This document shows positions 1-64,000 of a stretch of 64,000 nt of DNA, in pieces. The translations under genes were made by a program, and so were the position numbers. The stretch comes from Styela clava (Eukaryota > Chordata > Ascidiacea > Stolidobranchia > Styelidae): assembly GCF_964204865.1 (NCBI RefSeq), contig NC_135250.1, forward strand, positions 24,481,395-24,545,394, in the 5' to 3' direction. Within the stretch, counting starts at the first letter, position 1. Every line of letters starts with the position of its first letter. The notes below the pieces were generated by a model. It made no database searches. It saw nothing but the letters and a program-made list of their open reading frames with translations, and was not told the origin of the DNA.

Positions 1-619
1 ATCTTCAAATGAAATATTAAATTAAAAGCATATGCACGACATTATAGGACCGAGCAAACCGAGGATAGCAACCCTATCGCTATAGTTTTCACCAATCACG
101 GAGAATGTATTACGAAAGCTTAGCCGTGATAAAACGCCGGAGACCGTGGACTGAAAATCGAACACACAAGGAAACCGGCATTCTTTTATGTATAATGGGC
201 ACACAACATGAGAAGAAATAATGAAACGAGTTTCCTAAATTAGTTCAACAGCTACTTGTCACACCGCTTTGCGAGAAAATACGAAATAGGATTTACGTGT
301 AAGAGCGCGCCGTGTTGTTACACATTCTGAAACGTGTTTTTCTCTGTTTCCAGCATGACGTCACGGACTCGAAACATTCGACCTGATGCTTTCATCTTTT
401 ACTCGAATTTGCCGAATCTGACAAATATGGAGAACTCGTGCTGGTCATTAGTGAAGTTTTCAATGTGTGATCGATAGCGCGATGGAGATGAAATTTATTT
501 GACAACGTTGACTCGTGAATATTATTTTAGTGTGTTTTTAGATATCTTATCATATAGGTCTTGACTACTAAGTCTACTATTGAGTTCTATAAAGTACATA
601 AAGTAGGTCTACTTCAGTG
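1..619. other. Intergenic, no gene recognised
   Basis: AT-rich sequence with only short chance open frames. I see no splice-bounded coding exon, RNA gene or terminal inverted repeat before the hAT-type element that begins at 620. Confidence 0.5.
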
Positions 620-942
620 CAGGGGTGTACATCCTCTAATACAGTAGGGCAAGATACTAATAACTGGGTCAACCCGCTGGCCGCACCTTTATTCAACATA
701 GGTTTGCTAGTAGTTGCAGGCCCAAAAATTTTGGTTTTCGATCGTATGACATGTGTTGTTCATTTTGCACTTGCTCTTGCAGCGCAGATGCATTGAAATT
801 ATTCGCACATATATACTATATTGAACTAAATTAAAAACTCATTTAAACGGCACGCCATTCAAAATTAGCACTTGTCCACTGGCCGCACAATTTTCTTCTG
901 TGGGCCACATTTGGCCCGTGGACCGCAGATTGCGCACCCCTG
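620..942. mobile_element. hAT-type non-autonomous element (MITE)
   Basis: The left end reads CAGGGGTGTACATCC. The reverse complement of the right end reads CAGGGGTGCGCAATC, so the termini form an imperfect inverted repeat of the hAT type. The 8 bp flanks (CTTCAGTG and ATTTAGTG) agree at 6 of 8 positions, as expected for an old 8 bp target duplication. The interior has GGCCGCAC and GGCCCGTGG patches typical of such elements and no coding capacity. The ends resemble those of the larger hAT element at 21219-22457, which is a candidate for its autonomous relative. Confidence 0.7.
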
Positions 943-1817
943 ATTTAGTGAATAAACAGAGTGGTGTCGACTAGATATCGAATTAGAGTTTCAAAAGTGA
1001 CGACTCGATTCCGATTCAGGTTCCAAATCTCTTCCTATCCCTACATCTGAGACGCCGATACATCGACTGAGATTGGAACTGATATTGGGACTTGTTTGTG
1101 TTGACACTGATTTATTTATGAAATATTTACGAATGATCTCAAATACTGAACGCTAGTAATATCAACTAAAATTCAAGATATCTCACCCGTAATGGTTGAA
1201 ACCGATGCTTGAGCTTGACACTGATCCGCCATTCAAATCAATATTTGTCATCAGATTATAGAATTATGACTGTGAAGAAAGATTGTTACATTGCTTATTA
1301 TAAGTAGAATAAGGAGGATTGTAGCTACTGCCGGGCACAGGAGATTTGCCATAAAATACGTTTGCACCCATTGCACAGGAAAAACGGTTTCTAAGCTTGC
1401 TGTCACATTTTTTTAAATTGATATTTCGAAACTGAAAATTTCGTACATCAACCATCTTGCCTCTCGCATTGCTGCAAAATTATCATAGCTTTTGTGCTAG
1501 ACGTTTTGTAAGCTTTTACCTTCAACCCATAATCCCTAACCCATGCCGAGCAAGCCCAAACCTTGGAAATTGTAACTACGCAATTTTAAATAACCCAACA
1601 TTTATCTAATCCACTACCTGCTACAACCTAAAGTAAACACGGGCGTTGTTTCTTTCTGTGACGTAGGGGATGAGTCAAGTCATTTAAGGATATGGAGGAT
1701 ATGAATATGTAGGAAGCCAAGATTTACATAAAAACCAATAACGTGTATGGTGATCATGCAAATCTGAACGCACCGCGTTCAACAAATTCCTCCAAATGCC
1801 ATTGATCATTTTATCCC
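943..1817. other. Intergenic, no gene recognised
   Basis: No supported gene. The part near 990-1040 contains degenerate GACTCGATTCC-type runs also seen elsewhere in the window (40.1, 43.7, 50.2 and 61.0 kb). Confidence 0.45.
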
Positions 1818-2043
1818 GTGTGGGATAATTATGTGCAATAGGATTCTGGACTCGTCGCCGCCTTAGGGCGGTTCACGTAACCGCTGGTCGGCTAGTCCAT
1901 GCATCCCAAACAAATAACTGGCTAACTAGTTTCATACCCGACATGAATTGGTAACCGAACGAGAGGCCGTCGTCGCCATATGACTAAACCGTCCTAACGG
2001 CCTTCTTCCCTCCGGGATAAATATGCTAATCCTATCCTATCCT
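1818..2043 (+). repeat. SINE, 5'-truncated copy
   Basis: This stretch aligns by eye, with many substitutions, to the 3' two thirds of the tRNA-derived SINE on the minus strand at 26363-26698. Shared landmarks include ACTGGCTAACT, TTCATACCCGACATG and CCGGGATAAATATG. It ends in a simple tail of TATCC units, AATCCTATCCTATCCTA. The tRNA-like head with the box B is absent, as in a 5'-truncated retrocopy. Confidence 0.6.
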
Positions 2044-2490
2044 AAAAGTTATCTTATCGTTAGAATTGCAGACTGCCTTAATATCGCGAATTAAATAATG
2101 AAGACAGTTGAAGGCGTTGGCGGGGCCAACTTATACTAGGGATTACCACAAGACGATAATATACACACTTTCATTAGAGTTATGCTATAGTTAAAGGACA
2201 GTGAGAAAGTTGCCGGAGAGCTTTTTTCATATAAAAAAAAATGCGCAAAACAATGGTCAAGGAGGCTCAAAGACACTTCTGATTATAACCATAAAAAATT
2301 GAAAGTGATTATTTAAATATAGATACAAAGTAAAGTGATATTTATCCCAACAACATGGCATTTCAATACCATGATAACTATCCCGCAATTAAAATACAGA
2401 TATTTAAGATTGCTTATGTTTCTGAGACTTCGAAAATTCCAAGTTACGTCATAAGGGAATTCCAGATATCTCGTTTTCGTAAACAGATAT

Positions 2491-2877
2491 ATGGAACTCG
2501 AAAAGTATATCTTAAACATTCACGCAGTATACGTTTATATATTCTCATTTTTTGCCACCACAAACTTCAGACATTTCGACAAGGTTTTGTCGAAACTTAC
2601 GCCCGAATCCGCCAAAATCTGTCTTGCTAACAATTCAACCGTGATTCCAAAACTCACAAATCGTCTGAAACAGAAAAACTATCCAGCTGCTGACGAAATT
2701 CCCACTGTGCGTTACTATACTACACGATCGCTGCCATCAATCATGCTGTACTGCACCCTAATATTTGCCCAAACGGAAATTGTCGGTGAAGTAATGAAAT
2801 GTGATACTTTCAACAACATCTATTGTTGTATTATGCGGGTCCAGGCCAAAGCAACCGTTAATTGTTCTAAGAACTAA
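2491..2877 (+). CDS. Unrecognised ORF or terminal coding exon, 128 aa
   Basis: I do not recognise this protein. It is one of the longer plus-strand frames that does not coincide with a repeat, and its composition looks protein-like. It contains a serine/threonine- and lysine-rich middle and a cysteine-rich C-terminal third with about six cysteines, including a CC pair about 18 residues from the end. A pyrimidine-rich CTTCAG at about 2575-2580 could be a splice acceptor, in which case only the part from about 2581 is exonic and an upstream exon is missing from my reading. An AATAAA lies at 3000-3005, about 120 bases after the stop. Without a homologue it could still be a chance frame. Confidence 0.35.
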   Translation: MELEKYILNIHAVYVYIFSFFATTNFRHFDKVLSKLTPESAKICLANNSTVIPKLTNRLKQKNYPAADEIPTVRYYTTRSLPSIMLYCTLIFAQTEIVGEVMKCDTFNNIYCCIMRVQAKATVNCSKN

Positions 2878-3185
2878 TGAATGGCGTTACAAAAAAAAGG
2901 AAGAATGTTTTCGTATTTTCAGTCATTATCTCGGATAATAATAATTATTTTAATTTCCTCGCAAAAACGTAAATAGAACAACAACGAACATACAACAATA
3001 ATAAAAATGAGTTAAAACGGGAGAACATTAAAAGTTTGGTTTGAATGGGTAGAATCCTGTGACAGTGACCTTAAGTAATGGATTCAAACATATATCGCCA
3101 AATGTACCATACATAAAACACTAATAGAAACTCACAACGGTTGCAACACTTGATTTTAGGTCAGTACGAAATGAAGGCCTTGCGC

Positions 3186-4592
3186 CAATTAGTTGCTCAG
3201 GATGAGTCTCCTTTCTTCTGATTGAGTACACAAAACTTTGCTCGGAGATGAGTCGTTTTTACATTTAAGTGTGGACACGTAACTCAGATCAAAGATGAGT
3301 CTCCTTTATTTCAGAGTGGCCGCTCATAATTTTACCCAAAGATGACTCTCCTTTACTTTTGAGTGAGTTCCATAATTTTGCTAAGAGGTGAATCTTTTTT
3401 ACTTCTGAGTAAGTGCACAAAATTTTACTCTGAGATGAGTCTTATTCATTCCTGAGGGACTGCACAAAATTTACTCAGAGATTAATATTCTTAACATCTG
3501 AACGATTGCCCTTAATTTTAATCGTGGATGAATCTTATTTACTTTTGCGTGATTGAATAAAACTATATTCAGAGGTAAGTCTCCTTTACTTTTGAGTGAC
3601 GGCAAAAAACTTTTCTCAGAAATGAGTCTTTCTTACATCTGAATTAGTGTACGTAACTTGCCTCAGAAATGATACATCTTTACTTATGAGTGAGTGCCCG
3701 GAACCTTGATTATAGATGAGTCTTCTTTACTTCGGAATGAGTGCACAGATATTTGCTCTTAGATGAGTATTATTCACATATGAGTGAGATCCCGTAACTT
3801 TGCTCAGAGGTGAGCCCCGTTTACCTATGAGTCAGCGCCCATAACTTCGCTCAGAGGTGAGTCCCTTTTACATCTGAGTGAGTCCATGTAACTTTACCTA
3901 GCAGGGAATCTCCTCTACTTCTGAATGAGTGCACAGAACTTTGCTATTCACTTCTGAGTGAGTGCACGTACTTTGCTCACAGATGAGTCTTTTTTACTTC
4001 TGAATGAGTGCACAAAACATTACTTAGATATGAGTCTTATTTACATCTGAGTGAGTGCCCGTAACTTTGCTCCGAGGTGAGTTCCCTTTACTTTTTAGTG
4101 AGTGCCGGTAACTTTGCTGAGAGATTAGTTCTATTTACTTCTGATTGAGTACCCATAACTTTACTGAGAGATGAGTCTTCTTTAATTAGGAGTGAATATC
4201 CATAACTTTTCTCATAAATGAGCCACCTTCACATATGATTGAGTGCTTTTGACTTTTTGAAGAAATGAGTCCTTCCTGTTGAGTGACCATAACTTACCTC
4301 AAAGATGAGTCTTCTTTAATTCTTAGTGACTGCTAAACTTTTTTCAGAGACGAGTCTCCTTAACATTTGAGTAAGGGTGAAAAACTTTTCTCAGAGATGA
4401 GTCTTCTTTGCTTCTAAGAGATTATTCGAAAATTTGTTCTGAGATGAGTCTGCTTTAGTTCTGAGTGAGTGTCCGTAATTGTTCTCAGAGATGAGTATCC
4501 ATTTTCTACAGAGTGGGTGCCCGTAATTTGGTTCAGAGGTGACACTTCGTTACTTCTGAGTGATTGCCCGTAATTTTCTGAGTGAGTGTCCT
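3186..4592. repeat. Minisatellite, ~47 bp unit, about 30 copies
   Basis: A long run of diverged tandem units, each built on a core like CAGAGATGAGTCTCCTTTAC followed by TTCTGAGTGAGTGC and CCGTAACTTTGCT. The spacing between successive ATGAGTC cores is mostly 45-50 bases. Units differ by substitutions and small indels, so the array is old rather than recently homogenised. No coding frame runs through it. Confidence 0.85.
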
Positions 4593-4804
4593 TTATTTAT
4601 ATATTTGAGCCAAAAATGTATTTCAATATCAATAGCTTTAATTAAAAGTGTTGAAAACCATATATTTAAAAATAAAAGGAGTTTTTCAACCGTCTGTCGT
4701 GAGGGTGAGTGTTGAGCTGCAATGGTTGAATAAAAAATGTTAATTGTGTTTAAACTTCAAATATTCGATTACGTCTTACTGCAAACAAGTATCATAGAAA
4801 AACC

Positions 4805-5019
4805 GGCGCACCAGAAGTGTAACACCAACCAATAAGGAGGTAACTAATTTTGTTGGGATAATTTACAAGTTGTGTAAAGGGACTGGATCCTACGGACAGA
4901 GGGTATATTCACTTGGATAATACAGACAGTCCCCGAACTCGTAATATAACTAAAATAAGGAAAATCAGAATAAAATTATGGCCTGACCCTAACCTGGCTC
5001 ACACACCACGGGAGTTTCG
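4805..5019. mobile_element. Foldback MITE, long variant
   Basis: Matches the reverse complement of the element at 62595-62810 over most of its length. Both share CAGACAGTCCCCGAACTCGT and a CCCTAACCTGG motif near one end. It is a variant of the window's dominant foldback family, in which the arms have diverged. Confidence 0.55.
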
Positions 5020-5653
5020 AATAACCTTTACAATAAACCCGGTATCCACACGCGTTCACGCACTACCAATTTAGATACAATACCTACATTTTACATAATA
5101 ACTTAATGCCAGAGTTATGTTACGATACATGGGCTATCGTATGCAAGATGGGACAAATGCTATTGTTATAGTTTCCATCTTGTTTTATATCCACTAATAT
5201 ATTACAGGAATTGTTAGCAATATCAGAATTTCAACATATCATAGCGATATCTAATATCCTTATTGATAGCGTATTTCAGTAACTCCTAATAGTGAAGTAT
5301 ATAGACTTGCAACTGCTGAGGTTTATTTCATCGCGTCTCTCAGTCCAAACTTTTAGCAACGTGTACTCGTGTTTTTCTAGTTTAAGATTCATTTGTTCTG
5401 TGAACATGCGTCCCGGTTATCCCTACGATATAAATTACGTTTAGCAAGAACCCTCACAACTGAGACAAAATTGATCGACCTCAAACATTTATTATTGTGT
5501 CAAAAAAAATGGATTAATAATTTGATATTTTTCAAAAATAAAAAATCATCTGAAATTTCCCCTAATTGCACCTCACTACAATAAAAATTGACTACAAGTT
5601 GATTAAAAAAAGGGGGAGGTTGCAACTGGTAATAATATTGCATCTCTCAATCA
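5020..5653. other. Intergenic, no gene recognised
   Basis: No supported gene, RNA or mobile element. The short frame at 5393-5584 has no flanking splice signals or family resemblance. Confidence 0.4.
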
Positions 5654-5960
5654 TCATATCATCAAATAATACACTAAACACGATATAATCGCAACAATTA
5701 CAAAACATATTGTCGCCAATCATATTCTCATTTGTTTTTGCATTGTTTTTTGAAATCCACAATCATATTTCCAATTGTTTTTCATCATTTGTTTTGTGAT
5801 ATCTCCTTCAACGATTTCTCTCAGAAACGCTAGATCTGAAATTTCTTTGTTCAGAAATTGACAGAGTGGTACCAGCCATAGTTCCATAACGTTGTATAAC
5901 AATAACGTTTCTTTCGGACAAGTAGATTGGACATACAAATTATGTTGGCGATACCGAGAT
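5654..5960 (-). pseudogene. Dead last exon of the sulfotransferase-like family
   Basis: The conceptual translation matches exon 5 of the four intact family genes at 34-61 kb. It keeps the SRYRQHN opening, a CPKE motif, a PLCQFLNKEI block, the WKYDCGFQ block and a C-terminal hydrophobic helix. Three defects are visible. The position where all intact copies have a splice-acceptor AG reads CAC. The YNV-x-W-x-PLC region carries one extra codon. An in-frame TGA at 5720-5722 falls just before the hydrophobic segment, which continues intact in the same frame to a second stop at 5654. I found no partner exons upstream on the minus strand. It is most likely a relic of a family member left of the present cluster. 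Confidence 0.8.
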
Positions 5961-6906
5961 GTGAAACACAATATATATCGACATAAATTTTTGTGAAAAA
6001 AACTCTGATTTGATGGAATGTCACCGAAGAATTGCAGATATTTTATTAATTTTCAAATTTAGTAGTTTCTTTGTGTTCTGTTTTCCATAAATTATAAATA
6101 GTTTCGTATTTCATATTTGCGACTACTATCAGTTACATCCATTTAGTTTCACGTAAATTACGCAATTATATTTATTGGTGGGCGTTAGAACTGAAGAAAC
6201 ATTATGGAAAATTTTCAATTTTTTCGATTTTAGTAGCATGGTCATAAAACAACTATTAGCGATAACTTAGTGATTACTGTATATTTAAACAGTAAAGTTC
6301 AGATTAATTGTAGAGTCTGAATTGGGTGAATATACATATATATATATATATAAGTGAGGCATTTCTTATCAACTTGTCCTCTATTGGCTATGAAGAGCTG
6401 GGGAATTTTGATAACTTTAAGTCATATTTCAACAAGTATAAGAAATTATGTTTACCAGACTGGGCTACATGTTTGAAGAGAAGACGTAGCATGCCTTATC
6501 AACACCCCACGCCAAAAAAACGACTCATAGATACTTTTGTAAGTTTCCAAAAATCCCAATCTTGAAATTTTATTTGAATATATTTCTACCTGACAACCGT
6601 CAACCGCTCTCGTTAAACTATTATGCTTTATAATTGCAACCAAGGCTTATATCTAGGAATGAAATAATAACCTTCTACTTACTTATTGTTGATTATAATT
6701 TATAATTGCAACTAAGGCATATATCTTAAGAAAAAAAAATTTCGACTTACTTATTGTTGTGCCACCTCCGTGGTACGGTCATGGTACTGGAGTATCATAT
6801 GAATTTAATTCAAATTGAACAATAATAAGTCAATTTTAAACGAGTTGCACGATCAAACAGACCAAGTAAAGCTAGTGTTAACATAAGTATAGATGACATA
6901 AGTATA
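5961..6906. other. Intergenic; short TA microsatellite
   Basis: Contains a short TA run near 6334-6352. A plus-strand frame at 6326-6565 begins inside or beside this run. I do not recognise its product and it lacks clear exon borders, so I leave it uncalled. Confidence 0.4.
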
Positions 6907-7142
6907 GGTACTCCCGTAGTATGTGAACCAAGATGGCGGACACCGGAACGTAGTATGTGTACCAGGTTAGGGTAAGGTCATAATTTTATTGATTTTTTCC
7001 TTATCTTAGTTCTATTACGAGTTCGGGGACTAGCCAAGTGACTCCCTTTGTATTTGTACCTGAAATTGAGGCCTAACTCTAACCTGGTACTCATACTACG
7101 TCCCGGTGTCCTCCATCTAAGTTCACATACTTCGGGAGTACC
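6907..7142. mobile_element. Foldback MITE, full-length copy
   Basis: Begins GGTACTCCCGTAGTATGTG and ends CACATACTTCGGGAGTACC, nearly perfect mutual inverted repeats. The arms extend inward through CCAAGATGGCGGACACCGG and ACCAGGTTAGGG on the left and their complements on the right, so about 60 bases on each side can pair. The centre contains TCTATTACGAGTTCGGGGAC, common to the long copies. There is no coding capacity. Confidence 0.85.
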
Positions 7143-7472
7143 TGAACGTAAGTATATGATAGAGCGAATATTGGAGCGTAAATAATTTGGACATACAGTG
7201 CCTGTAGTCATTTTACCGGAAGGCTTGAATAAACGTCGCATAGAATAAATCCAAGTCTTTCCCTCCCCAACCGGTCGTTCATGGGCCATTTTACTTGGGT
7301 TATGTTTTTGTTAACCATAAAACCCTGAAACTTCACTCATGGCTTTTTAATGGCGTGTGCTATAGTTCTATTCAGCAATATATGTTTAAAACTCACTCCT
7401 TTAAAAATATTTTTTCTATACGCAAAAATTCCAAATTTCTATTTATCTTGCGAGATTTTGCGTCTAGTAGAG

Positions 7473-7690
7473 CAGTGGTTCCCAAGCTTTTTTTTATGTC
7501 GCAGCACACTATTTAGCTCTTTAAATATTCGCGGCACACTTATCACAAAACACGAACATTTTCTACTCATAAAAAGTGCGATAGTCGAACGCGAACAAGT
7601 AGTTAATAGTTACCGATATTACAACTTTTTTCTCACGTTAATGTAAACGAGGGCGTCTTCGGAGCACCTCACATTATTTTAAAAGTTGCG
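7473..7690. mobile_element. Possible truncated hAT-type element
   Basis: CAGTGGTTCCCAAGCTTTTT at the left edge is a typical hAT terminal sequence, and GCAGCACAC and GCGGCACAC motifs follow as in many such elements. I could not find a convincing matching right end, so the copy is either truncated or the right border is further away. Confidence 0.35.
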
Positions 7691-10600
7691 TAGCCGCACG
7701 GGTAATACGTGGTCTTCAAACGCACCACCGATCACGCGCTCGGTTTTGCTCAAAGTGAATATAAACCAAGTGAGGACATGCATTGGTAACGTTATAAGCG
7801 CTCGTGTGACGTCACACCAGCCATTTTGTGTTCAGAGTTCTATCGCTGTATGATCCTAACTAAGTGATTTAAACCTGCGATCGTTAAACAGCTGAATAAA
7901 AAAAAACGATGCTCAATAATTTGAATCAAGCTTTCGCAGTGGCAAAACGAATGAACATTCTTCTCAAAAATTAATTATCCACAGATGCTTCTCGGATAAC
8001 TCGGCTCGGCGGTATGGTCAGCATCAGCATATATGAAGTTAAAGTCATCCAACTTCACTCGATAAATCAACACCCAATGATACCATTTTATTATAAAATT
8101 CCTGATATAAGTATCGCTACTTGCACAGAAGCTATTTTAACAAACTGACAGAACTACAATACATGTTATACTCCGCACTATTTTTTGCGGTACATGTCAT
8201 GATATTAAAATATGCGTATTGCAAATTTTTAACAAGGTGTACATTGCCAAAATAATATCAAAAAATATACTACATGCATGGAATGAAGGATAACGGCGTA
8301 TATCAAGTTTACAAGAACATCTAATAATCTGGAGTGTATAAGATAATATATTATCTATTTGACTTGAGCTATTGCCGCAGGTCTACTAGCATACCGTTTT
8401 TCAATAATTTTATTTGTCTCCTCTTTTGCGTGAATATTTAACCTTAAATTGAGAAAACGTTTCAAAATTTCAAAAACGATATTGTGGCAAGATGGGAAAT
8501 TATATTTCAAGCAACTTTATCTGTCAGAAAAGTAACAGGCGAACATATATTATGAAAGACGTTATTATTTGCGCGAAATATAGTTTATACTTCGCGCAAA
8601 AATACGATTGCTTTTTTGGAGGGGTGGCATAAATATTGGATAAAACTATCAATTTTCAAATATTTATCAGGTGTGTAAAACCTAAAAAGAGTTAGTAACG
8701 ATTGTGGGCATTAGTCGGGATTGACACTTTTCATAGAAACAAACAAACAATTTGAGCCCCGTGTCTTTATAGGGTTCTCCCGGAAACATCAAGGCTAATT
8801 TTTCACTGTTGGATATCGATAATATTACGAAAGCGTCGCTAGATTACCTAGTAAATATTTTACATTTTCCGACGCCAAAGAATCGAAATATCCTGCCAAT
8901 AATAAGTTGATAAGAGCTGCAACACCAGTCGCGGAGGCTGGTTTTTAAATTTTGTACCTTATAATGTACATGCTTCGATGAAATTCATTAGGCCGCATGA
9001 GATGAGCCATGAGATTGTTTACATTCTATTAATAAAACATTTTTCCGAAAAAATTCATTTCATCAGCTTCTGGAATGATTAAAGTAAAGCGCAGGCTTTA
9101 AACTTTCGGCATGGTGTGAACAGGTATCATAATACCAGTTCAAATAGTACCTGATTTAAACGTATGCATTAGGTTAATGACGTTTCACACTTGCGTAGGA
9201 AGGCGATATGTATTTTTCATACGGAACGTTGCTACGTTGCGACGTAATTGCGTAACGAAGTAATTAGGGAACGTTGTTTTTTAACTCAAGTTGGCGCAGT
9301 GGACATGTCAAGAATTGGTGAACATTGAATGAAATAACTTATACAATTTTACTGGTGCACGACAAATTATATCTAATGTCGAAAGCTATTCTTAACCTAT
9401 GCAAATGTGTCGATGTCATATTAGGTTAAAACAAGCAAATCGAAGTATTTGTTATTTAATTTAAAAGCTTTTCAAAGAAATTTCACGCTTTTCAATTTGG
9501 CCGATTTTTGTACGATAATCGCGACATTTTATCTCCATCTCATAATTATAATTATTCTCCTAGACTGTCTTTCAAACAATATAAAACTTATCTGTATAGA
9601 AGATAAGGTTCGTGAGATATGAGGTTTCAAAGTTGCATGACTCACACGGGATGATAATATAACTATCACAACTTTCACGAAACCGCACGATACCAGTATG
9701 ATTCCACGAGGCAAATAGCAAAAGAAAAATAACGAATGTACCCGAATAAAATGCAAAACAGTAAAAAATCTTCAAACAAATTGACGAACGAGATCTTCTG
9801 ACGAAGCTAAAACAAACCGACGCTGCCGCGTTCCCCCGATTCGCTGGACACAAAATGACGTCCGAAATGCACCATTGCACTCGGTGTCTCCACTTGGTTT
9901 ATAGTCACATTGGTTTTGCTCGCCCTTCCCCGTTCCGCGTTACGCCCTTATTATTATCTCATGTATTCTCACTTGTATTCTCAATTCTTCACAACCTAAT
10001 TCATTTTTGTTACAATTTAATATGTTTCTCCAATTACTAAAATCATTCAATAGTGTTATTGTCGGCACTTGCGAGAGAAATGAAAGAGGCAGACAAACTG
10101 TATTTCATTATAACAATTAATTATTATCGCTTAAACAGGTTTAAGGTTGCTATAAACAAATTTCACCGCTGGACGTATCTTTTCACGTTATGAATTTCGT
10201 GCAAGGCCCGAGCATAATTTGATGACAAAAATCATAGCATTTACTATTTCGAAACGCTTATTCGACTTTTTAGACTGCAGAAACTATCCAAAAAAGATAA
10301 CCGTTTTTGTGTTTGAGATATGAAATAATCGTCAATTCCACCACGCTTTCGTGAAGTAGTGCAATTTACTCAATTTATGAAGGTTTTATTAAGTTCCATT
10401 GCATCAGTGTTTTGACTACCACGCGTTTCGCCAGATTACTGTCGTGATTACAGATCGCAAGGGTGGGCTAAATAGTATATTTTCATCGAATCGAATAATT
10501 AACGAATTGTCGAATATCGGGTTGATTCAAAATTTTATTCCGATTTTTATCTTTTGGATCGGCTTTGATCTTTCTTGTCGTCGTTTGTAAATTAACTGTC

Positions 10601-11124
10601 CAAAATTTAAGAATATCTTGTAAAGTGTTTGACTGTAAAACAAATAATGATTATTATGCTGTTTTATGTACAAATGAAACGAAAGGCGGAAGCCTTTATA
10701 AAAAAACGCTATCATTATCTAACTTTCTTTAGTACCACCCATAAATGACTGTTTTATGAAAATTGCGACGATCGATAGTGCGTAATATCCAGAGGAGCCA
10801 CATTATCTTGTTCTCGTGGTCTCTCACTCTCTCTGCATCTACCTAGCATTGGTCATACTTGAATACGATTTTTATTGACTGGCACCCAATTACATAGTTT
10901 ACCATTGACTGTTTTCTGTGTATATATTGATCACCCATATCTTGATTTCTATTAGACATATTTTAATTGATGTAAGAATCAACAGATTCCCGTTTATTTG
11001 CTGAACTTCACAAATAAAGCTTGTAATAAAAAAAATAGCATTATCGAATGCATTTGGTTTCGGTTTCAAACATCAAAAATAGTAAGGTATATATCCACCT
11101 CGTCATTTTTTAATGATTTTATTG
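7691..11124. other. Intergenic, no supported gene
   Basis: Several frames of 60-100 codons exist (for example 9572-9880 on the minus strand) but none shows family resemblance or exon borders. The part near 10800-10840 has a CTTGTTCTCGTGG and CTCTCTC stretch that recurs in diverged form near 11925, suggesting local duplication within the peptide array. Confidence 0.4.
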
Positions 11125-11457
11125 TTATTCTTTTATCTTCAATTGTTCCCCAATTCCGACTAAAAACAGTATTATTAAATATAATATGGTAGGGTATTTT
11201 AATCACACTGACGGTTGTTATTACACGAAAAAGTTGAAAAAAAGCTGAACTACATATTCAACTTTTAAATTTCTAATAATATTAAAACATTAAGAATAAT
11301 TTATTTATCATTCTGCATTAAACATTCGTTTTAATTGCATTATATAAAAATTCTACTTACACCCGCCTCTTCCGCCTTGGCATGCAACCATGCCTATTGC
11401 TTGCAACAAAATCAGCAATGAAATTATCAGAGAGAGGGACAATCCGACAGAGCCCAT
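11125..11457 (-). CDS. Short secreted peptide, copy 1 (43 aa)
   Basis: Two exons, 11361-11457 and 11125-11159. Exon 1 starts at an ATG and encodes a strong signal peptide: a hydrophobic stretch SLSLIISLLILLQA, then a conserved MVACQGG at the likely cleavage site. It ends in phase 1 before a consensus GTAAGT donor. Exon 2 follows a TTTTTAG acceptor, supplies the two bases that complete the codon, and encodes GIGEQLKIKE before TAA. The predicted mature peptide is about 15-18 residues, glycine-rich then GEQL. The exon structure, phase and GEQL motif are shared with the copies at 15.5, 19.3 and 26.1 kb. I do not recognise the family; the role is unknown, and secretion is inferred from the leader. 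Confidence 0.6.
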
Positions 11458-14400
11458 ATTACTATAGTTATTATTCAACTACTAAATTATTATTCAACTA
11501 TTAAACCAAATTGAAATAAATAATTCTGTTTATTGTTATCACAAGAACAATCTTACCTTGCATCATCCACTGAAAACCACAGTAAGCAAGCACATCATAT
11601 TTAAATGATTTCCTCTATTTGGAAATATTGCTTTAAAACGGAATGTGGAAATTCCTATTAGAAAATGCTGACTGCCCGCTTCAAACGACGATTGGTGCCC
11701 GTCATTTCATATCTTGGAACACAAATATAGTTGTTTGCTTCCATAGGAAGATCACCCCTTTGTCCTAATTGCATGCACACCGTCGAGAGGAGCTAACGAT
11801 GCAGATAAATTATATTATGGATAACTTTCCTCTTGATTCCAGAAACTCCCTTTCGTGCTTCCCATATATATCCACGGCTATTGTTTGATAATTACGGCGA
11901 AAGGTCAATGACAAACAATGTCACATTCTCTTGTTCTCGAAATCTCTTCCCATCTATCTTTTCTGACATTTTTCATATTTTTTCGTTTACGATCTCTTAT
12001 TTAATATGTTACTGACTATTTAAGATTTTCGTGGTATTTTAATTCCGTCAATTTTGAACGTAGCCACGGTAATCCGTTAGATTCAAAAGTCCGCATTTAT
12101 ACAAATGTAAAATTATACAAATTAAATTCATAACCACGCGAGGTTTCTAGCATATATTGCAATATTGCAAATTGCACACAATATTTATATTATTATTTTT
12201 GACTTCCTTTTTGACTTACTTTCGGCCGTTAAATCGCGCGGGATTTTCGCCGATTTATCATAATTTTATAATATGTATCTTTTTCAGTCGCCATCAAAGT
12301 AATAAAATCCAGCGTTGAATTGTTACAAAACTGCTGAGCAGTTGAAGAAAATATGTTCCAATGTAACAGTCATTATGAATTGATTGATATTCAGTCTTAT
12401 TTCTACTGACATTCAGACATATTTCGGTACATGCTCAACTGGCAACTTTCCTATAGATTAGTTCCTGCCTACCGGCTTAGTCAAACTTGAATTAAATTAA
12501 TATAGGGCTGGATGAGGCTTGTACGGGACAACCAGTGGCCTATGTCCTAATTTCATTTTTGCATAAAATACAAAATTGCAGTTATATTTTATGTGACTAG
12601 TAAAATTGGTCACGTGTGAACACTTTTCACTTACGTAAATGTTATTGAGTGCACAAGATTGCGTTTTAAGCAAATACGCTTTTGGTCACCGTCTTTATTG
12701 TGAAATCATTTTCCCCAAATTTTGATTCATCTTAAAATGACCCTCAAATGTAATTGAAATTAAAAATAGGCTGACAGAATATGAGTTTTTTCGCACTGTC
12801 CGCAAAAAAGGTTATTTGGTATGTATTTTTCTTGAAATTGAGTTTTGGTCAAGATTGATGACATGGGGCGCTTGTATAGTTTAGTTATAACTGAATACGG
12901 TTTCGTAACCTGAAAGGAATGGAAGAGGATTTTACTGATATATTTGAAAACAATTTAAAAAAAATTTCTATCTTAAATAATGAATGTTAACTAGCATCTT
13001 TGCTCTTGCCTTTAAAACTGAGTGAATAAAACTAAAAATGAAATTTATATATTTTTACTAATTCTGTCAATTGGATTATAGGTTTAGTATTAAAAGTTAT
13101 TCAAATGCCTAAGACCTTTTCGTTCGAGTGGAAATTTCTACATTCAGTGAAGAAGTCCGAAATTTTAATCACCAAAGACGAAAAGTTCAAAGAATTTAAA
13201 AATTCGTCTCATGTTCCAACAAAAATGTAAAAACGCCAAATTCTGTCGTGCGAGTCCGTTGACAGTATTAATATTCTCTCCTTTTCATCATTTTTCTTTT
13301 ATCTCTACCTCTTTATTTTGTTTTGTAGCTAAATCGGTTTTTTCTTCTTTGTGATTTTTGTTTTCTGTCATTTTTTATTACAAATTTTTACTTCCATTTA
13401 ACCATCCAATTTTATTTTAATCTAATTTCAATACTGGGTATGTTTCTTTGATTATTTCAACTCGAAATGCCTTAAATCTACCATGATTTCCCCTTCATAG
13501 TTTCATCAAATTCATTAAGTGATTTGAAGATAAATAATGGCGCTGTTAGCATAACTATCTGAATAATTTAATAATTTTAAATTGGTTTTATTGACTTTAT
13601 TAGATTATTGTAACTTGTGCGAGATCCATGATCCGTTTGCTTGCGTAATTTGCGCTTCGATTAAACCTACAGAGGAAAACACGACGTGACTTTCATAAAT
13701 GAGTAAGAGCAGCACCATCCAATTGATTGGGATATTTCAACTAATATGTATATACATTATTTGGCTTTAAGCAAGTATCCTAACATAATCAATTTTAACA
13801 AACAAGCCAATCGTGGCTAGGGTTCTAAATGGTGACTGTCAAAACAGCAACTGTCATAATGGTGACTTCGTAATAGCGACGTAATCAAGTGAGCGACTGT
13901 CAAAACAGCGACAAACCCTAACCCTAACGACCTTACAATTAATGTGACACGACATAGCATTACCTTCCAACGACCGACCAGGAAATTCGACTCAGTGAAT
14001 TCAACTCAGTGTATGATCGTGCACACACACGCACAGTACGAATATTTTTGGTATGTTTGGTTTAATGACGTTAGAGTATAAACCTCTTCATTCTTTCACA
14101 TGACTTACCAAAAATTGGTCACGCAATGTCACTTCTCCACGCAAAATTTATTGTCGTACGCAAGTATCAATACTTTTTCAGTGATTGTTTAAAGTTTATG
14201 ATTATGATCACAAAATTTTGAATGAACCATCAGCCAACCATTTAGGTCATCGTATTTTAAAATTTAAATTTGAATCAAAGAAGTTGAATTTTATTGAATC
14301 AAAGTTTTTCAATTGTTCTATGTTATAGTAAATTTCAGAATGGCATAAATTCAAAAAGTTATCATCCAAATAAAATAGTAGTAGTCCAGGCTTTGCTCCA

Positions 14401-15475
14401 GTATTCATTATGCAAGACAGTGAAACAGTAACTAATATCTAATAATAATTAATAATATCGTTTAACAAATTATAGGATTCAATTAACAATAAAGATTTTT
14501 GCTGGATTTACAAGAAGCAATCATTCTTTCTTTTTGACACTCACTGAAAATTGTATCGCCAAATAAATACAATGAAATGATTCCCCATAATGGGGAAATC
14601 GAGATATTGGTTTGAAATCAGTGGAATACTTGATTTCCTCGGAGGAAATAACGAAAGTTCAAATGATTGAAACGTTTCATTTCCTTCTTGTCCCACGCTG
14701 GAATGTTCACATAAATCCACAATCAGAAATACCAGCCTTATTTTTTTTTTGGTCTTTTTTTATTTAAAGGTAAACGGCCGAGCAACTCAGTTTTAGCATG
14801 GTTAAACATGATCACTTAAATTTATTTTTAATTTTTCTTTTTTGTTTCCTCCGGATATCTTTACGAAAATACATTGTCAATTTCAAGTTCCATAGCACAA
14901 CAAAGTTGGTGTGTTTTATTTTTAATCCAGATAAAATCTTGAAAAACTCTCCTGGTCTGCTGGCAACTCGGGAAGAGAGAGCGACGAGGCGTGACTGACA
15001 AAATCTCCTGTCCTTCTCTCTCGCGAAAACTCTTTTCCATTACTTTATTTGTAAATTTTTGTTCTAACTGAATTAAAGACTACTTCACGATTCTATGGTA
15101 CTTTGAATTTCGATATTATACACATTGAAAATTGATGAAATTTGCCGGATCAATTTTTATTTCATTATTTTTTACTATACCACAGGTTGTTAGGTTGCTC
15201 TTTTTCTGTCTTGCCAACTTGCATTTATTTCGAAGCAGGAATATTTGAAATATATTATATCAAGCTTCTTTTGCACTTGACTTTTGACTTGAAGAAAGGT
15301 CACACACAAACATTTCTCAACAACTCTAATGTCATATAGTGATACAAAAGTAATTAAATCTCAAAGACTGTTTTCTGAGTATATATTGAAAATAATCAAA
15401 CTGATGAAACATCGCAAATCAACTCATTTCAATGCAGGTTTATTAACTGTAATAAATTCATTAGCCTCTAACAAT
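11458..15475. other. Spacer between peptide copies 1 and 2
   Basis: No gene supported. Segments recur in diverged form elsewhere in the array. The region upstream of copy 1 (11540-11760) resembles that upstream of copy 2 (16255-16430). A CTCCTTTTCATC and TCTCT-rich stretch near 13275-13390 recurs near 25100 and 29250, and TTCAACTAATAT near 13735 recurs near 25565 and 29875. These shared blocks show that the array grew by duplication of several-kilobase units. Repeated GACTGTCAAAACAGCGAC-type phrases lie at 13830-13915. Confidence 0.55.
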
Positions 15476-15904
15476 TTATCCTCGATAATCGTGCATCTCC
15501 AACTGTTCTTTGAATCCATCTGAAAATGCAGAATCGACATAGAGTTCATTGGGCGTTTTTGCACAGTTCACAACGAGTATTTAATTAAGCACTTTTCTGG
15601 AAATTAAGTTTCGTTTATCAAACAAGTACAGCATGAATTAAATGGTGGGTTTAGATTTTCAATTTTTGAAACTAAAATGAGAATAAGTCCGAAAACAAAA
15701 CAAAAAAATTTCATAAAAATCTAGTACTGAATATCAAATAAAATGAATTGAAACGATTTTCATGTGTAACTTTAGAGCATTATATTAATTCTACTTACGA
15801 CTGCCTCGTCATTTTTGACACACAACCATGAATATGGTGTGTAGTAATATCAGTATCAAATTGATGTACACGATCAATAGTTTAGCATTCACTCCGAAAT
15901 GCAA
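15476..15904 (-). pseudogene. Short secreted peptide, decayed copy 2
   Basis: Exon-equivalents lie at 15799-15904 and 15476-15519 with the same phase and a good GTAAGT donor and TTTTCAG acceptor. The start codon position reads TTG instead of ATG, and a TGA interrupts the frame just after the VVCQ cleavage-site block. Exon 2 is still open and encodes GFKEQLEMHDYRG before TAA, clearly homologous to the other copies. The splice sites survive while the start and frame are lost, so this is a recently dead member. Confidence 0.6.
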
Positions 15905-16562
15905 ATTTCGAGTATGACAAATACTATTCAATACCTAGTAATGAAGAAATTTGACAAATAACGAGAATCAAGTTGCAAAATTGAATGATTTGTATGTAAA
16001 CTTCTATATGACGATCATGTACTTCGATGCAAAACAGCGCTAAACTTATTCTCATCTGATATTGACGGGAAATCGTAAACACGAGTGCTACATACATCTT
16101 GTTGTAAATTTTTGACTGTGGCAATTTTTCTGTTCAAATTTGTAAAAATCTGGGAAACTCCTCTCTTTATGGTGATCATAAAATACAATAATTCAAAAAT
16201 TACAACGTTATTATGAGTATTCACCGAACACCACAACAAACAAGGACATTATAACAAAATGATTTCTTTATTTAGGGATATTGATTTGAATCCGAATGTG
16301 AAAACTTCCTGTTGGGAAATGATGTCTGGCTGCTTTTGAATTCTTGACAGGCTTCGGTTTCATATCTTCGCACAAAAATATGGTAGTTTGCTCTCATTCA
16401 AAAATGGCCGCTGTCTCTTTTTTTTTGGCACATGGTTCAATAAATGTAAATTTTATTATGGTTAAACACAACCACGGTCGAGTATTTTATATTTCCATTT
16501 TTTTCATTTTTTTGTCGAATTACCTAAAATATCTTTTCTAGAATAATTTGCCAATCATTTCA

Positions 16563-18891
16563 TTATAAAACAAAAAAACAAAATTCCTTCGGAGTTCCCG
16601 TGCCGGCGGCACCTTGATAAATTTCAAAATCGACTGCTCGCCCAGATTTACCACAAATAACAAAATTCTTGGGACCAACAGGATTGGGTTTACCTTTGAC
16701 GAATCGCTTAGCAGGTACTCTACCAGTGAAATGAATCATTTGCTCATCAACTGCATTAAATTCTTCACGAGGCAACTGGATGCAACGATTTCGAACTGCA
16801 TTAATAACTGGTTGCACCTTCCAAAACTTGCTTTTTTATCCAGTAGGAGGTTGTCTAGCGCATTCATGTGTAAGCTATTTTGCAGCAGGAAGTATCTATT
16901 AACGGGCATGGATTCAGCAATTCTGTCAACACGGTTCACTTTTTGCCAATACATCCGAAGTCGTGGGAAACCCAAGTTTGCCATCACATTCGACGCCCCA
17001 AAAAAGCGACAGATTTCGACTGAATCGGTTCCAATAATTCTACCCTTTGCTTGCAAGTGATAAATATTTGTTTGATCCGCAAAAAATTGAAATAGTTCTG
17101 GTTGGAAGTAGTTGAAGAAATATTTTGCAGGCGTATCTAGAGCAGGGTGGTTCAAACCCTGGCCCGCCGCTTCATTATCTGTGGCCCGCCTCGCATTTGC
17201 GCGAGGGTAAACCAAAAATCGCATTTGGTGTTGTTTCGTAATACAAATAACCAGAAAAATCTTCTGACATATTGTTACATCACTAATAAATGTCACTGAA
17301 TTGACTGGTGTTAAGGCTAGTTGAGAAACTTGAGGTAACTAGCAAAGTTGAATAATGTGTTTGGCTAGTCTAAATTGTTAACTAGTATTCTATTTTTTGG
17401 TCGGGAATATATGCTAACAAAATAGGCTTAATTAATAATAGGCTTAATTAATGGAAAACTAAAAACCGAATGAGGAATCTATTTAATTAGCCTAGGTTGG
17501 CTATGCCTGATGCCTATATATTAATGTAACGGCGGAACAACATAATTCTTGGCGGGTGTTTTTTTTGTCAACCAGCCTAAACAGTAAAAAATGCTGCCTA
17601 TATGTCAGAAAAGTTAGTATTTACTCTCTCAAATTTGGTAAAAGTAGGTAATCAATCAATCTGCAGTTATTTTGTAAACATGTCTTCAAGTTGTAAACGT
17701 GACATTCTAAAACGACATTTTCTTCGTTATGAAGAGTTTGGAATCCCACACTAAATGTAGATATAGTAAGATTTTTGCACGTTTTTGTGAGTTTCTGGTG
17801 GTTTTGGCATGTTTTAGCTTGATAAATAACAAATAATGATCAATGTGTTTATGAAATAAAAGTGTTCGTTTTGTATTGCAATGTTCACCTATTCTTGGCA
17901 CTATTTTGGCCCGGGAACAATACAAAAATAATACTGTGGCCCGCGAGGCCGTCAACCTCGGACCACCCTGATCTAGAGGATCAGCAGCAATTGGCTTTTC
18001 TTGCCAGGTCAGAAATCCAGGCTGAAATGGATTTCTATCTGGGGAATGCCACTGTATTTTGATCATTTTCTTCTGTTGCTTATTACTGTTTACAGTATCA
18101 GCTGGCTCCTCACTCTCTTTCACGCCTTCATTGCTGGTCGAAACTACCAGCCTGTTATTGATACTGCAAAAATTTGGATCGTAGTCTTCTTCCATATAAT
18201 CTTCGAATCCAGAAAGGTCAATGTCTGACTCATCTAGTCGATCTAACACCTCTTTTGCATTCAATATCTCATGCCTCACTAAAACAAAACATAATTTATT
18301 GCCAGGGTTGGTATAACACTTGCTATTTTACAGCCTGGAAAAATATTTTAGCTTCAGTTCTATAAAAGTATACCTTTAAAAATTAAAGCTTTTTCTATTA
18401 CCATATACGTTTATTATCTCCTAATCACTGTTCTATAAAACTAAGACCTTGATTTACATTACCTCAAGCTGTACTGCGCTACCATAAAAATACCAAGTTA
18501 GGCTACAGTTTGGGATAATTTTAACATGAAATTTTCTGCTATAATCAATATAACAGAGAGGCATTTGGTAACAGAACTTTCAATAACACTGCAACACATG
18601 ATTATAAACTTTCCTGGTAAAATTTATAGTCCTAGAAACATATAAAACAAAGTGATTTATTTTATGAAAGTCTGTGCTTTTTCTCATGTTTTTCACGAAA
18701 GGTACCATTGTACACACCAATTTTTAAAAAATTATACCATCTACATATTAGCTCAATCGAAACCAAAAACTGGATAAACGTCACCCCAAGTAGTCCTAAT
18801 TGCAGTCTAAGCCTAATTTATTAGCTCTACACACAAGAAAATGGTAAAAAAAATACACCAACTTACCGCTTGTTGAGCATGCTTCAGCCAT
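16563..18891 (-). pseudogene. piggyBac-like transposase gene, split by a hAT insertion
   Basis: Exon 1 (18867-18891) encodes MAEACSTS and ends in phase 1 at GTAAGT. Exon 2 starts at 18278 after TTTTAG and encodes an acidic N-terminal region, then the start of the DDE_Tnp_1_7 (piggyBac) fold. The frame is broken at 17143-17970 by a foreign hAT element; skipping it and one copy of its 8 bp duplication restores a continuous PLD-TPAKYFFNYF reading. A frameshift follows in a run of six A on the coding strand (16832-16837). The frame then resumes with NAVDEQMIHFTG, holding the first catalytic Asp, and GRVPAKRFVKGKPNP. Homology stops at about 16563, so the later catalytic residues and the Cys-rich tail are missing. 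No TTAA-flanked ends were found, so the element is truncated at least on its 3' side. Confidence 0.85.
17135..17978. mobile_element. hAT non-autonomous element with perfect 8 bp TSD
   Basis: The element proper is 17143-17970 (828 bp). The left end reads CAGGGTGGTTCAAACC and the reverse complement of the right end reads CAGGGTGGTCCGAGG. It is flanked on both sides by ATCTAGAG (17135-17142 and 17971-17978), an exact 8 bp target duplication as made by hAT transposases. CCGC-rich GGCCCGCC patches sit near both ends. There is no coding capacity. Its interior is homologous, in reverse, to 20639-21210 and 22466-22775, so at least two family members are present. It interrupts the piggyBac-like gene. 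Confidence 0.92.
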
Positions 18892-19289
18892 CGCAATTTC
18901 CACGCTGCAAGAGGACTCACCACTAGGCGGAGACATAAAACCAAACTCATAGAGCGATAGAACCGAGAAAGCTCAATTGAACAAACCGTGACTAATTTCG
19001 GTTAGGTGTATCACGTGAGCTATAGCGACCGCAGAAAGTCGCTGGTACAATTATACACGTTGTGACCGAAGGGAATAAATTGAAATTGCCCATATTGATA
19101 CAAATCATAAGTCAATTTATTTTAACTCAGCTTTTATATATCGCTCATCAGATACATTTCAAATAATGTTATACACATCATATTTTCATGTATATTCTGA
19201 ACCTTATGTAAAACACCTGGAATATAAAAATATATAATGAGCAAATATGCAAATATGAGTAGTTTAAACTTGAATATATGATCACCTCA

Positions 19290-19779
19290 TTATTCTTCGG
19301 GGATTTCATCCTCCAACTGTTCCACGTAGCCTGATGAAACAAACAAAATTGACTCAAGAGTTCAAGGGAGGTTTTCATTTGGGTTGGCAAACACGATATT
19401 CAATTCAATCAATGATATTCGAGAGGGTTTAAATTTTCAGTTTGACCAACAAAGATTTAAACTCTGGCAACAACCTAACTACCCACCCACTCCATCCACA
19501 ATGGTTTAATTTCTTCTTTTATATCTTTCATATGCCGCGTTACTGGAATGTTTTCAAAGATTTCATACGTTTTACTATCCTATACTATTCACAATCAAGC
19601 TGAATTTGGCATATTCCCCCAATTTCATAACTTCAGCATTAAAAACTTTACTCACCCCCTGCGAATTCTCCTCTTGGATAAACTCCTCCTTGACATGCAA
19701 CCATATTTACAGCTTGCAAAAGCATCAGTAATGAAATAACCAGCAAGAACAATAGTCGGGCATGATCACCAAAATTCAT
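19290..19779 (-). CDS. Short secreted peptide, copy 3 (54 aa)
   Basis: Exons 19656-19779 and 19290-19330. Exon 1 encodes MNFGDHARLLFLLVISLLML, a clear signal peptide, then QAVNMVACQGG and a proline/arginine-containing stretch VYPRGEFAG. It ends in phase 1 at a consensus GTGAGT. Exon 2 follows a CATCAG acceptor and encodes YVEQLEDEIPEE before TAA. Cleavage near VAC/QGG would release an acidic peptide of about 25 residues with an N-terminal Gln that could cyclise. The leader is almost identical to that of copy 4 (HFGPNARLLFLLLISLLMLL), and the untranslated sequence just upstream (TAGTTCCATCAC) is also shared. All signals look intact, making this the best candidate for an active gene. Its function is unknown. 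Confidence 0.65.
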
Positions 19780-20027
19780 ATTCCGAGTCTGGGAGAAAAC
19801 TAAGTTTGTATGTGATGGAACTATTTATGAAAACAATATAATACAAAAAAAAAGAAATTCGTTATTTCGTGTAAAAAAGTGATTGCATTGTCAATGGTTT
19901 CACACAAATGTCCCACTACCGCCTTGAGAAAATAACACTTCCATTACAAGTGGCAAAATTGTTTTCTGGCGAGAGGCTTTCTGTAGCAAGGTTGAAGGAT
20001 TCTGTCAGAATGGCAGTAAATAATTTT

Positions 20028-20138
20028 GGGTGCTCCTGAAGTATGCACACCAAGATGTCGCATAACCTGAACCCTAACCTGGTACACAACCTGAGTTCAG
20101 GTTGTGCGCCATCTTGGTGCGCATACTTCAGGAGGTCC
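20028..20138. mobile_element. Foldback MITE, short variant
   Basis: A compact hairpin: TGCTCCTGAAGTATGCACACC on the left pairs with its complement ending at about 20138. The middle contains CCCTAACCTGGTACAC and the arms contain a diverged CCAAGATG motif. It resembles the copies at 50238 and 52944. Confidence 0.7.
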
Positions 20139-20638
20139 TAATTTTGTTTATTATTATGCTAAGATATAAGGAATTCCACATTACATGTTTTTATGCTTGA
20201 TACCAGGATCACAATACGTAACAAAACAATAAACTCAGTTTTACCAGTCGTCGCCAAGATGATGCCTCAGTGAAAGATCAAAAGAGCAACAAAAGTGTTT
20301 GGACCTGTAATTTTCTGTTTTAAACAGTCTTTTAAACAGTCTAGCTACATAAATTTGAAATAGAACAAGAACTACATGAATTTTAGAAAATATACAAATT
20401 AATTGATTATTTTTGAAAAATAGCATTTTTATATAAAAGATCTGTTTAGATAAATGATTCAATATGAAGCTAATGCATGTCTATCCTAAACATCAGTATG
20501 CATATTCTCAAGCTCATACGTAAAAGCAAATTAATCTTGCAAAGCCCGTCATTACAGTTTCTGCTCAACGATATTTTACTTTTTAAACATTTTACAGCTT
20601 TTCTCTTGTGTTTTTGAGTATAAACAAAAAATCTAGAC
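20139..20638. repeat. Local duplicated block, copy A1
   Basis: Matches 23380-23900 over most of its length. Shared landmarks include TTTTACCAGTCGTCGCCAAG near 20240 and 23410, TTGCTCAACGATATTTTAC near 20560 and 23835, and AAACAAAAAATCTAGA at 20621-20637 and 23890-23905. A hAT element is inserted exactly at the CTAGA end of this copy, while the other copy runs on without interruption. The content is probably non-coding. The conserved CGACGACTG before GTAAAACTGA on the minus strand could be a remnant exon border. Confidence 0.65.
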
Positions 20639-21210
20639 CAGGGTGGTCCATGGTTGTCGGCTCCAGGGGCCATAAAATTATTTTTGCATTGTTTGCGGGC
20701 CACAATATTACGAAGAATAGGTAAACAGTGAAATACAAAACAAACTCCTATTGTGCAAACACATTGATCAGAATCTGTCATTTATCAAGCTAACCAATGC
20801 AAAAACCGCCAAAAAACTTACTAAAACCTGCAAAAGTTTATCTATATCTACATATAATGTGAAAACTTCCCATAACGGAAAAAGTGCTTCCGCAAATGTA
20901 AGTGCTTTCAAACATCGATAAGATTTTCAAAGCAAAATCCGATTTTTGAAAAACGCTCATTGCTCACAACATTCTAAAATGCCTTTAAACTTCAATACTT
21001 TTGTCACCAACACAACTTGCCGACATATCAAGCAAGCATTGTGGTATATTTCCTTCCACATCCAGTTTAAAAAATATGTTTGAATTCGTCAGCTTTCTTT
21101 TCAAACTCGTGTTAACAAAATAACTGCAGATTAATTGATTATCAAATATGAGGTACAGATGGGTAATTAATAAATTTTATGACATGATAGGTAGCATTTT
21201 TTGTAATACT

Positions 21211-22465
21211 GTTTAGACCAGGGGTGTGCAACAGGTGGACCGCGGGCCACAACCCGGCCCGCCAAGACATTTAGTGTGGCCCTTGTCAATACTCTGATTT
21301 TTACCCATCAAGCATAAAATCCCAATCCGACAGTTTAATTAGACCTGGCGATTAAGACCTCGTGTATCTTTTTAGTAGCTTAGATAGAAACAGTAATTTG
21401 ATTATGACAGTACGTGACGTGAGCATTCTTTGGATTTGTGGTTTAGACTCGTTCAGTTATAAGCTCTGTCTAGCAGATTAAGTTTTTAGATAAAATGTGT
21501 TATCTTACTAGCCAGGAATTGTTGTTAACCGTCATTGCCTTTTCACTTGATTCGCTTGTTTACAACAGTACATTGTGATGTAATAATCCCTCATAGTGAT
21601 TGCTAGACACTTTCCAGTTACTAGCTTTCAAGAATTTGAAGCAGTTCAGTAGCCTATTTTGCTAGTTTCGTGAGGGTAATATTTTTTTGATGATTTCAGG
21701 GCTAGTAAAATGTCGGCAGCTAAGAAGCAAACAATTGATGAAGAAGGAAGGGTATTCAACAGTCAATGGTGTACAAAATATTTCGTTGTCCCACACAACC
21801 AAGGTGCTGTCTGCCTCGTTTGTCAAAGTACTATTGCAGTTATCAAAGAGTATAATGTTAAACGTCATTACATAACTAAGCACTCCTCCCAGTTTGATAA
21901 AATTCTCGGCCAGGCACAAGTAGACAAAATGGAACATTTAGAAAAATCCATTGAAAAACAACAAAGTGTTTTTACCAATTACAAAAAGGAGTCAAAACTG
22001 GTGACAAAGTTGAGTTTTGAATTTTGTGAATGTATGGCAGAAAAGGGAAAGCCTTTCAGTGACGGAGAATTTATTAAAAACTGTTTGACAATATTTACAG
22101 AATATGCATGCCCAGAGAAAAAACATTTGGTGGAGCAAACCAGCCTTTCCCGCTTTACTGTTTCACGCCGAACAAATGATCTTTCAGATAATATCAAAGA
22201 AACCTCGAAAAAGAGGTTGAAATCGTGTGAAGCTTTCAGTCTGGCATTGGATGGGAGCACTGATATCAGTGACACAAGTTTGCGTTCAACTCACTATTTC
22301 TGCAAGAAACCCTAATATTGCCGTAAGATAACTAGCAAAAATAAACAATTTCTGTACCAGTAATTACGAGAAAGTCCATATTAAATAAAGGTGCGGCCCG
22401 CGGCTTCACCCAGTTACTTGAATTTGGCCCGCCGGTGAAAAAGGTTGCACACCCCTGGTTTAGAC
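21211..22465 (+). mobile_element. hAT element carrying a truncated transposase
   Basis: The element is 21219-22457 (1239 bp) between perfect 8 bp duplications GTTTAGAC at 21211-21218 and 22458-22465. The ends are CAGGGGTGTGCAAC and its complement. GGCCCGCC-rich ends and a transposase frame on the plus strand identify it as a hAT element of the Charlie/ZBED type. It lies inside an older hAT element, so its insertion is the later event. Confidence 0.93.
21710..22315 (+). pseudogene. hAT transposase, N-terminal part (BED finger, ZBED5/GTF2IRD2-like)
   Basis: A 201-residue frame starting at an ATG. Residues about 25-60 hold a BED-type zinc finger with CLVC and a following H-x3-5-H (HYITKH). A coiled, lysine-rich linker follows. 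Near residue 180, ALDGSTDISDT holds the first catalytic Asp of the RNase-H-like fold seen in ZBED5/GTF2IRD2-type hAT proteins. The frame then stops, and only about 140 bases remain before the right end of the element. The remaining catalytic residues and the dimerisation domain are therefore deleted. An intact enzyme would be about three times longer. The retained finger could still bind element ends, but catalysis is excluded. Confidence 0.85.
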
Positions 22466-22938
22466 TGATTGTGAAAAATATCTATGCATGAGGTATATTG
22501 TTAGGCCATAACATCAATATTTGGTTATCAGGCATAGTCTAGCCAACCTAGGATAATAGCATCCGCATTTGATTTTTAGCTTTCTATGATGCCAAGATTA
22601 TTAGCGTATGTTCCCGACCAAAACGATAGAAAGCCAGATAACAATATAGACTTTGCTCGTTGTATAAGCTAGCCATAACACTAGTCAATTGGGTGACATT
22701 AGTGATGTAACAATATGTGAAAAGATTTTTCTTGTTCATTTCAAGACTAAACAACACGAAATGCAATAAGTTGTTATAAAATCCTTTTTATTTTCAGAAA
22801 ATTCTGATATCAACCAAACTCTTAATATATATCTTTTATATCTTCAAATAAAAACAAAACAGCCCACGAGGCTTTCACAAAAAATTTTTTTTTCAGTCTA
22901 TTCTATAGGTATTTTATTTTTAATAATTTTATCGGCTT

Positions 22939-23003
22939 TTATTTTCTCACGGCATGAGGAACGGCAAACTTTGGCCCACAACTGTATGCGAAACTATTAA
23001 TAT
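22939..23003 (-). pseudogene. Cysteine-rich mini-exon, decayed copy a
   Basis: Reads INSFAYSCGPKFAVPHAVRK then stop. It aligns with the other three copies but lacks a four-codon segment containing the third Cys, and its first Cys is replaced by Ser. The position of the splice acceptor reads CTGG instead of an AG. The length difference from its relatives is a multiple of three. Confidence 0.45.
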
Positions 23004-23217
23004 CCAGTAATGTATATTATAGCTTGGGCGTGTTGGCTGGTGTTGTTTAATGGTATTATAAGCCCTACGTCATTTTTTTTTGTTTATTAGCGAATCCTTA
23101 TTCATAGCTCTAGGCGTATTTTCTTAATATTGTTTGTTACATTTTCGAGTTTACGTTCCGACTTTCTGCTTTAAACAAGGATTTGTTGTTTCAAAACTCC
23201 CAAATATCTATTTCACA

Positions 23218-23300
23218 TCACCAAGCGTATACATATTTAGGAGAAACTTTAAACTGCTGCTTACAGTCATCCTCACAACTGTGTGCGATGCAATCAATAT
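23218..23300 (-). CDS. Cysteine-rich mini-exon, copy b
   Basis: Follows a good acceptor (CCTTACTAG) and starts with two bases that complete a split codon, the same phase as exon 2 of the short secreted peptides. It encodes a spacing C-x4-C-x3-C (DCIAHSCEDDC) followed by KQQFKVSPKYVYAW and stop. Four copies of this exon occur, all on the minus strand. The frame is preserved despite nucleotide divergence, which argues for coding ancestry. I could not identify a confident first exon for this copy; sequence upstream near 23410 is the candidate. Function is unknown; a small disulfide-bonded secreted peptide is the inference. Confidence 0.4.
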
Positions 23301-24712
23301 CTAGTAAGGACGGAACTGAACAAATCATGGAGATATAATTCTGTCTATCGTTATCACAGAAAACAACAAACCATACATTACATGTTTCTTACTAGCAGTT
23401 TGCATTAGTCAGTTTTACCAGTCGTCGCCAAGATGATGCTTCAGTGAAAGGTCAAAAATGGTAACAAAAGTGTTTGAACCTGCAAGTTTACTGTCTCAAG
23501 TGATTTGTGAACAAAACTAAGCACACCCGCTTTGAAACAGTCACGTATTTTACTTAGCAACAATAAGGCTTGAACAGTTCTCACAGTCGCGCTATTATGC
23601 GACTACATGAATTTTAGATAAAATATATATTAATTGAATGTTTTTGAACAATAGCATTTTGAATGAATTAAACATTCCATAGTGTATAATAGGAAAAATA
23701 TTTCTTCCTTGGGCATTGCAAAACCTATGAAGCTATAACGAAATATTATGATAAACATCACTATGCTCATTCTTTGGCTCATCCTTAATTAAAGAACAAA
23801 TTAATCTTGTAAGGCCTATCCTATCGATTTTTGCTCAACGATATTTTACATCTCAAACATTTTACACCTTTTTTCTATGAAATTGAGTTTAAACAAAAAA
23901 TCTAGATATTTCATTCATAAAAGTCTAACTAAGCTAGTTTTATAACACCGTTTATGTACGATTGTTATATTTAATAACAATGTAGTCATATTTCATAGCT
24001 TTAGGCGTGTATTCAGTTCTAAATTTTATTTTCGGCTTAATCTCATTTTTAGTTTTCATCGTAGTAAATTATAATACTTCGTAGCCTATGACGTGTCCGC
24101 TTAATATGGTTTATCAAATTCCAAGCGACACAAGTTAGCTTCAAACAAATTAATACTTTCAGTTTTCAGAAAATATCAGTTATCAACCAAATCCTTCCAT
24201 ATATCTCTTTCAAATATCCGAGCAAAAAGGCAGTTCACGGTGCGTTTTACAAAATATAGTTTTTTAACAAACAATCCATACATGTCATTCATAGAATAAA
24301 GTTGAGTTAAGCATATTGTATAAAGCATCTAATGTACAATTGATGTAATCAACAAAGTAATCATATTTCATAGCTTGAAGCGTGTAAGTTCAAAATTTCA
24401 ATTCTAAATTTTATTTTTGTTTCAGCGTCCATTTTGTTTTGTTTTTCCTTAGTGAATTATAATACTTCGTAGCTTTAGACGTGCCCGCTCAATATAATAT
24501 ATTATATTTTAGGCGCCACCATTTAGCTTCAAATAAACTTTAACACTTATTATTTTCAGAAAATTTTGATATCAACCAAACCCTTCCATATAACTCTTTC
24601 ACAACTCTAAAACAAAACAAACAAAAAACAGCCAATGATGCGTTTTACAAAAAACAGTTTGTGTTTTAGTCCATTTTATAGGTATTTTTTTATTCTTATT
24701 ATTATTCTCGAC

Positions 24713-24789
24713 TTATTGTCTCACGGCATGAGAAACAGCAAACTTTGGCACACAGTCAAGCCCACAACTGTTTTCGAAGCAATTAATAT
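24713..24789 (-). pseudogene. Cysteine-rich mini-exon, copy c
   Basis: Encodes NCFENSCGLDCVPKFAVSHA and ends VRQ plus stop, retaining the C-x4-C-x3-C spacing. The acceptor position reads CTGA rather than TAG, so splicing to this exon is doubtful unless another AG is used. It lies downstream of short peptide copy 4. Confidence 0.4.
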
Positions 24790-25020
24790 TCAGTAATGTA
24801 ATGTTATATTATAGCTTGGGCGTGTTGGCTGGTGCTATTTTAAGGTATTATAAGCCCTACGTCATTTTTCTTTGTTTATCAGGGAATCCTTATTCATATT
24901 TTTAAGTTTAACGTTCCTAGTTTCTGCTTCAAACAAGGTCTTGTTGTTTCAAACTCTCAAATAGCCATTTCACATCACCAATCTTATACATATTTATGAT
25001 AAACTTCAAACTACAGGTCG

Positions 25021-26122
25021 TTTTTCTCAATATATCTTTGTTGGGTACTGACACCAAGCCTTGCCTACATTGAGCAAAATCTCTGTTTCTTTAAGTACTA
25101 CTTATCCTCCCCATTTATCATATTTTTTTCTCTCTTTCTATTTTATTTTATAGCTAAAACTTTTTCTCTCCTTCTTGATTTGTGTTTTTTGCGATTTCTA
25201 CCTCAGATGTTTACTTCCATTATACCCTCCAAATTTTTTTTCAACTAATTAGGCAAATGGAAACTTCAATACCAGGTATTTTCTCGTGATTGTATCAACT
25301 TGAAATGCTTAGAATCTGTCGTGAATTTCACTGCAATATCTTGATTGAATTCACTAAGTAAATCAAAGATGAATAATAGCGTTTTTAGCATAACTATCTG
25401 AAATAAATATAAACGGTTTCATTCAGTTTATTATGTTATTGTAAATCCTGCGTGATCTATATTCGCTTACTTGTTTAATTCGCGTTTTATTAAATCTACC
25501 AAGAAAAACACACTACGTGACTTTCATAAATACGTAAAAGCCGCTTCATTCAATTGATTGGTATATTTCAACTAATATTTATATTCTAAAAAAACTCTCT
25601 GTTTTAAAAATATTTATATTCTGAATAAACTCTTTGTTTTAAAAAACAAGCAATCGTCAATAATGAAATAGTGAATAATCACTAAAGTAGACAGCGGCCA
25701 AGTTGAATGATTTGCATTCAAAACTAACATCAATCCATTAAACAACATTCTGATATTTTACAAAATATACCTTGCGTTGATCAGACTAAAACACCTCTCA
25801 CAAATTCCCATTCGTTGTGGCTCAAGAGTATTGAATTTCTCATATTGATAAAATCAAAAGTTGATTTCTTACAATTCAGTTTTTATTTTCAAGCTTTATT
25901 TTTATAAGATATGATATAGATAAATGTTAGACCTAGTTTATATAATATGAATAGCATTCGATATAGTAGGATTCCTTGTATATTCAGAAATCCGCGGAAA
26001 ATACCTGAAAATTAATGAAGATAATGTCAATTAAGTACCGATTGCATACACCAAAATAGACAATTTAAAATTCAAATTCACCTCATTATTTACCATATAC
26101 CAAAATAGACAATAATTTACAT
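25021..26122. other. Spacer between duplicated blocks and peptide copy 4
   Basis: No gene supported. 25090-25260 and 25370-25700 match 13270-13400, 13500-13800 and 29240-29940 in diverged form, showing that the array unit extends well beyond the peptide exons. Confidence 0.5.
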
Positions 26123-26870
26123 TCATCTCATTATTTTTTGAAACTGCTCCCAATATTCTTTCATCTCCAACTGTTCCTCGAATCCCACTGAAAATACGAA
26201 ATAAGCAAGATCATGCGATGTTTTCACACTGTTCGTTAAAGATTATGAATTACTTGAATTAATTGTTCGATTAACTATGATTTCAACTTAGGCAACGATC
26301 TAACTATACACCCATTCGCAAATTTAAAATGATTTCGGTTTGATCTTATATATATCTTTTTATGAATTGGATTGGATTTACATATTTATCCCGGGGAGAG
26401 GAAAGTGTCAAGACGGCTTAATTTATAGCAAACCACGACCTCTCTTCTGGCTATTAGACCATGTCGGGTATGGAATCAGTTAGCCAGTTCTTTTGTTTAC
26501 AGAAGTATGGCCTTGATGGTGGCGGAAGTCGACCCTCTGTTACGTCAACCACCCTACGGCGGTGAGGAATCAAGCAACCCTCTCGCACATAATAATCTCC
26601 CACGGGATTTGAACTTGCAAATCCACGCATGATAATAAGAGGTGCTGTGGCAAGCGTATTCCTAACGTTTATACGCCACAACGCCAAGTCTTTCACGTTA
26701 GTGAAACGTTTTCAAAGTTTTGACATATCTGCCAGTTGCAGACTCCAGCATTAACTCCACTTAATTCCTCCATTTTGTCTTTGGCATGCAACCTTATCTA
26801 TAGCTTGCAACAGCATCAGCAATGAAATTAGCAACAAGAACAATAGTCGGGCATTAGGACCAAAATGCAT
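26123..26870 (-). CDS. Short secreted peptide, copy 4 (about 59 aa)
   Basis: Exon 1 is 26756-26870 and exon 2 is 26123-26187. Exon 1 encodes a signal peptide MHFGPNARLLFLLLISLLML and the conserved VACQ block. The donor is less certain: GTTAAT at 26750-26755 gives the correct phase 1, while a GTGGAG four bases upstream would shift the frame. Exon 2 follows TTTTCAG and encodes GFEEQLEMKEYWEQFQKIMR before TGA, the longest tail in the family. A tRNA-derived SINE occupies most of the intron. The mature peptide would be about 29 residues, amphipathic and rich in E, Q and K. The role is unknown. Confidence 0.55.
26363..26698 (-). repeat. tRNA-derived SINE
   Basis: Read on the minus strand it starts with a tRNA-like head containing a box B match, AGTTCAAATCC, preceded by a plausible box A. 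A tRNA-unrelated body follows with CCGCCGTAGGGTGG and TTCCATACCCGACATGG, and it ends with CCCGGGATAAATATG and a short AATCC-type tail. It lies inside the intron of short peptide copy 4. A 5'-truncated relative is at 1818-2043, and shorter 3' fragments appear near 36112-36165 and 52060-52140. Confidence 0.75.
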
Positions 26871-27925
26871 ATTTTCAGTCTGTGCTATACTAAATTAATT
26901 TTTAATAGTGATGGAACTAAACGAAATATAAGAATAAAATAAAGCTAAAGTGAAAGAATTTAGAATAATCCATTCTTTTTTTATAGATCTGCCTGGGACA
27001 CTAATAACAGCATAAAAGGGTAAAACCAGTACAAATGGACAAAAATTCTTGTTATAAATTATTGGCTGTGCCTTGTTAAAGGCGAAGACGAAGTTGCAAA
27101 AATCGAACAAGCTTGCAGTACATTTGTTCGCTCTATCTAAAGAGAGAATAAATTATACATCATAACCTTATTTTTATCATCAAGTCATTGCATGCCTTAG
27201 CAAATAAGAAATTGGAATGAAACGTAATTCTCCTCCTAAGCAATCAAGGTATTGATTTTAAATTTGAATGGCTCAGCTTCCTGTGGCGAAATGACTTATA
27301 TCTGCTTCTGAGTCTCTCAGTTTTCTTTGTTCCATGCATAATAACAGTTTAGGGGCTTGCACAACATTATCAGTCTTATTTTATTTTATCCATATAACAA
27401 ATATTCAGACTCTTGGAGATGTAAAATAATATTTAGAAATAACAAAATGTAACTAATGCCTTGAAATGACACGAAAAATATATACTATGTCCGTCCTACT
27501 ATTTTCACTTCTCACTTCTCAAAACAAATTTCTGAACCCGTTCAAGAAAAAGATTGCATTTTTAATTTTAAAAAAATTCCCCAGCAGCACAGAGCCTTCA
27601 TAAAAATGATGATGTAAAATTCTATCAAATAAGGCAGTACGTACACCAACACATATTACGGAAAAATTGAATATTAAACAATGCACTATCTTATGAAATA
27701 TTTACTGCGCTCAGCTCAATCTGAAAAATAGAATGAGGAGTAAATTTTTCCTTTGGGAGTTCCAGACATAACTTTCTGTGACGAAATGTTGTATGTTCGC
27801 TGTTGGAAGACTTTGCGTGCTATGTATATTTACTTGGTGCACAGAAATGACAGTTCACTTTCATGCACAGGACCACTCTATTGATATTTTACTTTACTCT
27901 TATTCTACTCTTATCTGCTCGGCTT
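26871..27925. other. Spacer upstream of peptide copy 4
   Basis: No gene supported. The immediate upstream part shares TAGTTCCATCAC with copy 3, likely a promoter-proximal region. 27210-27360 resembles the upstream regions of copies 1 and 2. Confidence 0.45.
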
Positions 27926-28014
27926 TTACTTTTTTACATCACATACATATTTATGAGAAACTGCAAACTTTAGCTCACAGTCATCTTCACAACTGTTTGA
28001 GAAGCAATTAATGT
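27926..28014 (-). CDS. Cysteine-rich mini-exon, copy d
   Basis: The best preserved copy. After a TTCATTACTAG acceptor it encodes INCFSNSCEDDC, then ELKFAVSHKYVCDVKK and TAA. Cysteine spacing is C-x4-C-x3-C-x11-C, enough for two disulfides. It begins with two bases of a split codon, matching the phase-1 donor of the array's signal-peptide exons. A degenerate signal-exon relic lies just upstream at about 28118-28176. Whether the pair forms a functional gene is uncertain because that relic has lost its ATG. Confidence 0.45.
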
Positions 28015-28117
28015 CTAGTAATGAAGGAACTGAACAAACAATGGACATATAATACCATCTATCGTTATCCTAGAAAACAATAAACCATAAATAACATCTA
28101 TACATGTTACAATATCA

Positions 28118-28176
28118 GCATTGGATTTACCAGCGAAAAGAACAGTATTATAGCATTTGCTCCAGGATTCACATTT
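28118..28176 (-). pseudogene. Short secreted peptide signal exon, decayed copy 5
   Basis: Aligns with the start of the signal exons of copies 3 and 4: NPGANAIILFF-type coding followed by an early stop. The start codon is replaced by GTG (AATGTGAAT context). The second half of the leader and the VACQ block are lost. Confidence 0.4.
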
Positions 28177-28179
28177 CGA

Positions 28180-31100
28180 AGTTAAGAAACGCTAAATTAA
28201 TAAACTAGAGGATTTTTCACGAAGAAAGCCGTCTTTTGTAAATCATTCCATGTGAAGATCAGAAGCTTCTATAAAGGGTAAAAGCCTTCCAAACAAAGCA
28301 TTCTAATAACAAGCGTTTTATAAACTTTTCTTCTTTTTCACTGTACTACAACGAAAAATCTAGAAATTTCATTCAGTAAATGAAGTTAAGCCTTATTAAC
28401 AGATTGTACGAAACATCTAATACACGGATGTTCTCAATCAACATCAATTTGATGTTATAATGTAGCTTTGGGCGTGTTAGCTGGTGTTATTCAATTGTAT
28501 CTTAGTCCTACGTCATTTTTTTTGTTTATTAGCGAATCATTATTCATTTTAGCTTGAGGCTTATTTTCTTGATATTGTTTGTTACATTTTTGATTTCAAC
28601 GTTTCGATTTTCTTTTTCAAACAAGGCCTTGTTGTTTCAAAGCTTCCATATATCTATTCCACTTCCTCAATTGAAATGAACCAGCTCGATGCTTTATAAA
28701 GTTTATTTATCACAATTCCTCCCTGATTGTGAATTTGAGATATTGGTGTCAAATCAGGATGTGATTTTTTGAAAAAAATCCTGTCTGTCAGGAAGTGAAA
28801 TGCTTGAAGTGAAGCCTTCCCTCAAAAAATAAGTAGCTTGCTCCTTTTTGTTAATCTTTCTCGCAACGATATGAAGTGAGTTGGTCTTGTGATAACTATA
28901 GATTATTTTGCTTATATTATATTAGAATTTTACAAAAGCCTGTAGTCATGAAATCACAAGTACTCGTTTGTACTAGAGGAGTTTAACATTTTATATTGAT
29001 ATCATAAAATAACTTTATTGTTATTAGAAATAGAAGAGCATCATATGGACGCATTCCAATAAAAATGAGTGAACTTGGATAATTTCTATTAGGTTTAAGT
29101 CACGTGTTTCAACAATTTGCAAAAACGCTGAATAATGACATTATTTTTCTGGTTGAAAAGTCGTGCGCGCGCTCTACGTCGTGGCTATGTATTAACAACA
29201 AGCATTGCTAACTCAGTGTGAGAGTTCTCTCGTTTCTTAAGTGCCCTAATTCTCTCCTTTTCATCAATTTTCTTTTCTCTCTTTTTCGAAAACCTTTTTC
29301 ATAGCCAAAATGAATTCATTTCCTTCTTTTTTGATTTAGTGTTTTCTACCATTTCTTTCTTGAATGTGTCTTGCCATTCCACCTCCTTTTGTAAATATGC
29401 TCTATAGAAAAACCACTAATAAGTACGTATTTTCTGATTGTATCCGCTATGGGGTTTTGCTAGAATAATTTGATTAGCGATTTGATTTAAACCACATTGC
29501 AAATAAAAGATAATCTAGAATTCGGTTGGAAACCGAAGACTTATCGATCGAAGGTTAGGGGATCCCCCAAAACAGTGGGCTTACTCCTTAGTGACACCGT
29601 GTGTCCCGTCACTAATTGATTAATAACTCGCTAATTATACATAATCCATTTAAAATCAATAGGCTTCTGATCCGAGCTAAGATGAATGCACATGCAAAAT
29701 TTGAAGCAGATTGAACCTTGCTTTCGTGAGATATCGCGTGCATCTAACACACAGACATACATACATACATACAAATACCTATCAACATACTTACCGATCA
29801 AGATCGATAAGTAATAATAGCGCTCACGCATAACCATCATAAATGAGAAAAAAAGCTCCAATCAAGGGGTTGGGTTATTCCAACTAATATGTATGATCTT
29901 TAAAAACAAATTTTGTTTTAACAAACAAACCAATCGTCAAAGTGATATCATAGTGAATGAACAAATGAACCAAATTTACTTTCGATTTTTATTGACGAGA
30001 ATGTTTTTGTATGACGGAATGAGATTTTTCTAGTTCAGTTTGATGCTTTTGATTCCCAAATTAAACATTAATCCGGAAAAAGTGTAAGAATGGACAGAAT
30101 CACAACATATCATACACAAGATTGAGTTTTTCTGTTATTTTCGGTTATATATTAGTTAATATGATTCAAATTGCCAAAACAGTTTTATAGTAAAGTATGT
30201 TTGTAATTTGTTCCAATTATTAACCAATTTTTTATCAAAATAAAAACGATATTTTATCTAAAAATTTGTGATTGATAAAGCGATAATTATGAATCTTTGT
30301 GGAACTCTTCTGAAACTGACATTACTTACAGATTAATTAAATTTTCTGTTTTAATATTCTGTTTTCTAAACATATTTATTACTGGAATACCAAGAGTAAA
30401 GATAAATAAATGTAACAGAAATTATAGTAAGATGTCTTAAGAATTTGGAGAACTTTCTTTTTAAAAAAATTAATTTTTTAAACACGTTTTGATAACAACT
30501 GCAAATATGACCATAAATCACGTAATAGGATGAGCTGTGAATAGTTGTGAGTTATTTGGGTTCTTGATATAAAACTAATAGTTGAAATAGGCTAATCAGT
30601 AAAATGAAATTTATCGATTTTTTATCAAAAAATGTATTTAATTTACAAGAGAGGAAAAGTTCATTAAAACAAGGTTGTAAACAATGGTTGCATGTTCAAT
30701 TTTAAACAAAAACCCAAGGTCCAATACAAAAATTCTATAATAATTGAATCATTACTTTTATCCATCTCGGGGTATACAGCATTGCAATTTTATATTCGCG
30801 TCGTCATTAGCGATGTAACAATGCTTGGCGTGATTGATAATTATTAGATTTACAAAAAGTGAAATAAGTTAAGCGGATGAGAGTTGTTTACGAGATTTCA
30901 TGCAATTGGAAGTAGTCATATCTGACTTAAAAAGCTAACTGTATTTCATAAAGCATATTTTAGGACGAAAACATAAAAGCAACAGAAAGAAATTATAAAT
31001 TTTTGGTAAACAGATTAGTAATACAGACAAAATATTTCTATAAATAAATTAAAACTTTCTAAATTATTTGAAACTCATCAGCTCTTCATAAAAATATATA

Positions 31101-31190
31101 TTTCAAAAAACAAAAGTGACTACTTGCACTCTCGTGATTTGTGGACGAATTGAAAAGAGAGAAACCACATTTTTTATATGTGCTCAGAAG
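28180..31190. other. Intergenic with array remnants and a TACA microsatellite
   Basis: 28455-28680 repeats the block found at 22785 and 24545. 29240-29400 and 29870-29950 match the array units at 13.3 and 25.1 kb. About 29520-29805 interrupts that match and carries a TACA microsatellite near 29753-29775 after TTCGTGAGATATCGCGTG, suggesting an inserted retroelement tail. From 29950 to 31190 I see nothing but AT-rich sequence. Confidence 0.45.
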
Positions 31191-31192
31191 TG

Positions 31193-31203
31193 TATATATA
31201 TAA
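31193..31203 (+). promoter_or_regulatory. TATA box of the microseminoprotein-like gene
   Basis: TATATATAAG lies about 150 bases upstream of the ATG at 31347. That allows a normal 5' UTR of about 110-120 bases. Confidence 0.5.
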
Positions 31204-31346
31204 GACAGTGATTATGCCCAATACAGCACAATTAAATTATTTCTGTATAAATTGGTTTTCTCCACACTGATCTTCAATTTCTGAACTATGTTGAAAAACC
31301 AAAACCTTAATCGATTGAATTATTGAATTCAATTCTTACAAACAAG

Positions 31347-33204
31347 ATGGAATATTCCGCGTCAAAAGCTGTTTTCATAACTTTGATTTCATTTGCAATT
31401 GTTGGGTGTAATAACGCCAGTTGTACCTACGAGATATCCCAGACACACTTCAACTACTCCTACAAGTAGATTCACGGATTATTATGAAGTTGGTGAAGTG
31501 TGGAACGATGGACCATGTGTTGAATGTCGATGCCATCCCGTAACTTACAGAGTATGTATTAATAATCATTGACTAGTATTGGAAAAAAGTTCATAACTAC
31601 GCCCTATAGAGCGTTTTGTTATTATGGTATTGTTGTTAGTGTTCTTGTTGTTGTAGTTGTAAAAAATAGCTATTCTCTTCAACTACAGGACCAAATGCTC
31701 GGAAATTTTGGGGGGTTAAAGATCGTTGTAGTCGCTAGAATGCTATTACTTTTATATTGTGTGGGCTCTATGGGCTTCGTTTTTCAATCTGAAGTTATGT
31801 ATGATAACATCCTCAAAATTAAAAAGTGCCATGCGTTGGTTTCTTGTTCGCATCTCAGCGATCTGGTGGTCAGCGAAGTAGGAGGGACAACTATTAAAGA
31901 TTTGATACTATTTCGTCTTGACTTTCGTGTTCTTAAATTTGGGAAATGTTCTCTTTTTTCTTTTTTCTTTTTTTTTTGAGAAAGAGTAAAACTTTAAAAT
32001 TCCATTTTTTAACATTTATACAGACTCATCTAAACTGTTCGCTACTCGTAGAAGATGGAAGGACTGGACCTGCTGAAGTTGAAACTTACTTTATAAATCT
32101 TGGCAACGTCTATCCAACATCATGTCCGTTCGCCTTCACCCAAGTTACTGACTTCAATAAACATCTCGCATCTCGACCGTTCTTAGTTTATCGATTTGCT
32201 AACACGGTTGCCACATCTTGCTGTAACAGGTGAGTACGGTAATTATACAATCTGATTTTCAACATTTTTGGTGAAGCGGAATCGCAGTGGAACATCCCAG
32301 GGGGGCCATCTGTGCAAGAATTCTAAGGTTGTAAAAAGAATTATATAAACTATAAATATACATGAAAGCAGACAGAATACTAGCAAACAAAAAGTGTCTA
32401 GTGTACAAGTTTAATAAACGTGGCAAACTTAATAGGTATTTGATTACAGTTAAACAATATATATACAAGAACATAAAGTCTCAGAATTTGAAAGTAAACT
32501 TGCGCAACCTCTGAACCTGGTTGAATACCACTGATGAGTAAGGGGATATAAGAACAAAAGGGGATCTTCGGCTGTTTAAAATAACAAACCGACATTAAGT
32601 TGTTTTGTCTCCAAGTTCATGAATATTGACTTTGGCCTCCAGCGGAAATTCTGATTCATACCTTGATGTCCTAACACCGCCTACGACGAGATTGTAATAC
32701 GTCTCCGATTCCTATAGCAATATTCGAAAAGTGTTCAATAATGCCATTATGGAAATAGGACAAAGTCAATATATCTATCACAGAGTGACAATATAGTTTG
32801 ACCAATTGCTACGCCATTCGCTCACATCTGTTTCATGAGAGGCAAGAAACGAAAAGTTTGATTCTTGTGAAACGACCTCTCAAACGTAATTAATATGCGT
32901 TGGGTTTGAAGAACAGCTGCGAGCAGGCAAGAACGATCCAAGTACTGTACGTGGAATGACCTAACGCAAATTTGGCATGTAAAACAAAGTAGCTTAGTAA
33001 AATAGGAGCACACGTTTATAAAGTTTTTCCAATCCTGTTTTGTCGATACCTCCTAAAATATATTATTTATATATTTACAGCATGCAACCTGTCGTCGTAC
33101 CAGACGAGTGTGAAGCAATACCTGACAATTCCGATCAATGCACATTCAAAATTGTTCTCAAATCTAACAGTAATTTAGCGTGCAATGGACTTATACTCAC
33201 TTAA
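31347..33204 (+). CDS. Beta-microseminoprotein-like secreted protein, exon 1 frameshifted
   Basis: Exons 31347-31551, 32024-32229 and 33081-33204; junction phases 0 and 2. Exon 1 encodes a signal peptide (MEYSASKAVFITLISFAIVG) and then, one base out of frame, a Thr/Pro-rich spacer and EVWNDGPCVECRC. The shift maps to the GGGTG near 31407; as read, the signal frame ends at a TAG soon after. Exon 2 adds NC, SC and a final SCC pair. Exon 3 adds PDEC, DQC and LAC before TAA. Counting all three gives ten cysteines, and the CVECRC...SCC...C...C...C order matches beta-microseminoprotein (PSP94). About 60 residues separate CRC from SCC here, far more than in that family. An AATAAA lies 79 bases after the stop. 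The frameshift may be real decay or a base-call error in a G run. Confidence 0.65.
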
Positions 33205-33282
33205 ATTAAAGGAGACGGATCTCTGAGCGAAGAGTTGCGGGCGAACACTGAATTGGTTTTATATTTATTCAGTTGAAATTTT

Positions 33283-33288
33283 AATAAA
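33283..33288 (+). terminator. PolyA signal of the microseminoprotein-like gene
   Basis: AATAAA 79 bases after the TAA at 33202-33204, in a TTTTAATAAATATATTTG context with GT-rich sequence following. Confidence 0.55.
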
Positions 33289-33673
33289 TATATTTGTGTG
33301 TAACGATATTTATTTGTTCTAATATTGATATATATATGTATATATAGTGCATGTGCTCTCTAACATTGTATCTTTGTGATAACCAAGATTTTGAAACAAT
33401 TTTTTATCAGTGAGTTAAATATCGGAATAAAATGAAATTGAATTAACATTGATTTTATTTTTCAATATAGGGAATTTATATTTTAGTGTAGGATGGGAGT
33501 CATTAAACGCCTTAAGCCGAGGCACGAGCCATCCTAATCTCGAACCAGGTTCAAGTCTTAGCAAGTTTCGAGTCACAAGTCCAATCACTGAATTCACAAG
33601 TTGCGTCCGTAACCAAAGCATATTTCATAAACAACTTTGAAAAGGTTTAATATGAGTCCTATTTACACTACGG

Positions 33674-33840
33674 CAGTGGATCCCGAACCGCGGCCCGCGG
33701 GACAATTACGGCCCGAACCGGTATCCGGTATTAGAATTACACACGGAAGTATTCTAGTTATAAGTTAGTTATCTCCCGGCCCGCGAATATCCTTCCGCTT
33801 CTAATTTTTGTCCCCGATGAATCAACTTTGGGAACCACTG
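33674..33840. mobile_element. Short hAT-type MITE
   Basis: 167 bp with ends CAGTGGATCCCGAAC and, from the right, CAGTGGTTCCCAAAG. CGCGGCCCGCGGG and CCCGGCCCGCG patches lie near the ends. Flanking octamers CACTACGG and CACGAAGG agree at 6 of 8 positions. Confidence 0.75.
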
Positions 33841-34206
33841 CACGAAGGCATGAAACGTCCCCTCTCTTGTCAGCCAACGTTATTTCGTTAAATTGAAGTG
33901 TATTTGACAACATTTACACCGGTATTATATGTCCGATCACTAGTTATAGCCGCAACAAGCTAGGGACTTTTCGACAATCTTCAAACGACATTTATCGACG
34001 GGGTAGATCGTACTTTACCAGTATTTTTATCAAATGCCGCCCTAAATTTTTTCCAAGTTTTAAGTCACGTCTCTCTGGTGGTAGATTGACACAAATCTTT
34101 TTACAATTAAAAAAAAATTCAAATGATTATCAGGACTTTTGGACATCCGGACCCTGTATATATATAGGAAAGGGGACCGAATAGTAAAGACATATCATGA
34201 CACTTT

Positions 34207-36736
34207 TTAATTTTCAAAATATCTCATACCAACATAAGATATAATCGCTATTATTAGAAAAACCAGTGTTCCCAAAAAGATTTTAAATCGTCTGTGTAAA
34301 TCCTCCATCAAGCCGCAATCGTGTTCCCATTTGTTGGCCAACAGTTTGTGAGTCATGTTAGCTTTAATGTTTTTCCTCGGGAAAGGTTTGTCCGGGATTT
34401 CTTGATTTAGAAAGTTGCACAATGGTTCCCAGCCATCTTTAACGTTATAGATTAAGAGTTTGTTGCTCGGGCATGTTGACTTAACATATAAATTGTGCTG
34501 TCGATATCTGGACCTGAGGATAAATATGGTATTTGTTAAACTTACGTGACAAAGTCGAAACAAATGGATCTAGAAAACGTTTCATCCATTCAACACGAAC
34601 CTGCTCATAAAGAGCTTTTTCGTGTTAAATGGATGAAACGTTTTGTATAGTCAGACGCAATATTTAGACATTATAAGAAATGAAATTGATTGCCTGATTT
34701 CCAATTTCATGCTCGAATATATGGACAGAAACGTTACACGTCAGTACTGGTACGTTAAAGATTGAGAGCCGAGTTTGATGAAAAGAACAACGGACAAGCA
34801 ATGGTCATCATGCATTATGTAATGACAAAATGTTCACCCACAATTGAATTAAAAAACCTAAATTTTCATTGAAATATCGGGTACTCCCGAAGTATGTGAA
34901 CCAAGATGGCGGAACGTAGTATGTGTACTAGGTTTGGGTTAGGCCATAATTTCAAGTACAAATACTACGGGAGTCACTTGGATAGTCCCCGAACTCGTAA
35001 TAGAACTGAAAAGAGAAAAAATGAAATAAAATTACGGCCCAACCCTAAACTGATACACATACTACGTTCCGTGTCCGCCATCTTGGTTCACATACTTCGG
35101 GAGTACCGAATATCGGGTCTAAAATATTTAGAAGACATCTGAGAATAAACTAAAAGTAATACCTTCAATCTACAACCATTTTACACATAATTGTGATCGG
35201 TATTAAAATGTTATGCTAAAATCCCCTTCGGGGACATAATTTTTTTTATATCTCTCTGTTTAGGAATAAAGCAGCGAAAACCAACCTCAAGAAAGCTTCA
35301 ATTGGTGTTCCATAAAAACGTTGAACTCCAAGACAAGCAATGAGAAATACGGAAGTTTGTTTTTCGAATCTGCGAAACACCGATCCCACGAGCAACTGAT
35401 AGATTTTCATGAGTAATTCACTTTTTCTAAAAAAATAAATTAAATGTATCTCTCATTTCATCCCGCCTTGCTCACATTCTTTTTTTTCGACTCATACTCT
35501 CGCTGAGTATTCTCTTCATTTTTTCTCTCGTTTAACTTTTTTTTTATTTCTATCTATTCTCTCTTTTTTCTTATTCTATTAATAGTCTTGTTTTTCTTTT
35601 CTCTAGGTCCGATCCATCTTTCGTCATGAAGATTGTCTACCCAGTGTAATACACCCTAAGTAATGTGGTGTGGATGTTTGAACCCAAAATTTGAACCTGC
35701 GATCTCATTTTAGTTGGGCCAAACGCTCTCAACAACTATGCCCTAGCGACTGTTTCAGTTTGCTCGGCAACACTTACTCGTTGCATTAAAAAAAATAAAA
35801 AATAAAAGAATCAGAAATTATTCACGGTGCGTATTGGTTTCCAACTTCATACTGGTTTTTGACGCTTTCATACCATTCGTCTTCGCTGGATCGAATCGTC
35901 AAAATCACCTGTTAAAAATATAGTTCTGTAATTTCGTTTTTAAATAGGTCAACAAGCTTCATATATACCGAAAAAGTCTCAAACGCTTTTCTCCTTAATA
36001 GCACTCTGAAATCAATTCATGAAACGGCTAATGATAATTATTTTTGCGATCTTTTATCGATAGACATAAGTACACAAATATTTTTCGCCAACACTATGAA
36101 GCTCCATTAAGGGTTTTCCTATTAATCTCGGGGAGAAGAAAGTCGATAAGACGTCTTCTAATGCTGTCATTTCGGTATGTATTTAATCTCATAAATACAT
36201 TCTCATGGAATTCAGTACCTAGCCCTAACCCTGTTATTGTTGGGTTAGGTTAATACTAAAATCACTGAGATCAAACAACAATCCAACCCTCATTTTGCTC
36301 ACGTTTCAGTACCTACTTTAGCATCAGGAAATGCCTCCATGATTTGTTCCCACACTGCAACTGCTGGCCAGTCCATCACTGCATCAACATCTTCTAGACT
36401 TTGTTGATAATCTTCTGTCGTAACTTTGTTGTTGAGAATCTGGTCAACAAATATTAGCAATGCTGGGATTCAAAAGTTTTATAACTGTTTGTATACCTCT
36501 TGTATCGAACGAACTCTTGTATCGAATTCAATTCCTAACAACCGATGAAATCGCATACCAAAATGGCACCTGTAAATGCTATTTTTCTTTTCTAGCTGTA
36601 CACTTACCTTGTCCCACAATTCCTTTTCGTAAAAAAATTGCTCGTACACATCATGCACATTATAACCAAGTATTCTTAACGCCTCAGCAATAGACTTTGT
36701 ACCAGTTTTTTGAAGACCAGCGCATATAATCTTCAT
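34207..36736 (-). CDS. Sulfotransferase-like protein, tail-anchored (gene 1 of 4, 260 aa)
   Basis: Five exons: 36608-36736, 36317-36439, 35826-35908, 35286-35426, 34207-34513, joined in frame with phases 0, 0, 2, 2. All donors are GT and all acceptors AG. The protein opens MKIICAGLQKTGTKSIAEAL, whose GLQKTGTKS is the 5'-phosphosulfate loop that binds PAPS. Exon 2 gives a conserved DYQ...WEQIMEAFPDAK block. Exon 3 gives VILTIRSSEDEWYESV, the likely 3'-phosphate-binding strand with Arg90. Exon 5 carries SRYRQHNLYVKSTCP, an LLIYNVKDGWEPLCNFLN block and DCG, then a C-terminal helix IFLGTLVFLIIAIISYVGM. This fits the Sulfotransfer_4-type family of about 220-260 residues. The acceptor substrate is unknown. 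A foldback MITE lies in intron 4. Exon 4 is the most divergent part. Confidence 0.88.
34880..35107. mobile_element. Foldback MITE in intron 4 of sulfotransferase gene 1
   Basis: GGTACTCCCGAAGTATGTG at the left pairs with CACATACTTCGGGAGTACC at the right. The arms contain CCAAGATGGCGGA and its complement. The flanks GAAATATCG and GAATATCG are nearly identical, suggesting an 8-9 bp target duplication. Confidence 0.88.
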
Positions 36737-37689
36737 TGTGAAACTTAGATCAAAAACGCATTTACAGCAGACAACAAAACAAGTCACTACATTTGATTAG
36801 CTGAAACAAAGCTATATTTATTGATTACGAACAGTGAATCATCGCACGGTTAACGCAATGCGAACTTTCAAACGAACTGGTCAGTCCACGCTTACTCACG
36901 CCGATGCCCGCAGCTAGGTATCAAAATATTATGCACACGTGATCTATTGATCTATTTAACTTGTGCAGCTACGGTCATTTTTCAGCGTAGTATTCTTGAC
37001 AGCCGCGAGCATGGTATTAATTGTAAATCCTTCACAATCTCGAGCCCCCAGTTAAAATGGTTGAATATAGGTTTCTGTTTTGCGCCCTTTGATACACTTC
37101 ATGACACTTCTATAGCTATGGCTTGATTAAATGGTGAACCTAGGCCTCTCCTGTTACCAAGTCAGGCATTGGGTTACAACTTACAATATCTAGTCATTTG
37201 TTTTATTTAAATAGACTTGATAGCGGTAGAATCCGTAACCAACAAGTGGTTATGTGAGCCACCCTATGTCGTTCGATTACACTCGAAGCTGCGTTCTGAC
37301 AATTTCTTGACTTTAATAATTCTGAAATTCTTATAAATAAATTTGTCTACTCATTCACTCTTCTCTGTGTGTGTGCGCAAGCGTGTTTGTGTGTGTGCGC
37401 GCGACTTAAATAAAAATATATATAATTTATGTCATATCTATCTTGAGAGGTTTTTGTGTAGTGTATATTATTATATGCAATATATGGCAATCTCCTGCAC
37501 TTTGTTCTTTGCAATATCGTACAACCTTCTATCCGTTAACCCTGAATTAAAAAACACGAAATGGACTGACCGGTCTCTGGACTAGTTATTACACTCAAGT
37601 ATTGTCTAAATTGTCACAAAGTGTATTTTACCGGCAATGGTACTTTTGTGCACATGTATATATGATAAATTTCTATCTTGTTATACATA
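36737..37689. other. Intergenic upstream of sulfotransferase gene 1
   Basis: No further gene supported. Contains a GTGTGTGCGC-type simple stretch at 37363-37400. The promoter of gene 1 must lie here, but I see no clear TATA box close to its start. Confidence 0.45.
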
Positions 37690-38018
37690 TACCATGTTTC
37701 CCCGAAAATATGACAGGGTCTTATTTCAATTATCTTTCGAAAAATAACGCTGGAGCTTATTTTGGGGGGATGTCTTTTATTTTCGTTTATCAAAAACAAT
37801 ATTACAACGTACAGAATAAGAGATTTACAAATGTACAAAATACGAAAACCGATAACCATTTACTTATAAATAACACGTTTTCTTCTCTCCTACGTTTTAT
37901 ATTTAATCATTCAAAACGCGTAGTGAGATTTCTCGCTATCGAATAGGTCAAAAAAATTTCGCGCTTACGAATCATTCTTAAAATTCAGGCTAGATCTTAT
38001 TTTCGAGGAAACACGGTA
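37690..38018. mobile_element. TA-flanked MITE with TACCRTGTTTCC ends
   Basis: The left end is TACCATGTTTCCCCGAAAAT and the complement of the right end is TACCGTGTTTCCTCGAAAAT. GGTCTTATTT motifs lie next to both ends. A second copy at 44573-44954 shares ends and interior (TTATCAAAAACAA, CCATTTACTTATAAATA). No coding capacity. Confidence 0.75.
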
Positions 38019-39491
38019 CTATATTAGGTGAGGTCATAGTTGTGTAAAACTTCATTTATGTAAGTCCACTGATTCACTTCAAGAAGCGAGTACTTTACGC
38101 GAGCTCTATTTACGTATAAATATACTGAACGCTTTTAGACTCACATTTATACTATACAGTTGTTTTACAATTTACATAAAGGTCTGATCTCATTTAAACA
38201 AATCAGAACACATAAAGGAATAAACAAGTATTTTATTAAAAGGCATTAATTATATAACACAGAAGTAGAAATCACTAGGTGATAAATTGATTTTTCATAT
38301 TTATAATATAATAATTGCATTGAATTTGCATGAATAACAAATTGCATTGATAAGCACAACAGGTAGATTGTCGGTTTTTTCAGTAAATTTTGTAATGTTG
38401 TTTTTGACGGCGACCAATGAGTATCTAAACATTATCATATAAAAGGTTGAGATATAAATTTCCATACGTGGGAAAGCCAAGGAAAAATAATTCCACAATG
38501 ATTCTAAGTCTAGAAATAATAATGAGTAATAACGGTTACTATCGATTAAACAGAGTGGTTGCTAGAAAAGCAGAAAATTTGTCAAACAGCTATCTATTTT
38601 TACAAAGAAAAACTTTTACAAAGTCATTTAAAAGCATAGGTTATGTTACACTGAACATTACATAAATCCAATAGAACCTAAACGGTATCGACTTAAGCCT
38701 AGAACTTAAAAGAAATTAAAACGTATTTAAAAAAGATGAGTAAGCATGCATTTTATTTAAGATCTCGTGTATAAGACTTGTGCTACTGAACACGAAGTGG
38801 ACTAATGAATCGTTTTGTTAAATTGTTGTTGTAAGCATTCTTCTTGTTTTAGATGTAGTGAAAAAGTTGCTCCCTCTTTAACTACTGAACCAATTTCTTT
38901 GAAATTCTCAGTAGTTGAAGTATTGTTGCCGGTTGAATGATTTATTTATTTCATTTATTTCTGTGGTCTCAATGGGATCTGTTGAAGTACTGGACTGTAA
39001 CCGTACTGTAAAATATTTGACACTACTTTGCCTTCGTGTCCATATATTTGAGCATTGCTCTCCTGTATTTTTAAGGCACACTTCATTTGAGTTACAAACC
39101 GAGGTTGCATATATACTTTGCATAAAACTTTTTTGGAATTTGGGTAAGATATCACAAAACTTTAATTAAGTTGTTAACATCATCTTCATCTAAAATCAAC
39201 ATTTTATTGAAATGATCTAAGTAGTTTTTGGAAGAGAACATTCAAGTATTGACATGATAATTACTATGCATGAAATTGGGTCAGTAAAATATTAATGACA
39301 TTGATTGTAAAAATGGTGATCACAGTATTCTTTTCAAATACATAAAAAAATTAGCGTGGTTCAAATAACAATTAGAGTTGTAACGAACTTTGAGGGTCCA
39401 CATCAACACGTGAGAGCCCCAAACAAAATATTGAACTTTAAATAAAATAGTAGTAGTTTTGTTAATGAGCAATGATTTGTCCATTTGAAAA
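38019..39491. other. Intergenic with an unclassified dispersed repeat
   Basis: 38780-39000 resembles 31570-31800, 45575-45700 and 48050-48240. Shared phrases are GTGGAC-AATGCATCGTTTT, an AACTACTGAACCAATTTCTTTG motif and CTATTTATTTC near TGTGG. No other feature is supported. Confidence 0.45.
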
Positions 39492-39727
39492 GGTACTCCC
39501 AAAGTATGTCAACCAAGATGGCGGACACCTGTACGTAGTATGCGTAACAGGTTAGGGTTAGGCCATAACTTTATATTCAAATTTTTCTTATTTTAGTTTT
39601 ATTACGACTTCGGGGACTAGCCGAGTGACTCACGTAGTATTTGTACCTGAAATTATGGCCTAACTAACTTTTTACACATACTACGTTCCGGTGTCCGCCA
39701 TCTTGGTGCACATACTTTGGGAGTGCC
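39492..39727. mobile_element. Foldback MITE 15 bp beyond the stop of sulfotransferase gene 2
   Basis: GGTACTCCCAAAGTATGTC and CACATACTTTGGGAGTGCC form the ends, with CCAAGATGGCGGACACC arms. The right edge falls 15 bases past the gene 2 stop codon on the minus strand, so the element probably supplies most of that gene's 3' UTR. Confidence 0.85.
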
Positions 39728-39742
39728 CATTAAAATACTCAA

Positions 39743-42700
39743 TTACAGGAAGATACAATATATAAAGTATGCTAAAAACACAAACGACACGGCTAAAAAT
39801 GATCCTACTCTTATGTAGGTTTGCTTCAACATAACGGATCGAAATCCACAATCGTATTTCCATCGTTCCTTAACCACCTGTCTCGTCATTTCTGCTTGTA
39901 CATTTACAACTGGGAAAGACCTGTCTGGTATTTCTTTGTTTAAAAACGTACATAGTGGTTTCCAACCATCCTTAACGTTGTATATCAGTAACTTTTCCTT
40001 CGGACAAATAGACTTCACGTAACTATTGTGTTGGCGATACCGAGACCTAGGAAATTTTTTACCGGCAATGTGATAAAATCAGCGCTGTGTAGTCGGAGAT
40101 AATCGACAATCGACACCAAGTGCCGACTTCGGGCTGAAAAACAAATTGTTCGACTCCGGGTTGTGAGAAAATCGACTCCAACTTCAGGTCCAAACTCCAA
40201 AAAATTCAAATTTTGATGACAAAAAATACATACAAGCCTTTTTTCATTAAAAGACTGTTTAAGGAGGTTTGATAAAATTGATGATGTTTTAGTCGAAAGT
40301 TTTGACTATTTTATCACCAGGTCTGTAATTCTGACTCCGACCGGGGAATTCACAATTTGGGCTTCACTTCGAAGTTTAAAACACGACTCCATGCTATGAC
40401 CCCAGTGATAAAATGATGACACGACTCTCGACTTCCCAGCCTTAAGCACAACCTAAAAATCGCCAAAACATATCATGGAAACATAGCTACAATCTATCTA
40501 AGTTTAACTAAACAATTATCTATTTTGCAGGTCATAGAATTTTGCAGTTGGTTTCATTTGAATCGGTGTTTATTTGAGTTTCACTTCAATTCATACGCCT
40601 ACTGAGACATTAAAGTTTTTCACCTAATTCAATACTCGCCTATTATATACCGCCATAGTTGTACATTGTTTGCTTAAAATAAAAATTAGTTTTTCACCTC
40701 AGAAATGACTCCGGTAATGTTTGTCCATACATTCTCGATACCCCAATAGAAGCATTTGTAAATGCTGTTTCGATGTTATAAAACTGCAATGATAGAGGCC
40801 CAGTAACAAATTGAAACTGAAGTTGTCTAAGGAAATCGTTCTTCCTGGAAAAATCAAGTTCGAATTTAAACATTCAGATTTCAAAATGAAATTTAAAGTT
40901 AACCTAAAGGGTATCTAATTCGTTATTCTTTGATGATGAGGGGTAGACATTGTTGCTTAATACAACTAAAGAATTCAAATAAATAATTATCAGTAGAAAC
41001 AAATTTGTGCTTTATGTAAGCCGGTCGTAGAAAATCCTAGAAAAAGCTCATTCATACATTGACTTCAAAAATACACATTTACAAACTTTTACACTCTTCT
41101 ATTTTTCATTTCATCAAGACATGCATAAATTTACGGCAGTATAATGTGATCTTTTTCACCTGTATTTATTAGAAAACATCTGCATTGCGTAATTTATAAC
41201 CGCGAGGTGATGCTGAAGAGCATTGATTCTCCAGCGCCATCAAGCGGATCTATTTTTAGTTCATAATACTTCATTACTTCACCTTGCAAATTAAACAAGC
41301 TTGAAAGGCGCGAATGTATGTTTATTCGCCTTGTAATGGTAATAAATATGGACATGAAATGGCAATCATTACTGTTGAAGATGTGATTCATGCGCAACAC
41401 CTTAATTTCCTAAAACACAAATGTGAGCATACATGTATTGCATACAATTTGCAAGCAAATATGCGGCATATGTCTCCGCCAGTATTCAAATGCGTCGCTG
41501 CTTAACCTCTTGAACCCTGCTGTCCGGTTTACCGGCCAGTTTAACGCGTGAAAATCAATCCACTTTATTCCCTCATATCTTAAGAACCACAATATATATT
41601 TAAGTAAGTCTTATACTGTATGAAAGCTGGTCATTAGAACTATCTACACTTTAAATATTGCTGCTATATTTTCCAATTATCTGGGGATAATTAGCAAAAA
41701 AAGAGTGTATAAATTTATTTGATGAAAACAAAAATTAAATGTCAAAAATTGACTATTTTCTGCCTAAATAACCTAATATACAATCGACAACATATCTAGA
41801 GAATTTAAATAGCTTTTTAAAGACTTATCCAAAACGATTTTACGATAAGCCATTCAAATTTCATGGCCAAATATGTTTGATTTTCTGTAGATTTAACAGC
41901 GACGCTGTGTCAAAATGACGTTCTCATTGAAGCGAGGCTACGTCTCGTCACGCACAACTTTACGTATGTTACGGAAATGCAACAAAGCGTGACGATGTCC
42001 GCAATAACGTTACGTCGAGATGTTATTATTTAAATGACCGCAGAAAGTAATCAATTAACCCGATTTTACGCATTCAAAATTCGCACTACGCGTTGACTGC
42101 CCGCTCAAGCCCTTATTACGTTGTGGTAATTTTTAAATTGAATATTGCACTTCGTTGTGCTCGGAACAATGAAGAACATGAAAATATTATGCAGATAAAA
42201 GACACATTCTAAATCCAATATTGCACTTTGTTGTGCCACTCATACCGATGGTTGTTTGTTTCGTTACCTATGCATAGGTACTCTTTACAGTATTTGCATT
42301 TATATACTGTCTTGCATCGTTTCGGCAAGTCTTTGTCTTTAGCAGCTGGATTGGCTTTTTTGGCAATACTGTGAATTTTGCTGCATACGACGTATCTATT
42401 ATTAGAACTGGCGTTTCGCGGTTTATATATGTCGTGTCGTACGTTTAGTTGCAGTTTTTTTATTATCTGTTAAATCTTCTTGTGGTTGCACAATCTTGCA
42501 TTTTTTCGTCAACATCTTGCCTTTTCCAGCGGGATCTTCAAATAGTTGTTCTAGAAAATTGGGGATTGTGAATACTGAATACCCTTTTTGCTCTCATATT
42601 GTGAGGTTTGACAAAATTCATTAGGACGTAGGAATTGTACGTCGCCCACATGAAAAACTTCATGACTAAACGTCTTGGCCATTTATAATGCCTCCTGCAC

Positions 42701-45290
42701 TTTTGTAAGTGTGTCAACTGGTCGTTTTTATCACTACCTCCCACGAATGAATTATAATAAGCTTTCACTGCTGCTGGGCATGTTATTTCGTGTGTTTCGT
42801 CGGTGCTTCAATCCATACGGGGTTAATATCATATCGAAACTCGGCGACCGATGTCCCGCTGAGAACGTCGTCGTGAAAGTTATCTTGCGCATTTTGCCAC
42901 GCAATACGTTTCGAACGTACGTATCAACATCTTCATGACCTTAGTCACGTGATCGGCTTTTGCGTAGCTGCGTAATCAGTGCGTCATGGCCGCTTATCGA
43001 AGTTGTCCACCAGGCACACTGATACACAATTGGATATTTAAATATAAAATTGGTTATACGGCAGCCACAATAATAATTCCAATATCAACAAAAAGCTTAT
43101 GGGGAAATCTTTAAGAACATCAATTATTAGCAGTAAATTTTGTACCAAAATAACAAAATTTGGAGCCATAACTCACTTACATGCAAAAAAGTCACTGTTA
43201 GATTAGAGTCAATTTTATTAATTTTGACAAAATATATTTCGAAATGGAGAATACATTCTGAATGCACGATAAAATTTCCTTTCGATTGAAATGTCACACA
43301 ACGTGCTACCTATAATTGGTAAAAAGTTATAAGCGTGCCAAATAGCCAGTATTTAGACCTATTTTATTGTTCTACAAATATCGCACCGCGAATCTTCAGG
43401 GTGAGCGAGTAACTTCGCTCAGAGCCGTCAGAGTTCAAAGAGTTAAGGTCAGTTAACTTGACAAATCCATTAGGATTGAAATATATTCAATAATCTTACA
43501 CTTACACAACATATTCATTTGCAACCTCTCTCTGTTTGAAAACACTTCTAACCCATTCGTCTTCACTAGACCTGACCATCAATATTATCTGAAAAGTAAA
43601 AAGTATAGCAAATTGATTATAATGAGCACTAAGAGTTCGGTTGCTTCAACAGTACGAATGTTGGAATTGGAGATGTACTCCAATCGTGTACTTGAAGAAC
43701 ATTTGCAATCACCTTTGAGTTGAAAAATTATGACTCGGGGTTGCAAAAAATGTCCCCTTCGACTCCGCGTTCGTAACAAGCACGTTATTGTTTGAGGACG
43801 TCTAGTACACTTGATGTACTTTCATTTTTATTTAAATATTTTGCTCCCTTTTATTTATTATTGGAAGCCTGAAACTATGGCTCCCAAGAATTCAGAATTC
43901 CCCGACTCAGGGAAATTTGAAAATACGATCCCGGATCCATTGAAAACATGTCAAACTACAAATCCCGACTCTACCATCTTGGTCGAAATTCGATCCGTTT
44001 CTGCTTACCTTTGCATCGGGGAAAGCTTCATATATCTGTTCCCAGACTGCTATTGCAGGAAAGTCAGTCATTGCATCGACATTTTCTAAGATTCGTTGAT
44101 AGTCTTGTACGGTAACAGTGTTGTCCAGGATCTGGAAAAGTTGAAGATAAAATGACTTAAAAAATTTTGATCGAAAGTTTATATTATTTAGACTCGATCT
44201 TGGGTTGTTTCCTATACCCGAGAAGTATGTAACAATCATACTTGCTACGATATTATTCACATTCTCAGTCATGCCGTGTCCCACTCTTCACACTAAACAT
44301 ACTTGTCGCAATAGTATGTATCGAATTTCGTATGGCTACTCTAGCCTTATGCCAAAGTATTTGGTATATTCTAATTCTTAACCAAGAACCAAGCACGAAT
44401 ACCAATTCAAGTTCTCTCTTTTCCTCACAATATAAATATATCTTAACTCAGAACAGCGGAGTAAGTGTAGCAAATGGGCCCAGAGGGCTAAAGAAAGTGA
44501 AACCGCCATAATGGTCTGGATTTTGGGCAAAATAAGAGAGATTGATAAAACTAGCTATATATTTGCCAATACTACCATGTTTCCCCTAAAAATAAGACAG
44601 TATCTTATTTCAATTTTCTTCTGAAAAATAACACTACGGGATGTTTTTTAATTTTATTTATCAAAAACAAAAGTACAAAATAGAGAATTACGAGATTTTC
44701 AAATATACAAAATATGAAACCGATATCTCCCATTTACTTATAAATACCACGTTTTTATTTGAATAACTGCATAACATAGATAAAACATTAATCAAAACGA
44801 ATAGAAAAGTTTTCTTGCTATAGACTGGTTCAAAAAAATATTTTTGCGCTATTGACTAGGTCTTATCAGGGAGATGGCGTATATTTTAAATCGTTTTTAA
44901 AATTCCGGCTAGGTCCTATTTTTGCTCTGGGTTTTATTTTCGGGAAACACAGTACATGTATATCTCAAGAAAACAAAATTTTCGATAACTACTTCATGCA
45001 TATTTACGTTTTTTTTTATTTGAATTTGAATTGGTTGATGTGCAATAAATGGAATGAAATATAAGCCTTCAACAAATCGAAAAACCAAAACAAAAAACGC
45101 TTTTATTACCCCCATTCTCTGATTGTTTATTACTTACAAAAACTAAATATAAGAAACTTACTTTATTCCAGAGTTCTTTTTCGTGATGAAACTGTTCAAA
45201 TACATCATGTACATTATATCCAAGTATTCTCAGTGCTTCTGCGATAGATTTTGTGCCGGTTTTCTGTAGTCCTGCACATATTATCTTCAT
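39743..45290 (-). CDS. Sulfotransferase-like protein, tail-anchored (gene 2 of 4, 261 aa)
   Basis: Exons 45162-45290, 44009-44131, 43506-43588, 40698-40844, 39743-40046; phases 0, 0, 2, 2, with consensus borders such as GTAAGT-type donors after exons 1-3. Key residues: GLQKTGTKS at 7-15 (PAPS loop), DVDA-like NVDAMTDFPAIAVWEQIYEA in exon 2, IILMVRSSEDEWVRSV with Arg90 and Ser99 in exon 3, and FVTGPLSLQFYNIETAFTNA in exon 4. Exon 5 holds SRYRQHN, SICPKEKLLIYNVKDGWKPL and WKYDCGF, then a hydrophobic end GSFLAVSFVFLAYFIYCIFL with almost no residues after it. Intron 3 is enlarged by a 1.94 kb piggyBac-like element and intron 1 by a MITE. All exons are open, so I call it intact. The substrate is unknown. 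Confidence 0.9.
40047..40697. repeat. Degenerate GACTCC-rich repeat in intron 4 of gene 2
   Basis: Multiple imperfect GACTCCGAC, CGACTCCGGG and GACTCCAACTTC phrases over 40075-40445. Similar phrases appear at 43640-43980, 50200-50240, 60990-61170 and 33500-33610. I cannot define unit borders. Confidence 0.4.
41502..43446 (-). mobile_element. piggyBac-like element with TTAA ends, decayed
   Basis: The element is 41506-43442 between TTAA at 41502-41505 and 43443-43446, the target site of piggyBac transposases. The left end reads CCTCTTGAACCCTG; the complement of the right end reads CTCTTTGAACTCTGACGG. The minus strand keeps transposase relics, listed separately. It sits in intron 3 of sulfotransferase gene 2. 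Its length (1.94 kb) is below that of an autonomous element and most of the N-terminal coding is gone. Confidence 0.8.
42195..42800 (-). pseudogene. piggyBac-like transposase C-terminal relic (PGBD4-like)
   Basis: At 42538-42768 the minus strand encodes YYNSFVGGSDKNDQLTHLQK, the region around the last catalytic Asp, then a WPRRLVMKFFMWATYNSYVL helix as in DDE_Tnp_1_7 proteins. After stops and shifts, a second segment near 42200-42420 encodes RCKTVYKCKYCKEYLC with spaced His and Cys, the Cys-rich DNA-binding tail. Upstream the frame is broken within 60 bases. It is clearly non-functional. It differs from the piggyBac gene at 16.6 kb, which retains the N-terminal half instead. Confidence 0.85.
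44573..44954. mobile_element. TA-flanked MITE, second copy, in intron 1 of gene 2
   Basis: The ends TACCATGTTTCCCCTAAAAA and (complement) TACTGTGTTTCCCGAAAAT match the copy at 37690-38018, and interior segments align too. No coding capacity. Confidence 0.75.
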
Positions 45291-46554
45291 ACCGGTAAAT
45301 ATTTTTTATAATATACTGTATATTTGAATCTAAGGGGTTATATAATAAGATACGTATGTTTTTAGTAACAGTTTATACTTGGATTATGAGCTAAAGATTT
45401 ATCATGCTTCGCTGATTTTTTTTTTATACAAAACGTTTCCTCAATGGTGGATTTGATTATATTTTAGCATTTCAACTTCACCAAAGTCGAGAAAAATAAG
45501 ATCAAATTTTTGTTTGAGTTTGGGTGTCATGAGTGATAAAATATTAGATAAAAATACTCAATCATGCGACAAAAGTGGACCAATGCATCGTTTTCCTAAT
45601 TGATGTTGTTATTGTTGGATGGAAATCACTAACTTTACAAATAATGACCCAATTGACTTCAAAACTCAATACTTGTAGGCGGTTGCTAGAAGATTATCAC
45701 CTTTATTTTTCATCCAATTATTTCATAGGGAACACTTTTTATGTTCAATGGGAACATTTCATTTTTGTCGCACTTTTCCGCTATTCTTTTCATCAAACTT
45801 AATACTCATCTAAGGCTAAAAGATAAAAATGGGTCATTTCACCCTGAATACCAGAAATGTCGAATTGATTTCCGAGACGCGAAGAGCTCGTACGCGCTTC
45901 AAGCAGTACTGTGATCTGCAGGAACGAACTGCTTGTAACAGCAATGAGCTATAATGAGATATGAAGTTACAGTCGGGGTCGGGGTGGACAATTATTTCTT
46001 TGTTCAAACATCTGTTTGTCTCGCCTGTCCATACAAATGTAATTTAGCGCGGTACCTTACGAAGTGTTATATCAGGTCACTGAGCAGCGTTGCTGACTCA
46101 CCCATCTCTCGAAGGTGAAAGTAAATTATATTCGCTTGTTGCTTGGTCGGCCATGCAGGCTGAATGATCATGCTTGAAATGGGTGAATGCCCAAGGACAT
46201 CATTCCAGGCTGCTGACCTATGGCCGATATCCGTGTTAAACCGTACCACGTATTGTTCATAATATCCAATGCATTTTTTACTCATCCAGAACTTTTCAAG
46301 GCATTTACTTTTTTGTTTTGTTTTGTGAGCAAAAATAAAATAGAAAGCAGAATGCCATGGGTTTATCTTGTAACAATACCACAATCTCTTTTTATCGGCA
46401 TTCAAAAACAGTGGCATATTGCGCAATCGATCTTTAACGCATCCGCCATCGTAGAAACACTAATCAGTTGCAAGGGGACACCTTTTAGTTCGCATTAGTT
46501 TAGCATAATGTTATGAAGTTTTCTAATATTAACAGTAGAGAAGGTAAAAACGTG
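45291..46554. other. Intergenic between genes 2 and 3
   Basis: 45310-45325 contains TATTATAAAAAATATT close upstream of the gene 2 start. 45575-45700 is a copy of an unclassified dispersed repeat. A 119-codon minus-strand frame at 46067-46426 is not recognised, overlaps a plus-strand frame and has no exon borders, so I do not call it. Confidence 0.4.
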
Positions 46555-46739
46555 GGTACTCCTGAAGTCTGCGTACCATGATGGTGGACACCGGAACGCA
46601 GTATGTGTACCAGGTTAGGGTTAGGCCATAATTTTATTCCAATTTACCTTATTTTAGATCTATTAGGAGTTCGGAGACTAGCCAAGTGACTCCCGTAGTA
46701 ATTATATCTAAAATTATGGCCTAACCTTAACATAGCCAG
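46555..46739. mobile_element. Foldback MITE, right arm truncated
   Basis: Starts GGTACTCCTGAAGTCTGCG with GTACCAGGTTAGGGTTAGG and the conserved centre. The right arm breaks off after GGCCTAACCTTAAC. Confidence 0.7.
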
Positions 46740-48717
46740 CGTAGGCTGAGTTATGTGATAACGTTGTCCTGACCTAGATAATCGTTTGTTCACTAATTTT
46801 CTATTCACGGTAGTGTGGGACCTGCAACCCTTAATTTAACGAAACTGAAATATATTCCAAGGAGTAAAATTGTAACACGTCTCTCTAAATTTTACTGGTA
46901 TGATATATTAGTTAATTTACTGCTATTGATCCGTAATTCTGAAAAGACTAGGACTTCGGAATTCGAATATCACAGTTGCATCGAAAATTTTCACTACATT
47001 GTGTACCGGTAGATTTTAGGACCTGAACAAACAATTTCCGCACCTTACTTTGAGCAGTTGTTGTGCCTAACGTCTGGATCAGATTTCCGTTTGTATTGTT
47101 TCCGCTGGCGAACCTATAAAGGATCTGTGTTAACTGTACATGACTGCATCCAGGCAAAGTTGATTTGAACTTGCTATCACAATTAATATACTCATTCCTT
47201 GCGTTGAACCAAAGCTAACTAACACCAACAGTGTAACTCAGAAACACTTAAAATTCCCCTTATATTTCATATCAGAACATACTTTCAACAATAGACTCAT
47301 ATACAATAACCGCTCAAAGAGATGTTCGCTACCATGGCAACGTCTCCCTAATGATAATAAACAATAACATTCAGACAAACAAAATCTATCACTTACGACA
47401 AAGAATATTTTCTCCAAAACGCTCTGTGTTGACATATTTAGTCTCGTTGATTTACCTTTTTTCAAAGATATACAAGACACATAAAAATAAAAAGCGTTTG
47501 GTTCTCACCCCCGCCATGATCAGACGTGATTTAGAGAGCTTAAATATGGCGACGTTATCAGCATGTGTTCCCAACTAAACTTATTTGATTCAAAACAATT
47601 CATAGATATCGCTTAGTTTCTAGATTGATAAAATTGTCAAATTGAAAAAAAAACTTTTCATACGATTGGAATAAATAACACAGTTGAAAATAACTGGCCT
47701 AATTTCTCGCTTGCTTGCTACAACAAACGCTGTATAGTCACTGATCATAGGACACTAATTTTAATAAATTAGGGACGTTTCACCCAACTTTTCATTTGCA
47801 AATTCAATAAATCCATTGATATATTAAATTATAAATAAAAAAATATCAATTTAATTGCAGATTATTAAAATTCTCAAGCGCAAAACTAAAATACAAACTA
47901 CAAGAAATGTGTATCTAAATTCAAAAATGCAAAATATAAATTACCATAAACATATACATACACGCTATATAATAATTGCTTGGACATAAGGCGCATCGAG
48001 TATAACTCAGGCATTAAACAAATAAAAAAAACTCAAATTTTGGACATGGAGTAGACTCCTGGATCCTTTTGTTATTATGCCCTTGTTATATATTATCGTT
48101 ATTGCTTTTCTCTTTGATTACTAGACCAATGGCTTTGACATTTTCAGTGGTTAAAGATATTTTTCGCTAGTAGGCTAATACTTTTATTTATTTCAAATAT
48201 TTGTGTGGATGTATAGGCTTCGTTTTTTTTGTGAGCTATGACGTCATCAAAATTTGCGCACTTTGTGGCACGCGAACGCATATCAGCGGATCTCGTGCTC
48301 AGCGAACGTCGGCGGATTTCGTGCTTATCGAAAGTGGGAAGTTTTTTATGGAGAATGGTAGACTGCGGTACCTCTTCTGGTAATACAGCGGTGAATGGTA
48401 TTTCAATTCACGTTGAAACTGATCCATGAAGAATGAATGGATCATCTTCACAGGACATGGAAAAGCTAAGACAGGACCTGTACCATTATCGGTACCATGG
48501 GTAGCCGAGTTGTCTGTGATAAATTGTCCGTGCAGTCGAGTTTTCCGCCGCGCGAAACGACCACTGGTGAGCTACCGGCTTACCGCATATGATTTACGGG
48601 GAATCGATGATAAAATATTAAGATTTTCCCTCCTTGTCCACATCATTGACCATATCTCTCTTATTATTATGGTTACTCGGAGAAAAAGTAAACGGCGATT
48701 TGTTCATAAAACAATAC
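46740..48717. other. Intergenic, no gene recognised
   Basis: Apart from a copy of the unclassified dispersed repeat at 48050-48330 I see no feature. That copy has GCGGATCTCGTGCTCAGCG and GCGGATTTCGTGCTTATCG in tandem at about 48277-48330. Confidence 0.4.
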
Positions 48718-48945
48718 GGTACTCCTGAAGTATGCGAACCAAGATGGCGGACACCGGAACTTAGCGTATACCAGGTTAGGGTTAGGGCATAATTTAATTC
48801 AAATTTTCCCTATTTTAGTTCTATTACGAGTTCGGGGACTAGCCAATTGACTCCCGTAGCATTTGTATCTGAAATTAGGGCCTAACCTGGTACACATACT
48901 ACGTTCCGATGTCCGCCATCTTGGTTCGCATACTACTGAAATACC
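48718..48945. mobile_element. Foldback MITE downstream of sulfotransferase gene 3
   Basis: The left arm GGTACTCCTGAAGTATGCG with CCAAGATGGCGGACACCGG mirrors the right arm with CCGCCATCTTGGTTCGCAT; the extreme right end is slightly degraded. It lies about 215 bases beyond the gene 3 stop on the minus strand. Confidence 0.82.
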
Positions 48946-49159
48946 AACAACGGTACAGGTACTGGTTTTAAGTTTGGCCGTTAAAGCACTAACTTCCCCA
49001 CACATTATGTATATCATCGTCATTGATCTTCAAGAAAAAAAAAGAATTTAAAATGAGCCTTATGGTCCATCAAATATGGTATATGGATTATTTTTTGTTG
49101 TATGTCTGTGCTTCAGTAAATTAGTTCGTTTTCAAAAATCTCAGAGGTATTTAGTCATT

Positions 49160-49165
49160 TTTATT
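49160..49165 (-). terminator. Possible polyA signal overlapping the stop of gene 3
   Basis: On the minus strand the last codon and stop read CAATAAAAAT, so AATAAA includes the TAA. I see no other AATAAA within the next 100 bases downstream. Confidence 0.3.
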
Positions 49166-52100
49166 GAACTAGCGAGGTAAAAATATGTATGAGGTATGCT
49201 ATAAACGCAACACAAATGGATAGTAATATCCCAACCCTGATATAAGTTTGTTTCAACACTATCTTTTGGAATCCACAATCGTATTTCCACCGGTTACAAA
49301 TAACTTGACGTGTCATTTCTCCGCGTACGTTCACAACTGGGAATGATTTTTCTGGAACATCTTTGTCCAGAAATTTGCACAGTGGCTCCCAGCCGTCTTT
49401 CACGTTGTATATCAACAGTTTCTCTTTCGGGCAAATTGATTTAACGTAGGAATTGTGCTGACGATACCGTGACCTTAAACAATGAACAATGTTATTTAAA
49501 AACAGATAAAATAAACAAACATTATAAATCTACCGTTTGAAGCGGTGTTTTGAGATATTTCTTCGTAAGAATAGGAAAGGTTATGCAAGATATATATATG
49601 GTAATGAATATAATATGGTCCCAATGGTTATTTTCATGATCTCATCCAAAGATGGAATTCACAATTTTAAGAACCGGTTCCCTTTGTATCGAACTCTCCT
49701 AACAACGGGTTCCCTCATTTCAGTAAACCATGCCCAACATACAGCCCAGTACGTTATATTCACTCATGTATGTTACTACGCAAGTTACATCAATATGACA
49801 CGCTTCAAATAAATCTAATATCCAACTTCCAAAACTCCAAATAGAACGCTATTCAGAACGGGTTCGCTGTTTTAAAGAGCCTACTGATTCCCACTACTTG
49901 TCTCACTCATAAAGGACTGTGACAATGTCAAAAAGACGGTGAGTTTGTTACATTGGCATCGATTTGAAAATAGAATACCAGATCTATTGAGATTTCCAGG
50001 ACGTTATAATTACTGAAATCGTTTCTATTCGAAATGACGTATTTTTTTCTGTGTGTCTTTCTGATATCAACATTGATAAAATGACAAATATCGATTTGCG
50101 GTAACTATATACATATCAGTGCGTTTCTAAATCATACTTTGATTTAAGGCTCGTGAGTCAGGAAAAATTTACAATCCACTCCCGAATTAAGACAAAGAAA
50201 AGTTTTGACTCCGACTCCGGGTTGTAAAATATTCCAACTCCAAGATGGCGCACAACCTGAACATAGTATGTGTACCAGGTTAGGTTTCAGGTTTTGCGCC
50301 ATCTTGTTGCACATACCTCTGGTGCACTAAAATTTTAGCGCATGAAGCCTTCTTGGACACACTATTAAGAAGACTTAGTAAATTTGAATCTTTTTGGGTA
50401 ACTACAGAAAATTTTGAAATTTTCATCAAAATTGAAAGTCTGAAATTCTGACTGCGGAATCCGAAGAATTTAGAATTTCATGCTCCAGTGAAACCCAGTC
50501 AAACTTCGACCGCCGAGTACAGCGGTTTCCGTTAGGCGGCGCCACAGCGCAGTGATTTTATTAGTATCTTAAATTAAAGGAAAATCAGGCAAAGACGGGA
50601 AATAAGTGTTCTACTTTTGAGTATAACACCGCTTTGATAAGATGTGTTCAGAACAGCAGGCATACACCTCTTATAATATGAAGTGCCTTTATTCTTTAGG
50701 CATACAAATTTTAGAACAAAATACAAATTAACGATCACAAAATTTAGTTTTGTTTAAAGGCAACAATTTTTTTTTCGTGTAGGTGCGACGAGATTTTTTC
50801 CTTTGATAATTTACCACCACACGAACAAAAATTTTGGCAACTGCTGCCCTAGCGCTACTTTCACTATCCATATTCTAAAAATATAAAACGGCATTTTACC
50901 TCAAAAATGCTTCTGGTAATGGTTTTCCATGCATTCTTGGAACTCCCAGAGAAGCTATCGTAAACGCAGTTTCTATTTTATGAAACGCAAAGGCTAGTGG
51001 TCCTGTGATAAAATGCATTCGGAAGTGCCGGAACAAATCGTTCTGTCTGAAAACAATATACAAGGAATTTCGAATTAAAATTCCGAGGAATATTTTGAGA
51101 ACAAGAGAAATAAAAACGATGAAATTAGAAAGCAATACAATTTGGTTACAAATACTCATTCAGGCCTCAAAACGTGGGGAATTGTGAATCAATTTTTGCG
51201 CGGATTCCATGAAATGTGACCATTATGTACAATTTATATTTGCCAAAAGCGGGTTCATGGCCATTAAATGCGAACACGATATTTTTGGATATTGTCTACT
51301 CGCGGTATTTGCGGTCATTGTGTTTTTATTAGGCATCCGAACCAAAGATTCCCGTTCCTCTTGTACAGCTAAAGCGCGTTTTATCTAGCAATAATTTTGC
51401 CAAGAATTACTTGCAAACGAGCATATTTGAATAACCTTACATGATCAGGTATTCATTTGCAACTTCTCTCTGTTTCAATACACTTTTCACCCATTCATCT
51501 TCACTCGATCTGACCATCAAAATAACCTGATTGAAAACAAAGAGTTTTTTTTATACATTTGATCGAACTACTAAACACTAAAAACTGAAGAGAACTTCTA
51601 CAGCCGATTTGAGTCAAGTTAAGTTTATTTTTTCAACCTACAAAATATCAATCACACAAAATCTTTGAGAAAAAAAAAATCACAAAACTTTACTGGGGAA
51701 AAAAAGTCGCGGGGGGACTGAAGCTGGTTGTCGAGCATCGACACCCAAGGTTCTAATATTTATTAAAAACATAGAGAATTTTATTTAAGAAACTGCTTAC
51801 TTTTGCATCTGGGAAAGCTTCATATATCTGTTCCCAGACTCCTATCGCAGGAAAGTCAGTCATTGCATCGACATTTTCTAAGATTCGTTGATAGTCTTTT
51901 ACGGTAACAGTGTTATTTAGGATCTAGAAAAATTACGGCGGAGATAGATAAAGAAAATTTCATCATAACAGGCACAGAGTGATCGAATTCAAAAACATTG
52001 ACTTCATTGACCAGGTCTCATCCTAACCAAATTCGTGCATCTGAAACAAATGATAACTGGCCAACATGGAACGGTAACAATATGGACTGAGCCGTCTTAA

Positions 52101-53216
52101 TCGGTTTTCTTCTGCCCCGGAATAAATAGGTAAATCCAGGATAAAAACCGCGAGCTGCTAATTTGCGAGATAATATTTCACAAAAATAGCCTCTCCGGAA
52201 AAAGAGTGAAGTACAGTTTTACGCCAATGGACTTTGGTGAGAATGTAGCTTTGCGAGAATGAAATTCGGCGGGGACTTTTTTGAGAGCGGTTTTTCGCGT
52301 AAATGTAATTTTACGAATGGTATTTTGCGATTTAAGTTCAAAAAAAAGTTTAGAATAAAATTTTATCCGTAAGAATTAGGATTGCACGGAAGCTTTGGTT
52401 TAAAATCGGGGCTCAGGAATAACAAGACAACTTTTATAATATGAGTTGGAATTAATACATTCTGCTTAATTAAACCACATTCTTAAATGTACCTTCTTAC
52501 AAAGTTAAATTTTCGAAAAAGATTATTTTTGTTGAAGTACATGCTCGCAAAGTGCTTCTCAAAACCCGTATTTGCAAACTCCATTGTAACAACAACGGTC
52601 TCGTAATAAATGATTCTCGTAAAACTATATTCTTGCAAAACCACTTGAGCACGCGAGAGCCATTCTCATTCAAAAAACTTTCTTTCATGTATATATATGA
52701 TTCTCTCTATCTTGTATGATGTAACCTATAGTGGGGGGAACACATATCAAATCACACTGTGTATATCAGGTGTTTATCAGTGTACACCTTTCTTTATTTT
52801 ATAAAATCGAATATTCTTAATATCTAAAACCAATTCAGAAAATGGTAAGCATAAGCAGTAATAAAGAATTATGTCAAGTATATAACTGATGTATGATCAC
52901 GTTAGTGGTCATCCTATATTAGAAACATTTTACTTGAAATTTTGGTGCCCCGAAGTATGTGCACCAAGATACAAACTGAACATAGTATTGTACCAGGTTA
53001 GGGTTATCAGGTTGTGCACCATCTTGTTGCACATACATCTGGAGCGCCGAATTTTTTTTAATGATTAAACTCATTAAAAACATTTACCTTGTCCCAGAGT
53101 TCTTTCTCGTGATAAAACTGTTCGAATACGTCATGTACATTATATCCAAGTATTCTTAAAGCTTCTGCGATGGTTTTTGTACCCGTTTTCTGTAGTCCTG
53201 CACATATTATCTTCAT
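49161..53216 (-). CDS. Sulfotransferase-like protein, tail-anchored (gene 3 of 4, 265 aa)
   Basis: Exons 53088-53216, 51801-51923, 51441-51526, 50900-51046, 49161-49473; phases 0, 0, 2, 2. Exon 3 is one codon longer than in genes 1 and 2. The protein opens MKIICAGLQKTGTKTIAEAL (PAPS loop), has NVDAMTDFPAIGVWEQIYEA in exon 2, VILMVRSSEDEWVKSV in exon 3 and FITGPLAFAFHKIETAFTIA in exon 4. Exon 5 has SRYRQHN, SICPKEKLLIYNVKDGWEPL, WKYDCGFQ and the terminal hydrophobic segment GILLSICVAFIAYLIHIF. It is closest to gene 2, so the two are likely recent duplicates. The stop codon overlaps an AATAAA, so the 3' UTR may be very short unless a later site is used. A short foldback MITE lies in intron 1. 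Confidence 0.9.
50238..50326. mobile_element. Foldback MITE, short variant, in intron 4 of gene 3
   Basis: CCAAGATGGCGCACAACCTG and a mirrored right arm with GCGCCATCTTG flank GTACCAGGTTAGG. Same short subtype as 20028 and 52944. Confidence 0.65.
52944..53048. mobile_element. Foldback MITE, short variant, in intron 1 of gene 3
   Basis: Starts GGTGCCCCGAAGTATGTGC and ends GCACATACATCTGGAGCGCC as in the short subtype, with ACCAGGTTAGGG in the middle. Confidence 0.7.
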
Positions 53217-54773
53217 ACCGTTACCGAACAGATTGAATAATCACTCAACGACGACGCAAATAGGTATAACACGATGTCGATTATTATTCTTCCAATTTTC
53301 CAACACTCACTTTTTGGCATATGAACCAATCGACAGTCGTCTTCATTTGAAAATGTTTCTACGTTGTGCGTCGCGTCATCCTTGTTATATTCAGTTAATA
53401 TGTAACTATAAATTCCCTTCTATTTTCAATTTTATCGATTGCGGGACTCCATATTAATCACTTTCTTTTTATATAGTTGTGGTAAGAGTAGGAAGATAAG
53501 AGATCACTGGAGAGTGAAAACCAAAAGTAAACTCGAATTCTATCTGTAATTGGGGATGTTTACTTTGAATGCCAATGGCTTTGTCAAGTCTGTCGGACAC
53601 TGTCTACTCTTTTTAAGTCCCTCATTTTAAGCAGCAGATCGCACACAGCATAAGTTGTAATTATGTGTATCTATTCGGCAAGACAACAACTTAGACCATG
53701 TGCTTGAAATAAGCATCTCATCATTGTTGCATTAATGCATTCAGCTTGTTAAAATTACCGTAATTTCATCTTCGATTCTTGATATAAGCGACATTAATTC
53801 ATATTTACATATCACGTGGTATCTCGAAAGTAATCTAATTTTGGTGCCTTGAGTGTGCGAATCCAGCGGTGCATAAACAGTGCTATTTCAGGTCATTGCC
53901 CTACAATGCAAAACAACCATTCGGCTTTCCAGCCATATCTATACGTTCGCTTAGTCGGTTTTGCATTGAAAGGGACAGGGTTTAGTTTGCCAACAAATTA
54001 TATATACACGGCCATCTCCTGGCAAAACAGTGTGTATTGCGCAAGTTTATATAATACTATAAATGGTATATTTACTTACTATACTGCACGGGCGAATGCA
54101 CTAGTTAAAAACCATATTTGTATTATATATATTTTTTTTTGTTTACATTGCTTTGTAAACCGAAAGTCAATAACATTTTTGAAACGTAATACTCAACGCA
54201 AACATGATTTCATCTCGTTATCGTAAGGGAAATCCTGTCTTCCATAGCGTCATACTTTTTCAAATACTTTCAATAATTTTGCTGGCCCGTGAATACGCAT
54301 TTGTCAAACTGTTATAAATTTGAAACTTTATCGATAAAAATAGGAAAGTTGTGATTTTATTTATTTATAAACAGCACTTATTGCCGATGCCTAAACTATC
54401 AAAATTGCAGTGGAATGCAGTAACATCTTATAGTGTTTATTTGAGTGTTTCTGTTGTTTTGACATTGCGGTTTTTTACACGGCTTGACATGAAGCCATAG
54501 CTGTCAGGGATATCATTAGCGGTTAGAAATCAGAATCAGGCTCGTATCTGTATAATAGCAGAAGAAATAGTTTTAAAATTCAATTTCAACGATTTTTATT
54601 TTGCAATGTACATACGTTCATGCACTTGGAATTTATTTCAACAAGCTTGGCGACCTGAGCTGGTAACTTTGTAAGAGATCGAGTTCGACTCCTCATCAAA
54701 CGTTTTATTCAGTTTTATCGTCATTTTCATAAATTCTCGGAAATTGTATCATAGACCTAGTTATTCTATAAAG
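53217..54773. other. Intergenic between divergent genes 3 and 4 (left part)
   Basis: Genes 3 and 4 are head to head with about 2.46 kb between start codons. The 125-codon plus-strand frame at 53849-54226 is unrecognised and without borders, so I do not call it. Confidence 0.4.
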
Positions 54774-55070
54774 CAGCGGTTTCAACCGGGGACAGATGGC
54801 CCACCAAGGGGGCCATGGAGCAGTTGGAGGGGGTCGCAGTGCTAGGCGCCAAACTAATTTTAATTTTCAACTTGCAAGAAATTTCTCCGTTTTCCTAGTT
54901 CCTTTTTTTGATTAGGGTATTTCACGTGGCATTTTCACGTTGTTGCATGAATTGTTTGAACATATTAGGACTTGGAAAGTCACACTCTAAATAACACTGG
55001 ATGATAAACAGGGAGGGGGGGTGCTAAAATCACATGAGAGCCACGAGCCATAAAATGTTGGGAACTGCTG
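54774..55070. mobile_element. hAT-type MITE in the divergent intergenic region
   Basis: Left end CAGCGGTTTCAACCGGGG and right-end complement CAGCAGTTCCCAACATTTT, with GGGGCC and ACGAGCC patches. Flanking octamers agree only partly, so the copy is old. Confidence 0.6.
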
Positions 55071-55575
55071 CACTTAAACTTTATTTTGTGTGATTAGTAT
55101 AGCAATGGGCATATGTATTTGATTATATGTGAAACATGTAAAACGTTATAAGACGTCGTATATCTGCGTGTGTGATTGTATACCCAGGTGACCGCGAATC
55201 ATCATGAATGACCTATTCTCTCTATGCCTTGTGTTGTATTACGTTACTGACCGACAAAGCATACGTTGATGGGCAAAGTATTCTATTCCATTTTATTGAT
55301 ATTTTTCTCAGGCTAATGCTAGATATTGATAAAACAAGATATATTCTTGCCTGGCCATACGAATTGCAACATAGTTTTCTATAAATCACCAAAATGATAA
55401 ATTATTAACCTTTGGGCGTTTCACGAGTGTATTTATTCAATGTGCCGATTAAATTTATAGCAAATATACATGCGAGAAGGCACTCATTTTGCGTTGTTGA
55501 GAACTTACGTCATAGGTGATTAGCCGGTGGGAGCCATCCAGAGCAAACACTGTAATCACCCCTGAATGTAGACTG

Positions 55576-55582
55576 TATAAAA
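55576..55582 (+). promoter_or_regulatory. TATA box of sulfotransferase gene 4
   Basis: TATAAAA in the context CTGTATAAAACGG, 97 bases before the ATG at 55673. That gives a 5' UTR of about 65-70 bases. Confidence 0.65.
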
Positions 55583-55672
55583 CGGTCCCTTATCACAATT
55601 TCGAGTCATCTTTTGACCTACTGCGCTTGCTGGACCCGATACTGTTTGTGTTGAGCTCATAGCGGTCCAAAA

Positions 55673-58099
55673 ATGAAGATTATATGTGCCGGAATCCCCA
55701 AAACGGGAACAAAAACAATGGCCGAAGCGTTAAGGATTCTTGGATATAACGTTCATGACGTTTTTCAACAATTTTTCTACCAAAAGGAGCTGTGGTCAAA
55801 GGTTAGTTGTACGTCATTGAGTAGTTGCCAGATTTCCTGTGTTGGCTAGTAACTAGTTAGCTAATATAACATTGTTTTTGAGCCAATTTGTACGATAGTT
55901 TATACTATAACGCTGAACAGATAACCAATCACAGGCAAGTTTTATATTGGAATTCAGTTCATGTAATTCCATATACGATCTTCCAATTACAATATTGGTG
56001 AGGACAAAAGTTTGGTGGCGGATTGAGTCACAAATGTAGGTTTTGATTCGCTCCATTGAAAATAAAAAACTCGCATAGCAGAGAGCCCTTGTCACGGGGA
56101 TGGAAATTATATTTCATATTAGCTCACGCTGGCATTGCATGACTCGGCTAAAATTTTGTTGGGTGAATGATTGGCGCAATCAACAGCAATTTTATTTCAA
56201 TTTCACACTAGACTTACAAAACCAAGCAAGTCAGGTCAATGTTATCTTATTCTCCACTTAAAACATTATCGTTCCGTTTGTTCCTATCGCTACGGTATTT
56301 CCTGCCGTAACGCTCAATTTAACTGAACTCGTATATCATGACTGAATCTGGAATCTTCAATATTATCTGATTCAAGATTTCTGGAAATTGTTAAAAGGTT
56401 TATGTAACCACGCTTGTTCGCCTCGACCGGCGGTAATGAAAAAGTTACCCGAATAAACACAACTCGATCACGTGCTTTGGAAATGGCTATATAGAGCAGG
56501 GGTTCTCAAACTTTTGGTGTTGCGGAGCCCCTGAAAAGGTTGACCATTATTCGCGGAGCCCCAAAAGAAATGTTAAAATTGTAGCTTTCCGATAAATATT
56601 CCTGAGTAAGTTAAAAGTACTTAACTTAATTTAAAGGCTAAACCTTTTTTTAATGGGGTTAATGCAAGTCATAAATAAATCAAAATTTCAAAGATAAATT
56701 ATATATACTCTTACTAAAGCTGTAAATTTGACGCTTGACAAACATATTAATAAACTAGGGGTCGAATCTTTTCCCTTTTGACATTTTCGGAAGACTTAAA
56801 ACTAAAAGGCTGCTAATAACGTGCGCGATTGCATTTTGTTACAATCACCGATAGTTTTCGTCAGCATGGCATGTTAAACATCTTTACGCCAGTGTTTATC
56901 CTCCCTAAATCAAAAATTTTCTTCGGCTTATAGACGTATTGTTCCACAATGACGACGATAATTGCTTTTTTGTTCTCGTGGGGAATTATGAGTTCAATGT
57001 GAAAAACATGTTACCATATATAGTCATCGGCGACGAAATGCTAAAAATAATAATTAATAATAAAGAGGTAAATCCGCAACTCAAATTTCTTGATTGAAAA
57101 ACGGCATTCCAAAATATTAAATTTCAAAATAAAAGATCACACTATAAGTTTGGTTTTAGCAGACTCACGTCAGATTAAAAACGCTTTTATAGGCATTGTA
57201 AATCACAAAATTTGGTGTAATGTTAGGTTTTCTTTGGTTATTCGTAGTACAGTAACTGAGAAATCGAAACACAGTCAATTGTGTGCGCGATTTATCTTTT
57301 TTTTATTCTGAAACTACCGACGGAGCCGCATGCATTAAAATAAATTTCAATCGTATTTTGCCCAGATCTTGTGATTTTTTTAACGGCGATATCTTGCTTA
57401 ATAATAATCTCGAGTGCAAAAGAACAAATCAAGTTTGACAAATTCCAAGATCGCAAAAATACGACTCCAATTTATTCATAGGTGGCAGTTTATCACGTAT
57501 TTTATGTTATTTTAGAATAGTATTCCTTCATTTTAGTAATCCTAATAGTAATCTCGAATGAAACTTGAGTAACTATGAGTACAATTGAATTATTACGACG
57601 AGACACTTTAAATGCTCGCATCGACCATACATTGAATATTTTACGCAACAGAAATCTCGTTATCCGTTTTTTATAATCGCAAAGAATGTTGCGCGGAAAT
57701 TTCCGATTCAAATCCCCACCTCTTGAGAATCCTGGCTGCGCTCCAGCTTATAAATAATGTCATTTTTCGATTCCGCCTCTTTGCCATATTTCGAGGCTAT
57801 AATGTTGTCAAATTTTATCAAAGCTGTTATTGTTTCTTTGAACAGTTACAAAACTAGTCATTATTTTAAAAATTAATCGGATAGCTCACGGAGCCCCTAG
57901 GTTTCTCTCGCGGAGCCCTGGGGCTCCGTACGGAGCACTTTGAGAACCTATGATATAGAGTATAAAATGATCTTTTGTACTCCCGCGACAAAAAACCACC
58001 TCGCCACTGCTCAAAAAATTAGTAATTATTTATTGTCACAGTTTTAGATATTGTTACTGTGTTTAATCGAATTAGGGGTCTGCATAATAGTGTATAAAC

Positions 58100-58135
<36 letters not shown>

Positions 58136-60704
58136 CAGAACATGAAAACGGACACTATGGTCCGTGGCGCCAGTTACATTTTTATTCATTGATGGAATTC
58201 AGCGATATCGGGGTTAGTGAACGCGCAGTTATCTAAACGTGTCGAGCGCAATCTTCAGTAACGTGGTGGGGGCGTAATACATTCAAATTTCACTCAATAT
58301 ATTTACCAAGACAAAAGGAGACCGCGGAAAGTATGAGTTGTATTCCTAATTTCATTAAGTCAAACATTTGATCCAAATAGCAATATAAGTTGAGCTACTT
58401 CCACTATTAGAGAAATACGTTATTATCAGTAGGTAATGACACAAAACTTGTAACGATAGTGTATAGCAAGCTTTATTGATACACTCTCATTTCCTAATAT
58501 TTTAGATTCTTGCCAACAAAGCCACAATTAAAGATTATCAGAGAGTTCTCGCAGATGTCGATGCAGTAACTGATGTTCCTGCTTGCGGTTTGTGGGAACA
58601 AATATCAGAAGCTTTCCCAGATGCAAAGGTAAATATTGTGAACAATTGGTTTCTAACAAGCCTAAGCAAACACATTATAAGGTTGCTAGTAGTCACAAAA
58701 ATGGAGCGTGTTAAATTATTGTCTGACTGCAGTAATAGGGAATTTTTGATTCTCGCATCAAAACCAATAGTGATGTCATAGCCATAAGCTTGATAAGGTT
58801 ATGAGGAGGTGAAAGATTGGCCACAAAATATCAGAGACGTACGTGAGGTAAGGTACTAATGGTTAAAATTATGTACAATATTTTCAATTTTCCAAATAAA
58901 TGAATAAACTGATGTGAACGGTCAATGAGACGAAAATTCTAGCAATCCTCTCGATCGTCATCAGACTAACTATAGCCATATACCGTCGCATATCCCAGCG
59001 TTTGAGATCAATTGGGACAACGCCGCAAAAATATTCTTACATTTGATCTAATCAACTATACGTGACTCTAAAATTTGTGCATTCTTAGGTGATTCTCATG
59101 GTCCGGTCCTCTGAAGATGAATGGTACCAGAGTATAAAATACCACTTCAAGCATATGTCCAATTTAAAGTAAGTAGACGACGGGTATGTTTCTAGCAGTG
59201 TGTGTGAGCTGTTAATAAATAATAAAATGGTAATACCGTATCGGAAATTTGATAGTATCTGATCAATTTTAATTTTGAAGTTGCTAGAAGCAAAATTATA
59301 AAGGTGAAACGTCGCCGAGGTCCGGACAGCTTAGAAGCCCAACCTTTGTCGCTCTGAAATATCGGTATCGAGCCCCCCTGCTTACCACCTCACATTAGTG
59401 GCGCTCAATAATAGAGTAGACAATCTTCCAGTATTTCCACAAATTCATGGGCAGATGTTTGCACAACCCGTCAGAAGCGAAGTGTGAATCTTCCCATGAG
59501 AGCGGGACATCGAGTTTGGGCCTCGATTTATGCTATAACTATGGCATTTTCTCCGCAACATTCCCCCTTTTATCTCTGGACAATGCTGGTACGCACGTAC
59601 GCACCTGAAGGAGGATGCACGAACCCGAACGCCAACATTATTAGGTCCGATTCTCCTCTCTCAGTCGTTCTCCACTAGTTCAGTTCACTTGTCAAATTTG
59701 TTATTCGCAGTCACATTTTCTTCTCTGGTTTAAAACTGTAATTTCTCTTTTATTACCAGCTACAACATTCTTCTCTACCCTGTCTTCAATTTGATTCTGG
59801 GACCGTTACACAGAGAGTTCCTATACTATCTTTCCTCGTTTCTTCCGGGATCTCTAGGAACTATTTATACGTGGGGTCAAGAGGTCGAAGTACTACTCAG
59901 GTAACATACATTTTTATGTAATGTCATTTCTATATAAAACTTCTACATTATATATATGTATGGATTACATAAATTCCAGAAAATTTGTAATTATTTTTGG
60001 ACAAAAAAATTGCTATTATTGTTTGTCACAATGTTTTTATGAATCATCATAATCGTATATATTGCCGTATATCCAGGCCTATGATTTTGAATATTTTTGT
60101 CATCACAAACCATTGAAACTAATTGAGCCTTTAAATAAATAAATAAAAGAATCCTATTTAAGCTGTAGCTAATCTAATTATATAGATATATGTATTTATT
60201 GCGAAATACACTAATTCAGTAATTATTTCGCATTTTGTCTACATATTGATCGTTAATGTCTGACGTATAGACATTAAGCGAACGTTTTGACATTTTTTTA
60301 ATCAAATTCGCATTACCCATTTGCTTTATTTTTAGTATTCTGTTTATCAACACTTGACAATGCACATGCATCTGTTTTAAATTAACTTTAACCTTTGAAC
60401 TTTCACATACAGGTCACGATATCGACAACATAACATGTACGTTAAAGCAACTTGCCCAAAAGAAAAACTCCTCGTTTTCAATGTGAAAGAAGGGTGGAAG
60501 CCTTTATGTGAGTTCCTGGGAGTCGAAAAGCCAAACGTGCCTTTTCCTATTGAAAACGTTAAAACTAAAATCGTTGATGACGTAGCAAAAGGCCAATTTG
60601 AACACGACTGTGGGTATCACAGAACAGTCGTTCGCCAGGTTTTCACGAGAGTTGTTTTCCTTGTAGGAATCCTACTTGCACTTTTGTTTTTTCTCATATT
60701 TTAA
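55673..60704 (+). CDS. Sulfotransferase-like protein, tail-anchored (gene 4 of 4, 254 aa)
   Basis: Exons 55673-55801, 58506-58628, 59089-59168, 59760-59900, 60413-60704; phases 0, 0, 2, 2, total 765 bases including TAA. It opens MKIICAGIPKTGTKTMAEAL, with Ile-Pro replacing Leu-Gln in the PAPS loop. Exon 2 ends GLWEQISEAFPDAK and exon 3 gives VILMVRSSEDEWYQSI with Arg90. Exon 4 is the divergent part (NLILGPLHREFLYYLSSFLP). Exon 5 has SRYRQHNMYVKATCPKEKLL, DVAKGQFEHDCGYH and the terminal segment VVFLVGILLALLFFLIF. It is the only family member on the plus strand, divergently oriented from gene 3. Intron 1 holds a 1.46 kb hAT element. Protein conservation at the loop and SRYRQHN block suggests an active enzyme; the substrate is unknown. 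Confidence 0.92.
56489..57960. mobile_element. hAT non-autonomous element with perfect TSD in intron 1 of gene 4
   Basis: The element is 56497-57952 (1456 bp) between exact ATATAGAG duplications at 56489-56496 and 57953-57960. The ends are CAGGGGTTCTCAAACTTTTG and, from the right, CATAGGTTCTCAAAGTGCTC. GCGGAGCCCC repeats lie near both ends. The interior has no recognisable transposase. Confidence 0.92.
58102..58131. repeat. TA microsatellite
   Basis: About 15 uninterrupted TA units in intron 1 of gene 4. Confidence 0.9.
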
Positions 60705-62594
60705 CAATTTACTATGCCAACCCTAAAAAGTGCTCGAGATTATTTCAACACTATGAAAATTTATGACGGCTCTAACTATCTATCTATCTATATTTATCAA
60801 TATTATTTATTTGGGCTAATTTGTTATTTCGCTCTCAAAACAAGGTGTCATAAACTGAGGCTTATGTACGATGTCATAGGCAGATGTTCACTTCGTAATT
60901 ATTAGACCTACGGGTTATGATGGATGGTGCAATGCCACATGAACCCAGTGGTTGAAAATGTGCTCTATATCCCAGTGTTAAGTATAAGTTCCTGAACCCC
61001 GAGTCACAAGTAATATCGAGGCAAAAATTATAGGAGTTTCGAGTCGATTCAATTACTGAGTTGAGTTTCACAGATGGTTAGTTAAGTCCAAGTCATTTCA
61101 TTCAGATAACCTGAGTCATCTCGAGTCTTTGATAATGATGACTCAATTCCAGTCGAGGCAATGACTTGGGCATCCCAGCACTGTTATATTATCTTCCTGT
61201 TATATGTATTGTACTCTGCAAAACTATCGAATTATTATATCCTAATATATGAGTACGTACTACTTGTATTTTTAACCTTTACAATTTGGCTTCAAAGTTT
61301 GTACAAATCCGTATAGGGGGGCAAGCCTGTTTTGATTCTTGTTGACTGCTTGCTGACACGATGAGCGGGCTGAATTTCTGACGGTTATTAATATTTTTCG
61401 TCTTTATCAAATCATGATAAACAAGGCTCCGATTAAAATCTTTTAACCCTAAAGCACCTAAAAAACATTTGTTTATTTTTATTCAAACTTTTGTCGAATT
61501 CGAATCACAGTAAACTCAGGGTTGATGCACTTTGAAATTCGACCACGATGCACATAAGTGAACGATAGATTGAAGCTATTTCAACTATTAAGTCAAAATA
61601 TTTCTGATGTGCGTAAGTGTTATGAAAGCCGTGACATGTACTTTAAATTTATTTTTTCTAAAATTTACCAATTTCGACGAGCTCACAGTGATGAAGCAGG
61701 TAGCTTGTGATATTATGCCGTTTCAATGCAAGTGAATTTTGTTATTTTTTACATAGTGAAAATGTGCAAAACTAAATGAATATGAAAAGAATGAATTTTT
61801 GCTTCAAGCAATATTTCGGAAAACGGGGAAGCCAAGTACGACATTTTTGATCGATCTGGTATATCGACGTGACTGTGGAATATTTAGCTATTGTGATTAT
61901 TATATATGTAAAACTGACAATTATTCTTATTTTTTGTGTAATAATAATAAATAAAGAGTATGCAATTATCTGAGAGTGTTTTCAACCAGATAAGTGGGAA
62001 AGGCAAGAAAGATAACCAGCCGCTCCCAATCCAAATATTGCTATTTGATTGTCTGAATCGCTATAACGAGTGTTTACTTGGCAAACGAATGGAACGAACT
62101 AATCATAAATCTTACAGTTTTATGAATCATGTCATGAGTTACTACGTAGAAAAGTGTTCCCTTGAAAAATGAAATTCACAAACTAAAAAGATAACTACGA
62201 GGACAAATTGGAGATTTATTTCATTCATTTGAGAGTTGACATTTATTTAAATTTTCAGAGGTCAAAAATATGCCAACAGGAAGAGATCTCTAAATTTATT
62301 CATAAATTAGTTGATATGTTAACCATTCCCAGTACCTTATTGAGAACGCTTAAAATAGCTTACTTTAGAATTTGCTAAATAGTAATCTAGGACTTGAATT
62401 TTGAATCCGACTAAGTGTCGGATCAAAATCGAAACTTTTATTTAACTGCAATAAATTAAGTAGCAAACTACAAGGTTTTTGTATTCAAAATTTTCGTATT
62501 TCGGAATCGGGAGCTGAAGCCGAGTTTTTTGTCAATCCTCCGGTACCGGAATTAGTTCATCACAAAAGTCATTTGATTACTACAGCTCAATTTT
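60705..62594. other. Intergenic downstream of gene 4
   Basis: Contains an ATCT microsatellite near 60777-60795 and GAGTC/CGAGTC-rich degenerate sequence at 60990-61170. No gene is supported; the 70-codon frame at 61960-62172 is unrecognised. Confidence 0.4.
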
Positions 62595-62810
62595 GGGTAC
62601 TCCGGTAGTGTGTGTACCAGGTTAGGGTTTGGCTATAATTGTATTCCAATTTTCCATATTTAAGCTCTATTACGAGTTCGGGGACTGTCTGTGTTAGCCA
62701 AGTAATTATACCCTCTGCCTATAGGTTTCCGTCGTTTTACGCAACTTGATGTAAAATAGGCGAACAAAGTTAGTTATATCCATGTTGGTACACATACTTC
62801 TGGAGAGCCC
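62595..62810. mobile_element. Foldback MITE, long variant
   Basis: Starts GGGTACTCCGGTAGTGTGTG with ACCAGGTTAGGGTTTGG and ends CACATACTTCTGGAGAGCCC. The centre has TCTATTACGAGTTCGGGGAC followed by CTGTCTGTG, as in the copy at 4805-5019. Confidence 0.72.
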
Positions 62811-63990
62811 AGTTTTCTACGCTTAGTCAGTGTTCCCAGTCACGCTACACGCTTAAAGGTCAAAACATGATTCTCGTATTACAAGACTATAACCAGTATT
62901 TGTCTATTTTTACCCATTATTATTGAATCCCAGACACGTAGAAATGACTTTAATGCTTGATAGTTTTCAATTTGACTGTTGTTTGCAGATGCTTCTAAAG
63001 TATAGAGCGAATCCGAACATACAAACATTTCCAAAACATCAGTTTATTTCAATATCGCTTAAAAAATACAATCAATACAAGCAGAACACTGTCAGTCACA
63101 GTCATATTCCTAGAGTAATATTCAAAAAAAAATTTCGTACACATTGATATGTGGTAGGACTGAAAATTAATTGCAGTTTTTAGCATTTCATAGTCAAGTT
63201 AGAATTAATTTCGTTTTAAGTAACATGGAAGTAGACTACTGTTTTCTGTGAACTACTAAAAAGTTGAAAGAGATTAGTTCATTAATTTACAAAATAGATG
63301 ATTTGTGCTACCTACAAAAACAATTTGGCCAAAAGATCCATTATAGTGTCTAAAATTTAAAGTTAGTTTATAATAGTCAATTTTATGTATTCTACTCTGC
63401 AAATACTATCAAAACTATGAAATTGAACAAAAACATATTATTTTACAATCACAACTACTGAATACTACAAGTTAATAATACTAAAATTTCACTACCTTTA
63501 CATATACGTAACTATAAAATGTTGACCAATAAATGTAAGGATGCACAAAGCAATAAAAAAAATTAGAGCGAATTTTGATGTCATGATTTTGGGAAACTCG
63601 ATCAAACTTAGTATCATATTGTAAAGTTGTTCACACATTGGGTTAATCATGATGAATATAACAGCTAAAGCTGTTGAATGAAAAAAAGCATAAGACGACT
63701 TTAAAAAAAACGTCATGAATGAATTTGGACCAATATTTTTTAAACAGACGCTATTAAAAGGCTCAAATATTTGTACAATTTGGTATTGGATAGAGAGACA
63801 AAATACAGACAGCTAAGACGACACAAAATAGCAAATGTTACTCAAGGAATAAAAATCAGTGCGTTTTGACTTTAATAACACGACTAGAGTCGCAATGAAG
63901 GCACTAGGCTAGATAAATTTCCAGACACTAATTTTAGCCAAACCCGGCCCATAACTGATTTCCGCATACATTGACTAATTAGAGGGCTAT
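62811..63990. other. Intergenic; one possible membrane or leader exon
   Basis: A minus-strand frame at 63498-63716 ends with TSKFALIFFIALCILTFIGQ, hydrophobic enough for a signal or membrane segment, and GTAAAG follows its last codons. With no partner exon or homologue I treat it as unproven. Nothing else is supported. Confidence 0.3.
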
Positions 63991-64000
63991 TCCAACATAT

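Follow-up and report, generated by a model that had tools for sequence, protein, structure and literature searches.

A putative tandem array of very short secreted-peptide genes in the ascidian Styela clava

A stretch of 64,000 nucleotides from Styela clava (NC_135250.1, positions 24,481,395 to 24,545,394; hereafter the window) raises the question of whether several tiny, signal-peptide-like exons on its minus strand belong to a genuine family of peptide genes. Gene finders tend to miss products of 43-59 residues that are split over two coding exons, and such families are therefore probably under-counted. A first-pass annotation, made from the sequence alone, had proposed at least four minus-strand loci with a conserved leader exon and variable mature parts. 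Here, we follow up this proposal. The reading that we prefer, at a probability of roughly two in three, is that of a tandem gene family under birth-and-death turnover, encoding very short, cysteine-free secreted peptides of a defence or signalling type, this role being argued from the class to which such peptides would belong.

Five copies of the leader exon lie on the minus strand, at 11.4 (copy A), 15.9 (B), 19.8 (C), 26.9 (D) and 28.2 kb (E), and are met along that strand in the order E, D, C, B, A. The leader exons annotated at 11361-11457, 19656-19779 and 26756-26870 were borne out by reading and translation, and the count of at least four loci holds, similarity on this strand having revealed a fourth leader, at 15799-15904, and a relic near 28096-28172. 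In copies A to D a homologous small exon 2 with an EQL motif follows the leader. Exon 1 measures 97, 106, 124 and 115 bases in A, B, C and D (each 1 mod 3), and intron 1 measures 201, 279, 325 and 568 bases, each ending in AG; the junction is in phase 1 and the acceptor restores the EQL frame in all four copies. The shared plan that had been described stands for the VACQ motif (VVCQ in copy B), the phase-1 intron and the EQL exon.

Homology among the copies was assessed with DNA models from which the copy in question was left out, the exon borders given to the models having been picked from the same sequence. The held-out leader was recovered with E values of 2.9e-14 (A), 1.9e-8 (B), 7.8e-24 (C), 5.2e-23 (D) and 2e-9 (E, which entered none of the five leader models and none of the codon tests below), and the best match beyond the five copies in any of these five runs had an E value of 0.48. 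For exon 2 the held-out values were 0.011 (A), 1.9e-6 (B), 3.3e-4 (C) and 3.6e-11 (D), which leaves the exon 2 of copy A weak on its own; the held-out exon ranked within the top four matches in every one of the four runs. The leaders and exons 2 recovered in this way lie on one strand and in the correct order. A signal-peptide-like look alone is no evidence, since a crude hydrophobicity filter lets through 17 ATG frames of the window, of which just three are A, C and D; values on the hydropathy and moment scales are read as ranks only. Taken together, the leader copies, the phase-1 EQL exon, the leave-one-out recovery and the preservation of the leader as the best-kept zone (see below) support a real family of short-peptide genes that would have arisen by tandem duplication. 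A sixth exon 2 candidate, at 12687-12805, reached an E value of 0.011 in a full, longer model and is not counted here; with the shorter leave-one-out models it scored 1.2 and 1.6 in two runs and lay outside the eight best matches in the other two, and no leader was found upstream of it (best match 14376-14408, E 1.3).

Copies A and C are the only intact ones, and both retain start, frame, donor, acceptor and stop. Exon 1 of copy A (11361-11457, minus strand) encodes the leader MGSVGLSLSLIISLLILLQAIGMVACQ followed by GGRGG and ends at a GTAAGT donor, and the coding part of exon 2 (11125-11159, minus strand) adds GIGEQLKIKE before the stop, for a product of 43 residues. Exon 1 of copy C (19656-19779, minus strand) encodes MNFGDHARLLFLLVISLLMLLQAVNMVACQ followed by GGVYPRGEFAG and ends at GTGAGT, and its exon 2 coding part (19290-19330, minus strand) contributes YVEQLEDEIPEE and a stop, for 54 residues. 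Among the 972 GT dinucleotides scored, the donors of A, B and C lie at percentiles 97.4, 95.0 and 99.9, scores from the donor matrix being valid as ranks only. The leader of copy A has no positive residue ahead of its hydrophobic core, which counts against the preferred reading.

The other three of the five copies are damaged or doubtful. Copy B is a pseudogene: its exon 1 (15799-15904, minus strand) opens with TTG where ATG would be expected and is interrupted by an in-frame TGA after VVCQK, with the GTAAGT donor retained, and its exon 2 (15476-15519, minus strand) is open, reading GFKEQLEMHDYRG and a stop. Copy E is a leader relic (28096-28172, minus strand) with GTG for ATG and a stop at codon 22; its similarity breaks off where a dispersed repeat (27943-28097) starts, and no exon 2 for it was found in the window. 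In copy D, exon 1 (26756-26870, minus strand) encodes MHFGPNARLLFLLLISLLMLLQAIDKVACQ followed by RQNGGIKW, and its end at 26756 requires a weak donor, GTTAAT, at the 41st percentile of the 972 GTs; another GT nearby reaches the 64th. Exon 2 (coding part 26123-26187, minus strand) reads GFEEQLEMKEYWEQFQKIMR and a stop, giving 59 residues if the weak donor is spliced. The earlier range of 43-59 residues is borne out for the predicted products of 43 and 54, its upper end hanging on this donor, and the four loci cannot be treated as equally sound, given the missing ATG and in-frame stop of B and the donor of D.

The ancestral donor of copy D appears to have been lost by a change from GTAAGT to TTAAGT, since TTAAGTGGAGTT sits 16 bases past the VACQ codons, exactly where A and B share GTAAGTAGAATT after their VACQ and VVCQ codons. 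The weak donor lies exactly 9 bases beyond the lost one and preserves phase 1; the donor of copy C lies 34 bases after the VACQ codons, as against 16 for the donors of A and B and, judging by the alignment, for the one that D has apparently lost. Unspliced, the frame of copy D closes after 39 residues (..GGIKWS), and if neither GT works the product would be this 39-residue form without EQL. Intron 1 of copy D is longer than those of A to C and contains a repeat (26358-26608) related to 1813-2047 (70.8%).

Downstream of the stop codons, homology between A and C and between C and D around a likely 3' splice site, together with AATAAA signals, suggests a non-coding exon 3. In copy C this predicted exon (19116-19216, minus strand) would run from after CCAG to the first AATAAA and has homology to D and A; in copy D (25882-26004, minus strand) it would run from after TTTTCAG to the second AATAAA, both boundaries being set by eye. 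The post-stop alignments of C with D (E 7e-4 and 7e-10) extend around the likely splice site up to the AATAAA signals. In copy A, the stretch 10951-11049 (minus strand) has its homologue in copy C where intron 2 would end and predicted exon 3 begin (65% over 100 columns, E 5e-8), with an AATAAA at 10998. The region downstream of copy B has weaker matches of this type (E 0.001 to D, 0.019 to C).

The leader had been described as conserved, and in alignment score it outranks the five other zones compared in every one of the six pairs of A to D (z 5.0-18.9). This test compared alignment scores with those of 300 single-base shuffles, used intron and post-stop pieces of 80-90 bases, and left out the exon 1 tail. 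Exon 2 (z 2.7-7.5) is the second-best zone in five of the six pairs, the exception being C-D, where upstream DNA scores 4.7 and exon 2 4.0; the ranges elsewhere are 1.4-5.4 for the intron end, 0.2-5.4 upstream, 0.1-3.5 for the intron start and -1.1 to 0.9 after the stop. An identity-based comparison of the zones, with low gap costs and unpenalised ends, failed to separate homologous sequence from shuffled sequence, and none of its figures is used here. In percent identity the leader is no better than upstream DNA in pairs with B (61, 61 and 63% vs 63, 60 and 69%), and in these pairs only the gap-aware score separates the two.

A dN/dS analysis of the leader codons, which the first-pass annotation had proposed, gave an answer that depends on the dead copy. 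With A to D a one-ratio codon model yields omega 0.34 (2dlnL 10.46, p 0.0012), or 0.37 under F1X4 (p 0.003); freeing kappa raises omega to 0.42, an improvement of 2dlnL 7.97 on omega 1 and kappa 2 at the cost of two parameters (p close to 0.02, worked out by hand). Once B is removed, A, C and D give omega 0.56 (p 0.17), or 0.61 under F1X4 (p 0.25), neither of which is significant. These values support purifying constraint on the leader in the past, much of the signal coming from the long branch of the now-dead B, and not demonstrably a present constraint on A and C. The copies differ most, in length as well as in sequence, in the exon 1 tail behind VACQ, a short and gapped stretch of 5, 11 and 8 residues in A, C and D; the strong variation once ascribed to the mature parts as a whole is found there but not at the start of exon 2, where the EQL region is conserved, and any fast evolution of the mature parts under selection is putative.

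The loss of B and E, the apparently lost donor of D and an omega not significantly below one for A, C and D would also be expected if the whole family were dying, every copy being at or near the pseudogene stage of a secreted peptide that was formerly useful, with A and C still open only on account of their shortness. We consider this unlikely, since A and C have kept every one of the signals listed above and the leader is the top-scoring zone in the A-C pair, as it is in all other pairs. Under the preferred reading of a birth-and-death family, and provided that expression of A and C is real, the array would be a compact case of peptide-gene birth, splice-site drift and death within 17 kb.

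As regards transcription, splicing, secretion and function, we infer the following working. Exon 1 would encode a signal peptide up to VAC, then Q and a short variable stretch, often with Gly; after the phase-1 intron, exon 2 would supply EQL near its start, a mostly charged tail and the stop, and a probably non-coding exon 3 would follow. The peptide would enter the secretory route and be cleaved by signal peptidase between VAC and Q, a site that fits the small-residue rule for this enzyme, after which the Gln now at the N-terminus may undergo cyclisation. Cys is absent from the mature parts of A, C and D, as are dibasic [KR][KR] sites, and for want of such a site the peptide would probably be released whole, with 17 (A), 25 (C) and, if spliced, 30 residues (D); a single GR, in copy A, lies within the peptide. 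The predicted mature peptides are QGGRGGFGIGEQLKIKE (A, net charge +1), QGGVYPRGEFAGGYVEQLEDEIPEE (C, -6) and, if spliced, QRQNGGIKWMGFEEQLEMKEYWEQFQKIMR (D, 0). Action outside the cell, most likely as a defence-type or signalling peptide, may draw its specificity from the variable front, with the EQL part in a common contact or carrier role. In neuropeptide precursors the peptide is flanked by dibasic sites, often with an amidation signal; A, C and D differ in having no such site.

The earlier statement that no known family is recognisable is upheld by the searches made. A Pfam-A scan of A, C and D found no family above its curated cut-off (none at all for A and C; at best SiaC for D, with 14.7 bits against a cut-off of 24.5), and a PDB search with copy D found no useful match, a designed helical repeat protein (E 0.015) and a carbonic anhydrase (E 0.91) being uninformative. 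A text search of a limited literature collection found neither the peptide strings of this family nor those of the neighbouring sulfotransferases, and nothing on Sulfotransfer_4 or on ascidian short peptides.

In layout, the nearest parallel is with the myticalins of Mytilus, in which signal peptide and variable stretch share one exon, a phase-1 intron follows, the C-terminal part lies in the next exon, and three pseudogenes are reported alongside four potentially functional genes (PMC5577615). The order of parts, the phase-1 intron (here in four of four copies) and the dead copies agree, and one could picture precursors of this style, in which the exon for the signal peptide also carries a variable mature peptide, and the conserved anionic extension beyond the phase-1 intron is cleaved away. 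This is quite improbable, however, as A, C and D offer no dibasic cleavage site and the variable stretch comprises just 5-11 residues, one or two of them basic. In myticalin genes the 5'UTR has an exon to itself, the mature peptide is cationic and a dibasic site is present (PMC5577615), whereas the extra exon here is likely a 3'UTR one; the comparison is one of layout, and the absence of the dibasic site and the cationic mature peptide keeps the present family from being filed with the myticalins. Similarly doubtful is a lineage-restricted family whose mature diversity would come from a shifting exon 1 donor, with copy D gaining three formerly intronic residues ahead of a fixed EQL tail.

The array also has partial parallels elsewhere. 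The pipid frog skin peptide cluster likewise holds duplicated secreted-peptide precursor genes in a single cluster, some of them dead, but its precursors have 75-96 residues and RXXR, KR or RR cleavage motifs and its genes lie in both orientations, unlike the predicted 43-59-residue, one-strand products without dibasic sites here, a comparison made on organisation (PMC3731216). Schistosome micro-exon genes resemble the array in signal peptide, small exons and secretion (here predicted), but are built mainly of symmetric exons of <=36 bp, as opposed to two coding exons with a phase-1 junction and an exon 1 of 97-124 bases (PMC8293314). Overall, the impression is of a rapidly turning-over family of small secreted peptides, and of a type already familiar.

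That the leaders serve as alternative first exons for some larger gene farther downstream, the short peptides being an artefact of picking the nearest exon 2, is very improbable: all copies do share one strand and a sulfotransferase last exon does lie downstream at 5681-5959, but A to D each have their own exon 2 in the right phase with its own stop, the sulfotransferases have first exons of their own (four found), and 5681-5959 carries an in-frame stop. This decayed exon, left of the array, is the fifth of its kind in the window. On the right-hand side, four Sulfotransfer_4 genes are represented by exons (34207-36736, 39743-45290 and 49161-53216 on the minus strand; 55673-60704 on the plus strand), with first exons at 36736, 45290 and 53216 (minus) and 55673 (plus) and with relatives among solved sulfotransferases that include the schistosome oxamniquine-resistance enzyme. 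Scans of the 64-kb window for tRNA genes and Rfam families found nothing. A tandem array with a unit of about 47 bases occupies 3193-4600. Scattered over the window are transposon remains and palindromic repeats; the latter, some 240 bases long and reminiscent of miniature inverted-repeat transposons, lie at 6906-7143, 34874-35113, 39483-39736 and 48718-48945, with a shorter one at 46555-46731. Transposon remains comprise a DDE_Tnp_1_7 fragment (16736-17338), which we take to be of PiggyBac type, and a zf-C2H2_12 frame (21680-22315), presumably hAT-like. Inverted repeat pairs at 17577-17977 and 20632-21216 (75% and 78%) flank copy C, and a direct duplication of about 480 bases (13272-13753 and 25103-25584, 73%) lies downstream of B and D and may mark a duplicated block, or a repeat.
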